Virus record (IMG/VR): IMGVR_UViG_3300042484_000849
Coordinates: 25,593-89,592 of that record
Origin: a virus
Reading direction: 5' to 3' (one strand)
Length of the DNA stretch: 64,000 bases
Positions 1-64,000 of the stretch are shown piece after piece. A model generated the notes under the pieces. That model did no database searches. It had not been told where the DNA came from and was given only the letters and a program-made list of their open reading frames with translations. How positions within the stretch are numbered: position 1 is the stretch's first letter; each line of letters starts with the position of its first letter. Made by a program: the position numbers and the translations under genes.

Positions 1-421
1 CATTTGGTTCACCATTACTCAATGCGTATTTGTGCTTATGTTGTGTAAAGATAGCGTTTTGTGTAGCATTTGGATTGTGTTCATCTAACCAATCTTTTTT
101 AGCTCCTACACTGGCTTCAGCATACGGTCCACGCAATGGAGCACTCAATACAGTGTATGGAATATTGTGTTGATTTAACCATTGTACAACTCTGCCGCCA
201 CCCTCTAGAGGTTGTAGTTCTCTAAAAAACTTATATACTTCTAAGGGGCTACTTGAGGCTAATTCATTGATTGATGTTTCAGTATCAGGAATCTCTTTAT
301 AATTACCAACATTATGTTTTGCGGCCCAAGCTCCAAAGAAATCAGCTTGTACCCCATCCATATCCAAATATAGATGTGGCATTTTTTTGTTTGTATCTTC
401 CATTAATTCCTTAATTTTCAT
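1..421 (-). CDS. HAD-family 5'-nucleotidase-like protein with capsid-targeting-like N terminus (partial)
   Basis: The reading frame starts at 421 and runs off the left edge, so the C terminus is missing. The HAD nucleophile motif is visible as LDMDGV (D20 and D22), with a likely motif II near TVLSAP, as in 5'(3')-deoxyribonucleotidases, which remove phosphate from deoxynucleoside monophosphates. Such an enzyme would act in nucleotide salvage. The first residues, MKIKELMED, do not belong to the HAD fold. They match the T4 capsid-targeting pattern (E5-L6, then an L-x-E site after residue 8) seen on six other proteins in this window. I infer it may be packaged into the virion. HAD assignment is solid; the substrate is a guess. 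Confidence 0.75.
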   Translation of the reverse strand, partial: MKIKELMEDTNKKMPHLYLDMDGVQADFFGAWAAKHNVGNYKEIPDTETSINELASSSPLEVYKFFRELQPLEGGGRVVQWLNQHNIPYTVLSAPLRGPYAEASVGAKKDWLDEHNPNATQNAIFTQHKHKYALSNGEPN

Positions 422-428
422 TTAGTTA

Positions 429-965
429 TTATATCGCAAATGGTATAACAAGCCAAATGCCTTGGGTCAATAACATTGTTCCAAAAATACTGACACCAAT
501 ACTTCCCCAAAACATACGCTTGTCTACAGCTAAAATACTAGCGGAAAGTAATACAATCGCTAACTGAAATGCCATTGCGGCAAAAGTTAACCATGGTGTA
601 TGCTTTTTGGCTTCATCACGCTCGGCTTCGATCTTTAATGCTTTAGCCATTAACTCTTTCTTACCCTCACCCTTATCAGGCTCAGATTCATATCTATCAA
701 TCTTGGCTTGTAGTTCTATTCTACGTTTTGGATCTTTGGCATCCTCTAATTGCCCTTCGGCAATAGATTGCTTAATTGACTTAGCTTGATAGAAGTTCCA
801 TGTATCGTTTGCTTTAATAGTATTGGTCAATATCTTACTACTAAACCCACTAGCCATATAAGTTGTAACTGCTAATAGTAATGCAATGACGGTTATGACC
901 CATCCTGCTCTATCTTTAATTTGTGCTTCACGTTCACTGCGTGATAATGTTTTTTCTTCTGCCAT
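429..965 (-). CDS. DUF4337-like membrane protein
   Basis: This 178-residue protein has one membrane segment near residues 22-42 and two more near 125-175. Between them lies a charged, probably coiled-coil stretch. The sequence around WNFYQAKSIKQ resembles the DUF4337 family of small membrane proteins found in bacteria and phages, whose function is unknown. The gene lies 7 bases from the HAD gene on the same strand. A late-type promoter box sits at 1022-1029. Topology suggests both ends lie on one side of the inner membrane with the coiled coil on the other, but this is inference. Confidence 0.75.
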   Translation of the reverse strand: MAEEKTLSRSEREAQIKDRAGWVITVIALLLAVTTYMASGFSSKILTNTIKANDTWNFYQAKSIKQSIAEGQLEDAKDPKRRIELQAKIDRYESEPDKGEGKKELMAKALKIEAERDEAKKHTPWLTFAAMAFQLAIVLLSASILAVDKRMFWGSIGVSIFGTMLLTQGIWLVIPFAI

Positions 966-992
966 TTTATTTCCTTTGTTATGACTTATGCT

Positions 993-1018
993 ATTTGATT
1001 GAATTTAATCAATTAAAT
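993..1018 (-). other. Inverted repeat at predicted transcript start
   Basis: Arms of 10 bases (ATTTAATTGA and TCAATCAAAT on the minus strand, one mismatch) flank a 6-base loop directly after the late-type box at 1022-1029. It could be a 5'-terminal mRNA hairpin or an operator. Confidence 0.5.
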
Positions 1019-1021
1019 ATA

Positions 1022-1029
1022 TATTTATA
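1022..1029 (-). promoter_or_regulatory. T4-late-like promoter box
   Basis: The minus strand reads TATAAATA, exactly the T4 late promoter consensus, 57 bases upstream of the DUF4337-like gene. No good -35 hexamer accompanies it, as expected for this class. Confidence 0.5.
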
Positions 1030-1051
1030 CCCAATCAAAAGGAGTAAGCCA

Positions 1052-1207
1052 ATGAGTTGGTTCAAGCACAAACCCAGACCTAAAACACCCCCAAAATTAC
1101 ATGTACATCATACAAGCCCTATAGCAGAAAAGATACTAAAAGAGATAAAACTTGAAGTAACTGGGGTAAAAGCCAAGTTAGCAGAACAAGAAAAAAAGAA
1201 AAAATGA
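1052..1207 (+). CDS. Small basic hypothetical protein
   Basis: This 51-residue protein starts at an ATG 7 bases after an AAAGGAG ribosome binding site. It is very basic, with a Lys/Pro/His-rich N terminus and a predicted helix ending in a run of five lysines. The stop codon overlaps the ATG of the next gene (ATGA), which suggests translational coupling. No family is recognised; nucleic-acid binding would fit the charge but is not shown. Confidence 0.6.
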   Translation: MSWFKHKPRPKTPPKLHVHHTSPIAEKILKEIKLEVTGVKAKLAEQEKKKK

Positions 1208-1377
1208 ACAGTAGAGAACTACAGTTAATGTATCAACAATGGTGTCAGGGAAATGATGACTATAATTTTCGTTGGTTAGCTTTTGTTGAGATGGCTGCAA
1301 GACATTTCAAGCAACCAGAAAGTGAAGTACTCAGAGAGTTACAGAAACACTACTGGTTTGTTAAAAATAACAAATAA
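1204..1377 (+). CDS. Small hypothetical protein, translationally coupled
   Basis: This 57-residue protein starts at an ATG that shares bases with the stop of the preceding gene. It is rich in aromatic residues (YQQW, FRWLAF, HYWF) and looks like a compact helical protein. The overlap and intact frame support it as real. It begins M-N-S-R-E-L, superficially like the capsid-targeting tags nearby, but no L/I-x-E site follows in the expected place. Function unknown. Confidence 0.6.
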   Translation: MNSRELQLMYQQWCQGNDDYNFRWLAFVEMAARHFKQPESEVLRELQKHYWFVKNNK

Positions 1378-1409
1378 ACCCTAAAAAAATTTACTCACAT
1401 CATTTAGCT

Positions 1410-1417
1410 TATAAATA
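1410..1417 (+). promoter_or_regulatory. T4-late-like promoter box
   Basis: A perfect TATAAATA lies 29 bases upstream of the next gene. An 8-bp inverted repeat (TCTCTATA / TATAGAGA) follows at once. Confidence 0.65.
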
Positions 1418-1440
1418 TCTCTATACACAACCTATAGAGA
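1418..1440 (+). other. Inverted repeat between late promoter and ribosome binding site
   Basis: TCTCTATA and TATAGAGA form a perfect 8-bp stem with a 7-base loop, immediately after the late box. If transcription starts 6 bases after the box, only part of the first arm would be in the RNA, so a DNA-level role is also possible. Confidence 0.55.
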
Positions 1441-1446
1441 GATAAA

Positions 1447-2112
1447 ATGGCTTCCAATCTAAATTCAGAATTCAACTACCGTTACCAGGTGATCGGTTCA
1501 ACACCCTGGGAAAAAATCAAAACACTTCAAGGCTTCTATGTTGGCAGAAAACGTGCCGCAGTACTTGAAGAATGCGCCGAATTAAAATATCAGGCTAAAC
1601 TTGAAGAACTAAAACATTTAAAAACAGTACCCGCATTACCACACATATTGCTTAATTTACAAGCAGAAATCCTTGAATTAGAATCACATTTGGATGATCA
1701 AAAACATGCGTTTGAACTTAATCGTAAAGAGATTAAAATACTAGAAAAATATATGGCTGAACTGTATGCTGAAGTTGAGCCAACTAGATTAAAACATGAA
1801 GATGGTACTCCCTATACCGATGACGAAATGTTTGAAGCTAATGCTAATTATGAATTTACAGTAACTGTTGGTAGAGAAATACAATCTGAAATTATTGCTT
1901 TGGGTAGACCTAGTCCAGCTAAACTACTAAATGCAATGAGTAATCCACAAACATTAAATTCATTAATGCAAATTGGTCTTGTTCCGCAAGGCACTGTATT
2001 ATTAGAACAAAAAGATATTATGTTAGAACTTACTAATCAACCGTCTTCCTCTGCTAATGATGAACAGACTACATTAGATGCCCCTCCTGTAACTAAAAAG
2101 TCATCAAAGTGA
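1447..2112 (+). CDS. Probable late structural or accessory protein with coiled coil
   Basis: This 221-residue protein has its own T4-late-like promoter and a rho-independent terminator, so it is a single-gene late unit next to the fibre gene. The N-terminal third contains WEKIKTLQGFYVGRKRAA. Residues about 45-115 are strongly helical with heptad-like spacing (coiled coil), and the C terminus is Ser/Thr/Pro-rich and probably disordered. I do not recognise a family. Late expression next to a fibre gene suggests a virion, tail-fibre accessory or assembly role, by position only. Confidence 0.6.
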   Translation: MASNLNSEFNYRYQVIGSTPWEKIKTLQGFYVGRKRAAVLEECAELKYQAKLEELKHLKTVPALPHILLNLQAEILELESHLDDQKHAFELNRKEIKILEKYMAELYAEVEPTRLKHEDGTPYTDDEMFEANANYEFTVTVGREIQSEIIALGRPSPAKLLNAMSNPQTLNSLMQIGLVPQGTVLLEQKDIMLELTNQPSSSANDEQTTLDAPPVTKKSSK

Positions 2113-2135
2113 ACGTAATATAATCACACTCAATT

Positions 2136-2157
2136 AGGCTCTACGGAGCCTTTTTTA
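2136..2157 (+). terminator. Rho-independent terminator
   Basis: AGGCTC, loop TACG, GAGCCT, followed by six T residues, 23 bases after the stop of the preceding gene. It separates that gene from the fibre gene. Confidence 0.85.
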
Positions 2158-2161
2158 TTGT

Positions 2162-2169
2162 CATAAATA
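2162..2169 (+). promoter_or_regulatory. Late-like promoter box for the fibre gene
   Basis: CATAAATA lies 28 bases upstream of the fibre start, just past the terminator of the previous gene. This spacing matches the box at 1410. Confidence 0.55.
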
Positions 2170-2197
2170 CTACTAAACTTACATAAAAGGTAATTAC

Positions 2198-4465
2198 ATG
2201 TCTTTATCTATTGGATCCGGTATCAGTATAGTTGGTGGTATTAGCGTAGTACCCGCTACCGGCACGACTATACCGGATAATCCTATAATAGGCACAGCAA
2301 CAGCAACAGGTTCTACAACAGCAACAGTATCATTTACTGCTCCTTTAGATAACGGTGGTTCTACTATATTAAGTTATACAGCAACAAGTAGTCCTGGTGG
2401 TTTAACTGGTACACTAAGTCAAGCAGGATCTGGTACTATTACTGTTACTGGACTAACATCAAGTACAAGTTATACTTTTAGAGTAACTGCAACTAATAGT
2501 ATTGGAACCAGTTCACCTAGTAATTTTAGCAATAGTATTACTACCCTGTCAGGCGCTCCTGTTAATACAGTATCTCCGGTAGTTAGTGGTACAGCTACAG
2601 TTGGTCAAATATTATCTACTACTGATGGTACTTGGACTGGCTCTCCGTCTATAACATATCAATGGCAACGTGCTGGATCAAATATTTCATTGGCAACAAA
2701 TAATACATATACGTTAGTAAATGCAGATGCAGGTAATGCTATTCGGTGTGTAGTTACTGGTACAAATGGTTCTGGATCAAATTCGGCAAATTCTAATGCT
2801 ACATCTAATGTATCTGCAATTGCTCCGGGAGCACCAACTATAGGCACAGCCACTACAACAGGTGCTATAACTGCTACCGTAGCATTTACAGCTCCGGCAA
2901 GCAATGGTGGTGCTACAATTTCAAGTTATACAGCAACAAGTAGTCCTGGTAATATAACCGGTACACTAAACCAAGCTGGTAGTGGTACTATTAACATAAC
3001 CGGTCTAACAGCAAGTACAAGTTATACATTTACCGTTATTGCTACCAATAGTGCGGGTAATAGCTCTCCGAGTAGTGCAAGTAATAGTATTGTAACAGAC
3101 AGTCTTCCAGTTAATACTGTGGCACCGGTGGTTAGTGGCACAGAAACATTTGGTTCAACATTATCATGTACAACTGGTACTTGGACTGGCACTGCTACAA
3201 TAACATATGCATACCAGTGGCAAAGAAATGGGTCTAATATAGCATTAGCTACAAGTAATACATATGTATTAGTACAAGCTGATGTGTTAAATGTAATTAG
3301 GTGCGTAGTAACCGGTACTAATTCATATGGATCGGCTTCTGCTAATTCTAATTCTACTTTGGATATTTTACCATTAGCACCGGGTGCACCTACAATTGGT
3401 ACGGCTAATGCAACCGGTCCATTATCTGCAACAGTGACATTTACTGCGCCGGCAAGCAACGGTGGTAGAACAATAGAAAGTTATACAGCAACAAGTAGTC
3501 CAGGCAATATAACGGGTACATTAAACCAAGCAGGCAGTGGCACAATTTTTATATCTGGATTAAATGCAAATACAAGCTATACATTTACCGTAACTGCTAA
3601 TAATGGATTTTATACAAGTTCTCCGAGTAGCGCAAGTAATAGCATAACAACCGATGCATTGATTATTGAATATCTAGTAGTTGGAGGTGGCGGCGGTGGC
3701 GGTGGAGTTGGCCAAACTGGTATTGGTGCAGGTGGGGGAGGTGCCGGTGGCTATAGAACCGCTACTGGAGTATCTATAACAACCGGAGTTCAATTATCGG
3801 TAACAGTTGGATCCGGAGGCGCCAGGGGATCTTCGCCAACAGTCGGCGGTAATGGAACTGCATCTGTGTTTAATTCGTTATCTGCAGCCGGCGGAGGCGG
3901 TGGAGGTACTAAATCATCTAGTATCTTTATTGGCACAAATGGAGCAGCAGGCGGTTCTGGTGGCGGCGGATGCGGTGGTTCAGATGGTAATAATAATATT
4001 TTTGTAGGTGGTGCAGGAAATACCCCATCAACTAGTCCATCACAAGGTAATAATGGCGGTAATGGCAAATTCACTGGCCCTGATTTCTCCGGGGGCGGTG
4101 GTGGTGGAGCAGGTGGAGTTGGAGGTACACCAAGTATTACAACAGCTGGAGTTGGAGTTTCAAATTCTATAGGAGGATCTGCAATAACATATTCAACGGG
4201 CGGCCGAGGTGGCTCATATAGTGTTACCGCACTCACCGGCGTTAGTGGGACGGATAATACTGGTAATGGTGGCGGCGGTGCATCTGGTAGTGGAGGAACC
4301 GGGTCAAGTCGTTCTGGCGGTCTAGGCGGTAGCGGTATTGTTATTATTCGTCATGTTGATACGTATCCTACAGCAACAACTACAGGAATAGCAGCCGGAT
4401 ATCCTATAACTACTGGCGGGTATGTAATTTATCGCTGGAACAGTTCCGGAAGTATAACTTTCTAA
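2198..4465 (+). CDS. Tail fibre or adhesin with FN3, Ig-like and glycine-rich domains
   Basis: This 755-residue protein alternates three fibronectin type III-like domains (about 25-115, 207-298, 393-485) with two Ig-like domains (about 118-205 and 302-390; motif YQWQR..N..L). The segments VSFTAP/VAFTAP and SYTATSSPG recur in each FN3 unit. From about 490 to the end lies a glycine-rich domain ending in GGSGIVIIRH, typical of phage receptor-binding tips and tail-fibre ends. It is expected on the outside of the virion, where it would bind the host surface or polysaccharide. The N terminus (repeated GSGIS/GGIS) recalls that of the two repeat proteins at 61-63 kb. The repeats invite recombination. 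Confidence 0.8.
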   Translation: MSLSIGSGISIVGGISVVPATGTTIPDNPIIGTATATGSTTATVSFTAPLDNGGSTILSYTATSSPGGLTGTLSQAGSGTITVTGLTSSTSYTFRVTATNSIGTSSPSNFSNSITTLSGAPVNTVSPVVSGTATVGQILSTTDGTWTGSPSITYQWQRAGSNISLATNNTYTLVNADAGNAIRCVVTGTNGSGSNSANSNATSNVSAIAPGAPTIGTATTTGAITATVAFTAPASNGGATISSYTATSSPGNITGTLNQAGSGTINITGLTASTSYTFTVIATNSAGNSSPSSASNSIVTDSLPVNTVAPVVSGTETFGSTLSCTTGTWTGTATITYAYQWQRNGSNIALATSNTYVLVQADVLNVIRCVVTGTNSYGSASANSNSTLDILPLAPGAPTIGTANATGPLSATVTFTAPASNGGRTIESYTATSSPGNITGTLNQAGSGTIFISGLNANTSYTFTVTANNGFYTSSPSSASNSITTDALIIEYLVVGGGGGGGGVGQTGIGAGGGGAGGYRTATGVSITTGVQLSVTVGSGGARGSSPTVGGNGTASVFNSLSAAGGGGGGTKSSSIFIGTNGAAGGSGGGGCGGSDGNNNIFVGGAGNTPSTSPSQGNNGGNGKFTGPDFSGGGGGGAGGVGGTPSITTAGVGVSNSIGGSAITYSTGGRGGSYSVTALTGVSGTDNTGNGGGGASGSGGTGSSRSGGLGGSGIVIIRHVDTYPTATTTGIAAGYPITTGGYVIYRWNSSGSITF

Positions 4466-4473
4466 ATAGTAAG

Positions 4474-4498
4474 GGTAAATGTGATTAGTACATTTACC
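4474..4498. other. Hairpin after the fibre gene
   Basis: GGTAAATGT and ACATTTACC form a perfect 9-bp stem with a 7-base loop, 9 bases after the fibre stop. No T tract follows, so it is a weak terminator candidate. It may be an mRNA 3'-end or processing hairpin. Confidence 0.5.
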
Positions 4499-4534
4499 TC
4501 TATCATGTTATAATAAAACGACTAGGAGAATCTT

Positions 4535-4855
4535 TTGAAGTTAACTTATCTATTAATAATTACGTTGTTATTACTACCAATTAAATCATATTCACAACAA
4601 ATAGAAGAATCTATAACAATAGATTTACCCTGTTACAATACAAAAGAAATCTTTAAGAGTATTAGAGAAAAATATAAAGAGTTACCCTTCATGACCGGAC
4701 AAGTAGCTGATGAAGCTAGTTCAATAGTAAGTATTTGGTTAAATCCTGTTGATAATAATTGGACTATTCTAGCAACTAAGAAAGACCTTACTTGTGTAGT
4801 TGGTATGGGAACTGATATGAAAATAGTAACTCACAAAAAAGGAACGGATATATGA
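4535..4855 (+). CDS. Small secreted hypothetical protein
   Basis: This 106-residue protein starts at TTG, chosen because AGGAG lies 5-6 bases upstream and the first codons encode a clean Sec signal peptide (about residues 1-20, ending SYS). The mature part has two cysteines and looks like a small periplasmic domain. Its stop overlaps the start of the D,D-carboxypeptidase gene (ATGA), so the two products are probably made together and act in the host envelope. No family is recognised. Confidence 0.7.
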   Translation: MKLTYLLIITLLLLPIKSYSQQIEESITIDLPCYNTKEIFKSIREKYKELPFMTGQVADEASSIVSIWLNPVDNNWTILATKKDLTCVVGMGTDMKIVTHKKGTDI

Positions 4856-5589
4856 TTAAAAAACTTATAGCAATAATAGTATTATCACTATGTGGCACAG
4901 CATATGCCGATCCTAATTTTACTGCCCAAGCTTGGTTAGTAGCTGATAGTAATGGTAAAATACTAGAAGGCTCTAATATGTCTGAAATACGTAGCATTGC
5001 TAGTATAACTAAACTAATGACTGCTATGGTTGTACTAGACAGCGGACAATCACTAACTGAAGTCATTCCAAAAAAACTATACAATAAACATTTAACAAGA
5101 GAAATACTAATTGATTTGGCAATAGTTAAATCGGATAATAACGCTGCCAAAATGTTATGTGATTACTATCCAGGTGGATATAACAAATGTATTGATGCTA
5201 TGAATTATAAAGCGGCATCATTACAAATGAATAACAGTACTTTTACTGATCCAACAGGTAGATTACATACAAACGTTAGTACAGCACATGATTTGATTAA
5301 ATTAGTATTTGCCGCAAGTACGTATCCATTAATAGTAACAGCAAGTAATATGGATGCTGTACGATGGAGTATCGGTAAGAAGAAAACAGCAGAATTCAGA
5401 AACACTAATACTCTAGTAGGAAATGGTTATAAATTCTTAGTAAGTAAAACTGGCTTTATCAATAAAGCAGGTGGATGTATTGTTATGATGATGGATACAG
5501 CAAATGGAATCAGGACCGTAGTCCTGTTGGGTTCAAAGAATACTACAACTCGTATCCCAGAAGCAAAGATGCTATCTATGCTTTATTAA
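4852..5589 (+). CDS. Secreted D-alanyl-D-alanine carboxypeptidase (peptidase S11 family)
   Basis: This 245-residue protein has a Sec signal peptide (cleavage expected after A19) and the three active-site motifs of penicillin-binding D,D-peptidases in the right order: SITK (S51, K54), SDN (S94-N96) and KTG (199-201). The family removes the terminal D-Ala from peptidoglycan stem peptides or cuts cross-links. It lacks the C-terminal amphipathic anchor of PBP5-type enzymes and is close in size to PBP7-like endopeptidases. It is coupled to the preceding secreted protein. In a phage it could remodel the wall for lysis or block later infections. Activity is strongly predicted; the role is inference. 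Confidence 0.88.
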   Translation: MIKKLIAIIVLSLCGTAYADPNFTAQAWLVADSNGKILEGSNMSEIRSIASITKLMTAMVVLDSGQSLTEVIPKKLYNKHLTREILIDLAIVKSDNNAAKMLCDYYPGGYNKCIDAMNYKAASLQMNNSTFTDPTGRLHTNVSTAHDLIKLVFAASTYPLIVTASNMDAVRWSIGKKKTAEFRNTNTLVGNGYKFLVSKTGFINKAGGCIVMMMDTANGIRTVVLLGSKNTTTRIPEAKMLSMLY

Positions 5590-5855
5590 TCTTTGGGTCC
5601 AAACTTAGTGATATCTTTCTTAGGAACATAATCAACACCTGGCACTGGACTATAGTCTTTTGTCAAACTAGGTATCATCTCATCACCGTACTTTAATGTA
5701 ATATAGCTAAATGTTCCGCTATTAGTAGTTTCTTTCAAACCAATCATTAAATGTCTATGCCATGATATTTTCATATCAACAACCTTTTTAATGTTGTTGT
5801 CTGTTAGTATATCGGTGAAGTTATTGTTTTCACGGTAAAAAGTATAGTATTTCAT
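5586..5855 (-). CDS. Hypothetical protein
   Basis: This 89-residue protein is placed at the ATG overlapping the stop of the upstream gene (ATGA), rather than three codons earlier. It converges on the carboxypeptidase gene, with a 4-base tail-to-tail overlap. The sequence has an HRHLMIGL segment and a Pro/Asp-rich C terminus. No family is recognised. Confidence 0.6.
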   Translation of the reverse strand: MKYYTFYRENNNFTDILTDNNIKKVVDMKISWHRHLMIGLKETTNSGTFSYITLKYGDEMIPSLTKDYSPVPGVDYVPKKDITKFGPKD

Positions 5856-6052
5856 TTTTTCCAAAGTATAAAGTTTATGTAATCGGGTTCTGTTTCAAAA
5901 TAGAAATCATATAATCCACCCTCACGTCCTGCCGGTATCTGACAATCGTAACCCCAATCATTGGCACAATTACGTTGACACCAATCAATGACAGGTTTTA
6001 ATTCTCCGTAACCAATTGTTATTCTAGTTTTGTATTGGGTATCTGGTGACAC
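5852..6052 (-). CDS. Small hypothetical phage protein
   Basis: This 66-residue protein starts at GTG with an AAGG nearby, overlapping the end of the deaminase gene by 29 bases. It contains two cysteines in WCQRNC, an aromatic-rich YDFYFETEPDYINF stretch, and looks like a compact alpha/beta domain. Overlaps on both sides place it in one minus-strand operon with the deaminase. Function unknown. Confidence 0.6.
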   Translation of the reverse strand: MSPDTQYKTRITIGYGELKPVIDWCQRNCANDWGYDCQIPAGREGGLYDFYFETEPDYINFILWKK

Positions 6053-6524
6053 TTACTTTGCCTTGTTCTAAAAATTCTAATCCTTTTGTATCTCTATATG
6101 ATTCACGGTAGAACACATTTTTAATACCAGATTGATAGATAGCTTTTGCACAATGTATACAAGGTGCATGTGTAATAAACAATGTAGCATCCTCACTAGA
6201 TTCTGTACTTGCGGACACTTTAGCAATTGCATTCATTTCTGCATGTAATACCTCATCCTTAGTGACTAAACGATATCTACGATTGCTTTCCACATTACTA
6301 TCATATTCTTCTAGTGGATATAATTGTCCATCCCAAACATCGCCGGGCATGTATTCTTTGTATTCACACTCGTTAGTCCATCCAGTTGGCATACCATTGT
6401 ATCCTGTACCTAGAATCTTGTTACCTTTAACAATAACAGCACCTACATTTAATCTGATTGCTGAACTTAATTTGCTTGTAAGGTCAGCAATATCCATGTA
6501 ATAGTCTATAAACTTTTGTTTCAT
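6024..6524 (-). CDS. Deoxycytidylate (dCMP) deaminase
   Basis: This 166-residue protein has the zinc and catalytic motifs of cytidine/dCMP deaminases: HAE (H94, E96) and PCIHC (C122, C125). The segment GAVIVKGNKILGTGYNG is typical of the dCMP branch. The enzyme converts dCMP to dUMP, feeding dTMP synthesis during phage replication, and T4 carries an equivalent (gene cd). The gene sits in an operon of small genes with ATGA overlaps. A second zinc site, present in T4 dCMP deaminase, is not obvious. Confidence 0.9.
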   Translation of the reverse strand: MKQKFIDYYMDIADLTSKLSSAIRLNVGAVIVKGNKILGTGYNGMPTGWTNECEYKEYMPGDVWDGQLYPLEEYDSNVESNRRYRLVTKDEVLHAEMNAIAKVSASTESSEDATLFITHAPCIHCAKAIYQSGIKNVFYRESYRDTKGLEFLEQGKVSVTRYPIQN

Positions 6525-6760
6525 TTAACGTAGAATTTTTTAATATGTTCTTTTGCACTATGATCGGCTAGTATACTTAGTACATAGTTTGGTTCGTCAT
6601 ACTTTTTGCAAAAAGCTTCACCCAGTTTGTAGTCACCTTTAATCTGCTCAAACAGAAACTCTTTGCAAAAATCATCAAATTGTTGTTTACTAATCTTAAA
6701 ATCTTTTTTGCCTTTACTTAGAGTTTGTATATCTAGTTGTTGCGCCATTTTATCAAACAT
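6521..6760 (-). CDS. Small helical hypothetical protein
   Basis: I place the start at the ATG at 6760, giving 79 residues. An upstream in-frame start at 6877 would overlap the neighbouring gene by over 100 bases. The protein is lysine-rich and mostly helical, with FKISKQQFDDFCKEFLFEQIKG near the middle. It ends in an ATGA overlap with the deaminase gene. Function unknown. Confidence 0.6.
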   Translation of the reverse strand: MFDKMAQQLDIQTLSKGKKDFKISKQQFDDFCKEFLFEQIKGDYKLGEAFCKKYDEPNYVLSILADHSAKEHIKKFYVK

Positions 6761-6761
6761 A

Positions 6762-7298
6762 TTAATCCCAGAGTGCTCTAAAATATTTACCAAACAGATC
6801 CAAACCTTCTTGGATACGATCTTCATGTAGTTGATGCCCTTCAGCATCATACCAATGGTCATCAGGATTCTTATCAACCATTTGAAATGTATCTTCTACT
6901 TTACCTGTCATAGGATTGGGATATGTTTTATCAGTTTTAATCCAATCATAGTCACTTTTACCATGATGATATTTGTCACCATAATCTTCAAATGCTATTT
7001 GTTGAAAGGCCCAAATCATTTTATCTAATGTTTCATCCCAACGTTTAGCACCTTCATTCCATGCCTCATCGTGTGATTCAATATAGAAATCAAAGCTTTG
7101 TTGTGTGCTATATTCTTCACCACCAACATCTACAAAATCACTAGGGATACCTTGTTTAGTTTGTTTTAGTTGGATTAATGCCGGATAGATAATAGTAGCT
7201 AGAGTGTGGTCTGTACTCCAAGTATCAAATCTATCAATTTGCACATTGATTTTTCTGCGATTACCCTTTCTAGGGTAGTTGCCAATATTTATTTTCAT
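6762..7298 (-). CDS. Conserved phage protein
   Basis: This 178-residue protein resembles a widespread family in T4-like phages. It has an N-terminal KINVQIDRFDTWS segment followed by TLATIIYPALIQLKQ and a helix containing RWDETLDKMIWAFQ. The family has no assigned function that I can name. The C-terminal half is charged and predicted helical. It follows the upstream small membrane protein gene by an ATGA overlap. Confidence 0.65.
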   Translation of the reverse strand: MKINIGNYPRKGNRRKINVQIDRFDTWSTDHTLATIIYPALIQLKQTKQGIPSDFVDVGGEEYSTQQSFDFYIESHDEAWNEGAKRWDETLDKMIWAFQQIAFEDYGDKYHHGKSDYDWIKTDKTYPNPMTGKVEDTFQMVDKNPDDHWYDAEGHQLHEDRIQEGLDLFGKYFRALWD

Positions 7299-7618
7299 AC
7301 TTCTTTATTTACCTTGCCTTCAATAAATGCAACAAAATGTTCTCCGTGCTTCACTGAAGCATATTCAATTTTCTTGTATTCTTTACTTAGTTGTGCTAGT
7401 TGTTCTAATGAATTACCTTGGCAAATAAAATCGTTTGATTCACGGTCATATAACAAAATAATATCATCTACTAATCTTGTTTCTAATTTATAAACATTAG
7501 ATTTGATTGGTTCTTCAATAATCATTAATTGTAGATTTTTATGTAGTTTATATATTGTATGAAATTTACCCATAAACCATCCCAAAGCTAGGATTAGAAT
7601 AATATCAATTAGTGTCAT
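7295..7618 (-). CDS. Single-pass membrane hypothetical protein
   Basis: This 107-residue protein has one N-terminal membrane helix (about residues 3-20), with the rest probably cytoplasmic. The soluble part contains a compact alpha/beta-like segment (RLVDDIILLYDRES, then SLEQLAQLSKEY). It overlaps the next gene by 4 bases. Function unknown. Confidence 0.6.
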   Translation of the reverse strand: MTLIDIILILALGWFMGKFHTIYKLHKNLQLMIIEEPIKSNVYKLETRLVDDIILLYDRESNDFICQGNSLEQLAQLSKEYKKIEYASVKHGEHFVAFIEGKVNKEV

Positions 7619-7622
7619 AATA

Positions 7623-7904
7623 TTATTTATTAATAGTTAAGTTAGACCATTTCTTTAATTTCTTAAATTTATTCTTTTTGGCCTGATCTAAACCACCAAC
7701 TGTAATACCTATATTATTTTCAGTAATCAATTCAACCATAGCTAATAAGTCACCCAATTCTTCTTCAAGCATTTGGATATTAGTCATTGGTTTGTTTGGT
7801 TTCATTTGATCTGGACCGAACCTGAAACACTTGCTAACAGCTTGTGTAACTTCGGCACATTCTTCTTGTAAGATTAATAGAATTTCTCTTGTATCTTCGT
7901 TCAT
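7623..7904 (-). CDS. MazG-like nucleotide pyrophosphohydrolase
   Basis: This 93-residue, single-domain protein has the acidic pair of the all-alpha NTP pyrophosphatase fold: EECAEVTQ near the N terminus and EEELGDLLAMVE later, where the Glu/Asp residues bind magnesium. Family members hydrolyse nucleoside triphosphates to monophosphates. Phage versions are proposed to adjust nucleotide pools or alarmones. Substrate cannot be read from sequence. It lies in the same operon as the deaminase and overlaps the gene above by 4 bases. Confidence 0.8.
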   Translation of the reverse strand: MNEDTREILLILQEECAEVTQAVSKCFRFGPDQMKPNKPMTNIQMLEEELGDLLAMVELITENNIGITVGGLDQAKKNKFKKLKKWSNLTINK

Positions 7905-8131
7905 TTTTTATTCCATCTAAAGTTGTTTAATTCAGCTACCACTTCATCTAATGATTCCTGTACTTCCCATGTACCATGAGGAGGACAAAAAACATATGTA
8001 ATATTTTCAATTATACCATCTTCTTTTTTAGCAAGATTAGGTGTATTGAATACTGTTGAAATCAAATCAATATTGATTGCAATTTTATTGCCTTTGTGTG
8101 CGTCACTGGCATTTGTAAGAGAGATAAACAT
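7901..8131 (-). CDS. Small FlbD-like hypothetical protein
   Basis: This 76-residue protein has the order MFISLTNA, INIDLISTV, ITYVFC, WEVQESLDEVV. This is reminiscent of the small FlbD-like beta fold, in which a loop and strand motif is followed by a V-x-E-S-x-x-E-V helix. The phage function is unknown. It is coupled on both sides, by TAATG above and ATGA below. Confidence 0.6.
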   Translation of the reverse strand: MFISLTNASDAHKGNKIAINIDLISTVFNTPNLAKKEDGIIENITYVFCPPHGTWEVQESLDEVVAELNNFRWNKK

Positions 8132-8289
8132 TAAATTCCGATCATATTGGTTAAGTGTAAAAAAACAATTGCAAAATTAACTGCAAAAACTAATCCATCC
8201 ATGTAGTACATCCACTTAGGACTATTAGTATAATCTTTGGTTGCTAATATGTAACCAAAAAACAATGTAGCAAAAACACTAATTATCAT
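8131..8289 (-). CDS. Two-helix membrane microprotein
   Basis: This 52-residue reading frame starts at an ATG that shares its A with the stop of the cupin gene (TAATG). It ends by sharing bases with the next start. It encodes two hydrophobic helices joined by a short turn (TKDYTNSPKW). The precise end-to-end coupling argues that it is a real gene. No function is recognised. Confidence 0.6.
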   Translation of the reverse strand: MIISVFATLFFGYILATKDYTNSPKWMYYMDGLVFAVNFAIVFLHLTNMIGI

Positions 8290-8801
8290 TATTGTTTCCT
8301 ATTAGCTTTAGACATTACATATTTTTCATGATAGGGTTTCCAATCATTTAAGTAATGGTCGTGTTTAATCCAACGATGTATTCCTTTCTTAGCTTCTACT
8401 AAGAAACCCCATTCACGTTGCTGTGGTCCCATAAAGAACATTGTTGTTGCTGGCTCTTCACCTTCAAGTTCAAGCCAATGATAATCACCTGCATTACGTT
8501 TAATAATACTACCGGGCCCACGCCATGTTTGAAATTCTGTAAGCAATTTACCATCATCATTGAATACAGGGGTATGCTCCCAATAACCACCCTTCAATAC
8601 AATAGTCATGTAGGGCCAAGGATGGTCATGAAATATAGGATCATCACTACGTACAATCTTATGTAATGTAACATTGAGTGGGAACCAACTACGGTCTTTA
8701 AGAAACAAATAATAGCGGTGCATGTAATCTAGTCCTGTCCTACGATCAGGAATCAAACGATAACGACCTAACTTATTCATTACTTTGTGAAATAAACTCA
8801 T
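8289..8801 (-). CDS. Cupin-fold protein
   Basis: This 170-residue protein has the cupin metal-binding pattern: FHDHPWPYMTIVLKGGYWE, with a later DYHWLEL. Conserved His residues suggest a bound metal. Phage cupins of this type are common but their reactions are unknown; sugar or small-molecule chemistry is possible. It has a recognisable promoter at 8825-8853 and leads the operon that runs down to the deaminase. Confidence 0.75.
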   Translation of the reverse strand: MSLFHKVMNKLGRYRLIPDRRTGLDYMHRYYLFLKDRSWFPLNVTLHKIVRSDDPIFHDHPWPYMTIVLKGGYWEHTPVFNDDGKLLTEFQTWRGPGSIIKRNAGDYHWLELEGEEPATTMFFMGPQQREWGFLVEAKKGIHRWIKHDHYLNDWKPYHEKYVMSKANRKQ

Positions 8802-8824
8802 TACTATCTCCTATCTGATTGACT

Positions 8825-8853
8825 ATTATAACATACAACTGAATTAAACACAA
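8825..8853 (-). promoter_or_regulatory. Sigma70-type promoter
   Basis: TTGTGT, 17 bases, TATAAT, upstream of the cupin gene. The -10 is consensus and the -35 is partial. Confidence 0.5.
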
Positions 8854-8862
8854 GTATAAAGG

Positions 8863-8890
8863 CAGAAAAAGGGTGACGAATCACCCTTTA
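8863..8890 (-). terminator. Rho-independent terminator with TTCG tetraloop
   Basis: On the minus strand AAAGGGTGA, loop TTCG, TCACCCTTT, then further T residues. This is a 9-bp perfect stem with a very stable loop, ending the winged-helix gene unit. Confidence 0.9.
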
Positions 8891-8895
8891 TTTAC

Positions 8896-8911
8896 ATCTC
8901 AAATTTGAGAT
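8896..8911. repeat. 16-bp perfect palindrome
   Basis: ATCTCAAATTTGAGAT lies between the terminator and the stop codon of the winged-helix gene. Its position at the 3' end of a likely DNA-binding protein's gene makes an operator possible but unproven. Confidence 0.45.
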
Positions 8912-9171
8912 TAAACTAGACCCATTGCCAAGGCCTTGTAACCAGCGGCTACAACTTCACGACTAGGGGTACCCAAACGATACTTAGTGTATGTACCACC
9001 GAGTTTGTTTGTACGCTTGTTAGCGTAGATTGCCAAACCGCTACGCAAGCGCAAATCGCTTACTGTTGCTGTTGGATTAGCAAATCCAAAACGTTGGGTA
9101 ATTTGCTTCGCAGTCATTTCTGCGCCGTTTTCAAATGCCTCAATAAGGCGTGCTTGTTTAGTTAATGTCAT
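8911..9171 (-). CDS. Winged-helix DNA-binding protein, possible autoregulator
   Basis: I use the ATG at 9171, preceded by AAGGAAAAT, giving 86 residues; an upstream frame extension lacks a ribosome site. The segment QARLIEAFENGAEMTAKQITQRFGFANPTATVSDLRLRSGLAI is a helix-turn-helix with wing, as in small phage transcription regulators. The gene is a stand-alone unit with a strong terminator. A perfect 16-bp palindrome at 9221-9236 lies in its promoter region, which suggests it binds its own operator. DNA binding is likely; targets are inferred. Confidence 0.72.
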   Translation of the reverse strand: MTLTKQARLIEAFENGAEMTAKQITQRFGFANPTATVSDLRLRSGLAIYANKRTNKLGGTYTKYRLGTPSREVVAAGYKALAMGLV

Positions 9172-9220
9172 TTTATTTTCCTTTAAAAAATCGCTGTTTT
9201 CACAACGTGTTACTATTGTA

Positions 9221-9236
9221 TAACAACTAGTTGTTA
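9221..9236. promoter_or_regulatory. Palindromic operator candidate
   Basis: TAACAACTAGTTGTTA is a perfect 16-bp palindrome 50 bases upstream of the winged-helix gene. A -10-like TATACAAT overlaps its right edge on the minus strand. Its symmetry fits a dimeric repressor. Confidence 0.55.
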
Positions 9237-9267
9237 CATACAATATCTTTTGGTCACCTAGTTTAAT

Positions 9268-10116
9268 TTAGATGTCCAAAAACTTTAACTCAAACATATC
9301 TGCTTGAGGGTCAGCACCCTTGTAACCACGAGGATTACATACCACGCGGGTAGTGCCAATATTATAATCAAATGGGTCATGCATATGACCATGAGTCCAT
9401 AAAGTAATTTGTGGATGATCTAAAATGAATTCACTCAATTCACTATGATATCCGCCATTCATTATACTATGTACATTATGCTTGTATCTGTCATGTGTAC
9501 TCATTGCGCTAGGTGCATGATGTCCTACAAATACAACTTTTTGATCCTTTAAATCAACCAACACTTGTTTCAAATAACTCAATGTTTGTTGATGACGGTA
9601 CACAGTATGTGCTGGACGTAATTTAGAATATCCATGTTCATCATTACGTATTACCCGATAATCATTCATCATGTCAGCTAATGCATGTAATGTTAGTGGA
9701 TCACCTTTATTACAATCAGTCCACAATGTAGCACCAATAAAGGACACTTCATTGATAACCTTAATATCATTCTCAAGGAAGTAAACATTAGGATAAACTG
9801 CACAGGCTGCACGTAAGTGGTTAATGCTTTCTTTCCATCTTCCGTGATAGAATTCATGATTGCCTGCAATATAAACAACATGAGGAAACTCATTGCTTAC
9901 TCTACTGAGGAAAGCACGAAATCTTTGTGCGGCTTTTTGTCTTGTGCCTAATTCAGTATACGATTCATATGGGCTAATTACTGTTGGTGGATGATTATGT
10001 AAATCCTCTGCTAACATAATATCACCGGATAAGATAAGGACCTCAGCACCACCAGTGTTCTTAAGGTCAATATCTTCAAACTCTAAATGTAAATCCGAAC
10101 AAATTCCTATTTTCAT
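9268..10116 (-). CDS. Calcineurin-like metallophosphoesterase
   Basis: This 282-residue protein shows the full metal-site set: SDLHLEF (D8, H10), SGD (D32), GNHE (N86, H87), GHHAPS, and THGHMH near the C terminus. Members hydrolyse phosphomonoesters or phosphodiesters of nucleotides, nucleic acids or proteins with a two-metal centre. The substrate is unknown. It overlaps the SWIM gene by 4 bases and belongs to the transcript from the promoter at 10973. A diverged copy without these residues lies at 15379-16071. Confidence 0.88.
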   Translation of the reverse strand: MKIGICSDLHLEFEDIDLKNTGGAEVLILSGDIMLAEDLHNHPPTVISPYESYTELGTRQKAAQRFRAFLSRVSNEFPHVVYIAGNHEFYHGRWKESINHLRAACAVYPNVYFLENDIKVINEVSFIGATLWTDCNKGDPLTLHALADMMNDYRVIRNDEHGYSKLRPAHTVYRHQQTLSYLKQVLVDLKDQKVVFVGHHAPSAMSTHDRYKHNVHSIMNGGYHSELSEFILDHPQITLWTHGHMHDPFDYNIGTTRVVCNPRGYKGADPQADMFELKFLDI

Positions 10117-10445
10117 TTAACTAATTCTGCTATATGTTTACATGTACCACGATACATATATCCTGGGCATGTACAAGTTTTTTCATCAGTATCAATGGAG
10201 TAAACATTACCTTTACTACCTGACACTTTAATGATTGTACTCTTTTCTTTAATTGCTTTGAAAGGATTTGGCTTTACTGGAGTAAACTTACGACCACGCT
10301 TGTCTATTGTGATCGGGTTTTTGAAATACTGAGGCGTAGTAGAACCAACCTTGATGTATGCAACCATTTTGCTCCCGTCAAGTAAGTATGTATGATTAGC
10401 ATTGTTGCTATCATTCCAAACTGTTGTTTCTACTACTGCTTCCAT
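10113..10445 (-). CDS. SWIM zinc-finger protein
   Basis: This 110-residue protein ends with a SWIM-type zinc finger, CTCPGYMYRGTCKHI (C-x-C ... C-x-H). These bind DNA or proteins in recombination and regulatory factors. The N-terminal half contains a small beta domain (MVAYIKVGSTTPQYFKNP). It lies between the metallophosphoesterase and an early-expressed conserved gene. The role is unknown but nucleic-acid association is plausible. Confidence 0.75.
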   Translation of the reverse strand: MEAVVETTVWNDSNNANHTYLLDGSKMVAYIKVGSTTPQYFKNPITIDKRGRKFTPVKPNPFKAIKEKSTIIKVSGSKGNVYSIDTDEKTCTCPGYMYRGTCKHIAELVK

Positions 10446-10446
10446 A

Positions 10447-10938
10447 TTAAGCTACCTCTGTTTCATCTTGTGCAATACGATCTTCTTCGTCCATAATTGC
10501 AGACTCTAATGTAACAAAGGCTCCGTCGTGGTCACAAACAAACCAAACAGCTTTGCCATCAATGTTGCGCAGGATATAGTCATATTCCTGATGTTCGCAC
10601 TTATTAAAATAATCATTGATATCATTGTAATAGCGAGCCTCGCAACCTACTTCACCACGATCACGACCATAGAATGTAGTCATGTCTTTGTACAAATGAG
10701 AATATTCAACCAATGTCATGTCTTCCATATCATAGTGACTGAATGGGTGCTTTGTACCGATCGTTGGACGCAAACTAGAGATATCACCTAAATCAATCAG
10801 GTCCCGCATTACGAAGGGATTAGAATAGTATTCCATCAACATCTTACCGTTGTGAGCCAAGTAACCATCCCAGTGACAGTATACCTGACCGATAGTACCA
10901 TCAGCGAATTCTAATGAGATTGTAGAACGAGTAGCCAT
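10447..10938 (-). CDS. Conserved phage protein, early expressed
   Basis: This 163-residue protein belongs to a family common in phages, with the signature MATRSTISLEFADG followed by IGQVYCHWDGY and a later DLGDISSL. The sequence suggests a compact beta-rich domain with conserved Tyr, Trp and His. It is the first gene behind a consensus sigma70 promoter, so early expression is expected. No activity is known to me. Confidence 0.7.
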   Translation of the reverse strand: MATRSTISLEFADGTIGQVYCHWDGYLAHNGKMLMEYYSNPFVMRDLIDLGDISSLRPTIGTKHPFSHYDMEDMTLVEYSHLYKDMTTFYGRDRGEVGCEARYYNDINDYFNKCEHQEYDYILRNIDGKAVWFVCDHDGAFVTLESAIMDEEDRIAQDETEVA

Positions 10939-10972
10939 TTTTTAAGTCCTTTATTTAACTGTCTAAGATTCT

Positions 10973-11001
10973 ATTATATACCCAAAGTGATTTATTGTCA
11001 A
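10973..11001 (-). promoter_or_regulatory. Consensus sigma70 promoter (early array, copy 1)
   Basis: TTGACA, 17 bases, TATAAT. The TGA stop of the gene at 10998-11276 lies inside the -35 box. The leader has the AATCTTAGACAGT sequence shared by the array. Confidence 0.9.
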
Positions 11002-11276
11002 GCCTCAAGCCGCTCTATAATCCAACCCTCTTGGACCATATATTGATGAAAATCCCGTGTAGCACGAATCTCGGGAGAGTCGGATGTAGTACCGCACATC
11101 TGTAAAGACCGTTCACGCATTTCAACAATTTCTGATCCAGTCCAAGTTGCAGTTGGATCAGTCATCATTTCATTGAACATGAATTGTTTCGACCTCTTAT
11201 CCAATGTATTACTGAACGGGTTTAATTGCAAAATAAATCCAGGACCAAGTGAATAAACTGTTTGAAGACTAGCCAT
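10998..11276 (-). CDS. Small hypothetical protein of the early array
   Basis: This 92-residue protein is a single-gene unit with its own promoter at 11311-11339. It contains two Met-rich helices and several Arg/Glu pairs, with no known motif. Its stop codon sits in the -35 element of the next unit. Such small, strongly transcribed early genes are often host-takeover factors, which is inference here. Confidence 0.65.
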   Translation of the reverse strand: MASLQTVYSLGPGFILQLNPFSNTLDKRSKQFMFNEMMTDPTATWTGSEIVEMRERSLQMCGTTSDSPEIRATRDFHQYMVQEGWIIERLEA

Positions 11277-11310
11277 TTTAAAACTCCTTTATTTAACTGT
11301 CTAAGAATAT

Positions 11311-11339
11311 ATTATAGCACAAATGCCATTTATTGTCAA
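11311..11339 (-). promoter_or_regulatory. Consensus sigma70 promoter (early array, copy 2)
   Basis: TTGACA, 17 bases, TATAAT. The spacer and leader match the other copies (ATAAATGG..., CTTAGACAGTTAAAT). Confidence 0.9.
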
Positions 11340-11342
11340 ATT

Positions 11343-11615
11343 TTACACCAAGTCAACTTGGACTTGTTTGTTGCGGAAAGTATGACCTAATCCTGTAGGA
11401 ACCGTCTCATTTTTACGTTTGGCTTCATAACGCAAATACGACAATTTAATCAATGCATCCCAGCAAACTGTACGGGCTGTATTGGTAGCAAACATTTCCG
11501 TCATTTGCTTGATAGTCATATACATACCAACATCGTTTTCGCTTCCATCACCTTTAAAAATTACACGGAATTTTTGTGAGTTTTTGAATCCGTCAATGAT
11601 AGTTTTTGTACGCAT
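11343..11615 (-). CDS. Small basic hypothetical protein of the early array
   Basis: This 90-residue protein has a basic N terminus (RTKTIIDGFKNSQKFRVIF) and a helix (IKQMTEMFATNTARTVCWDALIKLSYLRYEAKRK) that could be a helix-turn-helix-like DNA-binding unit, though no family match is claimed. It has its own strong promoter and ends 3 bases before the next one. Confidence 0.65.
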   Translation of the reverse strand: MRTKTIIDGFKNSQKFRVIFKGDGSENDVGMYMTIKQMTEMFATNTARTVCWDALIKLSYLRYEAKRKNETVPTGLGHTFRNKQVQVDLV

Positions 11616-11648
11616 TTTTTAGTCCTTTTCTTTACTGTTTAAGATTCT

Positions 11649-11677
11649 ATTATAGCAGAATACCCATTTATTGTCAA
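11649..11677 (-). promoter_or_regulatory. Consensus sigma70 promoter (early array, copy 3)
   Basis: TTGACA, 17 bases, TATAAT, with the shared leader AATCTTAAACAGT. Confidence 0.9.
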
Positions 11678-11681
11678 ATTT

Positions 11682-11942
11682 TTACATTGACCAGTAAGTC
11701 TCTGTTGCAGGATTACAACAGTGTGGAGTGTCAGCATCAATCTCTATTTCCTTGCCGGTCATCAAGTTTTTGACCGTTTTCTTAGGAAAAACATAGTATG
11801 GGTTAAGAACCTTGAATGCTTCCAAAGTTTTTGCGGTTTGTGCTAACGGGTTAGTTTCAATGAATTTCATCATTGACAAGAAACCCATACCCAAAAACTC
11901 TGCATCTTTTTGGATAACTTTGATTGCTGTAACTTCTTTCAT
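11682..11942 (-). CDS. Small hypothetical protein of the early array
   Basis: This 86-residue protein has a hydrophobic-helical first half and a C terminus with the pair CC in DTPHCCNPATETYW. The clustered His and Cys might bind a metal, but no known site is formed. It is a stand-alone early unit. Confidence 0.65.
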   Translation of the reverse strand: MKEVTAIKVIQKDAEFLGMGFLSMMKFIETNPLAQTAKTLEAFKVLNPYYVFPKKTVKNLMTGKEIEIDADTPHCCNPATETYWSM

Positions 11943-11973
11943 TTGTGTCCTTTAGTTGACTGTTTAAGATTCT

Positions 11974-12002
11974 ATTATATACCCAAAACCATTTATTGTC
12001 AA
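11974..12002 (-). promoter_or_regulatory. Consensus sigma70 promoter (early array, copy 4)
   Basis: TTGACA, 17 bases, TATAAT, with spacer ATAAATGGTTTTGGGTA and the shared leader. Confidence 0.9.
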
Positions 12003-12005
12003 ATT

Positions 12006-12293
12006 TTAACGTTTGTCGCAATACTCAAAAAGGATCCACTTAGCACGATTGAGGGCTTGACGGGCATCTTCGGCTCGCATATAGTCAATGTCACCGTACT
12101 CGGTATTAATCATTTCTTGTGCATCAGACATAAGACTAGCGGCCATCATTGCAGGACCTGAGAAGCAAAAAGTACTACTTTGTTCTACAGCCTCACGCAT
12201 TTGGTCTTCTGTGCAACCATACATGCGGATTTGACGTTTTTCCTGCTCGTTTGTAGCAATCATTTCACCTATTGTGTCGTAACGTAAACTCAT
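12006..12293 (-). CDS. Small acidic hypothetical protein of the early array
   Basis: I use the ATG at 12293, which has a GGAG ribosome site and lies just downstream of the promoter at 12324. A longer frame would start upstream of the transcript start. The 95-residue product is helical and acidic, with a small Ala/Met-rich segment (GPAMMAASLMSDAQEM). No family is recognised. Confidence 0.65.
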   Translation of the reverse strand: MSLRYDTIGEMIATNEQEKRQIRMYGCTEDQMREAVEQSSTFCFSGPAMMAASLMSDAQEMINTEYGDIDYMRAEDARQALNRAKWILFEYCDKR

Positions 12294-12323
12294 TTCTAAC
12301 TCCTTTTGACTGAATAAGACTCT

Positions 12324-12352
12324 ATTATATACCCAAAACCATTTATTGTCAA
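12324..12352 (-). promoter_or_regulatory. Consensus sigma70 promoter (early array, copy 5)
   Basis: TTGACA, 17 bases, TATAAT. Again the TGA stop of the gene upstream (12349-12615) lies within the -35 box. Confidence 0.9.
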
Positions 12353-12615
12353 ATTTGGTATGAGCAATAACCACGAATTTTGCTTTGTTTATTGGTAAAG
12401 CTTTCGTTGAATTTAACTTCATACCCTTTAGCTTTAAGAGCCGTCATTAGTGTTGACAGGTCACAGTCTTCCTCAAGGAAAGCATTAGCACCATTTTGAT
12501 AACTATAGGGGGTGATTTTATCAGCGATACCAAGACTGACCAGTCGTGCTTTGGGGAAACGTGCCCAAGCGTGTCCAGGGTCACCGAATACTTTGATAGA
12601 AATTTTCTTAGTCAT
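12349..12615 (-). CDS. Small hypothetical protein of the early array
   Basis: This 88-residue protein begins MTKKISIKVFGDPGHAWARFPK and continues with a beta/alpha pattern, suggesting a small folded domain. It has DLSTLMTALKAKGYEVKF near the C-terminal half. It is driven by the promoter at 12648-12676. Function unknown. Confidence 0.65.
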   Translation of the reverse strand: MTKKISIKVFGDPGHAWARFPKARLVSLGIADKITPYSYQNGANAFLEEDCDLSTLMTALKAKGYEVKFNESFTNKQSKIRGYCSYQI

Positions 12616-12647
12616 TTGTAGTCCTTTATTTAACTGTCTAAGATTGT

Positions 12648-12676
12648 ATTATAGACCCAAAATGATTTATTGTCAA
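12648..12676 (-). promoter_or_regulatory. Consensus sigma70 promoter (early array, copy 6)
   Basis: TTGACA, 17 bases, TATAAT, directly after the clpP stop codon at 12679. Confidence 0.9.
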
Positions 12677-12678
12677 AT

Positions 12679-13275
12679 TTAGGACATGTTGCGTTTTTGC
12701 AACAGATTATCTGCTAGGCCATACGCTACTGCCTCACTTGCACTCATAAAAAAGTCACGTTCCATGTCTTTTGCAAGCTCCTCAAATGTCTTTCCTACAC
12801 TATTGTGGTCAACATAGATTTGTGTTAGTGATTTCTTCATAGCTAGTATTTCTTTAACTTGAATCTCCATATCAGTAGCCTGACCACGGGCACCACCTGA
12901 GGGTTGATGAATCATATGCCGAGCATTGGGTAGAATACTACGTTTACCTTTTGCACCAGCTTGGCCTAGTAAACTTCCCATTGAACAAGCCTGACCCATA
13001 ACAATAGTTTGAACATCTGGTCTAATGAATTGCATACAATCATAGATTGCCATACCAGCTGTTACTGAGCCACCCGGGCTATTGATATAGATGCTGATAT
13101 CCTTATCTGAATCTTCACTCTCTAAGTACAGTAGTTGAGCAACGATTAGATTTGCCATTTGGTCATGCACCTCACCTTCAAGTAAAATAACACGATCTTT
13201 TAGTAGACGGCTGTAAATGTCATAACTACGTTCGCCTTTACTTGTTTGTTCTAATACCATTGGGACTAAGCTCAT
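12679..13275 (-). CDS. clpP: ClpP serine protease subunit
   Basis: This 198-residue protein is a full ClpP with the catalytic triad S98 (GQACSMGS), H123 (MIHQPSGG) and D174 (ERDFF). It begins [17 protein letters not shown], matching the mature start of bacterial ClpP, so there is no propeptide to remove. ClpP forms a 14-subunit chamber fed by ClpX or ClpA. A phage ClpX with an intact ClpP-docking loop is encoded at 19178-20383, so a wholly phage-made ClpXP is possible, as is mixing with host subunits. It directly precedes the early array. Confidence 0.96.
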
Positions 13276-13303
13276 ATTGTTTCCTTCTTTTAAAAATATT
13301 TGC

Positions 13304-13311
13304 GATAAATA
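13304..13311 (+). promoter_or_regulatory. Late-like promoter box
   Basis: GATAAATA lies 50 bases upstream of the capsid-tagged nuclease-like gene and is followed by a hairpin at 13319-13334. An overlapping sigma70 arrangement also exists: TTGCGA at 13300, 17 bases, TATAAT at 13323. Confidence 0.45.
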
Positions 13312-13318
13312 CAGAATG

Positions 13319-13334
13319 GTGCTATAATTAGCAC
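13319..13334 (+). other. Inverted repeat at transcript start
   Basis: GTGCTA, loop TAAT, TAGCAC. It starts about 8 bases after the late-like box and overlaps the alternative TATAAT. Confidence 0.5.
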
Positions 13335-13360
13335 TTCATTAACTATTTGAGATATTATAC

Positions 13361-14434
13361 ATGAGATATACTGAATTTACAAGAACTTTGGTTGAAGCTG
13401 TTGACCAAATTAAAACTGTTACCAAGCACGATGTGGAACAGACATTGCGTAAAGCTGGGTATGAAGATTTCAAAGTTAACGGTAATAAAATCAACGTTTT
13501 GGTTCAGATTCCCTCTGGGCAACAAGAAAACGAGTTCCGTGTGTCTATGTTAGAAGAAATATTAACAATACTAAAGAAAGTATACGGAAATCAAGTATCA
13601 TTCAGTAATGATCCGGGACTGAGTAGTTTGGGTGGGGTTGTGTTTGATGATGGTCCGGTATCAGTTGTTGTTAAAGATATTGGTAAACAAGGTAACAACA
13701 GTGCAGGTGTTGGTAACGAATTAGAAATGGCTGGTTTAATAGCATCTGTGATTCAAAAATATACGACGGCAAACATTACATTTGTTGATCCACGTGGTAA
13801 GAAAATGACTATTAAAAATTGTACAAACGTTGACGTTAAGGGTCGTGACACCGCAGATAGAAAAAAAGCTGACGTTGTGTTGTCTAGTGATAAAGGTAGT
13901 CTACCTATTAGTATTAAAAAACTTAATGCTGATATGTGGGAAAGTGCTGATACTATGATTGGTTCAAGGGCCCGTGTTATTCTTGACAAACTAGTTAAAG
14001 AAGGTTTAGTTAAATTAAAAAAGATTGGCGAAAGAAAAACCAGATCTGGGTCAGTTCCTGTATACGCTTTATCTAAAGAGATTGTTATGGAGCCAACTGA
14101 AGAAGAAGCACTAAGTGCTGTGTTCGGTAATGACTTAAACCCTAAGGGCGGAATTGTTGTTCAAACGTTTAAGCCAGAGCATTTTGTACAAGACGGTCCT
14201 ACAGTAACTATTGATTGCCACGCGGTTATTACTAATGCTTCAGAGATTCCAGAAAGTCATTTAATGGTTTGGTTACTGCGTAATGACAGCACACGCAATG
14301 GCGGAACATTGGGTGTTGCGGGCATTCGTCCATTAGGTGTAACATTATCACGTGGTATCGGTAAGAAGGGTACAAAAGACGTTATCTTGGTAGATCAGTA
14401 CGGTAACGTAGTAGATAATCCAAATATCAAGTAA
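13361..14434 (+). CDS. PD-(D/E)XK nuclease-like protein with capsid-targeting-like N terminus
   Basis: This 357-residue protein begins MRYTEFTRTLVEAVDQ, fitting the capsid-tag pattern (E5-F6) with an L-V-E site at residues 10-12. The middle contains E120/E122, then D171 and S-I-K186 (ADVVL ... PISIKK). That order fits the PD-(D/E)XK nuclease fold with a Ser in place of the last Glu, as in some restriction enzymes. The C-terminal half carries a winged-helix-like stretch (RVILDKLVKEGLVKLKKIG). If packaged and injected, it could act on host or competing DNA, or counter host defence. The fold call is moderate; delivery is inference. Confidence 0.62.
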   Translation: MRYTEFTRTLVEAVDQIKTVTKHDVEQTLRKAGYEDFKVNGNKINVLVQIPSGQQENEFRVSMLEEILTILKKVYGNQVSFSNDPGLSSLGGVVFDDGPVSVVVKDIGKQGNNSAGVGNELEMAGLIASVIQKYTTANITFVDPRGKKMTIKNCTNVDVKGRDTADRKKADVVLSSDKGSLPISIKKLNADMWESADTMIGSRARVILDKLVKEGLVKLKKIGERKTRSGSVPVYALSKEIVMEPTEEEALSAVFGNDLNPKGGIVVQTFKPEHFVQDGPTVTIDCHAVITNASEIPESHLMVWLLRNDSTRNGGTLGVAGIRPLGVTLSRGIGKKGTKDVILVDQYGNVVDNPNIK

Positions 14435-14926
14435 TTAGCATTTAGCAAAAGTTTGATGCTTAAGCCAACGCTTTTGGCCATGACCTACTTTTAATGATAT
14501 CCCGTGTTTAGCAAGTCTTTCTCTATGTTCATAGAAGCTAGGACCATGACTCATTAGACGTTGTTTACCTTCACGTTCACGTTTTACTCCGTCAATATCC
14601 CATTGATATTGATGTACCATTTCATGTGCTAGAGTAGTGATTAACCATTGTTTACAGAACCACTTGTCCATAAGACGTATTTTACAATAGGTTTTACGGT
14701 ATTTAACTATATCATAACTAGCATAGCACATACCCCAGTATTTTCTACAACGGCCAATAACCTCAAATTCAGGCATGTCTAGTTTATTGTTAAAACAAGC
14801 TTTATTGATTAGTTTATATAGTTCTATTACTTCAGCTTCATTGGTTCGATAGCTTAGACGTTTTTGATAACCGATACTTGGTAGCGGTTCACGCATTAGT
14901 TTGGAAAGTTCGGATTTTTTTGTCAT
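14435..14926 (-). CDS. SprT-like zinc metalloprotease
   Basis: This 163-residue protein has H101-E102-x-x-H105 (AHEMVH) and a distal His in SHGPSFYEH (H127), the metal site of SprT/Spartan-like proteases. Spartan enzymes degrade proteins crosslinked to DNA, and phage SprT-like proteins are common but untested. A basic, Trp- and Cys-rich segment precedes the active site. The start codon sits 4 bases after an AATAAATA box with no ribosome site, like two other late genes here. It converges with the nuclease-like gene with no gap. Confidence 0.82.
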   Translation of the reverse strand: MTKKSELSKLMREPLPSIGYQKRLSYRTNEAEVIELYKLINKACFNNKLDMPEFEVIGRCRKYWGMCYASYDIVKYRKTYCKIRLMDKWFCKQWLITTLAHEMVHQYQWDIDGVKREREGKQRLMSHGPSFYEHRERLAKHGISLKVGHGQKRWLKHQTFAKC

Positions 14927-15024
14927 ACTATATTTATTGTAGCAGGACCCTGTAATCTAGCAATATATTAGGAAAAATAACCAATTTATTGTCCTAGAGT
15001 AAATATATGTTTAGGAGAAATTAA

Positions 15025-15363
15025 ATGGAAATTATTATAGGATTGGTTATTTTGGGCGGCGTAGCTTGGTTCTTTTTCATGCGTGATGGAAAGACAACAG
15101 AAGTAGCGGCACCTTATAAGGTAGAAGCACCTGCTCCGGTAGAAGAGCCAGTTAAGGTTGAGGCACCTAAAGTAGAAGCACTACCTGCTGGAACAGAAGC
15201 TTTATCAATTGTAGCACCTGCAACAAAAGCCATGGCACCGGCTAAGCCTAGAGCGGCCGCTAAACCTAAGGCACCTGCTAAAACAGCTGCCAAAGCACCA
15301 GCTAAAGCCCCGGCAAAAACTGCTAAAGCCCCTGCTAAGCCAAAAGTGTCAGTAGCAAAATAA
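15025..15363 (+). CDS. Membrane-anchored Ala/Pro/Lys-rich protein
   Basis: This 112-residue protein has one N-terminal membrane helix (about 2-18) and then a low-complexity tail. The second half is built of APAK/KAPAK/TAKA repeats like those of histone H1-type tails. The start has a good AGGAG site. The positively charged tail could sit along DNA or the inner membrane surface. No enzyme motif is present. The antisense frame here is a compositional shadow. Confidence 0.7.
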   Translation: MEIIIGLVILGGVAWFFFMRDGKTTEVAAPYKVEAPAPVEEPVKVEAPKVEALPAGTEALSIVAPATKAMAPAKPRAAAKPKAPAKTAAKAPAKAPAKTAKAPAKPKVSVAK

Positions 15364-15378
15364 CTATTGATTTGATTA

Positions 15379-16071
15379 ATGAAAATAGGATTTGATGTAA
15401 TTAGTGACTTGAATCTTAAGCCCAATGAACTATTTGGGTGGGAAGGAAAAGCGACAAGTCTCTATTGTATTATAGCAGGTAACATCAGTAATGATTTACG
15501 TACTATACATCAAATCCTATTACATTTATCACATTTTTATCAAGGTGTGTTCTACACCGCAGGAACATTAGAATATGAAGGTGTGACTAATCTAGCACAT
15601 CGCACAGACGAACTTTTCAACTTATGTAAAAGCATACGCAACGTAGCTTATTTACATAACCATGTAGTCATTATAGATGGTATTGCTATTGTAGGGTCTA
15701 ATGGTTGGTTAACTCTAGAGGATAAATATCCTTTACTACCAATTGATGCTATAGAACAGGAACGATATCAAGACATTGGTTATTTAAGTAATGCTATAGA
15801 AAAACTTCAGCTACATCTAGATGTGAAGAAAATCATAGTAGTTAGCCACTCAGCTCCTAGCTATGAATTATTATTTGGAGAAGAACCTGATATAATATAT
15901 TCAATTCCTCCACTTAAATTATCACTAATCAAAGACCTAGAAAGTAAAGTAACTCATTGGATATACGGCGATTATGACAAAACTGTTGATATTGTAATTG
16001 ATGGGATCAACTACATTAACAACAGTTATTATAAAAGAAACCCGTATTGGGCTAAGAGAATAGAAATTTAA
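15379..16071 (+). CDS. Inactive metallophosphoesterase-like protein
   Basis: This 230-residue protein aligns by eye over its whole length with the metallophosphoesterase at 9268-10116 but has lost its metal ligands. SDLHLEF has become SDLNL (N12), SGD has become AGN (N35), GNHE has become GTLE (T63, L64), GHHAPS is SHSAPS, and THGHMH is WIYGDYD. The surrounding hydrophobic strands are kept. The frame is intact and well spaced from its neighbour, so it seems selected as a pseudoenzyme. A binding, scaffolding or regulatory role, perhaps with the active copy, is possible. Confidence 0.72.
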   Translation: MKIGFDVISDLNLKPNELFGWEGKATSLYCIIAGNISNDLRTIHQILLHLSHFYQGVFYTAGTLEYEGVTNLAHRTDELFNLCKSIRNVAYLHNHVVIIDGIAIVGSNGWLTLEDKYPLLPIDAIEQERYQDIGYLSNAIEKLQLHLDVKKIIVVSHSAPSYELLFGEEPDIIYSIPPLKLSLIKDLESKVTHWIYGDYDKTVDIVIDGINYINNSYYKRNPYWAKRIEI

Positions 16072-16376
16072 GTAGTCTCGGACTCTACTTTAACTTGTAG
16101 AGGGTAGCCTTGACTACGTGCTAATACCGTTACTTCAATACCTTTTTGTTCGGCAATTTCGTAGGGTAAGACAGCAACAACTGCACTACCATTACTATGA
16201 ATATTTTCTGTAATATGTACTGCGGTATCATCAGTATAATTGAAATATTCAATTAAACTACTCACAACAAATTCCATACTGGTTACTTCATCATTCAAAT
16301 AAATGATTTTGAATAATGGGGGTTCTACTAAACTCAAGTTTGGTTTAATTGTGGTTTTAATTTCTGTTTTTGCCAT
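16068..16376 (-). CDS. clpS: ClpS-like protease adaptor
   Basis: This 102-residue protein has the ClpS core YLNDEVTSMEFV and a helix-rich end (AEQKGIEVTVLARSQGYPL). The N-degron pocket residues of E. coli ClpS (N34, D35, D36, M40, H66) correspond in exact spacing to N28, D29, E30, M34 and H60. So recognition of N-terminal aromatic/leucine degrons is probably kept. ClpS normally delivers to ClpA, but the phage encodes ClpX. It may use host ClpA to steer degradation. A late-like box lies at 16417-16424. Confidence 0.9.
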   Translation of the reverse strand: MAKTEIKTTIKPNLSLVEPPLFKIIYLNDEVTSMEFVVSSLIEYFNYTDDTAVHITENIHSNGSAVVAVLPYEIAEQKGIEVTVLARSQGYPLQVKVESETT

Positions 16377-16393
16377 AGATTTAATTTAGTTGT

Positions 16394-16415
16394 GAGTGCG
16401 AGTTTCCCCGCACTC
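16394..16415 (-). other. Inverted repeat in clpS leader
   Basis: GAGTGCG, 8-base loop, CGCACTC, starting one base after the late-type box. The plus strand reads the same stem followed by TTATTTAT, so weak termination is an alternative. Confidence 0.55.
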
Positions 16416-16416
16416 T

Positions 16417-16424
16417 TATTTATA
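16417..16424 (-). promoter_or_regulatory. T4-late-like promoter box for clpS
   Basis: Perfect TATAAATA on the minus strand, 41 bases before the clpS start. Confidence 0.6.
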
Positions 16425-16438
16425 GAAGTTTTATTATA

Positions 16439-16888
16439 TTACTTAGTATAAGTTATTGCAATAGATTTTGGCTTCTTTTCTTCTGGAACTTTGCGTTCTA
16501 AATAAACAGAAAGAATTCCGTTCTTTACTTCAGCATGTATTACTTCTACATGTTCAGCTAATGGGAATGTTTGTGTAAAATCTCTATTACTCAATCCTCT
16601 ATGTAAATATTCATAGTTGAGCATTTCTTCACGTGCTTTTGATCCAGATATAATTAATGCATTGTTATCTAATTTAATATCTAAATCACTTTCCCCAAAA
16701 CCAGCCACAGCGACCTCAATAGTGACAGTCTCCTCACCTGTTTTAATAACGTTGTGAGGTGGATAATTGGTATTTGTTTGTCCAGCAGTTACCCGTAGTA
16801 ACTCATCTAGCATGGAATCAAATCCGATTCCAAATTTGTGAATTGATGGGATATCAATAGCACGAAGGGTTAGTGTTTTTGTTGTCAT
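16439..16888 (-). CDS. Small heat-shock protein (Hsp20/IbpA family)
   Basis: This 149-residue protein has an alpha-crystallin domain (about 38-130). Typical segments are YPPHNVIKTGEETVTIEVAVAGF and a later LIISGSKA, and a C-terminal I-x-I anchor is visible in KPKSIAITYTK. These chaperones hold unfolding proteins for DnaK, whose phage version is the next gene upstream. Hsp20 is frequent in T4-like cyanophages, where structural or assembly chaperoning has been proposed. Its leader contains a UUGCU...AGGAG element (16895-16908) resembling a ROSE thermometer. Confidence 0.92.
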   Translation of the reverse strand: MTTKTLTLRAIDIPSIHKFGIGFDSMLDELLRVTAGQTNTNYPPHNVIKTGEETVTIEVAVAGFGESDLDIKLDNNALIISGSKAREEMLNYEYLHRGLSNRDFTQTFPLAEHVEVIHAEVKNGILSVYLERKVPEEKKPKSIAITYTK

Positions 16889-16894
16889 GTTTTT

Positions 16895-16908
16895 CTCCTA
16901 ATAAGCAA
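16895..16908 (-). promoter_or_regulatory. ROSE-like RNA element covering the hsp20 ribosome binding site
   Basis: The minus strand reads UUGCU, UAUU, AGGAG, then 6 bases and AUG. UUGCU can pair with AGGAG with a G-G mismatch in the centre, the hallmark of the ROSE thermometer hairpin. A GC-rich hairpin (GCCG-CATT-CGGC) lies upstream in the same leader. The stem is short, so stability needs testing. Confidence 0.4.
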
Positions 16909-16958
16909 GTTTATGACGATATCGGGCCCGCCGAATGCGGCACCCAATGTTGTTTAGA

Positions 16959-18854
16959 TTAAGTTGATTCCTTAACCTCTGCATCTACCACATTGTCGTC
17001 AGATTTTTGTGATTCAGATGTTTCTTTAGCTTTTTGTTCCTCTTCAGATTTAACTTTAGTAATAGGACCAATAGCTTCATATAGTTCTTTGACCTTGTTG
17101 TCAATTTCTTCAACTTCAGACCCAGCTAATGCAACTTCTAGTGCATCAATAGCATTAGATGCTTTTTCTTTTTCTTCTGCTGTAACTTTGTCACCGTATT
17201 TTTCATAGTCTTTACGGAAACTATTTAATGTTGATTCACCGCTATTTTTTGCTTGAATGAATTTAACTTGTTTAGCATCAGCCTCAGCATTTTCTTCAGC
17301 ATCATTAACCATCTGTTGAATTTCTTTTTCAGTTAGTCCTGAATCTGATTTGATAGTGATTTTATTTTCTTTGCCTGTACCTTTGTCTTTGGCACTGACA
17401 TTAAGAATTCCATTAGCATCAATATCTAATGTAACTTCAATCTGAGGAACACCACGCATTGAAGGTGGAATACCCTCTAAATTAAATTCACCTAATATCT
17501 TATTGTATGTAAACAAATCACGTTCACCTTGTGCAACCTTAATAGTTACAGCTGGTTGATTGTCATCTGCTGTTGAAAACACTTGTGAATGTTTAGTTGG
17601 AATAGTTGTATTCTTCTTAATCAACTTAGTAAACACACCGCCTGATGTTTCAATACCCAAACTTAATGGGGTAACATCAAGTAACAATACATCTGTACGT
17701 TCACCGGCTAACACACTACCTTGAAGTGCCGCACCCGCTGCCACTGCCTCGTCTGGATTAACATCCTTGCGAGGTGCTTTACCGAACAATGATTCAACAA
17801 TTTCTTGTACTTTTGGCATACGTGTCATACCACCAACAAGAATAACTTCGTCAATATCAGATGTAGAAACACCTGCATCAGTCATTGCTTGCTTACATGG
17901 TTGAATACTACGTTGAATTAATTCATCAACTAATGATTCTAATTTAGCACGACTTAACTTAACATTCAAATGTTTAGGACCATTAGCATCGGCTGTAATA
18001 TATGGTAAGTTAACATCTGTTTGTGCTGAACTTGACAATTCAATCTTAGCCTTCTCAGCCGCTTCTTTTAAACGCTGTAGTGCTAGCATATCTTTCTTAA
18101 GATCAACCGCATTGTCTTTCTTAAACTCATCAACCAAATAATCCATGATACGTTGGTCAAAGTCTTCACCACCTAAGAATGTATCACCGTTAGTTGATAA
18201 TACTTCAATTTGAGTTTCGCCCTCAACATCTGCTAATTCAATAATAGATACGTCAAATGTACCACCACCCAAGTCATAGACAGCAATCTTGCGATCCGTT
18301 TTATCTTGTTTATCTACACCGTATGCTAGAGCAGCCGCTGTAGGTTCGTTAATAATACGTAATACTTCTAATCCTGCAATACGTCCTGCATCTTTAGTAG
18401 CTTGACGTTGACTATCATTGAAGTAAGCTGGCACTGTGATAACTGCTTGAGTAACCGTTGTACCCAAATAGTCTTCCGCAGTCTTTTTCATTTTGCGTAG
18501 TACTTCAGCACTAATTTGCGGAGGTGCTAATTTTTTATCTAATACTTCCACCCATGCATCACCATTCTCGTTTTTAACGATTTTATATGGCATTAAATCA
18601 ATATCTTTTTGAACAGCGTTTTCTGTGAACTTACGTCCAATTAATCGCTTGGCAGCGTAGATAGTATTTTTGGGATTTGTAACTGATTGACGTTTGGCAC
18701 TTGCACCTACTAGAATCTCATCATTGGCATAGGCAACGATTGAGGGTGTAGTTCTTGCACCTTCACTATTTTCAATTATTTTGGGGATTCCGTTTTCAAT
18801 AACGGCTACACATGAATTTGTGGTACCTAGATCGATACCGATTACTTTGCTCAT
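16959..18854 (-). CDS. dnaK: Hsp70 chaperone DnaK
   Basis: I use the ATG at 18854 ([15 protein letters not shown]) behind AAGGAG, giving 631 residues; a 17-codon upstream extension is part of the leader. All Hsp70 parts are present: phosphate loops ([19 protein letters not shown]), the linker region [16 protein letters not shown], the peptide-binding domain, the helical lid and a C-terminal NVVDAEV, like bacterial DnaK tails. It refolds or holds proteins with DnaJ and GrpE, neither seen here, so host cochaperones are probably used. Full-length DnaK is rare in phages. It lies next to hsp20 and clpS. Confidence 0.95.
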
Positions 18855-18860
18855 AGTTTT

Positions 18861-18876
18861 CTCCTTTGTAAAGCAA
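18861..18876 (-). promoter_or_regulatory. ROSE-like element at the dnaK ribosome binding site
   Basis: UUGCU, six bases, AGGAG, then 6 bases and AUG on the minus strand. The same UUGCU/AGGAG pairing as in the hsp20 leader is possible. An alternative CUUU/AAAG stem would also cover the site. Confidence 0.35.
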
Positions 18877-18885
18877 GATTTTTTC

Positions 18886-18912
18886 TCTATAGACCCGTTA
18901 GGCATCTACAGA
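18886..18912 (-). other. 5' leader hairpin of dnaK
   Basis: TCTGTAGA and TCTATAGA pair over 8 bases (one G-U) around an 11-base loop. It lies just downstream of the AATAAATA box at 18917-18924. Confidence 0.5.
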
Positions 18913-18916
18913 AAAG

Positions 18917-18924
18917 TATTTATT
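18917..18924 (-). promoter_or_regulatory. Late-like promoter box upstream of dnaK
   Basis: AATAAATA on the minus strand, 62 bases before the dnaK start. It overlaps a TATAAT that lacks a -35. Weaker than the consensus boxes. Confidence 0.35.
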
Positions 18925-18962
18925 ATAATAGATTGTGTAAAAAAATATATTATTTAGGGAAA

Positions 18963-19181
18963 TTAGTACAACTTTTTAGGCAATTGCTGGTCACGCAAAT
19001 ATTTGTCCCAACGTCTTTTAGCTTGACTTTTAGCTAGTTTACGTTTAACAGTAGGTTTCACAAATTCTTGTCGGTCACGGGTTTCTTGTAAAGTACCATA
19101 ATCTGTAATCATTTTCTTGAACTTACGTAAGGCCTTTTCTGTATTTCCGTCATTAACTAAAACTTTTCGTCCTCTAATCAT
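18963..19181 (-). CDS. rpsU: Ribosomal protein bS21
   Basis: This 72-residue basic protein matches bacterial S21: an N-terminal V-x-x-x-E/N start, [15 protein letters not shown], the EF-KPTVKRK core, and a Lys/Arg-rich tail ending KKLY. bS21 sits by the anti-Shine-Dalgarno region of the 30S subunit and helps initiation. Phage S21 proteins are known in aquatic phages and proposed to bias initiation towards phage mRNAs. It overlaps the ClpX gene by 4 bases, so the two are co-translated. Confidence 0.93.
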
Positions 19182-20383
19182 ATTGCGGCTTTTGGCTGTA
19201 AAATTTGCTCCTGATTAATATTTATCTTTTTAATGTTATTTTCACGGTACTTCTTAGTGTTATACATATGAGGCATCAAAACCTTTTCAATCTCTGTATG
19301 TAAACCACGGGCACCGGTCTTTAATTTCATTGTATTTTCGGCTAGTTGTGAGATGGCATCTTCTGTAAAATCTAATTCAATGTCATCTAAACTTAATAGA
19401 TATTTATATTGGTCAATATAGTTGTTTTTAACTTTGGTTAGAACCTGAATCATTTCATCTTTAGTCAAATTATCTACATTAACTGTAGTAGTGAAACGTC
19501 CAATGAATTCAGGAATCATTCCAAATCGTGTTAAATCATCTGGACTAACCATAGATAAATCACCATCTTTACGTGAGTCCTTAATATCAGCACCAAATCC
19601 AATACTAGTTCCATTTATCCTATTGTTAACAATATCCTTTAATCCAACAAAAGCTCCGCCCGCAATGAACAGAATGTCTTTTGTATTAACTTCAATCATA
19701 TCACCGCTAGGATGTTTACGTCCACCACCTGCTGGAATACGACATACAGTACCTTCAACCATCTTCAATAATGCTTGCTGGACGCCTTCACCTGATACGT
19801 CACGGGTAATACTAGCACCCTCACTCTTACGGGCAATCTTGTCAATCTCATCAACAAACACTATACCACGTTCTGCTAACTTAGGATCTCCCCCGGCAGC
19901 GTTGACTAGCATACTAATCATTGATTCAACATCATCACCTACATATCCGGCTTCTGTTAAACTTGTAGCATCAGCAACAATGAAGGGCACTTTGAGATAT
20001 TTTGCTACTGTTTTAGCAAGCAAGGTTTTACCTGAACCAGTTGGTCCGATCAATAATACATTGCCCTTATGTATCTCTAAATCTTTAGGAGGATTGTTAA
20101 TACGTTTATAGTGATTAGCGATAGCTACACTAAGAACCATTTTAGCATTAATTTGACCAATAATATGTTGGTCTAAGAAATCTTTAATAGTTTCTGGATC
20201 ATATCTAAGATGGTCTTTTTCAATGACCTCATCTGAAGTATTATTTTCATCTACCATTAATTGAGTACATAACTCAATACAGTCGCTACAAATAGCAACA
20301 TCTTCTCCGACGATTAATTTATTAACGGTATCTTTATGATTACCGCAGAATGAGCAATGACTTAATTTTGTTTCTGTTGACAT
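19178..20383 (-). CDS. clpX: ClpX unfoldase
   Basis: This 401-residue protein has every key ClpX part. These are the N-terminal zinc domain (C10, C13, C32, C35), Walker A GPTGSGKT (113-120), pore loop GYVG (146-149), Walker B with D178-E179, the ClpP-docking loop IGF (261-263), and the sensor-2 GAR. It unfolds tagged proteins and threads them into ClpP. The docking loop implies it can still work with a ClpP, from phage (12679-13275) or host. The C terminus is slightly shorter and diverged. It is translationally coupled to bS21. Confidence 0.95.
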
Positions 20384-20396
20384 ATTAATACTTATC

Positions 20397-21404
20397 TTAA
20401 TTATTTTTCACACACACTTTTTTAGGTACTACTGATAATTCAATTTTAGATAAATTTTGCATAAAATATGCTAACTTACTATTCTGTTGAATTTTTACCT
20501 TAATACTAGCTTGTTCACTGGCTGTTCTATTAATACCAACGTTAATTGTTTTTACATAATTAATATTATAATAATCCCCCACTCTACTATGTAATTGTTT
20601 AGGAACAAAACATTCACTATATTGTGTTTTATTATATAGGTCTTTAATTTCCATATTAATTCTAACTTCATTCCAATCCATAAAAGAATCTAAAATTTTA
20701 TTAGGAATAACAAATTCGTTAAAGTAATATTTTTCGGACCCTACTCGGATCATAGCAGGATACTGTTGAGCAAATCCTTTTTCTGCCGTCCAAAGTGATG
20801 GTTTACCATCTGCTACTATTTTTATAGCGTCATTTAATGATGCTACATAATTTGGATTCCAAGATAATGTATAGGGAATAGTTAATGTTAAATTCCTGTA
20901 TGTATCTATCTTAACAATATAATTACTCTGCTTGATATCATATGCCCGTTTAGGATAATCGTTCAATACACTAGCAAGTATCCTATCACCATTTTGTTTG
21001 TTCTCTAGGAAGGATTTATATTGGCTATTATGTTTAGTACCATCAAGATTTTTACTATCCTTACCCTTAGAAAGAATCCTATCACTTATTCTTAATAGGG
21101 ACAACTTAACATCCACTACTACTTGAACCTTATTACCGATGTTTTGTTGTGAGATAATTTTATACTCATCAACAAACGCTGAACTGTAGGCTAGTATTTC
21201 ATTTTTAATAAGTTTGTCATTGTATGATTCACGTTCACTAGCAATTACTACACCTACTTGGTATTCAATTGCTTCCTTAAACGCATTAGTTTTTGCTTCT
21301 TCGTAAGTATTACCTAGACCGGTAGTACGAATGTAATTATCAGATTTAGAGGTAGAAGCACATGCGGTAAGTATAAAACATACCGCTATCAACAATAAAC
21401 GCAT
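20397..21404 (-). CDS. Outer-membrane-type lipoprotein, FlgT/LPP20-like
   Basis: This 335-residue protein has a lipoprotein signal with lipobox TACA (Cys near residue 15). The next part, [26 protein letters not shown], followed by VQVVVDVKL, resembles the repeated alpha/beta module of FlgT/LPP20-type envelope proteins. The rest is beta-rich and unassigned. It lies 2 bases from a second lipoprotein gene, so both are likely anchored in the host envelope together. A role in superinfection exclusion or lysis control is possible. Fold similarity is moderate. Confidence 0.68.
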
Positions 21405-21406
21405 AA

Positions 21407-22042
21407 TCAGTTACCGAATTTTTTACGCAATTGATTTGAAACTTTTTCGGATTCTTTATCCCAGCGAATTGTTACAGCTACTTCCTGTGCTCCAACAACT
21501 TCTTGTTTAATTACTTTAAAACCTCGTAAAATACCCTGAGCATTAACCCGAATAGTTTCACTTAATTGATAAGCGGTGTCATTGCTATTTTCACGGATTG
21601 AATGATTAGTGTCTTTTTCAGCATCAGTATCACTCATTGCAACAACTTCTCCTGTTGTTGTGCGAGATTTCATTCTATCGTTTGCTTTTTCAACATTCTT
21701 GGCAAGTGTGTTTTGAACACGTGTACTAGAAACATCTTCCTGAATAAAGTGACGTACACCTGCACGGGCACGATCACCTGCACGAATCAATGCTGTTCGG
21801 CGGTTGTTTTCACTATTGCCATTAGAACTAGCAGTACCTACAGACTCAATACTAATAACCTCACAATTTGATTTGTTTAGTGTGTACCAAGCACAATCAG
21901 TTTCAATACGAATAGTATCTTGTTTAAATGAGGTGGATAGTTTTTGATTACGAATTTGTTCAAATTCACCCTCACCCCGTTTCATGCCAGAACAGCCCGC
22001 TAGTGAAAGAGCAGTTACTAAAGCTAATAATTTGAAAGTCAT
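21407..22042 (-). CDS. Lipoprotein
   Basis: I use the ATG at 22042 with GGAG 6 bases upstream; the longer frame begins within the promoter. The signal peptide MTFKLLALVTALSLAGC ends in a clear lipobox (Cys17). The 211-residue product has a Thr/Arg/Asn-rich middle with repeated DR/AR pairs (IRAGDRARAGVRHFI) and a beta-rich end. It is the first gene of a two-lipoprotein unit with its own promoter at 22072-22100. Confidence 0.75.
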   Translation of the reverse strand: MTFKLLALVTALSLAGCSGMKRGEGEFEQIRNQKLSTSFKQDTIRIETDCAWYTLNKSNCEVISIESVGTASSNGNSENNRRTALIRAGDRARAGVRHFIQEDVSSTRVQNTLAKNVEKANDRMKSRTTTGEVVAMSDTDAEKDTNHSIRENSNDTAYQLSETIRVNAQGILRGFKVIKQEVVGAQEVAVTIRWDKESEKVSNQLRKKFGN

Positions 22043-22071
22043 TTCAATCTCCAATAAGTTAAGATACGTGT

Positions 22072-22100
22072 ATATTAACACACTATCCAATTATTGTCAA
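22072..22100 (-). promoter_or_regulatory. Sigma70-type promoter of the lipoprotein pair
   Basis: TTGACA, 17 bases, TAATAT. A partial palindrome (GTGTGTTAATATACAC) spans the -10. Confidence 0.7.
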
Positions 22101-23636
22101 TTATTTTTGATTCTTTAGGAACAATTCTATCTGTTCTTTTTCAGTTTCGGACAACAAATCCAAATCATATTCGCCCTTTTCTATCTTTTCAACCAAATAT
22201 TTGATATATTTTTGGTTGTGCAGATAGGTATCTGATTGGTCCTTTTGTATCTCAATCCATTTGCGACCATCATACTTGTAAACATGGTTTGGTAATGAAT
22301 CTACCCTTACAAATACGTCTCCTTTATTGGCAACATCTGGAAATTTTATTCCAAAATTTGTACTAATAGTCCGTTGACTGTCAGCCGTTACCATAAATAC
22401 GTCTGGGCGTAAACTCTTTAATGCATCCATTTGGTAATGCTTATCCTCAAACATTACATATCCACCTTCTAATTCCTTATAAGGTTTTGATGGTTCAAGT
22501 AATACTTCTGTATCTATTTCTTCAATTGGTTCTTCTTTTGGAGCGACCATTGGCTTAGTATCAAAATGAACAAACGGTTTACTTAAGTAAGGATGTTGTT
22601 CTAGTATTGATTCTTCTTCAAAAGGTCCATCTCTAACATCACATAATTTGTTTGGACAGAATAGACCGATGCCAGTAGCGTTTACCAATTCAGTACCGCA
22701 CATGTAGCAGTTAATAGGATGTTTGGGGGTTCCCGCCATTGCAATAATCTGTTTAATCTGTTCATCAGTTAACGGACCATCGTCTTGTTCATATTCAGGT
22801 TCAGTGACAGTGGGAGTCGATGGTGTTTCATTCCCTAGAGGGCTGTCACCCTCCTCATCTTCTTTTTCTTTATCCCATTCTTTACTTGCATTAGCCGCAA
22901 GTACAAGTGCAATAGCTAATGGATCAAATACAATGACCAATAAAATAATAACCCAACGTACCGCTGCCTCTAACATATTGTTATCAGCATTATCACCGTA
23001 TATCAATGCGGCAATGTATTTAATAGGTCCTACTTCAGCTTCAATCTTACGATTCTCTGCCGCAATAGGTGCTCGTTCTTCATTTAGTTTAGCAATTTCT
23101 TTTTGAGCATCACCTATTTCTTTTTGTAGTTTAGTACGCTCGCCTGCTTGTTGTCTACGAATTTGAACAGCACGTTCAGCACTTGTTTCACTATCACCAC
23201 GACTCAATCGTTGGTCAACTTGATTGTCCATTTGAGTTAATGCTTTACGGGCTAACTCAATGTTGTCTCGTTGTGTTTTAATCTTTTCATCATAGAGGGA
23301 TAGTTTGGCTTGACTATCACCGGTGGAGATACCTTGTTCCATATGTGCTTTACTTAAAAAGCCAAAGATACCCATAGAGGTAAGTAATGCCAATGCAACT
23401 ACTGCAGGTACTAGATAGAGCTTGAGCATAAAGCCACAACGATTCCAGTACTTGCGTAGCCAAACAATTGTGGTGATCTTTCCTACTTCAAGAATACCCC
23501 CCATAATGATAACGGGAATAACCGCACCTGCAAAGATAGCGGTTAAGCCGATGATACTATACCAGGCAGCTACTGAACTAAGTGATAGTGCTACTAATAG
23601 TGTGAGATTTGAGAATGATAAAAAATTAAGGCGCAT
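22101..23636 (-). CDS. Large membrane protein with coiled coil and zinc ribbon
   Basis: This 511-residue protein has three N-terminal membrane segments (about 8-28, 33-55, 72-95), then a long coiled coil (about 105-205) rich in Lys/Glu/Gln. A further membrane helix lies near 228-248, with an acidic linker after it. C-terminally there is a CYMCGT...FCPNKLC zinc-ribbon-like motif and a beta-rich domain. The topology resembles conserved T4-like phage membrane proteins, whose function is unknown. The coiled coil would be periplasmic if the N terminus is cytoplasmic. Confidence 0.7.
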   Translation of the reverse strand: MRLNFLSFSNLTLLVALSLSSVAAWYSIIGLTAIFAGAVIPVIIMGGILEVGKITTIVWLRKYWNRCGFMLKLYLVPAVVALALLTSMGIFGFLSKAHMEQGISTGDSQAKLSLYDEKIKTQRDNIELARKALTQMDNQVDQRLSRGDSETSAERAVQIRRQQAGERTKLQKEIGDAQKEIAKLNEERAPIAAENRKIEAEVGPIKYIAALIYGDNADNNMLEAAVRWVIILLVIVFDPLAIALVLAANASKEWDKEKEDEEGDSPLGNETPSTPTVTEPEYEQDDGPLTDEQIKQIIAMAGTPKHPINCYMCGTELVNATGIGLFCPNKLCDVRDGPFEEESILEQHPYLSKPFVHFDTKPMVAPKEEPIEEIDTEVLLEPSKPYKELEGGYVMFEDKHYQMDALKSLRPDVFMVTADSQRTISTNFGIKFPDVANKGDVFVRVDSLPNHVYKYDGRKWIEIQKDQSDTYLHNQKYIKYLVEKIEKGEYDLDLLSETEKEQIELFLKNQK

Positions 23637-23643
23637 CTAATAT

Positions 23644-23856
23644 TTAGTCTGGTGTTATATCAAATAAGTGACTATAATAACTAAGGAATTCAGCTACAGG
23701 TAAAACAAGTTTTTGAGGTATATTAGGGCCGCGAGTCACATGATATGTAACTAAATAGTCACCACGATCCTCGTCAGTCTTTTTTACTTGTATTACTTCA
23801 ATCTTGTTACCATCTTCAAATACATAAGACTTACCAATTAAATCAAATGGGTTCAT
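23644..23856 (-). CDS. Small hypothetical protein
   Basis: This 70-residue protein has a small beta-barrel-like pattern (YVFEDGNKIEVIQVKK...GDYLVTYHVTRGP) and an aromatic C terminus (FLSYYSHLF). It overlaps the acidic protein gene by 4 bases (ATGA). Function unknown. Confidence 0.6.
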   Translation of the reverse strand: MNPFDLIGKSYVFEDGNKIEVIQVKKTDEDRGDYLVTYHVTRGPNIPQKLVLPVAEFLSYYSHLFDITPD

Positions 23857-25094
23857 TTTGTATTATGATATACATCAAACTGCGCCCACTGACCTCGCCA
23901 GTTGTCATGCTCGCCATCCATACCTTCATCATCAAGTTCATCACCATCATATACTAATCGTGTGATAACACTTGTGCCTTGAATATCCCAATTAAATACT
24001 TTAAGTTTCTTAGGTTCAAACACACCCTCGATACTAGTTTGAATACAAGAGCCTTTACCACCTTGAGTCCACATCAACCAGTAACCCTTACCTAGATGTT
24101 CTGGATATAGTTCTTCTAATTCTTCAGAGCAATCATAACGACTATCTTCTTCACCGTGTGCGTCACTAAAGAACGATTCTATGTCACCATCATAGATTGT
24201 CTCGCCTTCACTATTCTCAATAGTCATGTGAGTATCGTCTTGGTCAAAGCCCCAGAACGAATGTTTACCTTGATACTCATAGTAAGGCAAATCAAATTGT
24301 GCCGCCTTAGGAGTCTTGTTCTCATCGTAGTCATAGTTCTCATTAAGTGCATCGCTCAAATCATCTTCGTGTTCTTCACTACTCCAATGTTCGTATTGTT
24401 GTTTCTTAATCTTATGTACGCCGATCTCACGTGTACGACCCCAAACACGAATGGTGTATGTATCTTCGGGATAACTTTCCTGTAGTGAACCATCATCTTC
24501 TGTAGTCAATGTTTTAAACTCTGCTTTGAGTTCTTCCAATGCTTCTTCTAGTTCAGCTTCATCAACTAGTTCTTCATCTTCTTCCTCAGTTTCCTTAGCC
24601 CATCGTGCTGTACGTTCAGCACTTTCTTTTTCTGCTATGACACCGGCTTCTGTTAACTCAGTGTCACTTTCACAGTACGGGCAAACTTTTCTAGGATCAT
24701 CAATTTCAGTTCCGTCTTTAGCTACCCAAGACCATTCAGCATCATAACTCTGACCAGTCCACTTACAATTAGTACATTTGTGAGTATGTGGTGCTGGCTC
24801 AGGTTCACTATGCCAACTATCTTCATCACCTAGTTCATAGGTAACATCATAACCACCTTTACGATCAGTCCAACAATCATCGTATTGAAATTCCCATTCA
24901 ATCTCTACGTCATTCTCATAGGCATCATTAATAACATCTTCGTAATCAACCTCGCCGTCTACGATTTGCTTTAATTTTTCAGCAATCTCATCCTCATCTA
25001 AGTCAGGATAAATTTCACTTAATAGTGCTTCATCAATCTCAATAGCATATTGTCTATCATGTTGATGCCATTCGTGTTTAACTATTGTTACCAT
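23853..25094 (-). CDS. Highly acidic protein with zinc-ribbon motif
   Basis: About 30% of the first 115 residues of this 413-residue protein are Asp or Glu, and the middle is also strongly acidic (TEEEDEELVDEAELEEALEELKAEF). A zinc ribbon is likely from CTNCKW...CPYCES. Tandem tyrosine- and tryptophan-rich sheets follow. Such acidity is seen in DNA-mimic and anti-restriction proteins as well as in halophilic-type surfaces, but no known mimic is recognised. It has a good ribosome site (AGGAG) and lies next to the ligase gene. Confidence 0.65.
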   Translation of the reverse strand: MVTIVKHEWHQHDRQYAIEIDEALLSEIYPDLDEDEIAEKLKQIVDGEVDYEDVINDAYENDVEIEWEFQYDDCWTDRKGGYDVTYELGDEDSWHSEPEPAPHTHKCTNCKWTGQSYDAEWSWVAKDGTEIDDPRKVCPYCESDTELTEAGVIAEKESAERTARWAKETEEEDEELVDEAELEEALEELKAEFKTLTTEDDGSLQESYPEDTYTIRVWGRTREIGVHKIKKQQYEHWSSEEHEDDLSDALNENYDYDENKTPKAAQFDLPYYEYQGKHSFWGFDQDDTHMTIENSEGETIYDGDIESFFSDAHGEEDSRYDCSEELEELYPEHLGKGYWLMWTQGGKGSCIQTSIEGVFEPKKLKVFNWDIQGTSVITRLVYDGDELDDEGMDGEHDNWRGQWAQFDVYHNTK

Positions 25095-25118
25095 TATGTT
25101 CTCCTATATTCAATTATA

Positions 25119-26453
25119 TCACTTGTCGTCACGGAAACGAACAAATCTGGGGAAACGCAAACTATATGTTCCATCTTGATTCTGTGTAATCACATCACAT
25201 AAGACTTCAGCAGTGCGACCAATGACCAAATTACGGTTAGTCCAATAGTCATCTCTATCAGCATCACTAAAGCCACTACCCACATTGACTGTAATTTCTT
25301 TCCCGTCGTCAACTCCATGACAAACCAGTGCTCCAAGTCTTCCCAAGTTTCTACCAGTACCTTCTTCAACACCTACGACCTCCAAGTCTACAGTTAATGT
25401 TGGCTTCCATTTCATCCAGTCAGTACTACGCTTACAGATATACGGAGCCTCTAATTCTTTAATCATAATGCCTTCAAATCCTGCATTAACTTGATCCTTA
25501 GCATAACGTTCAAGTTGATCCTTACCTGCGGCTGTATCTAAGTCAACCATAATATGTGGTAATAGTTCAACATTAGGCATAGTGTCAACTACATGCCGAA
25601 TATGTTCAAGTATATTAATACGTTTACGTAGTTGAGCATTCCAATGACCTTCACGGAAATCACTTAAAGGAATAATATCAAAGATATTAAACACACTGTC
25701 ATCCGCTTGTACATCAGTCTTGCGGCGTGCTTGTCGCATTAGTTCCTGGAATGTATTACCAATCACTTCACCATCTAACACAAATCCATTAATCAATGCG
25801 TTCTGATGTCCTCTAGCAATCTTAACAAAGTTGTTGCTAATCTGTTCTTCAATATGACCAAAGTTATCAAATACTTTACCATTACGACTGAAACAAATAG
25901 TAGTTACTCCCTCACTTGCACTAGGTATAACCATCAACAATACACGTACACCATCCAACTTAGGCTCTAAACGTTTAGTGCCTTTCATCTCAGGACGACC
26001 TTCACTATTAGTTGCTAGTTGACAACCAAAGATAGGGATTTCATATTCTGTTTTCTTACAGATTTTGTTAATTGTTTTGTCACTAATACCTGCACGTAAA
26101 TCTCTACGAATAACAGGAGCACAGAATGTATTCCATTCTATACTATCAAAACGTTCACTGATTTCATTGATAGCATCTAGTGCGGCATTACCTGACAAAT
26201 CACGTTGTGATAACATAGTAAGTAATGTATTAAACTCACTCCAAGGATTTTCAGCATCAATGATGCCTGCTGTATCAGGAACTTTTCTTACACCAAACGT
26301 CACGTAGGGATTATAACAAGCTTTAGTCAAACCCAGAAAAATCTGAGCATTAGTGCTACCTAGGACACTTGCCTCAAGCGCCTGTAAAATGATATCTTCT
26401 TTATGAAGGCGGCTATCTGATTCGTTTAATTTATTAATCCAACTTGCACTCAT
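25119..26453 (-). CDS. ATP-dependent DNA ligase (T4 gp30-like)
   Basis: I choose the ATG at 26453, which overlaps the upstream stop (ATGA) and has GGAG upstream, giving 444 residues. The adenylation lysine is K165 in EPKLDGVR. Further nucleotidyltransferase motifs are visible: VLDGEVIG, GFEGIMIKE and DWMKWKP, then a C-terminal OB-like end. The enzyme seals nicks during replication and repair. The N-terminal helical DNA-binding part (about 1-130) fits T4 gp30. It sits in a minus-strand run of small genes. Confidence 0.92.
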   Translation of the reverse strand: MSASWINKLNESDSRLHKEDIILQALEASVLGSTNAQIFLGLTKACYNPYVTFGVRKVPDTAGIIDAENPWSEFNTLLTMLSQRDLSGNAALDAINEISERFDSIEWNTFCAPVIRRDLRAGISDKTINKICKKTEYEIPIFGCQLATNSEGRPEMKGTKRLEPKLDGVRVLLMVIPSASEGVTTICFSRNGKVFDNFGHIEEQISNNFVKIARGHQNALINGFVLDGEVIGNTFQELMRQARRKTDVQADDSVFNIFDIIPLSDFREGHWNAQLRKRINILEHIRHVVDTMPNVELLPHIMVDLDTAAGKDQLERYAKDQVNAGFEGIMIKELEAPYICKRSTDWMKWKPTLTVDLEVVGVEEGTGRNLGRLGALVCHGVDDGKEITVNVGSGFSDADRDDYWTNRNLVIGRTAEVLCDVITQNQDGTYSLRFPRFVRFRDDK

Positions 26454-26686
26454 AGTTTCTCTCCGCAATGTGGACACAGTCGGGTATTGGCATTACGCAT
26501 TTCCTTCAGTGTCTTGTTAAGTTTCTTAGCATCGGCTAGCTGACTTTTAATCATCTTACGATCCCTATCATGTTTGGCCTTGCCTAATTCAGCTTTAAGG
26601 TGTAGCTTCATTTTGTTAAGCCTACCCTCAAAGATTTCAATAAAGCCCGTTATGCCCGGGCCTTTGTCTGCTGGTGTAACATTCAT
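26450..26686 (-). CDS. Small coiled-coil protein with CxxC
   Basis: This 78-residue protein is Lys-rich and helical, with a coiled coil about 20-65 and a C-terminal CPHCGEKL. It could be half of a zinc knuckle completed by dimerisation. It overlaps the ligase start (ATGA). Function unknown; DNA or ligase association is only positional inference. Confidence 0.6.
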   Translation of the reverse strand: MNVTPADKGPGITGFIEIFEGRLNKMKLHLKAELGKAKHDRDRKMIKSQLADAKKLNKTLKEMRNANTRLCPHCGEKL

Positions 26687-26689
26687 ATT

Positions 26690-27199
26690 TTATCCTGAGA
26701 ATGGCCACGCTGTTGTTGCTACAAAAGGTGGACGGGGTTTAAGTTCTACTGTTTCAATACTCTCATTATACACGTCCTCGTCAATTTTGTCAACTACAAA
26801 CGGACCCAAAATAGTAATAGTATCTTCTTCTACTTCCCATTCGCTATAATCATATAACCAAGCCGCACCACTACGTTCATATTCATCATTTGGGTCACCG
26901 TTTGCCCAAAGTTCTTCAATTTCTTCTTTTTCTTCATCGGTAAAACTGTCATCAAACTCAAAATCTACGGCACAGAGGTCCTCAAGTTCACAACCCCAAC
27001 CGATAGTAGGATCTACTGAATGATATCTATCATCACTAAAGGGCAACTCGGATTCATCTTCTACAAAGCCTTGACCCCAGCGATATAGTTCGGTGACACT
27101 CCAACCACGGATGTTGCCTTGTTCATCTTTGCTGAAAACATCGTAGAATGCTTCAACTGATTTTTTATCAGTGGGTTTGATGCGATATAAGATAGCCAT
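26690..27199 (-). CDS. Acidic hypothetical protein
   Basis: This 169-residue protein is acidic, especially around FEFDDSFTDEEKEEIEELW. The N terminus, AILYRIKPTDKKSVEAFYDVFSKD, looks like a folded alpha/beta start. It shares a strong negative charge with the protein at 23853-25094, a few genes away. It ends 3 bases from the small coiled-coil gene. Function unknown. Confidence 0.6.
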   Translation of the reverse strand: MAILYRIKPTDKKSVEAFYDVFSKDEQGNIRGWSVTELYRWGQGFVEDESELPFSDDRYHSVDPTIGWGCELEDLCAVDFEFDDSFTDEEKEEIEELWANGDPNDEYERSGAAWLYDYSEWEVEEDTITILGPFVVDKIDEDVYNESIETVELKPRPPFVATTAWPFSG

Positions 27200-27381
27200 T
27201 ATTTTGCCTTACGGTTATTACATTCTTCGGTTACTTCAGTTGGTACATGTTCATATGTACCTAATTTGGAACATTGATACTCTAACACAATATAATCAGG
27301 ATCATCTGTGCTTTCCCGTACTAACCACAATATTCCTACAACTACTAGCATTGTTATAATTGTTGTTTTAATAGTATCCAT
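27199..27381 (-). CDS. Single-pass membrane hypothetical protein
   Basis: I use the ATG at 27381 behind AAGGAG, giving 60 residues, with a membrane helix near 8-25 and two cysteines in the soluble part. The ribosome site is inside a hairpin (27388-27401). That suggests its translation depends on ribosomes finishing the upstream gene. Function unknown. Confidence 0.6.
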   Translation of the reverse strand: MDTIKTTIITMLVVVGILWLVRESTDDPDYIVLEYQCSKLGTYEHVPTEVTEECNNRKAK

Positions 27382-27387
27382 GATGTT

Positions 27388-27401
27388 ACTCCTTACGGAG
27401 T
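27388..27401 (-). promoter_or_regulatory. Hairpin sequestering a ribosome binding site
   Basis: ACTCC, loop GTAA, GGAGT on the minus strand. The GGAG is the ribosome site of the gene starting at 27381, and the stop of the gene upstream is 7 bases away. Confidence 0.6.
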
Positions 27402-27407
27402 ATTTAG

Positions 27408-27836
27408 TTACCAACTGCTATTGTAAAATACTTTTAGTCCTAAGAACACTTCTGCCTTAGCGTTGTTTACAAATTCAAGGTCTTGTTCATAGTAATGATT
27501 ATCAGATGGATTACCAAAGAAGAAACCTTCTGTATCTGGAAGTTGACCGTGACGAATGGCTCGTTCAAGGTTATCTAAGTCATCCCATGTTAGTTCTAAC
27601 TCAATGCCGTTGAATATAGGCCAACCAACACTTTGCCTTGGACGACCTTTACTAACCCAGAGTTGTTCCATCCAACCATGTAAGTTAGGATGCTTACGCC
27701 AATACGCAATCTCGTACGGCTTAGTAACTGTATCACTTTCAAAATCATTTGTTGTTCCATTAAACTCTGCATTTTCGTAGAATTCATTGTATTGCCCTCT
27801 TTTGCTGGCAACATAAGCATACATATCTAGTCCCAT
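27408..27836 (-). CDS. Conserved phage protein (MGLDMYAY-type)
   Basis: I use the ATG at 27836, which has GGAGG 5 bases upstream; a GTG at 27869 overlapping the previous stop is the alternative. The 142-residue product begins MGLDMYAYVASK, a signature seen in many phage proteins of unknown function. It has a conserved-looking WRKHPNLHGWMEQLW and later helix with DDLDNLERAIRHGQLP. No activity can be assigned. Confidence 0.65.
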   Translation of the reverse strand: MGLDMYAYVASKRGQYNEFYENAEFNGTTNDFESDTVTKPYEIAYWRKHPNLHGWMEQLWVSKGRPRQSVGWPIFNGIELELTWDDLDNLERAIRHGQLPDTEGFFFGNPSDNHYYEQDLEFVNNAKAEVFLGLKVFYNSSW

Positions 27837-27865
27837 AATATCCTCCACCTTTTTACGTTTATATT

Positions 27866-27994
27866 TCACTTAGCTTGTTCAACAGTTACCTGTTTAACTT
27901 TTTCCACACCGTTGTCAGCCATTTTAGCAATACCGCTAAAGCCTACAGTTGATACAATAATACCAAGAACAAAACCTATTAATAAATTTGTCAT
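27866..27994 (-). CDS. Small membrane microprotein
   Basis: This 42-residue reading frame has a good GGAG site and one membrane helix (LLIGFVLGIIVSTVGFSGIA) followed by a charged tail (MADNGVEKVKQVTVEQAK). It resembles small membrane proteins conserved in T4-like aquatic phages. Function unknown. Confidence 0.65.
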   Translation of the reverse strand: MTNLLIGFVLGIIVSTVGFSGIAKMADNGVEKVKQVTVEQAK

Positions 27995-27995
27995 T

Positions 27996-28226
27996 TTAAA
28001 TCTCCGGAAATTCATACTTTTGCCAATTTTCAGCATACTCTGTTTCTAAAACAGTTGCCGCATCTGTATAGCCATGATTGACTAATGTTTGAGTACAAGA
28101 CTCAATAACCAACCTAGCAAACTTATCAGGATCAAAATCATGTGCATAGGTAAAAATATTACCGTCCTCATCAATTTCAATATAACCACCTGCTTGCTTA
28201 AACATAATTTGCATATCTTTATTCAT
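27996..28226 (-). CDS. Small phage protein, KFAxLIVxxC family
   Basis: This 76-residue protein contains DPDKFARLVIESCTQTLVNHG, the same pattern as the genes at 28219-28446 and 35544-35726. The N terminus shows MNKDMQIMFKQAGGYIEIDEDG. The start at 28226 overlaps the upstream gene's end. The family is common and uncharacterised in phages. It looks helical with one conserved Cys. Confidence 0.65.
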   Translation of the reverse strand: MNKDMQIMFKQAGGYIEIDEDGNIFTYAHDFDPDKFARLVIESCTQTLVNHGYTDAATVLETEYAENWQKYEFPEI

Positions 28227-28446
28227 CACTCATCTCCTCAATTCCAAAATGGATTAACAGGTCTCTACCTAACAAAGGACCATGTTCCCACACACTACGG
28301 GCATAACGGTCACATTCTTTGACAATCAGTTTTGCAAACTTTTCAGTATCAAACCGATCAACCATATAATTGTCAAACGCATTAGTACCACGTACTTCAC
28401 GCACGATACATTGTGCCTTTAACTTTTGAATCAATTCTGTATTCAC
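28219..28446 (-). CDS. Small phage protein, KFAxLIVxxC family
   Basis: This 75-residue protein has DTEKFAKLIVKECDRYA and ends in GRDLLIHFGIEE, matching the C terminus of the paralogue at 35544 (SDLIKQHFGVE). It overlaps both neighbours, so the block is translationally coupled. Function unknown. Confidence 0.65.
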   Translation of the reverse strand: MNTELIQKLKAQCIVREVRGTNAFDNYMVDRFDTEKFAKLIVKECDRYARSVWEHGPLLGRDLLIHFGIEEMSDE

Positions 28447-29186
28447 GCAATCACCTTTACACGATTAAGTTGGGTACTGTTATCTCTATGTGCTTTAACA
28501 GTACCTTGAATTTCAAGTACTTTGCCAATATCCAATGCTTCTTTATAAGCAAAGAACACTACTTGGTCATCAGTAGTAATACCAGTAACATAGTTTGTAT
28601 TCCATTTCATTGAAAATACTGATTTCAATACTTCAATAGAAGCATTCACCTTGTCATTAGCTTTACCAATAAAACCACCTGTAGCAAAGTTAATACGTTG
28701 ATCCGCCGATTGACGTACAACACCACGCTCGTAGCATGAAGGCAAACTAGCAATAACAGCAACATCATAATTACCAGTGATAACATCACGATTAGCAATA
28801 AGCATTGCGGTGTTGTCAAAATCACTTAGTTGTTTACCTTGCAGGATCTTGAATGTATATGCTTGATAAAAAGCACGAACCTTTACACCCTGTTCACGAT
28901 CCTTGTCGGTGATACCTGATAGGTCTGCTAACAATTGTTCAATAATCATACGATTGGATAGTTTTGTTGTAGCAGGATCTGATTCTGAAACCACGCTCAA
29001 CTTGATATAACTACCATTGATACGTTGAGCCGCACATGCCGCACTCCACACATCATCGGCATTGTAATTCACAACAACCTTTTGAGTTTTGGTTCTTGCA
29101 CGATAAGGAGTAGCATCATCCTCGTGACCCATACGTTGAATTTGACGACTAGTCATATTTGATACGTTAGCAAATCCGTACATCAT
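28443..29186 (-). CDS. Hypothetical phage protein
   Basis: This 247-residue protein has a start with two adjacent ATG codons; the second (29183) has the better spacing from GGAG. The N-terminal part has RARTKTQKVVVNYNADDVWSAACAAQRINGSY, and the rest is mixed alpha/beta with no known motif. It overlaps the downstream gene by 4 bases. It is the largest protein of this small-gene block and may be its main functional gene. Function unknown. Confidence 0.6.
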   Translation of the reverse strand: MMYGFANVSNMTSRQIQRMGHEDDATPYRARTKTQKVVVNYNADDVWSAACAAQRINGSYIKLSVVSESDPATTKLSNRMIIEQLLADLSGITDKDREQGVKVRAFYQAYTFKILQGKQLSDFDNTAMLIANRDVITGNYDVAVIASLPSCYERGVVRQSADQRINFATGGFIGKANDKVNASIEVLKSVFSMKWNTNYVTGITTDDQVVFFAYKEALDIGKVLEIQGTVKAHRDNSTQLNRVKVIA

Positions 29187-29193
29187 CTTCTCC

Positions 29194-29460
29194 TTAAATT
29201 TCAGTTTCGTATTCGTAAAACTTAACAGATGGATCCAACTGTTTCAATTGTTTAGCGGCAGTCATCAACTCCTTATATCTCCGATTGACCTCTGCGCGGG
29301 GAAGTTCACCATCGCAGGTCAAGTTCTCAGGGCTAAGAGCAGAATCAATTTGATCTGCCAAACGTTGACGACCTTGGGCAGTAGCAATTTCGTATTGCTC
29401 ACCTTTGAAGAAACTGTTCCAGTGATTCTTCTGGTCAATGTATTTTTGCAATGCTTTCAT
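29194..29460 (-). CDS. Small hypothetical protein of the second early array
   Basis: This 88-residue protein is helical, charged and begins MKALQKYIDQKNHWNSFFKG. It has its own consensus promoter at 29495. The promoter and leader match those of the array at 10.9-12.7 kb, so the two blocks are probably co-regulated. Function unknown. Confidence 0.65.
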   Translation of the reverse strand: MKALQKYIDQKNHWNSFFKGEQYEIATAQGRQRLADQIDSALSPENLTCDGELPRAEVNRRYKELMTAAKQLKQLDPSVKFYEYETEI

Positions 29461-29494
29461 GTTTAACTCCTATTGTTTAACTGTTTAAGATTCT

Positions 29495-29523
29495 ATTATA
29501 TACCCAAATTGATTTATTGTCAA
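29495..29523 (-). promoter_or_regulatory. Consensus sigma70 promoter (second array, copy 1)
   Basis: TTGACA, 17 bases, TATAAT, with the shared leader AATCTTAAACAGTTAAAC. Confidence 0.9.
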
Positions 29524-29525
29524 AT

Positions 29526-29846
29526 TTAGGAGCCTGTAGTCACAAATAAGATTTCAGGGTCAATTGAGCTTTGTTTGAAAGACTCAATAAAAATGTGATG
29601 GTTGTCACCACTGTTACTGATAAGAGTATCAGCCGCAATATACAATGACTTCCAAGTATTACCTTCAATAGCAACCTCATGATCACCGGATCCATAAGCC
29701 TGATAGATAACTTTTGTGACACCTTTGAAAGGATGAGTTTCGTGCAAGGCGTCAACCTCGTAGATTGACCAAACGGCATTCAAACCCAACTCGTCACGTG
29801 CTTTATCAAAATAAGCAAATTTAACATCAAATTCTTGGTCTGTCAT
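29526..29846 (-). CDS. Small hypothetical protein of the second early array
   Basis: This 106-residue protein has an alpha/beta pattern, with TDQEFDVKFAYFDKARDELGLN and later AIEGNTWKSLYIAADTLI. It has its own promoter at 29879. No motif is recognised. Confidence 0.65.
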   Translation of the reverse strand: MTDQEFDVKFAYFDKARDELGLNAVWSIYEVDALHETHPFKGVTKVIYQAYGSGDHEVAIEGNTWKSLYIAADTLISNSGDNHHIFIESFKQSSIDPEILFVTTGS

Positions 29847-29878
29847 TTTATGTCCTTTATCTAACTGTCTAAGATTCT

Positions 29879-29907
29879 ATTATAAGCCCAAATCCATTTA
29901 ATGTCAA
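29879..29907 (-). promoter_or_regulatory. Consensus sigma70 promoter (second array, copy 2)
   Basis: TTGACA, 17 bases, TATAAT, with the leader AATCTTAGACAGTTAGAT. Confidence 0.9.
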
Positions 29908-29909
29908 AT

Positions 29910-30242
29910 TTATGCGGCTAATTTTTGTTGCATTTTTGCAACATTATCTTGGACCAATTGCTCAAATCCTGATTTAGTAACTGAGTAACCCTGTTCTTTG
30001 AGCATCTTTTTAATGTGGGGTTGAATAAAACCCTTAGACTGTAGGATTTCTAGCGGGGATTCACTTTCCAAACGGGCAAAGTATTCCTCAACTGTAAAGT
30101 TCTTTGTAAGGAATGTAAGGAAACTTGCTTTGCTACCTTTAGCATATTTGAAACGTACTACAAACTTTGTAGTACCGTCAACTGGGTTTGTATAGTCAAC
30201 ATACTCTGTACCGTAGAAGTTGCCCTTGATGAATTTAGTCAT
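29910..30242 (-). CDS. Small basic hypothetical protein of the second early array
   Basis: This 110-residue protein is Lys-rich with a central helix (FTVEEYFARLESESPLEILQSKGF) and a C-terminal helical part (FEQLVQDNVAKMQQKLAA). The N-terminal third (YVDYTNPVDGTTKFVVRFKYAKGSK) is a small beta unit. It is the first gene of the second array and has its own promoter. Function unknown. Confidence 0.65.
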   Translation of the reverse strand: MTKFIKGNFYGTEYVDYTNPVDGTTKFVVRFKYAKGSKASFLTFLTKNFTVEEYFARLESESPLEILQSKGFIQPHIKKMLKEQGYSVTKSGFEQLVQDNVAKMQQKLAA

Positions 30243-30275
30243 AATTTAGTCCTTTTCTTTACTGTCTATGTATGT

Positions 30276-30304
30276 ATTATATAGCCAAATCCATTTAATG
30301 TCAA
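30276..30304 (-). promoter_or_regulatory. Consensus sigma70 promoter (second array, copy 3)
   Basis: TTGACA, 17 bases, TATAAT. The leader is slightly changed (ACATACATAGACAGTAAAG). Confidence 0.88.
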
Positions 30305-30314
30305 ATTTTGGGCA

Positions 30315-30346
30315 TAAAAAAGCCCCGTTTCCGGGGTATTTTTTTT
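30315..30346. terminator. Bidirectional rho-independent terminator
   Basis: CCCCG/CGGGG with a 4-base loop (GAAA on the minus strand), flanked by A and T runs on both sides. It ends the glycosyltransferase-like gene on the minus strand and insulates the promoter at 30276. Confidence 0.9.
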
Positions 30347-30351
30347 GAATA

Positions 30352-31257
30352 CTAACGTACTACACTTTTATTAGAACCGTCTCCACCACCAAATTTGCTT
30401 TCCCAATCTTTGTCCATTATGACATTATATTTCTTTATATTTGCCATCCAACTAATTAAATCTCGTTCCATTTCTCCTACCTTACCTACATTGTTTGGAA
30501 CTTTAACTGTATTGTTAGGTAATAGAATTCTGGATTTAGCATGATGACCTACAATGTTATTAAAATTTATATCTTTATGCCAAATAGGATCTAAGTATTC
30601 TATGCCAAATCTAGTAGCTACACTTAGTGGTGCAAATTTATAACCACATGATGCTAATGCCGGTCTAAGTAATCCAGTAAGTTGAACATCCTCATTCCAA
30701 TTATGAATCCAGGGTTTAGCTTTCTTCATCGAATCATTTTTTAACATGATAGGTTCAGGACTAGTATGTGTAATTCCTAAAACATTACATGCTTCTAAAA
30801 ATCTTTTACTTCTTAATGAGAATCCGCCGTTTTGTACAACCAATGTATTAGGTTTATCAAGCCAATGAAATTGTAAAAACAAATGTTCAATGTTAGAAGC
30901 GTCATTACTAAATTGAAATCCACAATGAGTAGGGGGACCAATGTAATCATATTCATAAAATTCTTCAGTGAATTTGTCACCGTTAAGTACCCAACCATCA
31001 TCTTGAACCACTAAACAGTAATCTGTTTTAATAAATGCATATAATGAATGCATCATAAAAACAGTATATTGTTTGTAATTTAGAAAATATATGTGCTTCC
31101 ATTCTATTTCATCTGGAAGATTTTCTGGTTTTTCTATTGATAGAAGTAACCCTTTACTGCCGGGTAATTCTTGCATACTTTTCATAATAGAAGGTATGGC
31201 AACAGAACCATTATTGTGACCAACTACGGACACAATGGTCAATTGATCATGTATCAT
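30352..31257 (-). CDS. DUF5672-like glycosyltransferase
   Basis: This 301-residue protein has the segment QYTVFMMHSLYAFIKTDYCLVVQDDGWVLNG followed by YDYIGPPTH, typical of DUF5672 proteins with a nucleotide-sugar transferase-like fold. The DDG would bind the metal and sugar nucleotide. It probably modifies a polysaccharide, protein or nucleic acid. It has a strong terminator directly after it and overlaps the gene upstream by one base (TAATG-type). Confidence 0.72.
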   Translation of the reverse strand: MIHDQLTIVSVVGHNNGSVAIPSIMKSMQELPGSKGLLLSIEKPENLPDEIEWKHIYFLNYKQYTVFMMHSLYAFIKTDYCLVVQDDGWVLNGDKFTEEFYEYDYIGPPTHCGFQFSNDASNIEHLFLQFHWLDKPNTLVVQNGGFSLRSKRFLEACNVLGITHTSPEPIMLKNDSMKKAKPWIHNWNEDVQLTGLLRPALASCGYKFAPLSVATRFGIEYLDPIWHKDINFNNIVGHHAKSRILLPNNTVKVPNNVGKVGEMERDLISWMANIKKYNVIMDKDWESKFGGGDGSNKSVVR

Positions 31258-31526
31258 TATTTTTTGCTAGAAGCCTGATTAACAAAGCCGTACATTTTTT
31301 CAGCAGTTTCAAGGATCTTATCTAGACCCGGAAACTCTGGCATGTTTACTTTGTTAACAATTTGTCCGGTTTTTTCATCACGTTCGGCACTGACTTCCCA
31401 GCCCATATATTTAGCATGATACTCTTGACCTACTAGGTCTTTAGCCATTGATAAAATATCGGTACGAATTTCGTAACCATTTTTATTGAATTTAACTTCT
31501 GGTAGTTTTGGTGTGTAGTCTGACAT
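31257..31526 (-). CDS. Conserved T4-like phage protein
   Basis: This 89-residue protein contains KNGYEIRTDILSMAKDLVGQEYHAKYMGWEVSAERDEKTGQIV, which resembles a family shared by T4-like cyanophages and other aquatic myoviruses. It is predicted to be alpha/beta with a Trp-containing core. The function is unknown, but conservation among T4-like genomes suggests a core or virion-related role. Confidence 0.65.
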   Translation of the reverse strand: MSDYTPKLPEVKFNKNGYEIRTDILSMAKDLVGQEYHAKYMGWEVSAERDEKTGQIVNKVNMPEFPGLDKILETAEKMYGFVNQASSKK

Positions 31527-31550
31527 TGTGTTTCCTTACTGTGTTAATGT

Positions 31551-31646
31551 TCATACAGTATATATTACTTTTTTAGGTTGTTCAAATCTTTCGGGGAAAT
31601 TAAGTCGTTCCCATTCTTCATCTGACACCGGCCACCAAGTAGTCAT
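31551..31646 (-). CDS. Microprotein, translationally coupled
   Basis: This 31-residue frame (MTTWWPVSDEEWERLNFP...) shares its ATG with the stop of the next frame upstream (ATGA). It lies between two coupled microproteins and the conserved T4-like gene. It is rich in Trp and charged. The chain of overlaps supports it; function unknown. Confidence 0.5.
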   Translation of the reverse strand: MTTWWPVSDEEWERLNFPERFEQPKKVIYTV

Positions 31647-31726
31647 TTCATTTTACTTGCTTTGTAGTCTTTGATAGACTGTATTGCCTCTAGTAGGCTG
31701 TTGAATAGTTGTTTAAGTGTGTTCAT
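31643..31726 (-). CDS. Microprotein, translationally coupled
   Basis: This 27-residue frame (MNTLKQLFNSLLEAIQSIKDYKASKMK) is amphipathic-helical. Its start overlaps the end of the frame above and its end overlaps the frame below (ATGA). It could be a small membrane-associated or regulatory peptide. No homologue is claimed. Confidence 0.45.
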   Translation of the reverse strand: MNTLKQLFNSLLEAIQSIKDYKASKMK

Positions 31727-31890
31727 AGAAATCTCCAATCTGATTGTTTGCGATGGAACTCATGGGTCAATCGCTCAATGTCGCCTGCATCTTTTGGATT
31801 TCGGCCAACAATATATCTTTCTAACTCTGTTCCGTAGGTATCTGTAGAGAAACCCAGGAACGCTATAAGCATCCCTAGAAGTTTCTTCAT
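31723..31890 (-). CDS. Small secreted or membrane-anchored protein
   Basis: This 55-residue frame begins with a signal-like hydrophobic segment (KKLLGMLIAFLGFSTDTYG) and continues with ELERYIVGRNPKDAGDIERLTHEFHRK, a small motif often seen in phage proteins. Its start codon lies 1 base after the stop of the phasin-sized gene above. Function unknown. Confidence 0.55.
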   Translation of the reverse strand: MKKLLGMLIAFLGFSTDTYGTELERYIVGRNPKDAGDIERLTHEFHRKQSDWRFL

Positions 31891-31891
31891 A

Positions 31892-32179
31892 TTACTTAAC
31901 CTTTGTAGATTTAGCAGATTTAGCAGTATTGAAAGCAGGTACTATTGCTTTATACTGGTCAGCTAATTGTGTATAAAAATCTTTGCTTGTGAAAATCATA
32001 CCCAAAGCCATTGCTGATTGCATTCCTGCATCTGCGGCTGCTTTTGTGTATTTTGATTGTGCATCAACGAATGTATTCATTGCTGTTTTGATGCCTTCGT
32101 GTTGAACTGTTTGTTCTACGAATTTCTTTTTAAAGTCTGAAACGCCGTCAATAAAGGCGTAAGTTGCTGTGTTAAACAT
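31892..32179 (-). CDS. Small helical protein
   Basis: This 95-residue protein is mostly amphipathic helix (KKKFVEQTVQHEGIKTAMNTFVDAQSKYTKAAADAG), similar in character to phasin-like or scaffolding helices, though no family is asserted. It has a late-like promoter at 32242-32249 and a good AGGAG ribosome site. Late expression suggests a virion or assembly role. Confidence 0.55.
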   Translation of the reverse strand: MFNTATYAFIDGVSDFKKKFVEQTVQHEGIKTAMNTFVDAQSKYTKAAADAGMQSAMALGMIFTSKDFYTQLADQYKAIVPAFNTAKSAKSTKVK

Positions 32180-32217
32180 TTTATATCTCCTATGTGTGTG
32201 TTTAATAGTGGGTTTTT

Positions 32218-32238
32218 ATGAAGAACCCCTAACTTCAT
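32218..32238 (-). other. 5' leader hairpin
   Basis: ATGAAG, loop TTAGGGGTT, CTTCAT, just downstream of the late-like box at 32242-32249. Confidence 0.5.
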
Positions 32239-32241
32239 ATA

Positions 32242-32249
32242 TATTTATG
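32242..32249 (-). promoter_or_regulatory. Late-like promoter box
   Basis: CATAAATA on the minus strand, 63 bases before the gene starting at 32179. It overlaps the end of the upstream frame. Confidence 0.45.
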
Positions 32250-32541
32250 CCTTCTGATAGATTTTTCTATATTTTGACATAGCTAATTCTCTGGCCAGAA
32301 ACAATCTTACCTTGACATAATCAGTTAATTCCTCATCGTTAATTAAAGAAGTTTGAATCTTTAATATAATACGACGGGAATTGACTAATATATCCTCATC
32401 ACCAATTAGAACATTATTAGGATCAAGTCCCCAAGTTTTAATTGCAATAAGTCTGTATGGATTACTTCTTAGAAGTTTCGGCTTTTTTATCGTCGGCTTT
32501 AGCTGGCTTGGCGTCACTTTTTGTGTCTGCCTTGGGAGCAT
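32245..32541 (-). CDS. Hypothetical basic protein (start uncertain)
   Basis: This 98-residue frame ends with a convincing protein-like segment (NPYRLIAIKTWGLDPNNVLIGDEDILVNSRRIILKIQ...). Its first 27 codons overlap the signal-peptide gene at 32462-32713 in another frame, so the true start may be later and non-ATG. It is basic and alpha/beta-like. Function unknown. Confidence 0.5.
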   Translation of the reverse strand: MLPRQTQKVTPSQLKPTIKKPKLLRSNPYRLIAIKTWGLDPNNVLIGDEDILVNSRRIILKIQTSLINDEELTDYVKVRLFLARELAMSKYRKIYQKA

Positions 32542-32713
32542 CCTTTTTCTTAGCCAATTTCATTTCTTCTTTTGGTGCTTCTGCTTTAGCAGGTGCAGCC
32601 GGTGCTGTTGCTGCCGGTGCCATTTTGGCAATACCTTCAGGTTGCTTGGCAGCTTGTGCGAAGGCAGAACCAATACTGAAAGAGGCGATGAGTGCGATTG
32701 CTAATGTTTTCAT
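32462..32713 (-). CDS. Secreted Ala/Lys/Pro-rich protein
   Basis: This 83-residue protein has a Sec signal peptide (MKTLAIALIASFSIGSAFA) and then a disordered tail of Ala, Lys, Pro and Asp (KADDKKAETSKK at the end). No enzyme motif is present. A small inverted repeat around TATAAAA at 32739-32756 lies in its leader. It may be a periplasmic or cell-surface binding peptide. Confidence 0.65.
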   Translation of the reverse strand: MKTLAIALIASFSIGSAFAQAAKQPEGIAKMAPAATAPAAPAKAEAPKEEMKLAKKKDAPKADTKSDAKPAKADDKKAETSKK

Positions 32714-32738
32714 TTTAAGTTTCCTTTAAGTTAATGAA

Positions 32739-32756
32739 GTAGATTTTATAGTCTAC
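32739..32756. other. Inverted repeat in leader
   Basis: GTAGA, 8 bases, TCTAC, spanning a TATAAAA on the minus strand, upstream of the Ala/Lys-rich protein gene. Confidence 0.4.
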
Positions 32757-32790
32757 ATATATATAACGCGGTAGCCAACTGTTTCGTTGA

Positions 32791-32798
32791 CATAAATA
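32791..32798 (+). promoter_or_regulatory. Late-like box abutting a start codon
   Basis: CATAAATA ends 4 bases before the ATG at 32803. No ribosome binding site is present, so transcripts may be leaderless. Confidence 0.5.
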
Positions 32799-32802
32799 CA
32801 TT

Positions 32803-33285
32803 ATGTTATATATATCTTATCAAGGAATCTTTGACGGAAAAGACTATGAAGATGCCAATACCCCCGACCAAATAGGAAGATCATTTAATAATGGTTTCTC
32901 TTGTATGGTTGATGTTTGGCGCATAGATGATACATTGTGTGTTGGACCAGAAGCTGCACCTATCCCAGTTACTGACAAATATCTGCAGGGTAATCGTTTT
33001 TGGATTAAATGCGGAAATCAAGAAACATATGATTGGTTTACTACACAATCATTAAGACAATATCCAAACTACTTCTATCAACCTAATAGTATGGTCAATG
33101 CATTAACTAGTAGCAATAAGTTATGGACACCCGGTACAGTGCCAGTTAATGATACTAGTATCATTGCGCTTCCTGAAATTAAGGACCGCGGATTACTTAG
33201 TACAGTACATTTAAGATGCTACGGAATATGTAGCACCTATTTGAATTTCATTAAACGTATGCGTAATGAGGGTCAGTGGTATTAA
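32803..33285 (+). CDS. Glycerophosphodiester phosphodiesterase-like protein, catalytic residues lost
   Basis: This 160-residue protein aligns with small phage proteins of the GDPD/PI-PLC family. The start MLYISYQGIFDG corresponds to the catalytic ISHRG, with His and Arg replaced by Y6 and Q7. The E-x-D motif is M-V-D37 and the later GHD is GPE (48-50). The barrel-like core (DVWRIDD, FWIKCGNQETYDWF) is kept. It is therefore probably a non-catalytic member, perhaps a ligand-binding or scaffolding protein. A late-like box abuts its start. Confidence 0.65.
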   Translation: MLYISYQGIFDGKDYEDANTPDQIGRSFNNGFSCMVDVWRIDDTLCVGPEAAPIPVTDKYLQGNRFWIKCGNQETYDWFTTQSLRQYPNYFYQPNSMVNALTSSNKLWTPGTVPVNDTSIIALPEIKDRGLLSTVHLRCYGICSTYLNFIKRMRNEGQWY

Positions 33286-33446
33286 CCACCCCTACCCGTT
33301 CTACGTACAACACTTGAACCACCAAATCCTTTACTAGGCTTAGGGGCTTTTTGTTCTGTTTTCTTTCCATTAATCATTGGTGTATTTTTCTTTTTAGCTT
33401 CGTTAGCTAAATTAATAAATGGATTTGGGTTTTTCTTTTCTGTCAT
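33282..33446 (-). CDS. Small basic phage protein
   Basis: This 54-residue protein (MTEKKNPNPFINLANEAKKKN...) ends in GFGGSSVVRRTGRGG and resembles a small family in aquatic T4-like phages. It is Lys/Arg-rich and disordered-looking, so nucleic-acid binding is plausible. The ATG overlaps the previous stop (ATGA), and it converges with the GDPD-like gene. Confidence 0.65.
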   Translation of the reverse strand: MTEKKNPNPFINLANEAKKKNTPMINGKKTEQKAPKPSKGFGGSSVVRRTGRGG

Positions 33447-33850
33447 TTTTTTACCTTTATACTATCTAAATATTCGTTTACATTTCCATACAGACTTATC
33501 ATCATGGCAATTTTACTGTCATAAAATCGTATGTAGGGAAAACTTTTCTTTCCGTCTTTATTTACCCCCATGAAATAGGGGCATTTGATTTTTTTATTAA
33601 GTTCTAGTATGTAAGCATGATACTGCGTTTCAGGCTGTATTTTAAGTTCGTACTGATAGAATTCTATTTCAGCCGTTCTAAATGCTAAATCACCTACATC
33701 AGTCAAACGTAGTCCGTCTTGGCGCCCAGTCATCCACCACTTAAAAAGTAGTTTATCTACCGAGCTGTTTTTTTCTTGGAGTAATGAATCAGGAAGTTGA
33801 GCCAATACAACTTCTGTTATAGTTTCTTTAAGTGTCTTACGCTTACTCAT
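33443..33850 (-). CDS. Conserved phage protein
   Basis: I use the ATG at 33850, overlapping the upstream frame, giving 135 residues. It contains VDKLLFKWWMTGRQDGLRLTDVGDLAFRTAEIEFYQYEL, a pattern shared by related phages. The C-terminal half has CPYFMGVNKDGKKSFPYIRFYDS. It looks like a small alpha/beta protein, perhaps nucleic-acid associated. Function unknown. Confidence 0.65.
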   Translation of the reverse strand: MSKRKTLKETITEVVLAQLPDSLLQEKNSSVDKLLFKWWMTGRQDGLRLTDVGDLAFRTAEIEFYQYELKIQPETQYHAYILELNKKIKCPYFMGVNKDGKKSFPYIRFYDSKIAMMISLYGNVNEYLDSIKVKK

Positions 33851-34136
33851 CTGGGTAGACAACTCTACCGGAATTCATAAACACTACGGTAAACTTATCT
33901 GTTTTGAATTGTACATTCAATTTACGACATAGATTACGTGCATGTCCTGGGTTACTAAAGCTAGTTTTTTTATACTTAGGTGTTGCTTCGTTATCTAAGT
34001 AATGTTGGCTTTTTAGATTGATAGGTTGGCCGTCATAAAACACAGCCCATATTCCCGCGGCTTCTACAATTTGGTCACATTTGTATGTTACTTTATCTAC
34101 TAATTCAAGTAATATTTTAGGTTGTGTTCTACTCAT
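33843..34136 (-). CDS. Conserved phage protein
   Basis: This 97-residue protein has beta-hairpin-like segments (GIWAVFYDGQPINLKS, KYKKTSFSNPGHARNLCRKLN). Its style resembles proteins of the adjacent small-gene run, where genes overlap by 1-8 bases. Function unknown. Confidence 0.62.
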   Translation of the reverse strand: MSRTQPKILLELVDKVTYKCDQIVEAAGIWAVFYDGQPINLKSQHYLDNEATPKYKKTSFSNPGHARNLCRKLNVQFKTDKFTVVFMNSGRVVYPDE

Positions 34137-34336
34137 TAAAATCTACCACCATTCATCTCTACTTGAAATACTGGTTCTACTTTGGTTGTATTTTGTAACA
34201 ATTCATAGTTATCTGCAAGTAGTTTAGTTAACTCATCACGCAATCCGCGGGCCTCACCTATAGGAATAACCACATCTCTACCCTGTTTGCCTTCAATCAG
34301 GGTTATTTTGTCCACAAATCGCTTAATATGTATCAT
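34136..34336 (-). CDS. Small hypothetical protein
   Basis: This 66-residue protein (MIHIKRFVDKITLIEGKQGRDVVIPIGEARGLRDELTKLLAD) is a small alpha/beta unit and overlaps both neighbours by one base (TAATG). Function unknown. Confidence 0.6.
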   Translation of the reverse strand: MIHIKRFVDKITLIEGKQGRDVVIPIGEARGLRDELTKLLADNYELLQNTTKVEPVFQVEMNGGRF

Positions 34337-34797
34337 TAGTTATTTATCATGCTTTTTGCTTCATCTTCTGTTTTAAACGGACCTTGATATGGGTAACGCT
34401 CAATAAAGATATATTTAGGACAAAAAACTGTTGTTTTTTCACTTCCTTGTTGTATTACAAACCATCCTGCGGCATGATAGCATTTACTTTTAATACCTGT
34501 CGTAAACAAATGTAATTTACGTTTGATATCTAACATGCTATTGAACACTGTGCCTGTCGTGGGATATACCTTAAAGGGTAAATCGTGTTTAGTTTTATCT
34601 GCTTTTTGTACAGTTTCAAACTCAATATTTGTCTTACGTTTAATAGCCGTAGTGTTTTTATAATGGCTTTTATTACCGTTCAATTTAACTTCAAAGCCAG
34701 ATCCATCGGCTAATACATTGCCGACTTTTTCTTTGCCATCTGTAACAATCCAAAATTGATTTTTAACTACGGGTTTTGCAATTAGTGTTTTAGTCAT
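34336..34797 (-). CDS. Conserved phage protein
   Basis: I use the ATG at 34797 behind AGAGGAAT, giving 153 residues. It contains NQFWIVTDGKEKVGNVLADGSGFEVKLNG near the start and CYHAAGWFVIQQGSEKTTVFCPKYIF later. The many beta strands suggest a small domain repeated twice. No activity is recognised. Confidence 0.62.
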   Translation of the reverse strand: MTKTLIAKPVVKNQFWIVTDGKEKVGNVLADGSGFEVKLNGNKSHYKNTTAIKRKTNIEFETVQKADKTKHDLPFKVYPTTGTVFNSMLDIKRKLHLFTTGIKSKCYHAAGWFVIQQGSEKTTVFCPKYIFIERYPYQGPFKTEDEAKSMINN

Positions 34798-34826
34798 TTT
34801 TATTCCTCTGTGTAAGTATAACATTA

Positions 34827-35111
34827 TTAAATGTATTTGTCAATCTTTGTACCCAAACTATATAGATATTGGTACTCCTGATATTCTCTTGTAAGTTTTA
34901 ACGATTCATATCGTTTAACTTCCTGTATGCTTTCTAAAAACAGTCTATTTTGATCCAAACGTTTGTCTGATTGTATACTTAATATTTTATCTTTTTCCCG
35001 ATTATCATCCCTTTTAATATCATTTTTCTTTGTTGTTTCAATGATATCTTTTAGCATATTATACCGTAAGGTATAATTAAGTAAGGGAGTGGGTGCGGAT
35101 ACGTTGCTCAC
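34827..35111 (-). CDS. Helical hypothetical protein
   Basis: This 94-residue protein is charged and helical (ETTKKNDIKRDDNREKDKILSIQSDKRLDQNR), probably a coiled coil. It overlaps the next gene by 4 bases. Function unknown. Confidence 0.6.
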   Translation of the reverse strand: MSNVSAPTPLLNYTLRYNMLKDIIETTKKNDIKRDDNREKDKILSIQSDKRLDQNRLFLESIQEVKRYESLKLTREYQEYQYLYSLGTKIDKYI

Positions 35112-35347
35112 GTGAATAACCTTATATCTTTGTGTTTAACAGTTAAAACGTTATATACTACATTTTTGTATTTGATGGGCAAATCTAAATGTACACTAAT
35201 TCTTGGACCTTCAATCTCATTAATTAATGTGTCATTACCCACCGTGCCAACAAAAGGAATCTTATTCCATTTACCTATAACACGGTCACCGATACTATAT
35301 TTACCCGAGTATCTATTTGCTTTAAAATATTCTGCTAGTGTTGGCAT
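35108..35347 (-). CDS. Conserved phage protein
   Basis: This 79-residue protein has IGDRVIGKWNKIPFVGTVGNDTLINEIEGPRISVHLDLPIKYK, which resembles a small beta-barrel-like family in aquatic T4-like phages. KOW- or SH3-like nucleic-acid binding would fit, but is not proven. It is coupled to its neighbours. Confidence 0.65.
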   Translation of the reverse strand: MPTLAEYFKANRYSGKYSIGDRVIGKWNKIPFVGTVGNDTLINEIEGPRISVHLDLPIKYKNVVYNVLTVKHKDIRLFT

Positions 35348-35544
35348 TATAACATAAACTGTTTTAGTACACTATATGCTAAAGACAAATCCTCTACTAG
35401 TGGTTCATCTAGCATTTTACGATATTCTACAATAATTTCCATAGCATATGCTTGATCCTCATCATCTAATGTATTCCACCACTCATATAATTCATCTGGT
35501 GTTTTGTTTAAAATATATTGTAAATTTTTATAATCTCTTGTCAT
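35347..35544 (-). CDS. Small helical hypothetical protein
   Basis: This 65-residue protein (MTRDYKNLQYILNKTPDELYEWWNTLDDEDQAYAMEIIVEY) resembles a small helical family found in related phages. It overlaps by one base with both neighbours. Function unknown. Confidence 0.6.
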   Translation of the reverse strand: MTRDYKNLQYILNKTPDELYEWWNTLDDEDQAYAMEIIVEYRKMLDEPLVEDLSLAYSVLKQFML

Positions 35545-35726
35545 TATTCAACTCCAAAATGTTGTTTAATTAAATCCGAAGCAAGGAATGGTTCCGCAGT
35601 ATCAGCAATATCAGCACATTTCCGAACAATCAATTCGGCGAATTTTTCTGAATTATCAACGTTCATCCATTTACCACTTACGTCGGTCCCTACTTGTTCA
35701 ATCAATTCTTTAATTCGTTCACTCAT
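35544..35726 (-). CDS. Small phage protein, KFAxLIVxxC family
   Basis: This 60-residue protein contains NSEKFAELIVRKCADIADTAEPFLASDLIKQHFGVE. Together with the genes at 27996 and 28219 it forms a three-member paralogue group in this window. It overlaps the RNase H gene by 4 bases. Function unknown. Confidence 0.65.
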   Translation of the reverse strand: MSERIKELIEQVGTDVSGKWMNVDNSEKFAELIVRKCADIADTAEPFLASDLIKQHFGVE

Positions 35727-36718
35727 ACTAAACTTCCTTTATAAGGCGCATTCAACCATTTTGCATAATCTGCATTTTCTGAAATCTTTGTAAGTTCATA
35801 CCGGCCGCAGAATTTCATAAAGTGAATTCCTACTTGAGGTGTAACTGTTATACGCACACCCGCACGAATGTTTTCATCTACTGATTTTTTAACTTCATCC
35901 GGCTGACAGGTAAGATCAATCAGTACACGATTTCTCTCATAATCATCACGCACCCTATGTTCTACTTGATTATGGTCCAACCAGCGTTGAAGTTGTAGAT
36001 TGTTCCACAAAAATCCTTTTTTTTCTCTATCAGCATAAGCCTCAATCAATCCAACTTTATTCTTACTACCTTTAGTACGCACCCCGGGATAAGCACTGAA
36101 CACGTTGTCTGTAGAATCTCCACGCATACATTTTTCAAACAAAATAAATTGTGGGTCACCTAACAGTTTTGGTTCTCCTGTTTTCTTATCTTTGACAATA
36201 CGACCTTTGTCATCAAAATAACCCTCAAGTGTAATTAATTGATTAGTAATACCATTATAAATTTTGTTTTTTTCAGAAATTAATTGTATAAAATCTGTAT
36301 CGCTTGAAATTATAAAATTTTCATCTTCTGGATGGAGTGCCACCCAACGTGCAATTAAATCATCAGCTTCTGCATTAGGATCACGAAGGACACTTACGTT
36401 AGTCCGCTCACGCAAAAAAGTTGTAAACTTCTCATACGTTTGCCAAAAAAGGTCGTTTTCTTCTTTCTCTGCTTGAGTTTGTGATTGTGCATCTACAATC
36501 CTATTCTTTTTATAGGGCTCATAATAGGCCTTCCTCCACGATTTTCCCTCCAAGCAGAAGACCACGTGATCAATTCCAAATTTTCTAACAATTTGATTAC
36601 ATGATGCTAATGTAAGATGTAAGGCCATTGCTACCTTCTCCTCTGGATCACTGTTGCGAGAAGCAACATGCCGTGCCCTGAAGAAAAGATTTGCGGTATC
36701 CATAAGTGCGTATTTCAT
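35723..36718 (-). CDS. RNase H / 5' nuclease (FEN family, T4 rnh-like)
   Basis: This 331-residue protein has the acidic clusters of the flap-nuclease family: DTANLFFRAR at the start, EADDLIARW, SSDTDFIQL and GDSTDN. T4 RNase H removes RNA primers and short DNA flaps during lagging-strand synthesis, working with ligase and clamp, both present here. A sigma70-type promoter with a perfect 31-bp dyad symmetry (36736-36766) lies just upstream, so it may be repressor-controlled. Confidence 0.85.
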   Translation of the reverse strand: MKYALMDTANLFFRARHVASRNSDPEEKVAMALHLTLASCNQIVRKFGIDHVVFCLEGKSWRKAYYEPYKKNRIVDAQSQTQAEKEENDLFWQTYEKFTTFLRERTNVSVLRDPNAEADDLIARWVALHPEDENFIISSDTDFIQLISEKNKIYNGITNQLITLEGYFDDKGRIVKDKKTGEPKLLGDPQFILFEKCMRGDSTDNVFSAYPGVRTKGSKNKVGLIEAYADREKKGFLWNNLQLQRWLDHNQVEHRVRDDYERNRVLIDLTCQPDEVKKSVDENIRAGVRITVTPQVGIHFMKFCGRYELTKISENADYAKWLNAPYKGSLV

Positions 36719-36735
36719 TTTTTGTATTTAAGTTG

Positions 36736-36766
36736 AGTGATATGTGTAGATTATACACATATCACT
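36736..36766. promoter_or_regulatory. Perfect 31-bp dyad over the RNase H promoter
   Basis: 13-bp arms (AGTGATATGTGTA and TACACATATCACT) flank a 5-base centre. They cover the -10 element, so a dimeric repressor could block initiation. Confidence 0.75.
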
Positions 36767-36778
36767 AATTGTTGTCAA
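36750..36778 (-). promoter_or_regulatory. Sigma70-type promoter of the RNase H gene
   Basis: TTGACA, 17 bases, TATAAT, with the dyad at 36736-36766 overlapping the -10. Confidence 0.85.
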
Positions 36779-36779
36779 G

Positions 36780-37205
36780 TTAGATATCTTCCAAATATTT
36801 ATCAGGGAAGTTATTGATACCTTCCAATAAAGATTTGATGTTATATCTTGTAATGGGCAAGAACTGTTGTTTCAACCGTTTAATCTTCAGCGGGTGACTT
36901 CTGATACGGTCCTCTACAATATCCTTAACGTATTCAAAATTTACCTCTGTATATTTTGGGTCAACATACTCACTTGGTTTATGACTTCCGTGAGGGTTTT
37001 CTAAAAAAGGAAACAACTGACGAAAAAGGTAGCTTTCACAATTTCTTACATGCTCCTCATAACCTTCAACAGCAAAATAACAATGATGCATATACGCTTC
37101 ATTATTCCCTTTAGTGTAAGAAGTAATACGTGATTTAAGATTATTAGATATACCGGGTTTAACCTTGCCGTATATCTCAGCAATATACAATGCCATACTT
37201 ATCAT
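36780..37205 (-). CDS. T5orf172/GIY-YIG-like nuclease-domain protein
   Basis: This 141-residue protein begins YIAEIYGKVKPGISNNLKSRITSYTKGN and has YFAVEGYEEHVRNCESYLFRQL. This fits the small T5orf172/Mug113 branch of the GIY-YIG superfamily, with K/R and Glu residues in place. It may nick or cut DNA, perhaps as a homing-type element. The ATG at 37205 overlaps the ParB-like gene's stop. Family call is moderate. Confidence 0.6.
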   Translation of the reverse strand: MISMALYIAEIYGKVKPGISNNLKSRITSYTKGNNEAYMHHCYFAVEGYEEHVRNCESYLFRQLFPFLENPHGSHKPSEYVDPKYTEVNFEYVKDIVEDRIRSHPLKIKRLKQQFLPITRYNIKSLLEGINNFPDKYLEDI

Positions 37206-38401
37206 TTGAACAACTCCTTCTTAGCAGGTGTCAACTGATTGAACATTTGAGTTCTATTCTCACAATAACGTGTTGTCAGACTCTTTGGCACAAACTGATA
37301 TGTTCCACCTGCTTTTTGATATAGTTGCAACAACAATACCAATGACGCATCACGGGGGCATCCTGAAGGTGCATCCCCAAATGCCTTTATATAATATAAA
37401 GGGTATACTTGCTGTGTTAGATTCTTAAACTCAGCCCAACCCCCGGCTACTTCTTTTACTAAAGCATTCAAATCACGCATAAATTCTTTAAATTCGGGAG
37501 CATTAAAATCTGCACCTTCTTTAATAAGTTTCTTACGCAACTCCTGAAACGGAAGCATTTCAATAGAATCAAGAGGTTCTTGAGGCCAGTAAGTATAATG
37601 ATTCTCACCAAAGAAATTGATATCTTCAACATCTAGCTTTTTGATTAAGTTAGAGTGAACAACAGCACCGGCTTTAAATCTATCAGGACTTTCTGGGTGT
37701 ACCGGTGTCAAATTATATTTGACAAAAGCATTTTGCTTTCGGTGTGCCATAACATATTTTTCTTGACTACTATTGTCTAAGAGACTACCAAACACATGAA
37801 TCTTGTGTGTGTCAAAAGGAATAATTGGCAGTTTATCATCACCGTTAATACCCAAGAAGTGTTCACGTGCAAAACTAAAGTCATTAGTTTCAACGACTTG
37901 GCAATTAACAGTTACATTCATCCAATCATTCTTATCAACATCATCAAACAAACCTAACATTGCACGAATAGCAATTGCTAATACTGTATGTTGACCATCT
38001 GTGATGTAGTAAGTATTTGTACCTGGCAAACGAATTACGTTAACTGTGGCAGGCCTGCGAGAATCCCATGTAGTGACGATTCTAAACAAATGATCCCAAT
38101 CAATCTTTCGTTGAACCGCTAGTGCAGTGAAAAGGTATAGAATTGGAATTTGTTCTAGTCTGGGCATTTGACTATATTTCTGAGGCTTTCCCTTGCACTC
38201 ATCTTTGTAGTCATCGGTCTTTAAGATATCCTTCAGTTGTTTGAAGAAATCACTTTTCTTAAAAGTATCTACTAGATTAGTAATACTGTTTTGCTCAATG
38301 TAACCGGGTTTCTGATCCAATTCATTTTTTGGAAGATCCTTTTTAGTTACTGATTTTGAGTTTGATACCCATGCGAATTTAAAAGTTTTAGATTTTGACA
38401 T
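37202..38401 (-). CDS. ParB/Srx-like nuclease-domain protein
   Basis: This 399-residue protein has the ParB-type segment RRPATVNVIRLPGTNTYYITDGQHTVLAI (DGQH) near residue 125-140. Phage ParB-like proteins are often linked to DNA methylation or nicking. The rest (about 200-390) is helical and unassigned. It has a consensus promoter and a long inverted repeat in its leader, and is followed by the GIY-YIG-like gene (4-base overlap). Whether it is a nuclease or a regulator is unclear. Confidence 0.72.
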   Translation of the reverse strand: MSKSKTFKFAWVSNSKSVTKKDLPKNELDQKPGYIEQNSITNLVDTFKKSDFFKQLKDILKTDDYKDECKGKPQKYSQMPRLEQIPILYLFTALAVQRKIDWDHLFRIVTTWDSRRPATVNVIRLPGTNTYYITDGQHTVLAIAIRAMLGLFDDVDKNDWMNVTVNCQVVETNDFSFAREHFLGINGDDKLPIIPFDTHKIHVFGSLLDNSSQEKYVMAHRKQNAFVKYNLTPVHPESPDRFKAGAVVHSNLIKKLDVEDINFFGENHYTYWPQEPLDSIEMLPFQELRKKLIKEGADFNAPEFKEFMRDLNALVKEVAGGWAEFKNLTQQVYPLYYIKAFGDAPSGCPRDASLVLLLQLYQKAGGTYQFVPKSLTTRYCENRTQMFNQLTPAKKELFK

Positions 38402-38424
38402 TGTTTCTCCTTTGTGTTAAATGT

Positions 38425-38453
38425 CTGTGCAACGAATATTATTCAGCGCACAG
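38425..38453 (-). other. Leader hairpin of the ParB-like gene
   Basis: CTGTGC/GCACAG outer stem, with a GAAT/ATTC inner stem, right after the transcription start predicted from the promoter at 38458-38486. Confidence 0.6.
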
Positions 38454-38457
38454 TTGT

Positions 38458-38486
38458 ATTATACACGGGATTCTATTAAATGTCAA
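38458..38486 (-). promoter_or_regulatory. Consensus sigma70 promoter of the ParB-like gene
   Basis: TTGACA, 17 bases, TATAAT, between the ParB-like gene and the gene ending at 38500. Confidence 0.85.
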
Positions 38487-38499
38487 CCTTTTGAGTAAA

Positions 38500-38916
38500 T
38501 TAGCTAACTTCTGTGCGCCCGTTTCCTAAATCCTTTGTACGGATTACCCTTGCGTCACGGTTCTCAGGATCAGCAACCTGCTGTTCATACATTTCCAAAG
38601 CTATATTCCTGCAGACTGTTTGAAACCACCTATCTACTATGATAACATCTGTATCATCATCTCGTTGTTTATAACCTGCTTTAATAAGATTTAACACAAA
38701 CTTATCATTGTAATCTAAGTCAAATGAACCATCATTGATATTTTGAGGGTTGATTTCTACTTTATTAATAGCTACGTATGGTTCACTAGCGGCAGTAGCT
38801 TTTTCTTTTGCAGTAAGCTCCGGTGTAAGGGGTTTCTGTTGTTTAGGCTTCGGCTCTTTTTTAACAACAGGTTCAACCTCTTGTTTTTTAAATAAGTTTT
38901 TTAATTTGTCAAACAT
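38500..38916 (-). CDS. Conserved T4-like phage protein
   Basis: This 138-residue protein has a basic, Pro-rich N terminus (KKEPKPKQQKPLTPELT) and the core SEPYVAINKVEINPQNINDGSFDLDYNDKFVLNLIKAGY, then VDRWFQTVCRNIALEMYEQQV. That core resembles proteins shared by T4-like cyanophages. It overlaps the UV-endonuclease gene's end by 16 bases. Function unknown. Confidence 0.68.
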   Translation of the reverse strand: MFDKLKNLFKKQEVEPVVKKEPKPKQQKPLTPELTAKEKATAASEPYVAINKVEINPQNINDGSFDLDYNDKFVLNLIKAGYKQRDDDTDVIIVDRWFQTVCRNIALEMYEQQVADPENRDARVIRTKDLGNGRTEVS

Positions 38917-39926
38917 TTGTATCTTTCGTATAGTTTAAAGCTGGCAAGATTCTTTGCCTTTGATTCACACATCATATCAAAGTTATCTAAGAATGTCAAT
39001 GCCCAATCGTTCACCGCATCGTTCCAATAGTAATCACTATGTGCCCGAAGTTTTTGTTTACTATGACCTGCTTCAATCAACGCACCATGAGAGGGTAACT
39101 GTGATCCGGGATGTCCGACAAGTATATCTTCACGGCTGACGGAGTAATGTAAAGTAGGCCTAACACCGCGCCAACTATCAATGACCATCTTAACAAGGTC
39201 ATCAGTAGGTTGAATATATTCACCCTCTCGGATCCAATTGTGATGTATGTCCATGACCGTAGGTACGAGGTCAGATAATGATAAGCAGTCTTTAAGTCCA
39301 TGTGTGTATTCCTCATTTTCTAGTGTTAGTGTGTTTCTCGCTTCTGGCGACAATCTATTGTACACATCTCTAATGCCTTGTGGGCCTCTACGTCCAGAGA
39401 TATGTACATTTACTTTGAAGTCTTGAAATGTCTTCCCATAGCCCATAAAACGAACCATGTCACAATGATATTCAAATTCTTCTATACTCTTATTTACTAC
39501 CTCGTCACGGTCGCTCGCTAAAACTACAAATTGATCCGGATGAAATGATAGACGAACATCATTAGCACGTGCTGTTTCACCAATGGGTGCCATCCAACGT
39601 TCTAAACTATTCTGTACATCTGCACTATGCCAAAATTCTTTGTACCCATCCATAGTGTAGAAACTGAACATATCGCTAGTAAGACGAACCATACGCAATC
39701 CGGGTTCCAATGTGGCAACACGCTTAACAAGTGCGTGAGTGTTCATAATGTTACGTTTAGCAACATCCATAATCTTTTCTTCTACAACATCACGCTTATT
39801 ACGCTTTGCCCACGCTTGTGTAGTTCCACCTGTGTTAAGGCCTTCTGCTGAAACAATCTCACCTTTGTGATTGATTTCTGCCCACTTACAAGCAAAGCCG
39901 ATGCGTTTGATAGATTGATTTGTCAA
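38901..39926 (-). CDS. uvsE: UV damage endonuclease (UvdE/UvsE family)
   Basis: The frame could open at 39968, but a promoter (39959-39987) places that ATG upstream of transcription. The TTG at 39926 (LTNQSIKRIGFACKWAE) is the likely start, giving 341 residues. The TIM-barrel metal motifs are visible: LSFHPDQF, NVHIS, LENEEY and VMDIHHNW. The enzyme nicks DNA 5' to UV photoproducts. Phages in sunlit water often carry such repair genes. It lies back to back with the capsid-tagged operon. Confidence 0.88.
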   Translation of the reverse strand: MTNQSIKRIGFACKWAEINHKGEIVSAEGLNTGGTTQAWAKRNKRDVVEEKIMDVAKRNIMNTHALVKRVATLEPGLRMVRLTSDMFSFYTMDGYKEFWHSADVQNSLERWMAPIGETARANDVRLSFHPDQFVVLASDRDEVVNKSIEEFEYHCDMVRFMGYGKTFQDFKVNVHISGRRGPQGIRDVYNRLSPEARNTLTLENEEYTHGLKDCLSLSDLVPTVMDIHHNWIREGEYIQPTDDLVKMVIDSWRGVRPTLHYSVSREDILVGHPGSQLPSHGALIEAGHSKQKLRAHSDYYWNDAVNDWALTFLDNFDMMCESKAKNLASFKLYERYKCLTN

Positions 39927-39942
39927 AGTAATAGTCCAAAGT

Positions 39943-39950
39943 GATAAATA
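39943..39950 (+). promoter_or_regulatory. Late-like box for the four-gene capsid-tagged operon
   Basis: GATAAATA, 56 bases before the start at 40006, followed by a short hairpin (39960-39976). A minus-strand sigma70 promoter overlaps this region. Confidence 0.45.
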
Positions 39951-39958
39951 ATATATAC

Positions 39959-39987
39959 AGTGTAGCATACCTACGCAATAAAGTCAA
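39959..39987 (-). promoter_or_regulatory. Sigma70-type promoter of the UV endonuclease gene
   Basis: TTGACT, 17 bases, TACACT. It makes the ATG at 39968 unlikely as the start. Confidence 0.65.
39960..39976 (+). other. 5' leader hairpin of the capsid-tagged operon
   Basis: GTGTAG, loop CATAC, CTACGC (one G-U pair), about 10 bases after the late-like box. Confidence 0.5.
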
Positions 39988-40005
39988 CTATTTACGGATA
40001 ACAAT

Positions 40006-40683
40006 ATGAGATTTAACGAAATTATATCAGAGAGTTCAGGAACCAGACTGAAAGACATAGCAAAAATTGCTACTAATATGCAGGATGCTGACTTTTGGTT
40101 AATACGTAAGGGTAGCGATAAGACAGTAGGTAAGCCTGTTAAAGAGTTTGATCCTTCAAGGATTGGCATTAAAGTTGTAAAAACTGATGTTCTTGATCCA
40201 AACTATCTTTATTATGCAATGATGAATTTACATAACCAGGGACATTTTGCTCGTCTAGCAAATGGAACAACTAATTTAGTTAATATTACTGTAAATGACA
40301 TTGCTAATATTCCACTAGGTCAACAAGATGTGGCAGAGGGTGAGAATTGGGCAAAACATAATAACAAACGTGTAGGTGGCATGAGTAAAAAATCTGTAAA
40401 GAGTTATCGCCGTAGCCATCCTGGTAGTAAAATTCAAACAGCAGTAACTACTAAACCTAGTAAACTTAAAAAGGGCAGTAAAGCCGCTAAACGCCGTAAA
40501 TCATTCTGTGCTAGAATGAAGGGTATGAAGAAAAGCAGAACAAGTGCTAAGACAGCGAGAGATCCAAATAGTAACATTAACAAGAGTTTGCGTAGATGGA
40601 ATTGTGAATCTATTGAGCAGATGGAAGAATTAGTAATGCTTGCCGAACAAATGGTAGCAAAGGCTAGAAAAGAAATACTATGA
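40006..40683 (+). CDS. Capsid-targeted basic DNA-binding-like protein (TRD-like plus DUF6321-like)
   Basis: This 225-residue protein begins MRFNEIISESSGTRL, matching the capsid-tag pattern with an I-S-E site after residue 9. Residues about 25-110 resemble a half target-recognition domain of restriction HsdS (GKPVKEFDPSRIGIKVV ... ANGTTNLVNITVNDIANIPL). The C-terminal third is very basic with KRRKSFCARMKGMKKSRTSAKTARDPNSNINKSLRRWNC, a DUF6321-like phage segment. It probably binds DNA or RNA. As first gene of the operon it is likely late-expressed and packaged; delivery is inferred. Confidence 0.68.
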   Translation: MRFNEIISESSGTRLKDIAKIATNMQDADFWLIRKGSDKTVGKPVKEFDPSRIGIKVVKTDVLDPNYLYYAMMNLHNQGHFARLANGTTNLVNITVNDIANIPLGQQDVAEGENWAKHNNKRVGGMSKKSVKSYRRSHPGSKIQTAVTTKPSKLKKGSKAAKRRKSFCARMKGMKKSRTSAKTARDPNSNINKSLRRWNCESIEQMEELVMLAEQMVAKARKEIL

Positions 40684-42440
40684 ACTTTACAGAATTATTT
40701 GAGGGTGCAACACCCAAATTACCGGGTGCTGTAGGTGGCATTAAAGTTATGAGCATGGATCAATTCCTTGCTCAATCGGGTGATGAACCGGAAGAAAAAA
40801 TAGATGAAATGTCTTCCGAAGAATTAGATAACATGTCCCCTGAAGAATTAGTTCGTTTTACTAATAATGCTAGAAATAATAAACTTAAAAATGTAGATCC
40901 TAATGCAATTGATCAGGCTTATGGTAAAAGTATTTCTATAATGTTTCCTGATAGTGATAAGCGTGATAAACAATCTACAAATCATAAACAGCAAAATGTA
41001 AACGAAGGCATTATAGGTGATGTATATAATAAATTAAAATCAATGGTGCTAAAAGTGTTGGGTAAGAAAATGGTCAAAAATCCAACTGACCAAATTTCCT
41101 TTCAGCGTATGATGAGTAGAGTTACTGGCCCACTTGATACCACTCAATATTCAAAATTATGGCAAGACTATAAAAATGACAAACACTACTATGTTAGGTT
41201 ACCTACGCTTCAGGATATGAACAACAGCGAACATATGTATTTGTGGTCTAATAGTCTATCACAATACGTAATGGATAAATTTCCAAACGCTTCAACTGAA
41301 GCATTACTACAAGCTGTAGAAGGATTAACGCAGTTAGCAGTGAAAGACTTTAAACAAAGTTATCGTGATTTAGATGAAGCAACCAAACTGCCAGCACAAA
41401 CACGTGAACTAAAAGGTCAAGAACTAGACGATTACTTAGATAGAATTCGTAATCGTGAAAAGGGTAAAACAGACAAATATAAACTACCCTACATCCATCG
41501 CTCAAGTGTAGTCAAATACTACAATGAAGAAGGTAAACGCTACGATACAGATCAAATCAAAACAGCATTAGGTGTCCGTCCAAAGAAACTTCTTAAACAA
41601 AATGAGAAGATGAAACATAGCAATGGTGAACTAGAACAATTCTATAACATTGGTTTTGCCGCACTAGTTGGTATAGCATTAGATGAAGGTACAAATGAAC
41701 TAATAGTAGTTAATACATGTCCGGGTGCTGGTTCATGTAAAGTAGATTGTTTTGCTATGAAGGGCGGTAAGGTTCAATTTGAAGGTCCTTGGTTAAGTGA
41801 TGGAAGAATACTTACTTTCTTATTAAATGATCCAGATGGTTTCTTTAATCAACTAAGTGCAGAAATTACTAAAGAAGAAAAATCAGCACAAAAAGGTGGC
41901 TACAATTTAACTATTCGCTGGCATGATGCTGGTGATTTCTTTAGCCCAGAATATATGGACCTAGCATTTAAGTTGGCATCTAATCATCCTGATGTTAAAT
42001 TCTATGCTTATACAAAGATAGCTGATGCGGCATTAGGTCAAAAGCCAAGTAACTTTATTGTTAATTGGAGTGAAGGTGCAAGTACTAGCCAAGAAAAACA
42101 AGTTAAACAACAAGACCCGCAATTAGATGTAACTAAGAATAGTCGCATCGTTCCTAGTAAGTTATTCTATGACTTATTGAAGAAGGATAAAGATGGTAAG
42201 TTAGATAAGACTGCTGATGGTGCTTGGCAACCACGTGATGCTGCCGCACTAGAAGAATTAAAAGATAGATTAGCACAACAATATAATCTAAAACGTGATA
42301 CTATCATTGATTACAATGAGATGATGGCTACTCCGCAGAAGAATAACATTAAGAAATGGAATGTTATTATTGCTCCGGGTGAAGGAGATATCAGTGCTAA
42401 TAGACAAGATGTATTGTCAACCTTATTATTGAAACACTAA
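40680..42440 (+). CDS. Capsid-targeted GP88-like protein
   Basis: This 586-residue protein begins MNFTELFEGATPKL with an L-F-E site after residue 8. After an acidic helical spacer, the C-terminal half carries C347-x5-C353-x3-C357 (NTCPGAGSCKVDCFAMKGG) and then RWHDAGDFFSPEYMDLAFKLA and FYAYTK. This is the phage Gp88/DUF7227-like family, which resembles radical-SAM-type barrels with a metal-cluster motif. Its reaction is unknown. The start overlaps the previous stop (ATGA). Placing a cofactor enzyme behind a capsid tag is unusual. Confidence 0.72.
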   Translation: MNFTELFEGATPKLPGAVGGIKVMSMDQFLAQSGDEPEEKIDEMSSEELDNMSPEELVRFTNNARNNKLKNVDPNAIDQAYGKSISIMFPDSDKRDKQSTNHKQQNVNEGIIGDVYNKLKSMVLKVLGKKMVKNPTDQISFQRMMSRVTGPLDTTQYSKLWQDYKNDKHYYVRLPTLQDMNNSEHMYLWSNSLSQYVMDKFPNASTEALLQAVEGLTQLAVKDFKQSYRDLDEATKLPAQTRELKGQELDDYLDRIRNREKGKTDKYKLPYIHRSSVVKYYNEEGKRYDTDQIKTALGVRPKKLLKQNEKMKHSNGELEQFYNIGFAALVGIALDEGTNELIVVNTCPGAGSCKVDCFAMKGGKVQFEGPWLSDGRILTFLLNDPDGFFNQLSAEITKEEKSAQKGGYNLTIRWHDAGDFFSPEYMDLAFKLASNHPDVKFYAYTKIADAALGQKPSNFIVNWSEGASTSQEKQVKQQDPQLDVTKNSRIVPSKLFYDLLKKDKDGKLDKTADGAWQPRDAAALEELKDRLAQQYNLKRDTIIDYNEMMATPQKNNIKKWNVIIAPGEGDISANRQDVLSTLLLKH

Positions 42441-42958
42441 TGAGAGCAAGTGAATTTATAACTGAAGCACATCATAGTATAATGAAAACTATGACTATAG
42501 GATCATGGCGTGTACTTATTGACTCACACGCAGTAGTAAGTATGACTGCTAGAAATGTATCACCTATAACTTTTAGTAATATTATAACTTATGCTTCTAT
42601 TTATCCTGACGTAGCAGCCACAATACCAATTGGTAAGGGTGCCTATGTTCAAGATACTAATACTCTGGTTAGTGTGTACATTCATAGATTAAGTCAAAAT
42701 GAAATAAGGGTGGAAACAGTATTAGGTCCTGACATGAAACCCAAACCTCCGCTGTTTCGCAGACCAGTACCAAATACTAATAATGTAAAAATTGATCCAA
42801 AATTTTTAAATGGTCAAAATAAATTAGCTCAAGATATTCAAAAATACGGACGTGACGATATTAGTAAAAGAATATCAGCGGTTGCTCCTATATTAAATTT
42901 AAATAGAGCAGATTACCGTAAGTTTCAACGGTTGATGAAAAGAAAAAACAAAAAATGA
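42440..42958 (+). CDS. Capsid-targeted hypothetical protein, possibly nuclease-like
   Basis: This 172-residue protein begins MRASEFITEAHHSI, with an I-T-E site after residue 9, nearly identical to T4 internal protein tags. The core (WRVLIDSHAVVSMTARNVSPITFSNII...RVETVLGPD) has the strand-helix order of small RelE/barnase-like toxins, but I cannot confirm catalytic residues. The C terminus is basic and helical (FQRLMKRKNKK). The start shares the A of the previous stop (TAATG). A small injected toxin-like protein is one hypothesis. Confidence 0.6.
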   Translation: MRASEFITEAHHSIMKTMTIGSWRVLIDSHAVVSMTARNVSPITFSNIITYASIYPDVAATIPIGKGAYVQDTNTLVSVYIHRLSQNEIRVETVLGPDMKPKPPLFRRPVPNTNNVKIDPKFLNGQNKLAQDIQKYGRDDISKRISAVAPILNLNRADYRKFQRLMKRKNKK

Positions 42959-43644
42959 GAGCAAGTGAATTTATTGATGAGGATATTAGTCGTAGGGACC
43001 TGCTTAAAGGTGTAGCAGGCGCTGCCGCATTAGGTGCTACTGGATTAGCTAAAGCAGGTCAATATCAACCCTATGATGAACTTATAAAAGATAAAGAAGC
43101 TTTGGTGAACGTATGGGGTCCTAGACTAGAACAATTACAACAACGTGCTAATACTATGCTTAACAGATTAGCAAGAACAGCGGGCCCTGCTTGGGCAAAA
43201 CAATTAGCAGGAACACAACTTGTTGTGCAGTCAAATGAAAGCTATGTGCAAGCCAACGCAGGCAATAAAACTATAAGTATGGATATTACTGTGTTCTGGG
43301 ACGCACCTGATGAGATACTAGCATTTGCTATAGCACACGAATTGGGACATATTGCTCTAGGACACATTGATGATGTTACTCCGGCGCAATCTCGTAAAGA
43401 AGAAATAGATGCTGATGATTTTGCTGTTAAATTGTGCAAGGCCTTAGGGTACAATAAGTCCGGACTATTTAAGTTTATGCATAGTAAAAAAGAAATGTAT
43501 GCCTACTACAATCTTATAGCAAGTCAACCCAATAGCACACATCCTAATTATGACCAAAGGATAAAACGTGCTAAGAAACAAGGTTTTCAATTGTCAAAAG
43601 GTGGTGTTCAACAGTTGAATACTCTAATGACACATTTAGCATAA
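42955..43644 (+). CDS. Capsid-targeted M48-like zinc protease with Tat-like signal
   Basis: This 229-residue protein begins MRASEFIDED, with an I-D-E site after residue 9. Directly behind it is SRRDLLKG (R13-R14) followed by a hydrophobic stretch and AKA (cleavage expected near residue 34), a classic Tat signal. The enzyme part has H128-E129-x-x-H132 (AHELGH) and E150 (EEIDADDFA), as in M48 metalloproteases. Hypothesis: the tag is cut in the prohead, the protein enters the cell with DNA, and the exposed Tat signal sends it to the periplasm. Not tested. Confidence 0.82.
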   Translation: MRASEFIDEDISRRDLLKGVAGAAALGATGLAKAGQYQPYDELIKDKEALVNVWGPRLEQLQQRANTMLNRLARTAGPAWAKQLAGTQLVVQSNESYVQANAGNKTISMDITVFWDAPDEILAFAIAHELGHIALGHIDDVTPAQSRKEEIDADDFAVKLCKALGYNKSGLFKFMHSKKEMYAYYNLIASQPNSTHPNYDQRIKRAKKQGFQLSKGGVQQLNTLMTHLA

Positions 43645-44475
43645 CTAAATCTTCAATAACTGATCCATCGTATACAAATTACGCATATAGGGTGATACAT
43701 TTTCTAGTACACTGCTAGCAATGTCACCCTTTCTTCTTGGACCGTATTTTATAGTAAAGTCAACGTTATTAACCTGTCGAAACTTCTCTACAATTTCTTT
43801 TACGGTATAACCTACACCGTGCCCCAAACATTCTAAACTATTGCTAGGCTTTTCAATTGCTTGTTTCAATGCGTCACATATTTCATTTACATGAACATAA
43901 TCACGTACACATGTACCATCTTTGCTTACTGCGTGGTCATCACCATAGATAGTAAACACTCCTGATTTTGTTGCTTCTAATAGATTATACATTAATCCAT
44001 CCGGATTAGTTGGTTTATAACCATCACTACCTACAACATTATAAAATCTAAAGATAGTATAATCTTGTGGTTTATGTTTTGTGCAATACTCACGTACAAC
44101 ATCTTCGGCTGCCCGTTTACTTATACCATATGCACTCGCACAATCATAGGCAGCGCCGGTACTAGCAAAAATAAAGTTCTTTGTCTTTATTTTGTTTATA
44201 ACATTCATAGTTCCGTTTAGATTAGTGATATAGTATTTGATAGGTATCTGTTCACTTTCATTTACACGTATTAATGCCGCCAAATGAATCACACTATCAT
44301 ATTCAATGTCGTTAGGTATAACAAATTGTCTATTAATATCACAACGATAAAACTCATTTAGTGGTGCTTGGGGTTCTTTAATATCCAGCCCGTGAACTTC
44401 ATAATCGTTTTCTAGCATTTTACATAGATGTGATCCTATATATCCTGAGCATCCTGTAATTAAAATCTTTTTCAT
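43645..44475 (-). CDS. NAD-dependent sugar epimerase (GalE-like)
   Basis: This 276-residue protein has the SDR nucleotide loop GCSGYIGSH at the N terminus, a FASTGAAYD strand end and the YGISK catalytic pair (Tyr and Lys) as in UDP-glucose 4-epimerases. It would interconvert UDP-sugars for the adjacent glycosyltransferases. It converges on the capsid-tagged operon with no gap and overlaps the GIY-YIG gene by 4 bases. It is shorter than typical GalE (about 340), lacking part of the C-terminal domain. Confidence 0.82.
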   Translation of the reverse strand: MKKILITGCSGYIGSHLCKMLENDYEVHGLDIKEPQAPLNEFYRCDINRQFVIPNDIEYDSVIHLAALIRVNESEQIPIKYYITNLNGTMNVINKIKTKNFIFASTGAAYDCASAYGISKRAAEDVVREYCTKHKPQDYTIFRFYNVVGSDGYKPTNPDGLMYNLLEATKSGVFTIYGDDHAVSKDGTCVRDYVHVNEICDALKQAIEKPSNSLECLGHGVGYTVKEIVEKFRQVNNVDFTIKYGPRRKGDIASSVLENVSPYMRNLYTMDQLLKI

Positions 44476-44945
44476 TTAAATCCTCTCATATGTTGTAGTT
44501 TATCGTACCCAAACAATTCAAAGCAATTACTATTTAATAAAGGTCTAAATTGAAAAATTAACCCGCTTTCAAAGAATTCTAATTGTTTTTTTGTAATATT
44601 ATCTTTGAAAGATACAAAAATATACTTACTATTTTCTTGTAAACTATAATTTTCTGTCTTGCACCAATCATGAAAATAGTCCCAAACTTTATGCGGATTT
44701 CTCTTATCATAATCCTTACCCTCATCTGCCCTACCAATATGTGCTTTAAACCTATTAGTTACATTAGATGTAGTCATTCCTATATACGACAATCCCAACC
44801 TATCACAATATATAAAATATATCCCGCTGGTATTGGGTAACTTGTTCTTTTTATACTCGTTAAGATTTCCGTTAATAATACTGAAAGGCATATTAAATAT
44901 ATTTTTAAATTTATCGTTAACAAAGTCTGTAATTTTTTGTTTCAT
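44472..44945 (-). CDS. GIY-YIG nuclease
   Basis: This 157-residue protein has GIYFIYCDRLGLSYIGMTT (GIY...YIG), then an Arg in NRFKAH and a Glu in FFESGLIFQF, the canonical catalytic set. It is a single-domain nuclease, possibly a homing-type or anti-competitor enzyme. Its place inside a sugar operon, between GalE and a glycosyltransferase and coupled by overlaps, could mark an insertion. No intron or intein is seen next to it. Confidence 0.8.
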   Translation of the reverse strand: MKQKITDFVNDKFKNIFNMPFSIINGNLNEYKKNKLPNTSGIYFIYCDRLGLSYIGMTTSNVTNRFKAHIGRADEGKDYDKRNPHKVWDYFHDWCKTENYSLQENSKYIFVSFKDNITKKQLEFFESGLIFQFRPLLNSNCFELFGYDKLQHMRGFK

Positions 44946-44946
44946 A

Positions 44947-46347
44947 TTAGTTTATAAATTTAAATAAGGTGTCAATCGGCTTCTCAGTAAAAGCGGGTTC
45001 ATTGGACTGAGTGATTGGTTGTGCTACTATAATAGGTGAGGGTGTAAATGTCGGGTCAAGTGTCAAATAAGTATCGTCATCTGTATATATAATACGATAC
45101 TTGTGTTTATTTGTAAAGACACTACGGGCATCATCTATACAAATGATCCTTCGTTTTAAACTTGAGATAAAGTCTATATATCTAACAGTTAAGTTGGGAG
45201 GGGTAAGTGTTTTGCATATACCTGCAGTATTGCTGTTTGATTGTTTAGATTTAAATTGTTTAAAACAATCATTCCATTTATGAAATACCAAATTATCCAT
45301 AGTTTGTGCATGTTTTAGCGATCCCTCACTATACCAGCTCTCTGCGGTATCATATGAATGATACAATGATTCAACTATATTTACCATTGTTTGTTTATTA
45401 CAAGTAAAGAAATATTGATTATTAAAATTATTAGTCCATCTCATATTTTCTAATGCAACTGTTGGCATTTGTGTCATTTGCTCTAAGAATGCAATACCAT
45501 AACTCTCAACCAAACTAGGATTAAATGCTACACGACAGCTAGTAATAAAATTTACTTTTTCTTGGCCTATAATACTTACTTTGATTTCATACGGTACACC
45601 AATTTCTTGTAATCTTGTTTCAAATTTTTTAGCACCATTTGCACTAGTCATTACACGTGCTGGCAATCTAGTTTGTTCTATTAAATCTAAATAGAGTTCA
45701 GGATTTTTACCTTCTTCCCATCTACCAATAAATAATACACCTTCTCTGGGTTTGTGATGTTCTTTTAATAAATCTTTTTCTGGTAATGGAATAGGTAAAT
45801 CATATGCATTTTGAAATTGCAATTGATTAAATTTACTTTGTGTACCTATATACAATGAATTCATTTCTAATTGTTTACGCATCATTTCATTTGTACTTAG
45901 TAAAAAGGGATTTGATGTGTTAGTAAATATTTGACTCTCTAGGTGAGTATATGCAATGATTTGGATACAATCATCTAGTCCCATAGTACTAGCCACTTGA
46001 ATAGTTTCGTATGTGTTGCATATCAATGCATCATATAAATTATGTTCTAATGCTTCTACGATAGCATTACGGAAGTTAGCCATTCGTTCATAACAAAATG
46101 TATCGCCATACATAAAAATATCAGCATGATCCCTGTATTTTAATTTCTCTAATGGGGCAATTATATTTGCTGGAATAGAGTTAATAAAATTATTATCTTT
46201 TGGTTCTTTATCTGTAATAATATCTACTTTAATATTATGATTATCCATCAACTCACAAAAACTTTTTGTAAATTGACCAATACCACCATGTGGTATTAAT
46301 GTCTGTGAGCTTACTAAAAAGCCAATTCGTTTATCATATGTTCTCAT
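44947..46347 (-). CDS. GT4-like glycosyltransferase
   Basis: This 466-residue GT-B protein has an N-terminal domain with GGIGQFTKS, the linker YIGTQSKFN, and a C-terminal donor domain with VLFIGRWEEGKNPELY and NPSLVESYGIAFLEQM, the E-x7-E nucleotide-sugar site. The last ~90 residues are an extra Thr/Pro-rich segment. It probably transfers sugar to a surface polymer, protein or DNA base. It follows the small gene above by an ATGA overlap. Confidence 0.83.
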   Translation of the reverse strand: MRTYDKRIGFLVSSQTLIPHGGIGQFTKSFCELMDNHNIKVDIITDKEPKDNNFINSIPANIIAPLEKLKYRDHADIFMYGDTFCYERMANFRNAIVEALEHNLYDALICNTYETIQVASTMGLDDCIQIIAYTHLESQIFTNTSNPFLLSTNEMMRKQLEMNSLYIGTQSKFNQLQFQNAYDLPIPLPEKDLLKEHHKPREGVLFIGRWEEGKNPELYLDLIEQTRLPARVMTSANGAKKFETRLQEIGVPYEIKVSIIGQEKVNFITSCRVAFNPSLVESYGIAFLEQMTQMPTVALENMRWTNNFNNQYFFTCNKQTMVNIVESLYHSYDTAESWYSEGSLKHAQTMDNLVFHKWNDCFKQFKSKQSNSNTAGICKTLTPPNLTVRYIDFISSLKRRIICIDDARSVFTNKHKYRIIYTDDDTYLTLDPTFTPSPIIVAQPITQSNEPAFTEKPIDTLFKFIN

Positions 46348-46517
46348 TTATCTTCTACTGTAGGTACATCTTGCCATTCAGTCCATTCACGTTTTTTAGT
46401 AAAACTACCTTTGTCAGTAGTTGTACTATAATCTGTTACTTCAAGTTGTGTTCTATATTGTAACACTTGTTCAGGTCCTTCTAAACCTTTTCGGACAAGA
46501 TATCTTAATTCATACAT
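46344..46517 (-). CDS. Small hypothetical protein
   Basis: This 57-residue frame (MYELRYLVRKGLEGPEQVLQYRTQLEV...) has a beta-hairpin-like opening and a C-terminal KKREWTEWQDVPTVEDK. Its stop overlaps the glycosyltransferase start. Function unknown. Confidence 0.55.
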   Translation of the reverse strand: MYELRYLVRKGLEGPEQVLQYRTQLEVTDYSTTTDKGSFTKKREWTEWQDVPTVEDK

Positions 46518-46521
46518 ATAT

Positions 46522-46755
46522 TTACCTTTTTAACATCCATATAATATGGGCATTCTTATCGTGCCATTTATGCTCAAATATGGGTTCACCTGGCCCGGTC
46601 CACATTGCAGTAACTCTATAACCATATTTTAACCAAATTAACTTACCAGTTAATACGCATCTTTTGGGTAACCATGCAAACTTGAGAGCTAATCCTAAAT
46701 TTTGCTTCAATGCATTGTTGTAAAATACATCATCGGATATTGGATAGTCTAACAT
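46522..46755 (-). CDS. Small hypothetical protein
   Basis: I place the start at the ATG at 46755, just inside the QueE stop region, giving 77 residues; longer starts run further into QueE. It is rich in Trp, Lys and hydrophobic residues (ALKFAWLPKRCVLTGKLIWLKYGYRV). It lies between the small gene and QueE. Function unknown. Confidence 0.5.
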   Translation of the reverse strand: MLDYPISDDVFYNNALKQNLGLALKFAWLPKRCVLTGKLIWLKYGYRVTAMWTGPGEPIFEHKWHDKNAHIIWMLKR

Positions 46756-46762
46756 AACTATT

Positions 46763-47611
46763 TTATGTTCCCCATTCATTCTTAAACAATGGTACTTGTA
46801 ATCTATCACTATAACGATAACCACGATTCATTGCTTCAATAGCAACATTCTTGGCATTCAAACTATAGATACTTTCTACACCACCACATGGCATAAAGTA
46901 TACAGGGCCTCTAAATCCACCATTACGAAACTCTTTTACTGCTTTATCTGCTTCAAGTGCATCTTCCTTAGTAGCAATAACAAACTTCAAATACACAAAG
47001 CCAACACTTTCATATTGACGAATAACACTAGGACAAATTGCTTCACTCCACTTCTCACCGCTGATACTTAGTTTAGGACTAACACTAAATGTAAGTGCGT
47101 TCTTTTCTCTATTAGTCTTCCATTGTTGTAGATATGTTGAAAGGTCTTGACTTAGTTCTTGTGTACCATTAGTTTCAAAAGTAATCTCTTTTAATGCTCT
47201 CATTTTCTCATTTGAAAGTAAGTTAGGATATGCTCTTTGCCAGCCGAGTAGAGGTTCTCCACCAGTGATAACAAGGTGCTCATCCATCCAGCGATTATGA
47301 GGAAGCATGTCCATAATGCTGTCAACAATACTATCGGTACTAAGCATAGGACTAAGATGCTTAAACCTAGGATCCCAACTAGCATAACTATCACAACCTG
47401 TACTAACCAACGGTAATTTTTTATAATCATCATAATAGTGAACCCTTGCGGCAATGTCTTCTACTTCTTTACTTACTTCACCTTTAGGCATGCCGAAGCC
47501 TGCGCATGTAAAGTTACAACCAAACGTTCTTAGGAACACGGAGGGAACTCCCATGTAACGACCCTCACCCTGAATACTATAGAATAGTTCTGAAATTTTT
47601 ATGTTACTCAT
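46763..47611 (-). CDS. queE: 7-carboxy-7-deazaguanine synthase QueE
   Basis: This 282-residue radical-SAM enzyme has the QueE opening ISELFYSIQGEGRYMG and VITGGEPLLGWQ. The cluster cysteines are C32 and C36, with the third displaced to C73 (TGCDSYASWD), a spacing of about C-x3-C-x36-C instead of the compact motif. It converts 6-carboxy-tetrahydropterin to 7-carboxy-7-deazaguanine. QueD, FolE and DpdA lie nearby on the same strand, so the pathway for 7-deazaguanine in DNA is largely present. Confidence 0.88.
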   Translation of the reverse strand: MSNIKISELFYSIQGEGRYMGVPSVFLRTFGCNFTCAGFGMPKGEVSKEVEDIAARVHYYDDYKKLPLVSTGCDSYASWDPRFKHLSPMLSTDSIVDSIMDMLPHNRWMDEHLVITGGEPLLGWQRAYPNLLSNEKMRALKEITFETNGTQELSQDLSTYLQQWKTNREKNALTFSVSPKLSISGEKWSEAICPSVIRQYESVGFVYLKFVIATKEDALEADKAVKEFRNGGFRGPVYFMPCGGVESIYSLNAKNVAIEAMNRGYRYSDRLQVPLFKNEWGT

Positions 47612-47614
47612 ATT

Positions 47615-47806
47615 TTACCAATTATGTATTGTGTTTGCTATAATGAAACAACATGTTATCACATGTAGCACCACCCAGAAAGTTTTTAGGAACAATGCGA
47701 TTTTTGCTTCTCTTAATGTAAGAATGGGAACATCAGGCCTGTCATCATCAGTGTTACCCATTAGATGACCGGTTGCCCTTGCCCAGATTTTTTCTAAACT
47801 ATTCAT
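47615..47806 (-). CDS. Small membrane protein
   Basis: This 63-residue protein resembles a small family in T4-like cyanophages (MNSLEKIWARATGHLMGNTDDDRPDVPILTLREAKIAL) with a C-terminal membrane helix. It overlaps the class II aldolase gene by 8 bases. It lies within the deazaguanine/sugar operon but its role is unknown. Confidence 0.65.
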   Translation of the reverse strand: MNSLEKIWARATGHLMGNTDDDRPDVPILTLREAKIALFLKTFWVVLHVITCCFIIANTIHNW

Positions 47807-48452
47807 ATTTCCCTGATGCTAATACGATTTGACAAATATGTTCTAATCGTTCAATGTGTTCAAAAGCCCTCCATGGGCTTGTGTCAATGGCTACAACGCC
47901 GTGTCCTTTGATGCCTACAATGTCATAAGCAATATTACCTGCATTATCTAATCCAAGATTTTTATGACATTGATCGGCAAGTTCTTGGCTGATAGGTTCT
48001 ACATCTCCTACATTAGGTGCTACCTTAGTATAACGATTCAATTCTGGAAACGCTTTGCTGATAGTGCTTAAATCAATACCGGCGTGCATAGCGGCAATAC
48101 AATAAGTAGGGTGTAAGTGAACTACTACCCTAACATCATTGCTATGTTGCCCCATTTCTCGTTGTAAGCCAAAGTGTAGTGGTATTTCTCCACTAGGTTT
48201 TAACTTCTCACTAATGTCTGTATATACCAATTCTTTCCAAGAATAGTATGGTCTAGGAGGTTGGTCATAGTAGCCTTGTTCAATGACAATCTTTTTAAAC
48301 TGGTCCGGTTGCATTGTCTGCTTACGTACACCACTAGGTGTAATGTAAAAGTGGTCCCGGTCGTGATGACGAATACTTACATTGCCATCACGACTGGTAA
48401 TCCAATTGCGTTTATATGCTTCTACTAATGTGTCGCAAATTGTTTCTAACAT
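47799..48452 (-). CDS. Class II aldolase/adducin-family protein
   Basis: This 217-residue protein has the sugar-phosphate aldolase pattern: SRDGNVSIR, the metal-binding HLHPTYCIAAMHAG, and GHGVVAIDTSPWRAFEHIERLEH. Family members are fuculose-phosphate aldolase, ribulose-phosphate epimerase and MtnB-like dehydratase. Which reaction applies is open. It sits between the QueE and QueD genes, overlapping the QueD gene, so co-expression with the deazaguanine genes is likely. Confidence 0.8.
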   Translation of the reverse strand: MLETICDTLVEAYKRNWITSRDGNVSIRHHDRDHFYITPSGVRKQTMQPDQFKKIVIEQGYYDQPPRPYYSWKELVYTDISEKLKPSGEIPLHFGLQREMGQHSNDVRVVVHLHPTYCIAAMHAGIDLSTISKAFPELNRYTKVAPNVGDVEPISQELADQCHKNLGLDNAGNIAYDIVGIKGHGVVAIDTSPWRAFEHIERLEHICQIVLASGKYE

Positions 48453-48934
48453 TATGCAAATTCTCCATCTTCCCTATGACCACCACGTCCTGCCATATTA
48501 CTATCAGTCTCACGTACCTCTACTCTACAGCACCATACACGTTTAGCTTCTTCACTACCGCAATTGGGCAAAAAGATTGTATTAACGTATTCGTATAAGA
48601 AGTCAGCAATACCTTCACAACCTGTGCGTTCTACTTCTGTTATCTTTGCTAGTTTCAATCTGCCTAGTTCTAATAGATGTTCACGCATTGGGTCATCTTG
48701 TGCGACTAATAGAGTATGGTCAAACCATTCTTCTAGTTTATCCTTAAGTGGTCGTAGTCCACCAAAATCAGTTACCCAGTTACGGGCATCAAGTGTGTCA
48801 GCCTCAAACTCAAAGTGAAAACTCATAGCATAGCCATGAATTAAGTTACAATGACTGTCAGCACGCCATTGACGATATGCGACAGGACCTATTTGTCTGT
48901 ATGTCTTTGTTGAAAAGAATTTTTTGTTTGCCAT
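48452..48934 (-). CDS. queD: QueD / 6-carboxytetrahydropterin synthase
   Basis: This 160-residue protein has the T-fold features ADSHCNLIHGYAMSFHFEF (H28, C29, H33), DFGGLRPLKDKLEEWFDHTLL and VRETDSNMA. It makes 6-carboxy-tetrahydropterin from dihydroneopterin triphosphate, the product of FolE. The usual HGH zinc pair is HGY (Y35), so metal binding may differ; a nearby H40 could substitute. It overlaps the aldolase gene by one base. A promoter with consensus -10 lies near 48953-48981. Confidence 0.82.
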   Translation of the reverse strand: MANKKFFSTKTYRQIGPVAYRQWRADSHCNLIHGYAMSFHFEFEADTLDARNWVTDFGGLRPLKDKLEEWFDHTLLVAQDDPMREHLLELGRLKLAKITEVERTGCEGIADFLYEYVNTIFLPNCGSEEAKRVWCCRVEVRETDSNMAGRGGHREDGEFA

Positions 48935-48952
48935 GATGTTCTCCTATGTTAT

Positions 48953-48981
48953 ATTATAGCATAGGACGCAGAGTTTGTATA
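48953..48981 (-). promoter_or_regulatory. Possible promoter of the QueD operon
   Basis: TATAAT with a weak -35 (TATACA) at 17 bases. Confidence 0.4.
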
Positions 48982-49011
48982 CCGGGATGAGCCCAAAGAG
49001 ACCGGTTATAG

Positions 49012-49482
49012 TTATTTACTATTTTTTAATTGTTCTGCTTCGGCAACCCGTTTTCGCAAACTACTAGAACTGAAACTATGGTCACGCTTATTAAATATAA
49101 CCATTACACCACGTCCGGCGCCCTCATTACGTCCGGTGAAGTTCTTATCCTCATACTCTGTACCCAAAATACGTACATCTAATGGTAAAATCAATAACAA
49201 GTCAATCAAGTCTTGTTCAGTTTGATAAACAACAACTTCATCTACATATCGACAAGCCGCAAGTTGAATTTGTCTTTCTACAATACTTTGAATAGGTTTA
49301 TTCTTAGTATCAGGTCTATCAATAGTTGGATCAGTTTGTAACCCACAAATCAAGTAATCACAATGGTTCCTTGCTTCACTTAACATAGCAACGTGACCTG
49401 CGTGTAGCATATCAAATGTACTGAAGGTAATGCCAATCTTTTTACCTTGTAATTTTAGTTCTTTAATGTGATTAAAAATCAT
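49012..49482 (-). CDS. Cytidylyltransferase-like nucleotidyltransferase
   Basis: I use the ATG at 49482 (overlapping the upstream stop), giving 156 residues. It shows FSTFDMLHAGHVAML (HxGH-type motif), DLLLILPLDVRILGTEYEDKNFTGR and HSFSSSSLRKRV, typical of CTP:glycerol-3-phosphate or sugar-1-phosphate cytidylyltransferases. It activates a sugar or alcohol phosphate, which fits the surrounding glycosylation genes. It overlaps its upstream neighbour by 4 bases. Confidence 0.82.
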   Translation of the reverse strand: MIFNHIKELKLQGKKIGITFSTFDMLHAGHVAMLSEARNHCDYLICGLQTDPTIDRPDTKNKPIQSIVERQIQLAACRYVDEVVVYQTEQDLIDLLLILPLDVRILGTEYEDKNFTGRNEGAGRGVMVIFNKRDHSFSSSSLRKRVAEAEQLKNSK

Positions 49483-49715
49483 TTTGAAAGTGCTCTCCAC
49501 ATTTTAGTTTGTTCATGCTCTTTTAAGAATTCATCTTCACCGGCAAATGTAGGTGAGTCTGCCATAATCTCATCTAACAACCACTTGATACGATGTAAAT
49601 CTTTTTTAATTTCAAACTGATTGTAACCATCATTATAGTTACTATGTAGTTCCACACCACTCATGTAGATTTGATGATGTACTGAGTTGTAGTCCATTTG
49701 TTTACGCATTCCCAT
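49479..49715 (-). CDS. Small conserved phage protein
   Basis: I use the ATG at 49715, which shares bases with the FolE stop, giving 78 residues. It contains QIYMSGVELHSNYNDGYNQFEIKKDLHRIKWLLDEIMADSP and resembles a small family in aquatic T4-like phages. It looks helical. Role unknown. Confidence 0.62.
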   Translation of the reverse strand: MGMRKQMDYNSVHHQIYMSGVELHSNYNDGYNQFEIKKDLHRIKWLLDEIMADSPTFAGEDEFLKEHEQTKMWRALSK

Positions 49716-50395
49716 TATTTGCAACCCTTATTAGCAATTTGTAGAAACTCTTGTCTTGCCGCCGGATCACTTTTGAAACCTCCACCTAAACGACAAGTAA
49801 CAGTACTACTACCTGTATCTTCTACACCACGACTTTTAACACAATAGTGCTGTGCATCAATCATAACTGCAACATCTTCTGTATCAAGGATGAACTGTAA
49901 GGTGTGAAAAATTTGCTCTGTTAACCTCTCTTGAATCTGAGGTCTTTTGCTAAAATATTCTACGATACGGTTTATCTTACTAAGACCTAACACCTTTTGT
50001 TTAGGTACATAAGCTACAGTAGCCAATCCATCGATTACTACAAAATGATGTTCGCAGTTAGATTGAACATTAACATTACGCTCTACAACCATTTCGTTAT
50101 AGTGCATCTTGTTGTTAACTGTTGTACATTTAGGGAATGCTTCATAATCAAGTCCCCAAAAGATTTCATTGACATACATCTTAGCAACACGATTTGGTGT
50201 GTCAATAAGACTATCATCAGTTAAATCTAGACCGAGTACTCTCATAATCTCAGTAAAGTTACCTGCGATAATATCAATCTTTTCTTTGCGGTCTAGATTA
50301 CGTTGTTTGATTGGGGTTTCAACACCCATCTTAACTAGATGTTCGTGTACTCTTTGACCCAACTCTGGATCTGTTTTTGTTTTATTATAACTCAT
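49715..50395 (-). CDS. folE: GTP cyclohydrolase I (FolE)
   Basis: I use the ATG at 50395 (AAGGAAGG upstream), giving 226 residues. It shows the zinc ligands C114 and H117 (SNCEHHF) and C185 (HYCVKSRG), plus AYVPKQKVLGLSKINRIV. It converts GTP to dihydroneopterin triphosphate, the first step toward deazaguanine (and folate). Because QueD and QueE follow on the same strand, this gene probably serves DNA modification. A late-like box with a perfect hairpin lies upstream. Confidence 0.92.
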   Translation of the reverse strand: MSYNKTKTDPELGQRVHEHLVKMGVETPIKQRNLDRKEKIDIIAGNFTEIMRVLGLDLTDDSLIDTPNRVAKMYVNEIFWGLDYEAFPKCTTVNNKMHYNEMVVERNVNVQSNCEHHFVVIDGLATVAYVPKQKVLGLSKINRIVEYFSKRPQIQERLTEQIFHTLQFILDTEDVAVMIDAQHYCVKSRGVEDTGSSTVTCRLGGGFKSDPAARQEFLQIANKGCK

Positions 50396-50434
50396 AGATA
50401 ACCTTCCTTTGTGATGGTTTTGTTTTGATATTGT

Positions 50435-50452
50435 GCTACCGTTGTGTAGCAT
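50435..50452 (-). other. 5' leader hairpin of folE
   Basis: TGCTAC, loop ACAACG, GTAGCA. A second palindrome (TAGCATA / TATGCTA) covers the late-like box itself. Confidence 0.6.
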
Positions 50453-50456
50453 ACTT

Positions 50457-50464
50457 ATTTATGC
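50457..50464 (-). promoter_or_regulatory. Late-like promoter box of folE
   Basis: CATAAATA on the minus strand, 62 bases before the FolE start. Confidence 0.45.
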
Positions 50465-50506
50465 TATCATTGTACATTATTAAAATATATTAGTAAATGA
50501 TTTTGG

Positions 50507-51232
50507 TTATTTAATAGATAACTTATCTAAAAATATTAGATTCACATCTGTTTCACAAATAATATCATAATTTTTGGTTTTCATAAAATCAATCATAGCT
50601 GTACTAGTGCCAGGCGCGAGCCAGTCACTGGGTTCAATTTCAATAATTAAGGGTCTATATTTTTCAAAATTAATATCCTTAAGTATACGAAGGTCCATTC
50701 CCTCTACATCAATAATTAATATAACTGTTTCTATATTTTTTACCATTTCAAATAATGTATTAACTCGTATAGTTGAAACAGATATTTTTTCTTGTACACC
50801 TAAGTTTTTCCATGAATTTACAAAAAACTCATTCAGACTTGATATTTCATTTTCCGGACTGATAAAAAAATCAATATTATCTTGATCCTGATCGTATACA
50901 GCCGCATTAATAATAGTATCATTATTTCTAAACTTTTGTAAATTTGGAATTAGTTTGGGATTAGCTTCTACTAATATACCACATACACCGTATTTGCGTT
51001 TCCAAAGATATGTAGAATTAGTACAAACTGGATGATTAGCACCAATTTCAATAAAGGTCATTCCATTTAATGGTCGACCCAATCGCCTAATATGTCCTCG
51101 AATTAAACTATCAATGATAACATCTTCATAACATTGAGTATAAGTTTCTCCTATCCACGCTGGAATAGTTGAGTTTGGCATATCATTTTCTAGTATTTGT
51201 TGATACACGAACGGATTAACATTTTTGTTCAT
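50507..51232 (-). CDS. FkbM-family methyltransferase
   Basis: This 241-residue protein has the SAM-binding FIEIGANHPVCTNSTYLWK, the acidic loop VEANPKLIPNLQKF and VILIIDVEGMDLRIL, typical of FkbM methyltransferases that act on sugars or other small substrates. It may O-methylate a glycan made by the neighbouring enzymes. It overlaps the HAD/PRTase gene by 4 bases. Confidence 0.82.
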   Translation of the reverse strand: MNKNVNPFVYQQILENDMPNSTIPAWIGETYTQCYEDVIIDSLIRGHIRRLGRPLNGMTFIEIGANHPVCTNSTYLWKRKYGVCGILVEANPKLIPNLQKFRNNDTIINAAVYDQDQDNIDFFISPENEISSLNEFFVNSWKNLGVQEKISVSTIRVNTLFEMVKNIETVILIIDVEGMDLRILKDINFEKYRPLIIEIEPSDWLAPGTSTAMIDFMKTKNYDIICETDVNLIFLDKLSIK

Positions 51233-52602
51233 TTGTTTCCTTGTAATTTTATTGAATTTAGATAGTTATTTTCTTTAGCGTAAAAATCACCAAGATGTTG
51301 ATTTAACATTGATTGATTACATATATTTTGAACTAACAATATAAATAAGTTTTTCAAAGTTTCGTCAGGTATGTTTTTTAACTCTTCCCTAATAGCTGAT
51401 TGATAATACATTTTTATATCAATTGCTTTTTGTACAGGTGAATGAATTTCATTAATTATATAAGTTGATAACTCCGGTTCTCCAAATTGACTAACAAATA
51501 CATTAGGAGCAATTTCATTTATACTAGATAAATGACCGTGTTCAGCACAATTCATTACTTCAAGTAATAATCCACTACTTAGTACCTCATCATTTTTAGT
51601 AAGATAATCAAATCCAGCTGGTAATATAGGTTTATCTACTGTATAACGATTACCATCTATATTTGAATATATAATTGCAGTAATATTAGTATTACCAAAT
51701 TTTGCCAAATGTTCCCAGGTAGCACCAGTGCTTATAATGTCCACTAACACACTATTTTTAGGTGAATGTATTGATAGATATTTTAGTGCTTCTGCTGGTT
51801 GATTAAATGCCACTTTGCGACTAAATGGTAAATACGTACTTGTGTTGTAGTATGATGAATATATACGCTGTAATAACTGACAATCACGTCCTAAAAAAAC
51901 AATATTAGAATCATTATGTTTTCTATGTATCATTTCTGCTGTTATAAATAACCAGGGTAAATTTAATGAATTGGCAACATTAAAAAATGAACTAACCTTA
52001 CCATTGCGAATCCTAATTTCCCTAGACAGTAATGCTATTTGCGATAATCCGTTATTATATATATGTTGCTCTATAGAGTTCAAATGTGTACCAGGATAAT
52101 GTTCAGCATTGATACCATATTGTTTTGCTGATTCTACATCCGAATGTAAATTATCACCTAAGTGTAATTCAGGTTTATTATTTTGTAATGCTTTCCAAAT
52201 TTTACCAGAATTTTTATCCCCGTTAGATTGATGTATAGTTACTTGTTTTGTTAGACCAGCATATCTAACCATCTCTCTAATTGCGTATGCAGGTAAATAC
52301 ATATCGGATATTAATAAATCTCCGTCATTAACTCTATCTATGTTTTCTTTGACTGGAATAGAAGTTTCTATTTCTAACGATATTTCTCTATTCATCACTT
52401 CTTGCACGATAGATGAATCAATAACATTATTACTTTCCAATGCATTATAAATTTCTTGTAAGCTTCTTGAACCTGTATCGGCAGCGTTCCTAGCCGTAAC
52501 AAATCCAGACAGGTTAAATTCTGATTCAATATGGCTTAAAATAATATTGTTATTTACATATCTTCTAGCAATCAATGTGTCAAAAACGTCAAATGAATTC
52601 AT
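51229..52602 (-). CDS. HAD phosphatase fused to a phosphoribosyltransferase-like domain
   Basis: This 457-residue protein begins with FDVFDTLIARR (D5, D8) and has ISDMYLP and LHLGDNLHSDVE, the HAD motifs. The second half (about 200-340) contains VFLGRDCQLLQRIY and LVDIISTGATWEHL, which resemble a PRTase-type fold and PRPP loop. Such two-part proteins occur in polysaccharide clusters. Here it lies between the FkbM methyltransferase gene and small H1-like genes. A nucleotide-sugar-related role is plausible; the PRTase part is less certain. Confidence 0.7.
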   Translation of the reverse strand: MNSFDVFDTLIARRYVNNNIILSHIESEFNLSGFVTARNAADTGSRSLQEIYNALESNNVIDSSIVQEVMNREISLEIETSIPVKENIDRVNDGDLLISDMYLPAYAIREMVRYAGLTKQVTIHQSNGDKNSGKIWKALQNNKPELHLGDNLHSDVESAKQYGINAEHYPGTHLNSIEQHIYNNGLSQIALLSREIRIRNGKVSSFFNVANSLNLPWLFITAEMIHRKHNDSNIVFLGRDCQLLQRIYSSYYNTSTYLPFSRKVAFNQPAEALKYLSIHSPKNSVLVDIISTGATWEHLAKFGNTNITAIIYSNIDGNRYTVDKPILPAGFDYLTKNDEVLSSGLLLEVMNCAEHGHLSSINEIAPNVFVSQFGEPELSTYIINEIHSPVQKAIDIKMYYQSAIREELKNIPDETLKNLFILLVQNICNQSMLNQHLGDFYAKENNYLNSIKLQGNK

Positions 52603-52612
52603 AAATTAGTTT

Positions 52613-52810
52613 TTATTTTTTATTTGTTTTAGCCTTAACTACAGGCTTCATATTAGCTAATTCTACACTAGCACAGGCTTCATGAACATCTTTAACTAAT
52701 TCATCCCAATCCCATAGTAATTCAGTGCGACCATCAGGAAAAGTAGTCACGGTTAAGTGACTACCTTTTGTTACGGTTGGTTCTGCAAGTTGAATTTTCT
52801 TGCGAGCCAT
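52613..52810 (-). CDS. Small conserved phage protein
   Basis: This 65-residue protein begins MARKKIQLAEPTVTKGSHLTVTTFPDGRTELLWDWDELVKDVHEA and ends in a basic tail (KPVVKAKTNKK). It may be a small nucleic-acid-binding protein. It lies 2 bases from the H1-like gene. Confidence 0.6.
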   Translation of the reverse strand: MARKKIQLAEPTVTKGSHLTVTTFPDGRTELLWDWDELVKDVHEACASVELANMKPVVKAKTNKK

Positions 52811-52812
52811 AA

Positions 52813-53007
52813 TTAAGCCTTAGCTTTTGCTTCTGCACGTGCGGCTTTTTCTGCTGTAATTTCGTTACGGCGAGCCTTAACCGCTTTAGCTAATTCTGCT
52901 AATGCTTTACGAGCACGTGTACCAGCGGCTGCATTGCCTTTGTTAAATTTATCATTCTCACTATTGTATGCTTCTAAACTTGTTTCAATATCATTTTGTG
53001 CGCTCAT
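52813..53007 (-). CDS. Histone H1-like small protein
   Basis: I use the ATG at 53007 (AAGGAG upstream), giving 64 residues. It is helical and rich in Ala, Lys and Arg (NAAAGTRARKALAELAKAVKARRNEITAEKAARAEAKAKA), like Hc1/H1-type DNA-condensing proteins. It likely binds DNA non-specifically, perhaps helping packaging or transcription control. Another Ala/Lys-rich protein lies at 15025-15363. Confidence 0.65.
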   Translation of the reverse strand: MSAQNDIETSLEAYNSENDKFNKGNAAAGTRARKALAELAKAVKARRNEITAEKAARAEAKAKA

Positions 53008-53017
53008 AATTTTCTCC

Positions 53018-54217
53018 TTAATATTTTGCTTCACGGGTGTGTTTGCGATAATCACTATCCATACGCAACCATTGTTGTCCGTTACCTTCTAGTATATCAC
53101 AAATTCTATCGATTGTACCATCAGTCCAATCACTAATCTTGCCTTGATTTTCATGCGGTTGATGTAACATATTATACAACTTAATTGCCGCATCTTCAAC
53201 ACTCCAGGGTGTATACAGTCTTGTATAGTCATTCGCAAACGTTTCTGGGAAACTGCGATATGCCGGATACAATACATTACAACCCAAACTATCTGCCTCA
53301 CTTACTGTATTACTTACCCAGTCTTGTAACGCACAGTTAAACAATACTCTAGTATCATTCAATAATTCATAATATTGATTCTTATCTAGGTCTTCACATA
53401 TACGTAATAGACCACGATTTTGCATATCTTGTGTACGCTTCATATAACTGTCGTTATTGCTTTTTAGTTTACTGCCACTAAACACACAGAACTCTACACC
53501 ACGATATACACCATGACGATCCTTCTGTCCATAACGGTTGTAGAATTCTTCAATCACATCCATATAGAAGTCAGGTTGCTTTTCCTGATCCCATCTTGCA
53601 CTAAATCCAATACGCATTGGTCGCTCATTGAATGGTTTGATGTTATTGTTAATACGACTACGAACTTCTTTTTTACCAAATGCTAATCCTGAAATATTGT
53701 AGATAGGAGCCTTCCAACCTGCAATCTTCATATGCATTACCATTTCTTCATTAGAAGCAAGTACACCATCAACGAATGAGTCAACCATCTTTTCATAGTG
53801 ACCCATGAACTCACTCATGCCCCATACATGTACGAAATCATCCGGATCGATTGACTGAGCAAGACAACGGACAAATATACGAGGACGGAGATTAATAGGA
53901 ACTTGCTTAAGTATATAAGGAAGACTTTCAATGCCCGGCTGAAACATATCTTCAAAGTATACAATATCTTCATAACTACACTCACCTTGTTTCATCATCC
54001 TTACTAGATTCATTAATTGACTCATACCAAAGTATGTACGTCCATGTGCATCTAATACTTGTCCAGTAACAATAGCCTGATCATTAGTTAATGTTTCACC
54101 AGGCACGATAACATATTTAATGCCTCTGCGTTTAAATACACTCTCATTCCAGTCTTGCAACTGTAGAGTATACCTTGCTTTATAGGGTTCAAGACCCATG
54201 TAAAACAGTTTTCTCAT
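53018..54217 (-). CDS. GT-B glycosyltransferase
   Basis: I use the ATG at 54217, overlapping the stop of the gene above (ATGA), giving 399 residues. It has RIGFSARWDQEKQPDFYMDVIEEF and NCALQDWVSNTVSEADSLGCNVLYPAYRSFPETF, an acceptor/donor arrangement of GT-B enzymes with E-based nucleotide-sugar binding. Related proteins occur in aquatic T4-like phages. It could decorate DNA, protein or surface sugar. The exact acceptor is unknown. Confidence 0.78.
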   Translation of the reverse strand: MRKLFYMGLEPYKARYTLQLQDWNESVFKRRGIKYVIVPGETLTNDQAIVTGQVLDAHGRTYFGMSQLMNLVRMMKQGECSYEDIVYFEDMFQPGIESLPYILKQVPINLRPRIFVRCLAQSIDPDDFVHVWGMSEFMGHYEKMVDSFVDGVLASNEEMVMHMKIAGWKAPIYNISGLAFGKKEVRSRINNNIKPFNERPMRIGFSARWDQEKQPDFYMDVIEEFYNRYGQKDRHGVYRGVEFCVFSGSKLKSNNDSYMKRTQDMQNRGLLRICEDLDKNQYYELLNDTRVLFNCALQDWVSNTVSEADSLGCNVLYPAYRSFPETFANDYTRLYTPWSVEDAAIKLYNMLHQPHENQGKISDWTDGTIDRICDILEGNGQQWLRMDSDYRKHTREAKY

Positions 54218-54414
54218 GGACGTGCGTCTTCCTGCCATTGATCTTTAGCCCACTTACCAGTGACAGCCTTAGTAAATTGACGATATGCAAAGCTACGCAT
54301 ATCGTACATTGTTGATTCATCAAACTTGTATCCGAAATCCTGACAGAATGCTAGATAGTTTTCTAGATCCTCAAAGATTTGTTGAACACGTGGGTTAGAT
54401 TGTTGTTTTGCCAT
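54214..54414 (-). CDS. Small conserved phage protein
   Basis: This 66-residue protein contains FEDLENYLAFCQDFGYKFDESTMYDMRSFAYRQFTKAVTGKWAKDQW, similar to proteins of T4-like cyanophages. It is helical, overlaps the GT-B gene by 4 bases and lies 12 bases from the gene above. Function unknown. Confidence 0.62.
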   Translation of the reverse strand: MAKQQSNPRVQQIFEDLENYLAFCQDFGYKFDESTMYDMRSFAYRQFTKAVTGKWAKDQWQEDARP

Positions 54415-54426
54415 TTTTATTTCCTT

Positions 54427-54882
54427 TTAAATAGCGAGTTTATGTAAAGATGTTGTTGTGTTATAGACAATATGTGCACCATTCTCATTATCTTCTGATA
54501 CTTGAATAGCGACACTACGATCTGGATACCGAGTTGCAATGACTTCATAGAGGTCATCACTAATCATTTCACAACTTTTGTAATCCAATTGAAGAATGCC
54601 TTGAGAATATTGATTCTCTAACCATCTTTTAAACTGAATAAACTCAATATCACGGTCGTTGTGAAATACTTCAATAGCCACATCAAAATGAAAGATGTGC
54701 CTATGTGGAGTAGCTAAAAAGCTAACATCATACTCATCACCTGTAGCAAGTGCTGGGTCTGTTGCTGCCGCTGGGTATTTATGAATACCTTCTTTTTGAA
54801 AACGTACAAAGATTGTACGTAATGCTTTATCTTTAATGCGAGAACGTTTCTCTGCCATTGCTTGTTCATGTTGTTCTATCAT
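54427..54882 (-). CDS. Conserved phage protein next to DpdA, possible T-fold
   Basis: This 151-residue protein has TPHRHIFHFDVAIEVFHNDRDIEFIQFKRWLEN, LDYKSCEMISDDLYEVIATRYP and VSEDNENGAHIVY. The strand-helix order and the HRHxFHF pair loosely resemble the T-fold of QueD-type enzymes, but the match is weak. It is 2 bases from DpdA, so it may act in the same DNA-modification step. It is widely found in related phages. Confidence 0.62.
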   Translation of the reverse strand: MIEQHEQAMAEKRSRIKDKALRTIFVRFQKEGIHKYPAAATDPALATGDEYDVSFLATPHRHIFHFDVAIEVFHNDRDIEFIQFKRWLENQYSQGILQLDYKSCEMISDDLYEVIATRYPDRSVAIQVSEDNENGAHIVYNTTTSLHKLAI

Positions 54883-54884
54883 TT

Positions 54885-56477
54885 TTACTCTCCAAGTGCT
54901 TCATTCATAGCATCATCGCTATCTTCTATTACTTCTTCAAATTCTGGTTCATTATAAACTTCAAATAGTTCTTCAAACTTTGTTAGTGCATTAACAGTTT
55001 TCTTACCACTAATACCCTGACTACCTGATTGAAACTGCATCCATAATCTGCTGTTTGAATCAATCAAATCAATTGCTTCCTGTTTAGTTTTTTTACTAAA
55101 TATTTCGTCAATAACATCTTTAAACAATACACGTTCAAATTGTTCATTCATTAACATTTTAGGAACAATACCATTCTCATATTGACGATTAGCCTCTTGA
55201 ACTGCATTCATGTGCATCCAGACATTATGACTTTGAAGAAGTGTGTAACTCAACGTATCCCAACTGGTCTTAGTTTCTTTATTATGTTGTCCCAAGAACC
55301 CCTGACCACGATAACACATGTCCTTAAGCACTAGTTTATCAGTTACTGGACTATCTGTAAAGACTTTATGGATGCCTTCAGCTAATACAGCATCACGATA
55401 TTTACGGGTATCATTAGCATAACTTTTCTTTTCGGCAGTCTTTTCCATACTGTATGACCATTTCTTATTATGCTCAATATTAGTATTGAAATAAGCTAGA
55501 CCTTTAGCCGCACTAAAGAATGGGCTAGCACAATCAAATGTAAGCAGTAATTTTGGGTTATGATACTTACGAATAGCACGTTGGATATCAGTAAACAATA
55601 CTGCATACTCTAATATACTTGTACCTAAACAATGAATCAAATCGTGTTTGCCTTCAACTAACAATCCATCATAAATGATATCAATCATACGTGTTAACAT
55701 TAGGTGTACATCAATTTTATTCTGTCCCCCGAATGCCCAACCATTAAAGTGATTTTCTGGATATATGTTTGGGTCACAATACTTCTTCATTTCAGCATAC
55801 CAATCATCTGACTGTTTATGTGTACGTCCCTGTAATACATTTAAGAACTTACATTTACCCGAACGATTGTTAATAAAGTATTCATTATTAATATGAGTAG
55901 CAGTAATAGCTTCTTCAATGGTACTTATACCATGAAGACTTACTCCGGTACCCGGAATAACATTACCTTCTTTATCTTTTTCAATTGTTTTAGGATCCTT
56001 CATATGAAAGGTAGTTAATGATTGTGAAGGAATATCAAGGACCATACCATAATCCATGTATGTATCCATCCAGTTCAATACAGCTTTACGCTTAATCATA
56101 GCTTTAGGACAATTAGGATCTTTCCAATCAGCAGGCCATTGACCTTTAAGAATCTGAAATCCACCAGAGTCACCTAACATAAATGTACCTTCTTCACGTT
56201 CTCTAATGATACTTTCACTAGGATCGTCTTTAGTAGTATCTAAGTTAGCATGACCAGCACTATACAATCCCCACTTGTAATAATAGAGACCCTCTTTACT
56301 GTTTAAGAAGTTTAGTTTCTCCACATCACCGTTGAATTGAGCAGGGATACGTGCAGGATCAAAGTACTCTTCACCTTTACGTTGTTTACCCAAACCAGAG
56401 ATATAAAAACTACTGACTGCAGGTAAGAACAATGCCCAATCGGGATTTTGTTTTGCTGATAGATTATCTTGTTCCAT
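54885..56477 (-). CDS. DpdA-like DNA guanine transglycosylase
   Basis: This 530-residue protein shows the TGT fold signs: LGDSGGFQIL (D103), VLDIPS (D148), FLNVLQGRTH (Q216-G217), WAFGGQNKIDVHLM, HCLGTSILEY and LLTFDCASPF (D315). DpdA enzymes swap guanine in DNA for a 7-deazaguanine made by FolE-QueD-QueE, protecting phage DNA from restriction. tRNA TGTs are shorter and carry a C4 zinc site, not seen here, so DNA is the likely target. It directly precedes the clamp and polymerase genes. The base inserted depends on whether QueC acts. Confidence 0.85.
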   Translation of the reverse strand: MEQDNLSAKQNPDWALFLPAVSSFYISGLGKQRKGEEYFDPARIPAQFNGDVEKLNFLNSKEGLYYYKWGLYSAGHANLDTTKDDPSESIIREREEGTFMLGDSGGFQILKGQWPADWKDPNCPKAMIKRKAVLNWMDTYMDYGMVLDIPSQSLTTFHMKDPKTIEKDKEGNVIPGTGVSLHGISTIEEAITATHINNEYFINNRSGKCKFLNVLQGRTHKQSDDWYAEMKKYCDPNIYPENHFNGWAFGGQNKIDVHLMLTRMIDIIYDGLLVEGKHDLIHCLGTSILEYAVLFTDIQRAIRKYHNPKLLLTFDCASPFFSAAKGLAYFNTNIEHNKKWSYSMEKTAEKKSYANDTRKYRDAVLAEGIHKVFTDSPVTDKLVLKDMCYRGQGFLGQHNKETKTSWDTLSYTLLQSHNVWMHMNAVQEANRQYENGIVPKMLMNEQFERVLFKDVIDEIFSKKTKQEAIDLIDSNSRLWMQFQSGSQGISGKKTVNALTKFEELFEVYNEPEFEEVIEDSDDAMNEALGE

Positions 56478-57208
56478 TATTTCGCTTGTGCTGGGAGTAA
56501 GTAACGATATACTGCTAGACCACTGTCAACAACAATTTCTGTTGCACCCGCATCACCGATACGAATAATCTTATCGCCGGGTAGATCCATGATGCTTAAG
56601 AACTCTTTAACAGGCCACATCCATGCTTTATTCAATGTACCAGTAACACCGGGATGAAACACAAAGTTACCTGAGTGAGTTGATGGGTCACCAAAGTAAA
56701 CCATTAGATTACCGTTTTCTGTTTTAGTAGTAAAGTTCTTTTCTTCACTATTAGCACTTGCTTGACGTTTTAGTCGTTGAATGCCAGCAATAGTAGGTTC
56801 AAACTCAACACCCCACGTAGTGCCTTTGAACATTACAGTCTTAACTTTCTCATCAGCAATAGCTTTACTCATCAAACGATAATCGTTAACGAAATCACCT
56901 GCTTTTGTTTCAAAGTGAATATATTCAGGTACGTCAACACCGTCTTTGTTAACACGTGTAACAGTAATTTTACTATGTTCATCATAGTCATCAAAGCCTA
57001 AAATTGTTTTCAGTTTACCTAAGTTAGGCATACCGAACACACCAATGAACTCTGCGCTAGGATGTTTAAGCACACCACTAACGATAACAGATTTATCTTC
57101 TGCTACTGCGTTTACAGTTGTCTCTGTGTCAGTTCCACTGACTTTAATCAACTCAATACAGCCTAAGCCATGTGTATGTTGAATTAAATCTTGTAAATTA
57201 TCTTTCAT
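56477..57208 (-). CDS. DNA polymerase sliding clamp (T4 gp45-like)
   Basis: This 243-residue protein resembles gp45 clamps of T4-like phages along its length, for example HTHGLGCIELIKVSG, VFGMPNLGKLKTILGF, VMFKGTTWGVEFEPT and VVDSGLAVYRYLLPAQAK. It forms the trimeric ring that holds polymerase on DNA and, with a DsbA-like partner, may activate late promoters as in T4. It is 1 base from the DpdA gene and has a promoter at 57250-57278. Confidence 0.88.
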   Translation of the reverse strand: MKDNLQDLIQHTHGLGCIELIKVSGTDTETTVNAVAEDKSVIVSGVLKHPSAEFIGVFGMPNLGKLKTILGFDDYDEHSKITVTRVNKDGVDVPEYIHFETKAGDFVNDYRLMSKAIADEKVKTVMFKGTTWGVEFEPTIAGIQRLKRQASANSEEKNFTTKTENGNLMVYFGDPSTHSGNFVFHPGVTGTLNKAWMWPVKEFLSIMDLPGDKIIRIGDAGATEIVVDSGLAVYRYLLPAQAK

Positions 57209-57249
57209 GTTTTTCCTTTGTTTTAACTATTTAGGTAGTTGTGATACGT

Positions 57250-57278
57250 ATTATATAGGAATATATTACGAATTGCAA
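57250..57278 (-). promoter_or_regulatory. Sigma70-type promoter of the clamp gene
   Basis: TTGCAA, 17 bases, TATAAT. Confidence 0.6.
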
Positions 57279-57285
57279 CACCAAT

Positions 57286-60003
57286 TTAACCGAAAACAAA
57301 TAAATCATCAAATGTACTATTGGTATCAGTATTACTACGAATATCCCAACCAAGTACACCCAATAAGTTATCAATCTTCTCATCTACTAATGTTTGTTCC
57401 ATAGCTGAATCATCAAATGGTAACTCAGTAAACCATTTGGGTAAACGTAATTCATCTACAGGATACGCTACACTTGTAAACCCTAATGGATTAGATTTGA
57501 GTTTACATACCACAACCTTCATACCATCAATAATCTTTTGACTATATTGGTCACCGTTTACTCTACGTAAGTAATTGTAGTTAAGTGCGGCTCTTACGTG
57601 ACCGGGCATATTTGCACGACCTGTACTACTTTTAGCTTCTAAGTCACCATACATTGTAAGTTTGTTTACACCTTTAGGAGAACCCTTAGTCCAACTATCT
57701 TGTGCGGTTAGTACACGTTTGAAGTCTTTGACAGCCTCAATAACTTCAGTACGACCTTTACCTTGTTGAAGAACCATTTGTAGTACATTCATTAAGAACT
57801 CTTGTACATATTTAGGAGTATCAGCACGTTTCAAGTCAAGACCCATAGCTTTGATATCACCCAAGTCGCCATTTTTATCTTTACGTTTACCTTCTTTGTC
57901 AAAGATGTTAATAGCATACCGCTTCTTAACAATAAAGATAGCACGATCACCTATCAATTCACGACCAGCTTTGATAATCTCACCATTCTTGCGAGGAGCA
58001 TGAAATGCTTTCTCCATAAATGCAGGGAACGATTCATTTGCTTGTTCAGCGATGCCATCATATAGACCAATGCAAGTTTCTTTATTCCACTCTAATGCAC
58101 CACTATCAATCTGTGGCTTTAGTGTTGGATATGCTGTAAAGTAACAACTGTCAGTATCACCATATACAATAGCATTGCCGTCATGTGAATATACACCTTC
58201 AACTGTTTCATTGATAGTACTCATCATGTGTTTAACAATCTGTCTTCCTGATAGTGTTACACTTTGGCCTATACGCTTATCATAGAAACGACAATGTTCA
58301 TTCAACAATGCACCATATGCCGAGTTCAATAAAATCTTACGAACAAGTTGTCGTTTATCCCAGTACTCTCTATCTTCTGTAGTAGTTGCTTCTTTGAGTT
58401 TTTTCTGCATCTCTTTACGATCTGAGTACCAACGTGTTAGTAGACCAGGAACTACACCTTCTTTTTCGTAAGTAAAGATTGTACCATTAGCACTTAACAT
58501 CCAGGGCTTATGGCTGTCAAAGACCATCTTCCAGACTTCTGCCGCTGACATTTCTACACTACGACCATCTTCGTAGTCTACTGTAAGCATAGTGCCACGT
58601 TCTTGATTCATAATAGCTGTGTACTCTAATGCACCGAATAGATTTTCCCAGAGAATAGATCCTGTAACAGCGTCATCACCTTCTTTGTGACGTTTCTTCT
58701 CACTTGCTAATCGTGCGCCCTTTTCGTGCATATATTGGTCAGTGATTGTTTGTCTGACCTGAGCAACGATGGTTTCACCTGCCATGTTGAGGGCACGAAT
58801 AACCGAGGGATAGAGACTGTTGATGTCAACTGCTCCGACATATTCATGCATACCTCTTTTCGGCGTAGCAACAAAGGCACCTGCTGCCTGCTGGATTTCA
58901 TCATCATTTTCAGTCTTTCGTTTTTTATCTGGTACTACTAAGCCACGTTCATGGGCCTCATTAAAAATTGCCATCTCAATCATTGCCACCGAACCCATAA
59001 CTGTTGGAAGCAGTACTGTATTTTCATGTGCAAGTTGATTAGCTAATTCTAAAAACTTAAGTTTGTTGTGAATCTTCACCAACAACATAGTATCTTGTCT
59101 GTTGTATTCAATGAACTTTTTAAAGTCTTTGTTATACAATTGGTCAAGAGTACCTTCATATTGAGTTTTGTTTTCACCTACTTCCATCTCACCGATACTG
59201 TCAAGTTTATAACTGTGACGACTTTCATAGTTATACTTCTTGTATAGTTGTAGATAGTCCAAGTGAATACGACCTACTAAGTCATATGTTGTTTCACTCT
59301 TACCGAATCGTTCATATTCACGTGCTTTAGGAAGTTGACCCATCAAGCAAAACTTGCGTGTATCATCCTTACTCATCACTCTAGTAACACGATTGACCAT
59401 GTAGGGTATATCATATCCTTCACTGTTCCAACCAGTCAATACATCAGCATCTTCAATGAGTTGAAAGAAAACGTCAAACATTTCCTTCTCTGATTTGAAT
59501 AGCATTGTGTTCTCAAACTCATTAGTGATTTCTTGGGCTGTTTCACTGCTCATATGTTTCGGAGCGATCACTAATGTAATACATTGATCTAGCCAATCTA
59601 AGTAACAACTGATAGCTGTAACAGGATTGAATGGATCACTTGTAGGACTAAATCCTTTTTCAGGATCAAAGTCTACTTCAATGTCAAAGAAACAAGTATG
59701 AAGTTTAGGTGCATCAATGCCAAGATAATTTTCACTTAGACAGCGAAAGATTACCGGTACATCGCTTTCAAATAATTTCTTACCTGAATGAATACGTTTT
59801 TCTTTTTCAAACTCTTGTCGTTTACGAGTGCTAAAACGACTGACTGGATTGCCATAAATGCTACGATGTTTACCCTTAGGATCGGAATAATACAATACAT
59901 AGTTAGTAGGGTATTCTTTGTATTCTCTTTTGCCGTCTTTATTTCTCTCTACGACATAGATACGATCCTCATCCCTACTGTGAATAGCATCCACATAACT
60001 CAT
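57286..60003 (-). CDS. DNA polymerase, family B (T4 gp43-like)
   Basis: This 905-residue protein has a proofreading exonuclease (FDIEVDF with D107/E109, NSEGYDIP around 193-200, YNRQDT around 300-305). It also has all polymerase motifs: DINSLYPS (393-400), KILLNSAYG (556-564), YGDTDS (614-619) and KKRYA. The C-terminal tail STFDDLFVFG looks like a clamp-binding peptide. Its length and order match T4-like polymerases. It overlaps the DsbA-like gene by 4 bases. Confidence 0.96.
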   Translation of the reverse strand: MSYVDAIHSRDEDRIYVVERNKDGKREYKEYPTNYVLYYSDPKGKHRSIYGNPVSRFSTRKRQEFEKEKRIHSGKKLFESDVPVIFRCLSENYLGIDAPKLHTCFFDIEVDFDPEKGFSPTSDPFNPVTAISCYLDWLDQCITLVIAPKHMSSETAQEITNEFENTMLFKSEKEMFDVFFQLIEDADVLTGWNSEGYDIPYMVNRVTRVMSKDDTRKFCLMGQLPKAREYERFGKSETTYDLVGRIHLDYLQLYKKYNYESRHSYKLDSIGEMEVGENKTQYEGTLDQLYNKDFKKFIEYNRQDTMLLVKIHNKLKFLELANQLAHENTVLLPTVMGSVAMIEMAIFNEAHERGLVVPDKKRKTENDDEIQQAAGAFVATPKRGMHEYVGAVDINSLYPSVIRALNMAGETIVAQVRQTITDQYMHEKGARLASEKKRHKEGDDAVTGSILWENLFGALEYTAIMNQERGTMLTVDYEDGRSVEMSAAEVWKMVFDSHKPWMLSANGTIFTYEKEGVVPGLLTRWYSDRKEMQKKLKEATTTEDREYWDKRQLVRKILLNSAYGALLNEHCRFYDKRIGQSVTLSGRQIVKHMMSTINETVEGVYSHDGNAIVYGDTDSCYFTAYPTLKPQIDSGALEWNKETCIGLYDGIAEQANESFPAFMEKAFHAPRKNGEIIKAGRELIGDRAIFIVKKRYAINIFDKEGKRKDKNGDLGDIKAMGLDLKRADTPKYVQEFLMNVLQMVLQQGKGRTEVIEAVKDFKRVLTAQDSWTKGSPKGVNKLTMYGDLEAKSSTGRANMPGHVRAALNYNYLRRVNGDQYSQKIIDGMKVVVCKLKSNPLGFTSVAYPVDELRLPKWFTELPFDDSAMEQTLVDEKIDNLLGVLGWDIRSNTDTNSTFDDLFVFG

Positions 60004-60266
60004 AGAGTTTTGCCGACTGTTTCCAAGATTGTATTGAGTTCATCGTGGTCTTTGTTTGTTTGACCCAATGAAGCTTTGTGTGCAATTTTAATTGCTTTCT
60101 TTAGTGTAGAAGCCTTGATTTCAAGTTCTTCTGCTACTGCTTTGATAGTGTCGCTCAATCCACCATTCAATGTATCAATTTCATGTAGGACATGCATACC
60201 TTCATTGACTAGTTGAGTTAGTTTAATCTTAGCTTCACCGTTAAAGGTTCTGTTATAATCTGACAT
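60000..60266 (-). CDS. DsbA-like double-strand DNA-binding protein (late transcription accessory)
   Basis: This 88-residue protein is helical, with IKLTQLVNEGMHVLHEIDTLNGGLSDTIKAVAEELEIKASTLKKAIKIAHKA. It resembles T4 DsbA, a small protein that binds DNA and helps late promoter activity. Late-like boxes in this window are consistent with that role. It has its own promoter (TTGACT, 17 bases, TATACT) at 60290-60318 and overlaps the polymerase start. Confidence 0.75.
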   Translation of the reverse strand: MSDYNRTFNGEAKIKLTQLVNEGMHVLHEIDTLNGGLSDTIKAVAEELEIKASTLKKAIKIAHKASLGQTNKDHDELNTILETVGKTL

Positions 60267-60289
60267 AGTTTCTCCTTAAATAATTAGTT

Positions 60290-60318
60290 AGTATACTTGG
60301 TTTGTGTAGAGAAGTCAA
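60290..60318 (-). promoter_or_regulatory. Sigma70-type promoter of the DsbA-like/polymerase unit
   Basis: TTGACT, 17 bases, TATACT. The -35 overlaps the end of the TilS-like gene. Confidence 0.75.
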
Positions 60319-60911
60319 GTATTTTGTTTACCTTCTACAATCTTTTTGACCAATTTAGGTAATCCTGGATTGACATGTAATGCATGTGGCATTAGTTCAT
60401 TGCGAATATAGTTTCGGGTATATCTGGAATTCTTATTTGATTCATCTTCTATCCAGGGTACATTGTGACTTTCACACCAATAGATGAAGTCTTGTTTTCT
60501 AGTAGTTAGAAATGGTCTAATTACATTGTTGCGAGTTAATGGAATAACTTTGGGTGTACCATGAAGACTTGACCAAATATATGTTTCAACACAATCATCT
60601 AAATGATGACAAGTAATGACTGGGCCAAGATCATTTAAAAATTCATAGCGTTCTCTACGCCAGTATTCTTCTTGACTTTCTTTACTATTTTTTTGACTGC
60701 GAGGTGAGCCGTACATCATAACAATACTATGTTCACCACAGTACCTAGAAACAAACTCTGCGGCTTTTTCACCGTTTTGTGTTCTATGATTAAAATGGGC
60801 GATAGTGATATCGTGTTTACGACTTAGAAAGTCAACAACTGCCATGCTATCTACACCACCGCTACATGCGATTGTGATACTTTTGGGTAATGGAACTGTT
60901 AACTTAATCAT
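60315..60911 (-). CDS. TilS-like tRNA(Ile) lysidine synthase (N-type ATPase domain)
   Basis: This 198-residue protein has the PP-loop ACSGGVDSMA (SGGVDS, 17-22), TCHHLDDCVETYIW, and IRPFL...ESNKNSRYTRNYIRNELMP, all typical of TilS. TilS turns the CAU anticodon of a minor tRNA(Ile) into lysidine so it reads AUA. It lacks the C-terminal tRNA-binding domains of larger TilS, as do many short forms. It is not QueC: the TilS signatures around HHLDD and RPFL fit better. It would help AT-rich phage genes with AUA codons. Confidence 0.8.
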   Translation of the reverse strand: MIKLTVPLPKSITIACSGGVDSMAVVDFLSRKHDITIAHFNHRTQNGEKAAEFVSRYCGEHSIVMMYGSPRSQKNSKESQEEYWRRERYEFLNDLGPVITCHHLDDCVETYIWSSLHGTPKVIPLTRNNVIRPFLTTRKQDFIYWCESHNVPWIEDESNKNSRYTRNYIRNELMPHALHVNPGLPKLVKKIVEGKQNT

Positions 60912-60966
60912 TTATCTATTGTAACATAGAATGATTTAGTTAGCAATGATTATGGTAAATTGTTGT

Positions 60967-61896
60967 TTAACCGTAACTTGCGGCTGCTAATCCCTGCCTA
61001 GCAGTACCTACTCCAGTAGTGTCTGTAGCAACTACTCCAGTGTTCGATACTAGGTTGGTCATTGATGTCATTGATCCAGTAGATCCATAACCAAATATAG
61101 CTGTATCAGTTCCGTATCCGGCGGCTGCTAGAAAATATCTAGCAGTGCCAACACCAGTTGTATCAGTAGCAACAACACCAGTGTTTGATACTAGATTAGT
61201 CATTGACACATTAACAGTAGTAAGACCGTAACCAAAAATAGCTTTATCTGTACCGTAAGTTGCGGCTGCAAGAACAGTTCTTGCAGTACCTACACCAGTG
61301 GTATCACTAGCAACAGCGCCGGTGTTTGATACTTTGTTGGTCATTGATACTCTAGTACCATCACTACCGTAACCAAATATAGCTTTATCAGTACCATAGC
61401 CAGCGGCCGCAAGTGCTCGTCTAGCAGTGCCGACGCCTGAAGTATCTGTGGCAACGACACCGGTGTTACTTACTAAGTTGGTCATTGATAGCTTCGTTCC
61501 GCCATCGGTTTGGCCATATCCAAAAATAGCTTTATCTGTACCATAACCAGCTGCCGCAAGGTCTATTCTAGCAGTACCTACTCCTGTTGTATCAGTAGCA
61601 ACTACACCTGTATTACTTACTTTATTGGTCATTGACACACTCGCAGTAGCAAGACCGTAACCAAATATTGCTTTATCAGTTCCATAACCCGCGGCTGCAA
61701 GATAACTCCTATCAGTACCAACACCTGTAGTATCAGTAGCAACAACACCTGTGTTTGATACTAGATTAGTCAGTGATTGTTTAACTCCCCCGGTTGCCGA
61801 TCCATATCCAAATATAGCCTTTACCCCTGCCGGTGGTGCAACTATAGTAAATCCCCCACCATTTAATGTTATTCCACCTGTTATTGTTATTGACAT
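60967..61896 (-). CDS. Tandem-repeat fibre-like protein (copy 1)
   Basis: This 309-residue protein is built of six ~46-residue repeats. Each follows KAIFGYG-(variable)-SMTNLVSNTG-VVATDTTGVGTAR-xxLAAAGYGTD. The conserved Gly, Asn and Thr positions suggest a beta-propeller or beta-solenoid. Short variable stretches follow GYG and AR in each repeat. The N terminus (MSITITGGITLNGGGFTIV) is nearly identical to the next gene and recalls the fibre at 2198. Probably a surface or receptor-binding protein; the fold is inferred. Confidence 0.7.
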   Translation of the reverse strand: MSITITGGITLNGGGFTIVAPPAGVKAIFGYGSATGGVKQSLTNLVSNTGVVATDTTGVGTDRSYLAAAGYGTDKAIFGYGLATASVSMTNKVSNTGVVATDTTGVGTARIDLAAAGYGTDKAIFGYGQTDGGTKLSMTNLVSNTGVVATDTSGVGTARRALAAAGYGTDKAIFGYGSDGTRVSMTNKVSNTGAVASDTTGVGTARTVLAAATYGTDKAIFGYGLTTVNVSMTNLVSNTGVVATDTTGVGTARYFLAAAGYGTDTAIFGYGSTGSMTSMTNLVSNTGVVATDTTGVGTARQGLAAASYG

Positions 61897-61918
61897 TCTT
61901 TATTCTTTCTTTGTATAA

Positions 61919-62848
61919 TTACCCGTAACTTGCAGCCGCTAATCCTTGTCTAGCAGTACCAACACCTGATGTATCTGTAGCAACTACACCTGTATTTGAC
62001 ACAAGATTAGTTATTGATGTATCTGGTGCAGAACCATATCCAAATATAGCTTTATCTAGTCCATATCCTGCGGCTGCTAATAATCGTCTAGCAGTACCAA
62101 CACCTGATGTATCAGTAGCAACTACTCCAGTGTTTGATACTAAATTGGTCATTGATACTACATTATAACCACTATTCATTCCATATCCAAATATAGCTTT
62201 ATCAGTGCCATACCCGGCAGCTGCGGGATTAAATCTAGCAGTACCAACACCTGTTGTGTCACCAGCAACCACCCCTGTATTACTTACTAAGTTAGTCATT
62301 GATACTACAGTAGAACCACCACCCATTCCATATCCAAATATAGCTTTATCAGTGCCATATCCAGTTGCCGCAAGATTGTTTCTACCAGTACCAACACCTG
62401 TGGTATCACCGGCAACAACGCCTGTGTTTGATACTAGATTGGTTATTGCTGTGACTGAACCACCATTACCGTAACCAAAAATAGCCTTATCTGTTCCATA
62501 ACCGGCTGCCGCTAGTCCTTGTCTACCAGTACCAACACCTGTAGTATCTGTAGCAACTACTCCAGTGTTTGATACTAAATTGGTTATTGATGAATTTGCC
62601 ACACTGTATCCATATCCAAATATAGCTTTATCTGTACCGTAACCTGCGGCAGCTAGTAGTTGTCTACCAGTGCCAACACCTGTAACATCATTACTAACTA
62701 CCCCTGTGTTTGATACTAGGTTGGTTAATGATACCGCAGCACTGGTAAATCCATAACCAAATATAGCTTTTTTCTCTACCGGTGGTGGTGCAACTATAGT
62801 AAATCCACCACCATTTATTGTTATCCCACCTGTTATTGTTATTGACAT
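61919..62848 (-). CDS. Tandem-repeat fibre-like protein (copy 2)
   Basis: This 309-residue protein is a duplicate of the next one in design. It has the same N-terminal opening and the same six-repeat scaffold (TNLVSNTGVVATDTTGVGT), with the short stretches after GYG and GR/AR strongly diverged. Together with the copy at 60967 it suggests recent duplication and recombination of repeats. Likely a virion surface or receptor-binding protein. Confidence 0.7.
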   Translation of the reverse strand: MSITITGGITINGGGFTIVAPPPVEKKAIFGYGFTSAAVSLTNLVSNTGVVSNDVTGVGTGRQLLAAAGYGTDKAIFGYGYSVANSSITNLVSNTGVVATDTTGVGTGRQGLAAAGYGTDKAIFGYGNGGSVTAITNLVSNTGVVAGDTTGVGTGRNNLAATGYGTDKAIFGYGMGGGSTVVSMTNLVSNTGVVAGDTTGVGTARFNPAAAGYGTDKAIFGYGMNSGYNVVSMTNLVSNTGVVATDTSGVGTARRLLAAAGYGLDKAIFGYGSAPDTSITNLVSNTGVVATDTSGVGTARQGLAAASYG

Positions 62849-62858
62849 ATGTTACTCT

Positions 62859-63812
62859 TTATTGAAAGATTTCTGGATGTGCTTTGCCAAATATCTTAAT
62901 ATACTTGCCAGCCATCACATCCGCTTCTGCTTCTATTGGACTACCGGGATAACTATCGCCCGGTTTAATCATATTTAATTCACCCTGACGCACATGTGTT
63001 AATTCATGGAAAACAGTGCGTAATATATCTACTAAATTTCTATTAGCACAATACACCCATACTTCACCCGTCTCTGGATTGTGTCTACCAGTATGATGAC
63101 CTTCTTGCGCTTCATCACTATCATAACTAAACTCTATCTTTGGAGTAGTTTCTAAATTTAACTTCTTACTTGTCCAAGCAAGAAACTTCTTTACAATAGG
63201 ATTGTTATTTAAATCTTCTTGTTCAGATTCAGTAATGTAGGGTTTTAATAACTCAGGATCATATCCATTATGTCTAGCGGAATCTCGCAATCGTCTTAAT
63301 CCTTTAGCTTCAATTTCTCTTATTCTATTTCTAGACAAGTCAAACTTATCACCAATCTGTTGTAATGTCATATCATACCAAAATCTTAAAATTAATACTT
63401 TTCGTTGGTCATCGGTTAATCTGTTTAAGCCATTTTGAATAATTTGTTTAATACTATCATCTATTTCAGGATCTTCACCAGCTGGATCTTTATATGGCAC
63501 TCGTTCTGCTCTGTTATAAATATCGTTAGGATCATTTAATGTTGGCATTTTATTATAGGATCCGCGATATGTTGTACCATCCGGGTTGTAATGTCGTCCT
63601 CCAACCTCATCTAGTTTATCTTTAATCCAACTGTCCGGAGTCTTATGATATTTTCTAACAAACAAATCATGCAATGCATCACCGGTTATACGATGTTTCT
63701 TTGCTATCTTTTTCATTAGTTTATCAATGGTATTATAGTCGTGCTTTTCTAAGCTAGGAAGTTTCTTAGCTAGGTCAGTTGCGGCTGATTCGTATAGTTC
63801 TATTGCTCTCAT
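62859..63812 (-). CDS. Capsid-targeted protein with sigma region 4 and zinc-protease domains
   Basis: I use the ATG at 63812, giving 317 residues; a GTG six codons earlier lies in the promoter box. The start MRAIELYESA has an L-Y-E site after residue 8. Residues about 122-185 form a sigma70 region 4 (LTDDQRKVLILRFWYDMTLQQIGDKFDLSRNRIREIEAKGLRRLR). Residues about 205-317 carry H269-E270-x-x-H273 and EAEAD (E294/E296), a zincin. An I-T-E site at 193-195 could let the prohead protease split the two parts. A late-like box abuts the start. Confidence 0.8.
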   Translation of the reverse strand: MRAIELYESAATDLAKKLPSLEKHDYNTIDKLMKKIAKKHRITGDALHDLFVRKYHKTPDSWIKDKLDEVGGRHYNPDGTTYRGSYNKMPTLNDPNDIYNRAERVPYKDPAGEDPEIDDSIKQIIQNGLNRLTDDQRKVLILRFWYDMTLQQIGDKFDLSRNRIREIEAKGLRRLRDSARHNGYDPELLKPYITESEQEDLNNNPIVKKFLAWTSKKLNLETTPKIEFSYDSDEAQEGHHTGRHNPETGEVWVYCANRNLVDILRTVFHELTHVRQGELNMIKPGDSYPGSPIEAEADVMAGKYIKIFGKAHPEIFQ

Positions 63813-63817
63813 ATTAG

Positions 63818-63825
63818 TATTTATG
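63818..63825 (-). promoter_or_regulatory. Late-like box abutting a start codon
   Basis: CATAAATA on the minus strand ends 5 bases before the ATG at 63812, with no ribosome binding site between them, as at 32791. Confidence 0.5.
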
Positions 63826-63909
63826 CTCACTTATAAGGTCCAGTAGCGAATTGGATAACTTAAGGCAGAAGCCGCCTACCCTCGTAACTAAGTTACGGTC
63901 CTAAGGGTG
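63826..63909. other. Structured intergenic region with an rRNA-like core
   Basis: This gap holds a GTAAC-TAA-GTTAC hairpin, a GGCGG/CTGCC hairpin on the minus strand, and on the plus strand the 12-base stretch ACGGTCCTAAGG. That stretch also occurs in the universally conserved 23S rRNA core (the I-CeuI region). GTAGCGAA, the adjacent rRNA element, lies about 38 bases upstream. No protein frame or normal tRNA is seen. Confidence 0.4.
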
Positions 63910-64000
63910 TTAGTTACACCAAGAAGTTTTAGCTTCTCCGTAGTATTCTCTTGCAAATCCATTCTGTATTAACATCATTCTTAAACTTTGTCCATCAAGT
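63910..64000 (-). CDS. Thermonuclease-like (SNase) protein, C-terminal end
   Basis: The frame enters from the right edge and ends at 63910. The visible 29 residues (DGQSLRMMLIQNGFAREYYGEAKTSWCN) match the C-terminal helix of staphylococcal-nuclease-like proteins (LLVxxGxAxxYYG...W). The rest lies outside the window, so activity cannot be judged. Confidence 0.6.
   Translation of the reverse strand, partial: LDGQSLRMMLIQNGFAREYYGEAKTSWCN

Follow-up and report, generated by a model that had tools for sequence, protein, structure and literature searches.

Seven proteins encoded in one 64,000-nucleotide stretch of viral DNA (the window, positions 25,593 to 89,592 of IMG/VR record IMGVR_UViG_3300042484_000849) begin with a short shared label and continue into unrelated bodies, which raises the question of what purpose a common start could serve. 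The initial annotation had read it as a common address for virion-packaged and probably injected effectors. In our best reading, the label has the form M-[RKN]-x-x-E-[FLI]-[ILVF]-x-E and belongs to a T4-like jumbo phage lineage; it is very likely a capsid-targeting sequence (CTS) of the phage T4 kind, shortened to 8–9 residues, with cleavage, packaging, and delivery of interchangeable cargo. The idea of a shared address gains support from the excess of the label over chance, its presence in a second genome, its conservation at the protein level, and the modular swapping of the bodies behind it, as well as from [LIV]xE at domain junctions, the S77 protease of large tag-bearing relatives, and T4-spaced tags on virion enzymes. 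The phage would very probably deliver a swappable enzyme kit into the bacterium along with its DNA; many unrelated proteins in dozens of its relatives bear the label too.

Labelled proteins of the window

When the sequence was re-examined, all seven reading frames and starts were present as described (Table 1), and the neighbors within the operon at 40006–43644 overlap by 1–4 bases, in line with the overlapping four-gene arrangement that had been claimed. The set of seven is nevertheless incomplete for the contig, which is an 89.6-kb fragment with 149 called proteins: three further candidates lie outside the window, namely MRDIIQLLE/D ahead of an Fe/Mn superoxide dismutase (SOD), MRAIHFLTE/A, and the weaker MDNYKYFSQLCESIVSE/A. 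Among the seven, T2 has the weakest tag, with irregular spacing, and T1 continues past the left window edge (contig coordinates 25456–26013).

Table 1. Labelled genes and associated elements, in window coordinates; a slash marks the predicted cut site.
Feature	Position	Strand	Description	Tag	Tag position
T1	1..421	-	5'-nucleotidase/HAD-like protein (NT5C E 7e-9)	MKIKELME/D	398-421
T2	13361..14434	+	357-aa protein, phrog_12709 (unknown function)	MRYTEFTRTLVE/A (12 residues, irregular spacing)	13361-13396
GATAAATA	39943..39950	+	Late-promoter-like element upstream of the four-gene operon		
T3	40006..40683	+		MRFNEIISE/S	40006-40032
GP88 gene	40680..42440	+	GP88-family protein (GP88 E 2e-27)	MNFTELFE/G	40680-40703
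T5	42440..42958	+	172-aa protein, unknown function	MRASEFITE/A	42440-42466
T6	42955..43644	+	M48-family peptidase (M48 E 2e-12)	MRASEFIDE/D	42955-42981
SRRDLLK	42988-43008		Twin-arginine signal of T6		
T7	62859..63812	-		MRAIELYE/S	63789-63812

Two of the proteins had been called zinc proteases. For T6, the assignment holds, and a twin-arginine (Tat) signal is present besides. For T7, it applies to the C terminus, which is HELTH zincin-like; the protein consists of the tag, an N-terminal domain (LAKKLPSLEKHDYNTIDKLM), a sigma-70 region 4 (residues 129–176) inserted after that domain, and the zincin-like part. Compared with the homologue in a 352-kb relative (442 proteins, median identity 75%), a genome that also served as an independent test, T7 carries the sigma domain as an insertion. 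Its start is an ATG that lies six codons into a frame opened by GTG. The C-terminal domain of T3 is DUF6321 (E 3e-11), with VAE/G just before it, and its middle domain is absent from the 352-kb relative; the T3 body family is annotated as a virion protein in cyanophage S-SCSM1.

Frequency of the label against chance

The motif as first drawn up starts six of the 149 called proteins of the contig, compared with 0.05–0.18 expected from shuffling, and none of 538 internal Met positions; T1 is missing from the six because the gene caller chose a later Met. In the 352-kb relative, M[RK]xx[EDQ][FLIV][LIVFM]xE starts 9 of 442 proteins (0.05–0.11 expected) and follows 0 of 2000 internal Met. Two mis-framed patterns served as chance controls in scans of IMG/VR, where the in-frame coding pattern yielded at least 120 matches against 24 and 19 for the controls; a reversed pattern gave no match in 19 records. 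Within 80 examined IMG/VR loci, 91 of 95 matches open an ORF of at least 60 aa. Across 2.6 Mb, 241 tagged proteins were counted, and their bodies fall into 47 unrelated clusters. Among cultured phages, searches with the M48 protein and a conserved tagged family found no match, and the 9-residue pattern was not found in Atu_ph07, which ranks with the top cultured matches by DNA polymerase.

Conservation of the label as a peptide

The shared start might act only as DNA, either as a cassette for recombination or as an element in regulation or translation, with no peptide function. The clustering of the genes fits such an element, as do the identical first 20 nucleotides of T5 and T6, which indicate that local copying happens. 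However, synonymous positions are free: third codon positions vary, and 90 distinct 27-mers occur among 91 label sequences. The start codon sets the frame in which the motif is read, and its mis-framed version stays at background. Furthermore, the GP88 and SOD families retain the hydrophobic residues and Glu while the residues beside them change; among 71 GP88 homologues, E5 is kept in 66, L6 in 70, and E8 in all 71. Judged from these patterns, the label is kept as protein and not as DNA, and a purely nucleic acid role is highly improbable.

Predicted cleavage and the prohead protease

The labels end in the (L/I)xE predicted cleavage sequence, and the same grammar recurs inside proteins, where domain junctions fall mostly at [LIV]xE. 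In extended DUF6321 proteins, [LIV]xE stands mostly at one fixed distance, and short DUF6321 proteins lacking the extension begin with MAKTPAW. The N-terminal domain of T7 is preceded by [ILVY]xE/[SGT] whether it stands behind a tag or inside a protein, two of nine cases excepted; across these two sets, few tagged-domain junctions depart from [LIV]xE. Internal sites that lack the rest of the label imply that a protease is needed there and not a receptor.

A T4 gp21-type (S77) prohead protease is encoded in 13 of 13 tag-bearing contigs of at least 150 kb. In the 352-kb relative, gene order and sequence features place it in a gp20-gp67-gp68-gp21-gp22-gp23-like module, with a T4-type scaffold core and head genes, and the capsid protein contains LLAE/SSAG. 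Neither the S77 protease nor head genes were recognized on the 89.6-kb contig, itself a genome fragment. We propose that, late in infection, the label would dock the protein on the prohead scaffold core and the S77 protease would cleave past the final Glu, so that the cargo would remain inside the head alongside the DNA and enter the next host at injection. We strongly infer packaging into virions of the label-bearing lineage; label cleavage in the source phage is probable.

Labelled enzymes in cyanophage virions

Mass spectrometry (MS) evidence comes from the 10-residue T4-spaced form of the label, in phages other than the lineage with the 8–9-residue label. CsCl-purified cyanophage virions hold an NMNAT/cytidylyltransferase, an APH/ChoK-like kinase, and a SAM hydrolase (PMC9602691, PMC10665884); these enzymes carry MKxFxxFLxE labels, which the available parts of the two reports do not mention. 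In S-CREM2, five T4-spaced tags occur at protein starts, all within the 52 MS-detected proteins and none among the 112 undetected proteins scanned. Pooled with S-SCSM1, the tags are found on 6 of 100 detected proteins versus 1 of 346 (p 6e-4); the S-SCSM1 protein ORF30 (106 aa) has a T4-spaced tag, yet was undetected, and many virion proteins are without a label. Published proteomics thus place enzymes with the T4-spaced label in the virions of related phages. The authors were unable to exclude co-purification; the label offers a reason for the recurrent metabolic and regulatory enzymes of cyanophage virion proteomes, for which packaging versus contamination had been left open, and it predicts neo-N-termini after FLTE, FLEE, and similar sequences in existing data sets.

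The label might instead target another phage structure or compartment, such as an assembly site, an infection compartment, or the tail, with its Glu uncleaved. The degenerate [LI]xE of T2, T1, and some homologues would agree with this; however, the internal junction sites without a remaining label, the relatives of the label on MS-detected virion enzymes, and the S77 protease in every large tag-bearing contig speak against it, and a destination other than the capsid appears improbable.

Cargo and its exchange

For seven of the 10 tagged contig proteins, the 352-kb relative encodes no homologue; among the other 139 proteins, the figure is 38 (Fisher p 0.009). Bodies are swapped, and the label itself is gained or lost, as among T1 homologues, some of which have a tag and some of which do not. 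Related loci confirm a cargo hotspot, in which a DUF6321 gene and the anchoring GP88 gene stand in front and changing cargo follows; a T5 homologue inside one GP88 locus has MRANEFIAE/A. The operon at 40006–43644 would represent one such exchange site, and we propose that cargo genes exchange freely because the label suits any body.

Cargo enzymes include ADP-ribosyltransferases (ARTs), kinases, GNAT acetyltransferases, GH19 cell-wall hydrolases, M48 proteases, and SOD. ART-PolyVal and Kinase-PolyVal domains occur behind the label, and ADPrib_exo_Tox and ART-PolyVal matches support the ART identity for part of the cargo; for the ART-like body YxYHSV...ILRKGVI, no solved relative was found, hence its assignment is a motif-based reading. 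PADLOC returned generic metallopeptidase matches and no others. The cargo type suggests injection into the host, where the proteins would act by acetylation, ADP-ribosylation, phosphorylation, proteolysis, and envelope hydrolysis.

Tagged proteins could also be packaged as structural components of the core or as DNA-condensing head proteins. The DUF6321 domains have a basic composition, and cyanophage proteins that contain them carry virion or structural annotations; additionally, cluster 0, the commonest tagged family, whose members measure about 130 aa and usually occur as two neighbors, resembles a conserved head component. However, the body families are for the most part rare or single, with others in their place in close relatives, and many of them are enzymes, which makes a structural role for the set unlikely.

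Relation to known systems

Mullaney and Black reportedly described the CTS of the T4 internal proteins IPI–IPIII and Alt in 1996 (reviewed in PMC9026906 and PMC3012670). This CTS spans 10–20 residues, with targeting at positions 4 and 7 and processing at 8 and 10. The first 10 residues of IPIII have been shown experimentally to target to the capsid (PMC9026906). In both systems, a short label heads unrelated bodies that can be replaced, two hydrophobic residues and then xE mark the cut (predicted in the jumbo phages), the lineage encodes a gp21-type protease, and the cargo includes an ADP-ribosyltransferase. However, the jumbo label is 1–2 residues shorter than the 10 of T4, with E5-F6, hydrophobic residues at 6–7, and Glu at position 8 or 9, and it commonly opens with MRA, whereas tagged cyanophage enzymes retain the T4 spacing. 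The jumbo-phage cargo, whose packaging is deduced from sequence, is far larger and more enzymatic, includes long multidomain proteins with internal predicted cut sites, has in part a Tat signal behind the cut, and resides in jumbo genomes. In the available literature, the T4 CTS is described so far for coliphage internal proteins and Alt; the same logic is indicated in jumbo phages and cyanophages, carrying dozens of enzyme families, and so short a label permits injected effectors, otherwise hard to recognize, to be found from sequence in uncultured phages.

Hypervariable internal-protein loci of T-even phages likewise form a hotspot of non-homologous proteins with only an N-terminal leader in common and encode injected anti-restriction proteins, the characterized T4 ones being GmrSD inhibitors (PMC12373910, PMC9391042); the cargo here, in contrast, is mostly enzymatic and adjoins a DUF6321–GP88 anchor pair. 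The giant phages phiKZ and SPN3US (PMC5694885, PMC10052503) similarly package and inject many inner-body and ejection proteins, which a gp21-related prohead protease cuts, but their propeptides are mostly long (about 80–130 residues or more) and share no short label, whereas the labels here have 8–12 residues, far from propeptides of ~80+. Cyanophage virion enzymes are also N-terminally labelled, as the presumably packaged jumbo cargo is, but belong to Kyanoviridae, with a T4-spaced 10-residue label and few tagged proteins per genome. Polyvalent proteins are known from phages and conjugative elements; ART-PolyVal and Kinase-PolyVal domains are shared with them, whereas the cargo here has mostly one or two domains and a predicted cleavable label.

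Late-promoter-like elements and twin-arginine signals

The late promoter of T4-like cyanophages is NATAAATA (PMC2984593). Its ATAAATA form precedes five of five operon-first tagged genes versus 51 of 203 (p 0.001) and is present upstream of T2; a search for the exact T4 late promoter TATAAATA ahead of the tagged genes gave no match.

The tag of T6 is directly followed by the twin-arginine signal (Pfam TAT_signal E 5e-5). Near the N terminus, T6 and its relatives have a SRRxFLK-like motif that is followed by a hydrophobic stretch with an AxA-like end, consistent with a Tat signal, which starts 1–3 residues past the predicted cut site. Six proteins among the GP88 loci, plus L155, combine label and Tat signal, and the order recurs on two unrelated bodies, M48 (T6, L385, L395, L396, and L401) and GH19 (L155 and L441). 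A two-stage address is conceivable, although we hold it only tentatively, in which the prohead protease would bare the Tat signal in the capsid and the host Tat system would export the folded M48 or GH19 protein to the periplasm after injection. A natural fusion (L386:4390-5913) has lost the MRAxEF part but keeps LAE/A right before an internal Tat signal, for whose exposure cleavage would be required.

Labels in excess of chance

The window lies within a virus contig of 89,592 bp that belongs to a T4-like jumbo phage. The DNA polymerase of this phage shares 47-48% identity with its counterparts in Agrobacterium phage Atu_ph07 and Sinorhizobium phage Phosso. A 352-kb record, IMGVR_UViG_3300046787_000200 (hereafter the relative), examined over its full length, has 104 of 149 contig proteins in common at a median identity of 75%. 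The seven proteins claimed in the initial annotation to share a T4-like capsid-targeting N terminus are all true open frames that begin as described, and three further candidates occur on the contig beyond the window (see table). The motif of that annotation matches 6/149 contig starts against 0.05-0.18 expected; slightly generalised, it matches 9/442 starts in the relative, which is independent of the annotation, against 0.05-0.11 expected, and 0/2000 internal methionines. Chance is excluded as the source of the shared N termini.

Tagged proteins and other features. L-numbers denote DNA loci with coordinates local to each; slashes within sequences mark predicted cuts
Feature	Location	Strand	Remark
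M48 peptidase	window 42955-43644		twin-arginine signal behind predicted cut
Tagged protein	L155:2992-3609		twin-arginine signal behind predicted cut
Tagged protein	L441:5580-6254		twin-arginine signal behind predicted cut
Tagged protein	L385:4731-5402		twin-arginine signal behind predicted cut
Fe/Mn superoxide dismutase	contig 23590-24144 (L002:11090-11644), outside window		label MRDIIQLLE
Protein	contig, outside window		label MRAIHFLTE
Protein	contig, outside window		weaker label MDNYKYFSQLCESIVSE
Sigma-70 region-4 protein	window 62859-63812		domain inserted in tagged protein
Most abundant tagged family	L090:2342-3108		cluster 0
Fusion of two tagged cargo genes	L386:4390-5913		
Cas9-like nuclease, S-CREM2 gp12	L280:7704-10313		RFASFMAE/A
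ClpS-like frame	window 16068-16376	-	
DnaK-like frame	window 16959-18905	-	
ClpX-like frame	window 19178-20383	-	
QueE-like frame	window 46763	-	
QueD-like frame	window 48452	-	

Conservation across virus collections

A degenerate DNA pattern for MRAxEFIxE has at least 120 matching stretches in IMG/VR, and two similar-sized control patterns, one base out of frame, have 24 and 19; at the 80 loci looked at, 91/95 matches start a frame of at least 60 aa. With a looser pattern, single jumbo contigs have as many as eight matches, and its reversed control is absent from 19/19 records. In 2.64 Mb of DNA, a set that takes in loci chosen by the label pattern itself, 241 different proteins begin with the label, and their bodies fall into 47 clusters; in this DNA the label residues stand behind four other codons 12 times in total. 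With 90/91 DNA versions distinct and third positions free, the label is, judging from its codons, conserved at the protein level. In the GP88 family E5 (66/71), L6 (70/71) and E8 (71/71) are kept while the residues beside them vary, and 80/80 superoxide dismutases retain both the Glu and, four positions ahead of it, an isoleucine. The most abundant tagged family (~130 aa, mostly two neighbouring genes) is common in jumbo contigs and may be a core head component; a search of cultured phages with one of its members gave no match.

Exchange of bodies and cargo

Homologues in the relative are lacking for 7/10 tagged proteins against 38/139 others (p 0.009). The relative's version of the DUF6321 protein keeps the label and lacks the middle domain; in the sigma-70 protein, the label and both ends are kept and the region-4 domain is an insertion. 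If packaged, such a sigma-like factor could target the RNA polymerase of the host immediately on entry. The relative encodes both a tagged GH19 protein and an untagged paralogue, and the phosphatase family has gained and lost the label. Among 80 relatives, a tagged DUF6321 gene often stands ahead of the GP88 gene, and varying tagged cargo comes after it (59 distinct further proteins, 17 clusters); by this comparison, the 40006-43644 operon is a cargo hotspot.

Cargo families include GNAT acetyltransferases, ADP-ribosyltransferases (ADPrib_exo_Tox, E 9.5e-13; ART-PolyVal, 4.7e-14), kinases (phrog_15752, Kinase-PolyVal), GH19 hydrolases, amidoligase, M48 peptidase, superoxide dismutase and nucleotidase. 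The ADP-ribosyltransferases and kinases are reminiscent of T4 Alt and of the host-transcription kinase of phage T7. T4-like cyanophages have the late promoter NATAAATA (PMC2984593), and its core, ATAAATA, lies upstream of 5/5 tagged against 51/203 other operon-first genes in the two genomes (p 0.001), which is consistent with late expression.

Predicted cut sites and the prohead protease

Where a DUF6321 domain is extended at its N terminus, [LIV]xE in most cases ends four residues ahead of the first conserved Trp; this holds in labels (MRAEEFITE/SAAW, MKIQEVITE/GENW) and also within larger proteins (FLQVSE/GAAW, QDVAE/GENW); there are a few exceptions (ALDEDW, INEDW), and short unlabelled members begin MAKTPAW. 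The N-terminal domain of the sigma-70 protein is preceded by [ILVY]xE/[SGT] in 7/9 cases, two of them internal; one exception has another spacing and one has Asp for Glu, a change that in T4 allows targeting and blocks processing (PMC9026906). At the junction of the natural fusion at locus L386 (label, ART-like body, LAE/A, internal Tat signal, M48 peptidase), the label is gone and LAE/A is kept immediately ahead of SRRDLLKG. Such kept grammar is predicted by a protease, not by a receptor-only signal. In two separate families, M48 peptidases and GH19 hydrolases, twin-arginine signals independently start 1-3 residues past the predicted cut.

No S77 protease was found on the 89,592-bp contig, a fragment on which head genes were likewise not recognised. 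In the relative, portal, gp67-like, gp68-like, gp21 (E 9e-28), scaffold and capsid protein (with LLAE/SSAG) make up a head module of T4 type, all but gp21 assigned by gene order and sequence features. S77 occurs in 13/13 label-bearing contigs of at least 150 kb; it is absent from 4/5 contigs reached through mis-framed patterns alone, and the remaining one also contains a single looser-pattern match.

Virion proteomics of cyanophages

NMNAT proteins bear labels of T4 spacing (MKSFLQFLKE in S-SCSM1, MKSFSQFLTE in P-SSM2, MKNFHQFITE in S-SRM01). The strict T4-spaced motif starts five S-CREM2 proteins, namely SAM hydrolase, kinase (annotated start codon GTG), cytidylyltransferase, gp13 and gp136; all five are among the 52 virion-detected proteins in Table 3 of PMC10665884, against 0/112 scanned proteins undetected there. 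Pooled with S-SCSM1, the T4-spaced label marks 6/100 detected and 1/346 undetected proteins (p 6e-4). The S-CREM2 authors leave packaging versus carry-over undecided. In S-SCSM1, a phage with virion proteins identified through mass spectrometry, the DUF6321 family bears the annotation "virion protein". The Cas9-like S-CREM2 gp12, reported in virions, has its T4-like site ~25 residues in, which suggests a downstream start or internal cut.

Proposed capsid-targeting system

The labels are best explained as a capsid-targeting system of T4 type in which the label is shortened, set apart from plain T4-family members because its residue spacing differs. Sequence comparison establishes the label, its excess, modularity, cut-site grammar and the protease in relatives, and the proteomics of others supports a virion location for enzymes with the T4-spaced label in related phages. 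We infer packaging and cutting in the phage of this contig; the tagged proteins would then be injected and act on the host.

Neighbouring genes

DnaK-, ClpS- and ClpX-like frames, their N termini read by eye, are grouped at window 16068-20383. Near the tagged operon, frames of queuosine/preQ0 type (window 46763-49500), likewise read by eye, include QueE-like and QueD-like members that may indicate modified phage DNA.

What the first reader, a model, noticed from the sequence alone, without database searches (positions are those of the whole stretch)
42955..43644. Capsid tag followed by a Tat export signal on a zinc protease
Residues 1-10 are the capsid-tag pattern and residues 12-34 are a textbook Tat signal (SRRDLLK, hydrophobic core, AKA). 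Cutting the tag in the prohead would expose the Tat signal, allowing a virion-delivered folded protease to be exported to the periplasm. I know of no described phage protein with this order.
Basis: inference. Interest (0 to 1): 0.85.

Follow-up and report, generated by a model that had tools for sequence, protein, structure and literature searches.

The report
Phage protease with capsid-then-export tags
A large, probably T4-type phage encodes a zinc protease that carries first a tag for packing into the virus head and then a bacterial export (Tat) signal, and the same two-signal front end sits on at least six other kinds of protein in uncultured phages, which suggests that phages pack enzymes, inject them and have the new host export them to its cell envelope.

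Summary
ORF 42955-43644 reads MRASEFIDE|DISRRDLLKGVAGAAALGATGLAKA, then an M48 zinc protease. Pfam finds M48 (2.4e-12) and TAT_signal (above cut-off). The tag matches the T4 capsid-targeting sequence with its L/I-X-E prohead-protease site, and sits on 7 of 137 gene starts in the record against 0.1 expected. A viral-contig scan found 28 in-frame tag+Tat proteins in seven cargo groups (GH19 endolysin-like, M48, LysM-SLT, others). The gap from the tag's last E to RR is always 2-3 residues, and RR stayed invariant when K was allowed. Two divergent lineages carry the same M48 inside ~1500-aa polyproteins, with an internal Tat signal two residues after an LxE site and a second site (HLAE|) where the free protein ends; such a signal should work only after a cut. 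Two ~350-kb phages of this kind encode a T4-type prohead protease; none was found in the window's own partial record. Best reading: a head-packaged effector whose Tat signal is exposed by the prohead protease and which is exported after injection. Packaging, cleavage and export are inferred. I found no description of this arrangement in the papers or isolate phages searched.

The parts
42955..43644 (+). 229-aa tag + Tat + M48 zinc protease gene
   Evidence: homologs L002/L045, L046/L060, L092-L094, L099, L101-L103, L105, L048
42955..42981 (+). Capsid-targeting-like tag MRASEFIDE, with predicted prohead-protease cut after IDE (E9)
   Evidence: enrichment at gene starts; kept in homologs fetched by mature domain alone; L/I-X-E rule from PMC9026906
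42982..43056 (+). Tat signal peptide, residues 10-34: DISRRDLLKGVAGAAALGATGLAKA
   Evidence: Pfam TAT_signal over its cut-off; RR invariant when K/N/Q/H/S were allowed
43312..43578 (+). M48 metalloprotease core, residues 120-208 (HELGH at 43336-43350, E150...D154, THP...R)
   Evidence: Pfam 2.4e-12; closest solved relatives include BepA and 3c37
42440..42958 (+). Tagged neighbour MRASEFITE|A, no Tat, no known domain; absent at this place in L002, where M48 directly follows the GP88 gene; a homolog lies on the other side of M48 in L024
40680..42440 (+). Tagged GP88-domain protein MNFTELFE|G
40006..40683 (+). Tagged DUF6321 protein MRFNEIISE|S
1..421 (-). Tagged protein MKIKELME|D (runs off the window; 185 aa in the record)
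62859..63812 (-). Tagged protein MRAIELYE|S if translation starts at the ATG at 63812
   Evidence: the only tagged 'internal' ATG

Best explanation
The gene encodes a head-packaged (T4 internal-protein-like) effector with two addresses in series. Step 1, inferred from a strong motif match: residues 1-9 bind the prohead core and take the protein into the head. Step 2, inferred: a T4-type prohead protease cuts after IDE9, leaving DIS-RR-DLLK... as a new N-terminus. Step 3, inferred: the protein (about 24 kDa) is ejected with the DNA into the next cell and folds there with its zinc. Step 4, inferred from an intact signal with invariant RR: the new host's Tat system, which accepts folded proteins, exports it, and signal peptidase cuts near AKA34. 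Step 5, a guess from its relatives: in the periplasm it acts as a BepA-like M48 protease on envelope proteins early in infection. Other phages use the same front end for GH19 and LysM-SLT peptidoglycan hydrolases, and some encode the unit inside polyproteins released at LxE sites.
For: Tag enriched at gene starts and carried by unrelated neighbours, up to 5 of 6 ORFs in a row in L010. It fits the T4 rules (10-residue CTS, L/I-X-E cut; PMC9026906, PMC5694885). Cargo is what one would export: peptidoglycan hydrolases and a protease whose solved relatives include periplasmic BepA. Polyproteins L095 and L096 carry LNE|AD-RR and LSE|VD-RR immediately before the internal Tat-M48 unit and HLAE| where the free-standing protein ends ..HLA*. 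T4-type prohead protease in the 374-kb record with a tag+Tat GH19 and in the 340-kb record with the polyprotein. The 374-kb record's major capsid protein has a fitting site, KMLAE|NASGG.
Against: No virion proteome, cleavage or export data were found for any of these phages, and all carriers found are metagenomic. The window's own 89.6-kb record shows no S77 protease and no gp23; it is a fragment, so this is inconclusive. The same tag occurs on proteins without export signals, and two M48 relatives (L104, L106) have the tag but no Tat signal, so export is not essential to the family. For the N-terminal form a Tat signal behind a 12-residue extension might work uncut. The host, and whether it has Tat, is unknown.
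Confidence: 0.55

Rival explanations
1. Export happens in the producing cell. The newly made precursor is split between the Tat system (a periplasmic protease or hydrolase that weakens the envelope late, endolysin-like) and the prohead core; the tag serves packaging of a minority of copies or is a secondary use.
For: The main other cargo, GH19, is a common phage endolysin family. Tat can accept extended n-regions (general knowledge).
Against: The polyprotein form has its Tat signal about 545-615 residues from the N-terminus and directly behind an LxE site, so it should not be exportable before cleavage. The tag is kept along with the RR in homologs fetched by mature domain alone. An exported endolysin would not need a capsid tag.
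Confidence: 0.25
2. The protein is packaged and cut, but the hydrophobic stretch acts in the infecting particle or membrane, e.g. anchoring the ejected enzyme at the inner membrane or joining a DNA-entry conduit, not as a Tat substrate.
For: Several GH19 proteins have LxE followed by a Gly/Ala-rich hydrophobic stretch without RR (L123, L129, L132, L136, L150, L151).
Against: In the proteins of this finding RR is invariant, with no KK/KR/RK; 20 of 20 match Pfam TAT_signal; 23 of 25 have a signal-peptidase-like small-x-A after the core.
Confidence: 0.12
3. The tag is not a capsid tag but an ordinary Tat n-region or a conserved translation-start cassette, and the protein is a plain exported phage protease.
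For: The first 20 bases of the two adjacent tagged genes are identical, so gene conversion of starts is possible.
Against: The tag sits on many unrelated proteins without a Tat signal. The pattern E5, F6, [ILV]7, E9 is kept at protein level across divergent DNA, and it matches the T4 CTS rules.
Confidence: 0.08

Closest known systems
T4 internal proteins IPI-IPIII and Alt (capsid-targeting sequence, gp21 cleavage, ejection)
   Same: Short N-terminal CTS-like tag ending in I/L-x-E on otherwise unrelated proteins, with related carriers encoding T4-type gp21 and gp23; predicted head packaging, cut and ejection.
   Different: The T4 internal proteins with known roles act in the cytoplasm; here the cut would expose a Tat export signal and the cargo is an envelope-type enzyme.
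Polyvalent proteins of phages (Iyer et al. 2017, PMC5512222)
   Same: Large multidomain, head-packaged, injected and proteolytically processed effectors, including peptidoglycan-attacking domains; L095, L096 and L136 look like this kind.
   Different: A text search of that paper found no 'signal peptide', 'twin-arginine' or 'capsid targeting'. Here export signals are embedded directly behind prohead-protease-type sites, and most carriers are single-domain tagged proteins.
BepA/YfgC and other bacterial M48 proteases
   Same: M48 HExxH motifs and, weakly, fold; BepA is periplasmic.
   Different: Too short for BepA's second domain; phage-encoded; capsid tag plus Tat signal at the N-terminus; sequence similarity to cellular proteins is weak (best 4e-9).
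Phage GH19 endolysins
   Same: Same catalytic family as the main other cargo.
   Different: The isolate hits align only over the catalytic part, about 60-80% of the query; none of those listed covers the tag+Tat N-terminus.

Membership tests
T4-type capsid-targeted internal (ejection) proteins | Short N-terminal targeting sequence shared by unrelated head proteins | tested here: met
   Tag on 7 of 137 gene starts against 0.1 expected; clusters of tagged genes in related contigs. That the carriers are head proteins was not testable
T4-type capsid-targeted internal (ejection) proteins | L/I-X-E prohead-protease site at the end of the tag | tested here: met
   IDE9|D in the window; rule from PMC9026906. 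In relatives position 7 is I, L or V; V (8 of 25 distinct N-termini) is outside the strict T4 rule
T4-type capsid-targeted internal (ejection) proteins | Encoded together with a gp21-type (S77) prohead protease and gp23-type capsid protein | tested here: inconclusive
   Met in related records: S77 in G001 and G012, gp23 in G001. No match to either in the window's own record, which is a fragment
T4-type capsid-targeted internal (ejection) proteins | Protein found, cleaved, inside virions and ejected | not testable with these tools
   no isolate or proteome
Tat substrates | S/T-R-R-x-F/L-L-K-like motif with twin arginine invariant | tested here: met
   Pfam TAT_signal over cut-off; 27 of 27 Tat-like hits RR with K/N/Q/H/S allowed
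Tat substrates | Moderately hydrophobic core and small-x-A cleavage site | tested here: met
   AKA34 in the window; 23 of 25 distinct N-termini
Tat substrates | Tat-dependent export | not testable with these tools
   needs reporter assays
Peptidase family M48 | HExxH plus downstream Glu zinc ligand | tested here: met
   Pfam 2.4e-12, cut-off passed; invariant H128 E129 H132 E150 D154
Polyvalent proteins | Several unrelated effector domains in one injected polypeptide | tested here: not met
   The window protein is single-domain; relatives L095, L096 and L136 meet the multidomain criterion

The most novel reading that the evidence does not exclude
A general two-address effector system in large T4-type phages: capsid tag, prohead-protease cut, then an export signal that works in the next host. 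It serves at least seven cargo groups (M48 protease, GH19, LysM-SLT and others) and also works from inside polyproteins whose domains are released at LxE sites, letting a phage place enzymes in the periplasm of a newly infected cell from the cytoplasmic side.
Probability: 0.5. Interest if true: 0.88.

Novelty: new variant of a known kind. Interest (0 to 1): 0.78.

Why it matters
T4-type phages are known to pack and inject proteins that act in the cytoplasm. A serial capsid-tag and Tat-signal arrangement would extend their reach to the periplasm at the start of infection, and would explain why Tat, which moves folded proteins, is used: an ejected protein refolds before it can be exported. It gives a sequence rule (tag ending in [ILV]xE, 2-3 residues, then RRx[FL]L) that can be searched for in any phage genome, and a function for prohead proteolysis beyond head maturation: unmasking trafficking signals. 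Possible roles are superinfection exclusion, receptor removal, cell-wall loosening or repair, and blocking envelope stress responses.

Tried and rejected
Late-promoter check: TATAAATA is not enriched in the window (7 against 11.9 expected), so it says nothing on timing. Structure prediction was moderate (mean pLDDT 64, residues 1-37 below 50) and the best Foldseek match, BepA, has E 6.5e-3; it supports the M48 fold only weakly. One Pfam query of L031 used wrong coordinates and hit a deaminase reading frame; disregard protein 1. tblastn of the bare N-terminus against isolate phages gave nothing, but such short low-complexity queries are weak tests. Jumbo phages Atu_ph07 and Phosso, nearest by DNA polymerase, have none and two tag-like starts; tag+Tat genes were not sought there one by one. 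The 29 in-frame hits of the first scan include one false one (L014, SSR not RR); most out-of-frame hits are tagged proteins without a Tat signal. S77, gp23 and GH19 were not found in the window's own partial record. An ADP-ribosyltransferase-like look of a tagged neighbour (YLYHAT.., L024) was not confirmed by Pfam.

Full report
What is there. ORF 42955-43644 (+) encodes 229 residues: MRASEFIDE-DIS-RRDLLKGVAGAAALGATGLAKA followed by an M48 metalloprotease. Pfam reports Peptidase_M48 at 2.4e-12 and TAT_signal at 23.5 bits, above its curated cut-off of 22.7. The start codon overlaps the stop of the preceding gene, and the N-terminus is kept in homologs. The window lies in an 89.6-kb partial virus record.

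The tag. A T4-like tag (M[RKN]xxE.. ending in [IL]xE) begins 7 of 137 first-ATG ORFs of the record. Shuffling the same N-termini gives 0.11 on average (at most 2 in 2000 trials), and only 1 of 461 internal ATGs has it. Carriers include the three genes directly upstream: DUF6321, GP88 and an unknown. In related contigs tagged genes stand in rows, for example 5 of 6 ORFs in L010 and six in L024. In T4 the first 10 residues of IPIII suffice for packaging and gp21 cuts after L/I-X-E (PMC9026906; PMC5694885). The match is by motif, not by experiment in these phages. In 8 of 25 distinct tag+Tat N-termini the hydrophobic position is V rather than I or L, slightly outside the strict T4 rule.

Recurrence. 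A degenerate DNA scan of IMG/VR for tag, 0-30 bases, then RRx[FL][FL] gave 64 stretches. 29 were in frame with long ORFs and 28 of these carry RR. By their mature parts they fall into seven groups: GH19 (13), M48 (9 with the window's), LysM-SLT (L010), L043/L067, L016 (with GNAT-like sequence), L012 and L064. Across 20 aligned members the only invariant residues are E5, F6, E9, R13, R14, L17 and A23. E5, F6, E9 and RR were imposed by the scan, but the same features appear in homologs fetched by mature domain alone. The number of residues from the tag's last E to RR is always 2 or 3 (25 distinct N-termini), although 0-10 were allowed. All 20 members scanned match Pfam TAT_signal at E below 0.05, not all of them above the cut-off.

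Unbiased homologs. Retrieval by the M48 mature domain gave free-standing relatives with tag+Tat (L092-L094, L099, L101-L103, L105) and two with a tag but no Tat (L104, L106). It also gave L095 and L096-L098, where the M48 lies inside 1516- and 1447-residue proteins. There the Tat signal is internal: LNE614|AD-RR-DVLKTMAAGAAAAAVPGMSKA and LSE545|VD-RR-AALKALGAGAMAAAVPGVAKA. A random position has an L/I-x-E end 2-3 residues upstream with probability 0.016 and 0.024 in these two proteins; the two are homologs, so the tests are not fully independent. The free M48 of the window ends ..MTHLA*, and both polyproteins read ..QHLAE| at that point. The flanking domains are nucleotidyltransferase- and SprT-like on one side and an amidoligase on the other (the SprT and nucleotidyltransferase matches are below cut-off). 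A parallel exists for GH19: L136 and L123 have LEE|GW.. or IDE|GW.. followed by a hydrophobic stretch, internally, in front of the GH19 domain, but without RR.

Genome context. The 374-kb record that holds a tag+Tat GH19 (L031) and the 340-kb record that holds the polyprotein (L098) both encode an S77 prohead protease (6.5e-26 and 9.2e-25). The former encodes gp23 (2e-98) close to the protease, with a fitting site KMLAE|NASGG. The window's own record has neither S77 nor gp23; it is a fragment of what is probably a much larger genome, so this is inconclusive. By DNA polymerase its nearest isolates are jumbo phages of Sinorhizobium and Agrobacterium.

Protease. The best solved sequence relatives are 3c37 (M48, 3e-6) and BepA (4e-4). 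The predicted model (mean pLDDT 64) also finds BepA first, weakly. BepA is a periplasmic protease (general knowledge). Cellular homologs are distant (best 4e-9).

Modularity. In the 86%-identical relative L002 the tagged gene 42440-42958 is missing and M48 follows GP88 directly. In L024 its homolog lies on the other side of M48. The first 20 bases of the two adjacent tagged genes are identical, so recombination at the tag may shuffle cargo.

Mechanism. Most likely the protein is packed by the tag, cut after E9 by the prohead protease, ejected, refolded and exported by the host Tat system. Tat rather than Sec makes sense for a protein that is already complete and folded when it meets the membrane. 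Shown: sequence anatomy, enrichment, conservation, co-occurrence with the protease in related records. Inferred: packaging, cut, ejection, export, target. The main rival is export in the producing cell.

Known and new. The parts are known: T4 capsid-targeted internal proteins, polyvalent injected proteins (PMC5512222), Tat, M48. The serial arrangement was not found in isolate phages or in full-text searches. Text searches of the papers on polyvalent proteins and on jumbo phages found no 'signal peptide', 'twin-arginine' or 'capsid targeting'. I therefore rate it a new variant of a known kind.

Noticed in passing
L095:1048-5595, L096:1234-5574, L136:949-3507: Phage polyproteins of 850-1516 aa with effector domains (nucleotidyltransferase-like, SprT-like, dCMP deaminase, M48, GH19, amidoligase) and LxE sites at several domain borders; they look like injected precursors processed by the prohead protease.
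   Followed up: partly
L096 protein residues about 397-425: Another possible internal export signal behind an LxE site: GLEE|GIRDKLATAALAACVAGSPGCATTTP, lipobox-like.
   Followed up: no
L123, L129, L132, L136, L150, L151: Tagged or LxE-bordered GH19 proteins with a non-Tat Gly/Ala-rich hydrophobic stretch (often after LxE|GWK/R) before the enzyme; possibly a second kind of export or membrane signal.
   Followed up: partly
L048:3009-4338 (-): Tag+Tat GH19 and tag+Tat M48 genes lie side by side in one contig.
   Followed up: no
16959-18905 (-) and 19178-20383 (-): The phage encodes a DnaK-like protein (N-terminal sequence; PHROG 22485 match, 5e-271) and, judging from its N-terminal sequence only, a ClpX-like protein next to each other.
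   Followed up: no
L024:5555-6037 and L024:7215-8726 (+): Tagged proteins beginning ..YLYHATQP.. / ..YIYHSVAQP.. that recall ADP-ribosyltransferases (compare T4 Alt), but Pfam gives no match.
   Followed up: partly
38901-39968 (-): UV-endonuclease UvdE homolog (Pfam 2e-34) directly upstream of the tagged-gene operon, on the other strand.
   Followed up: no
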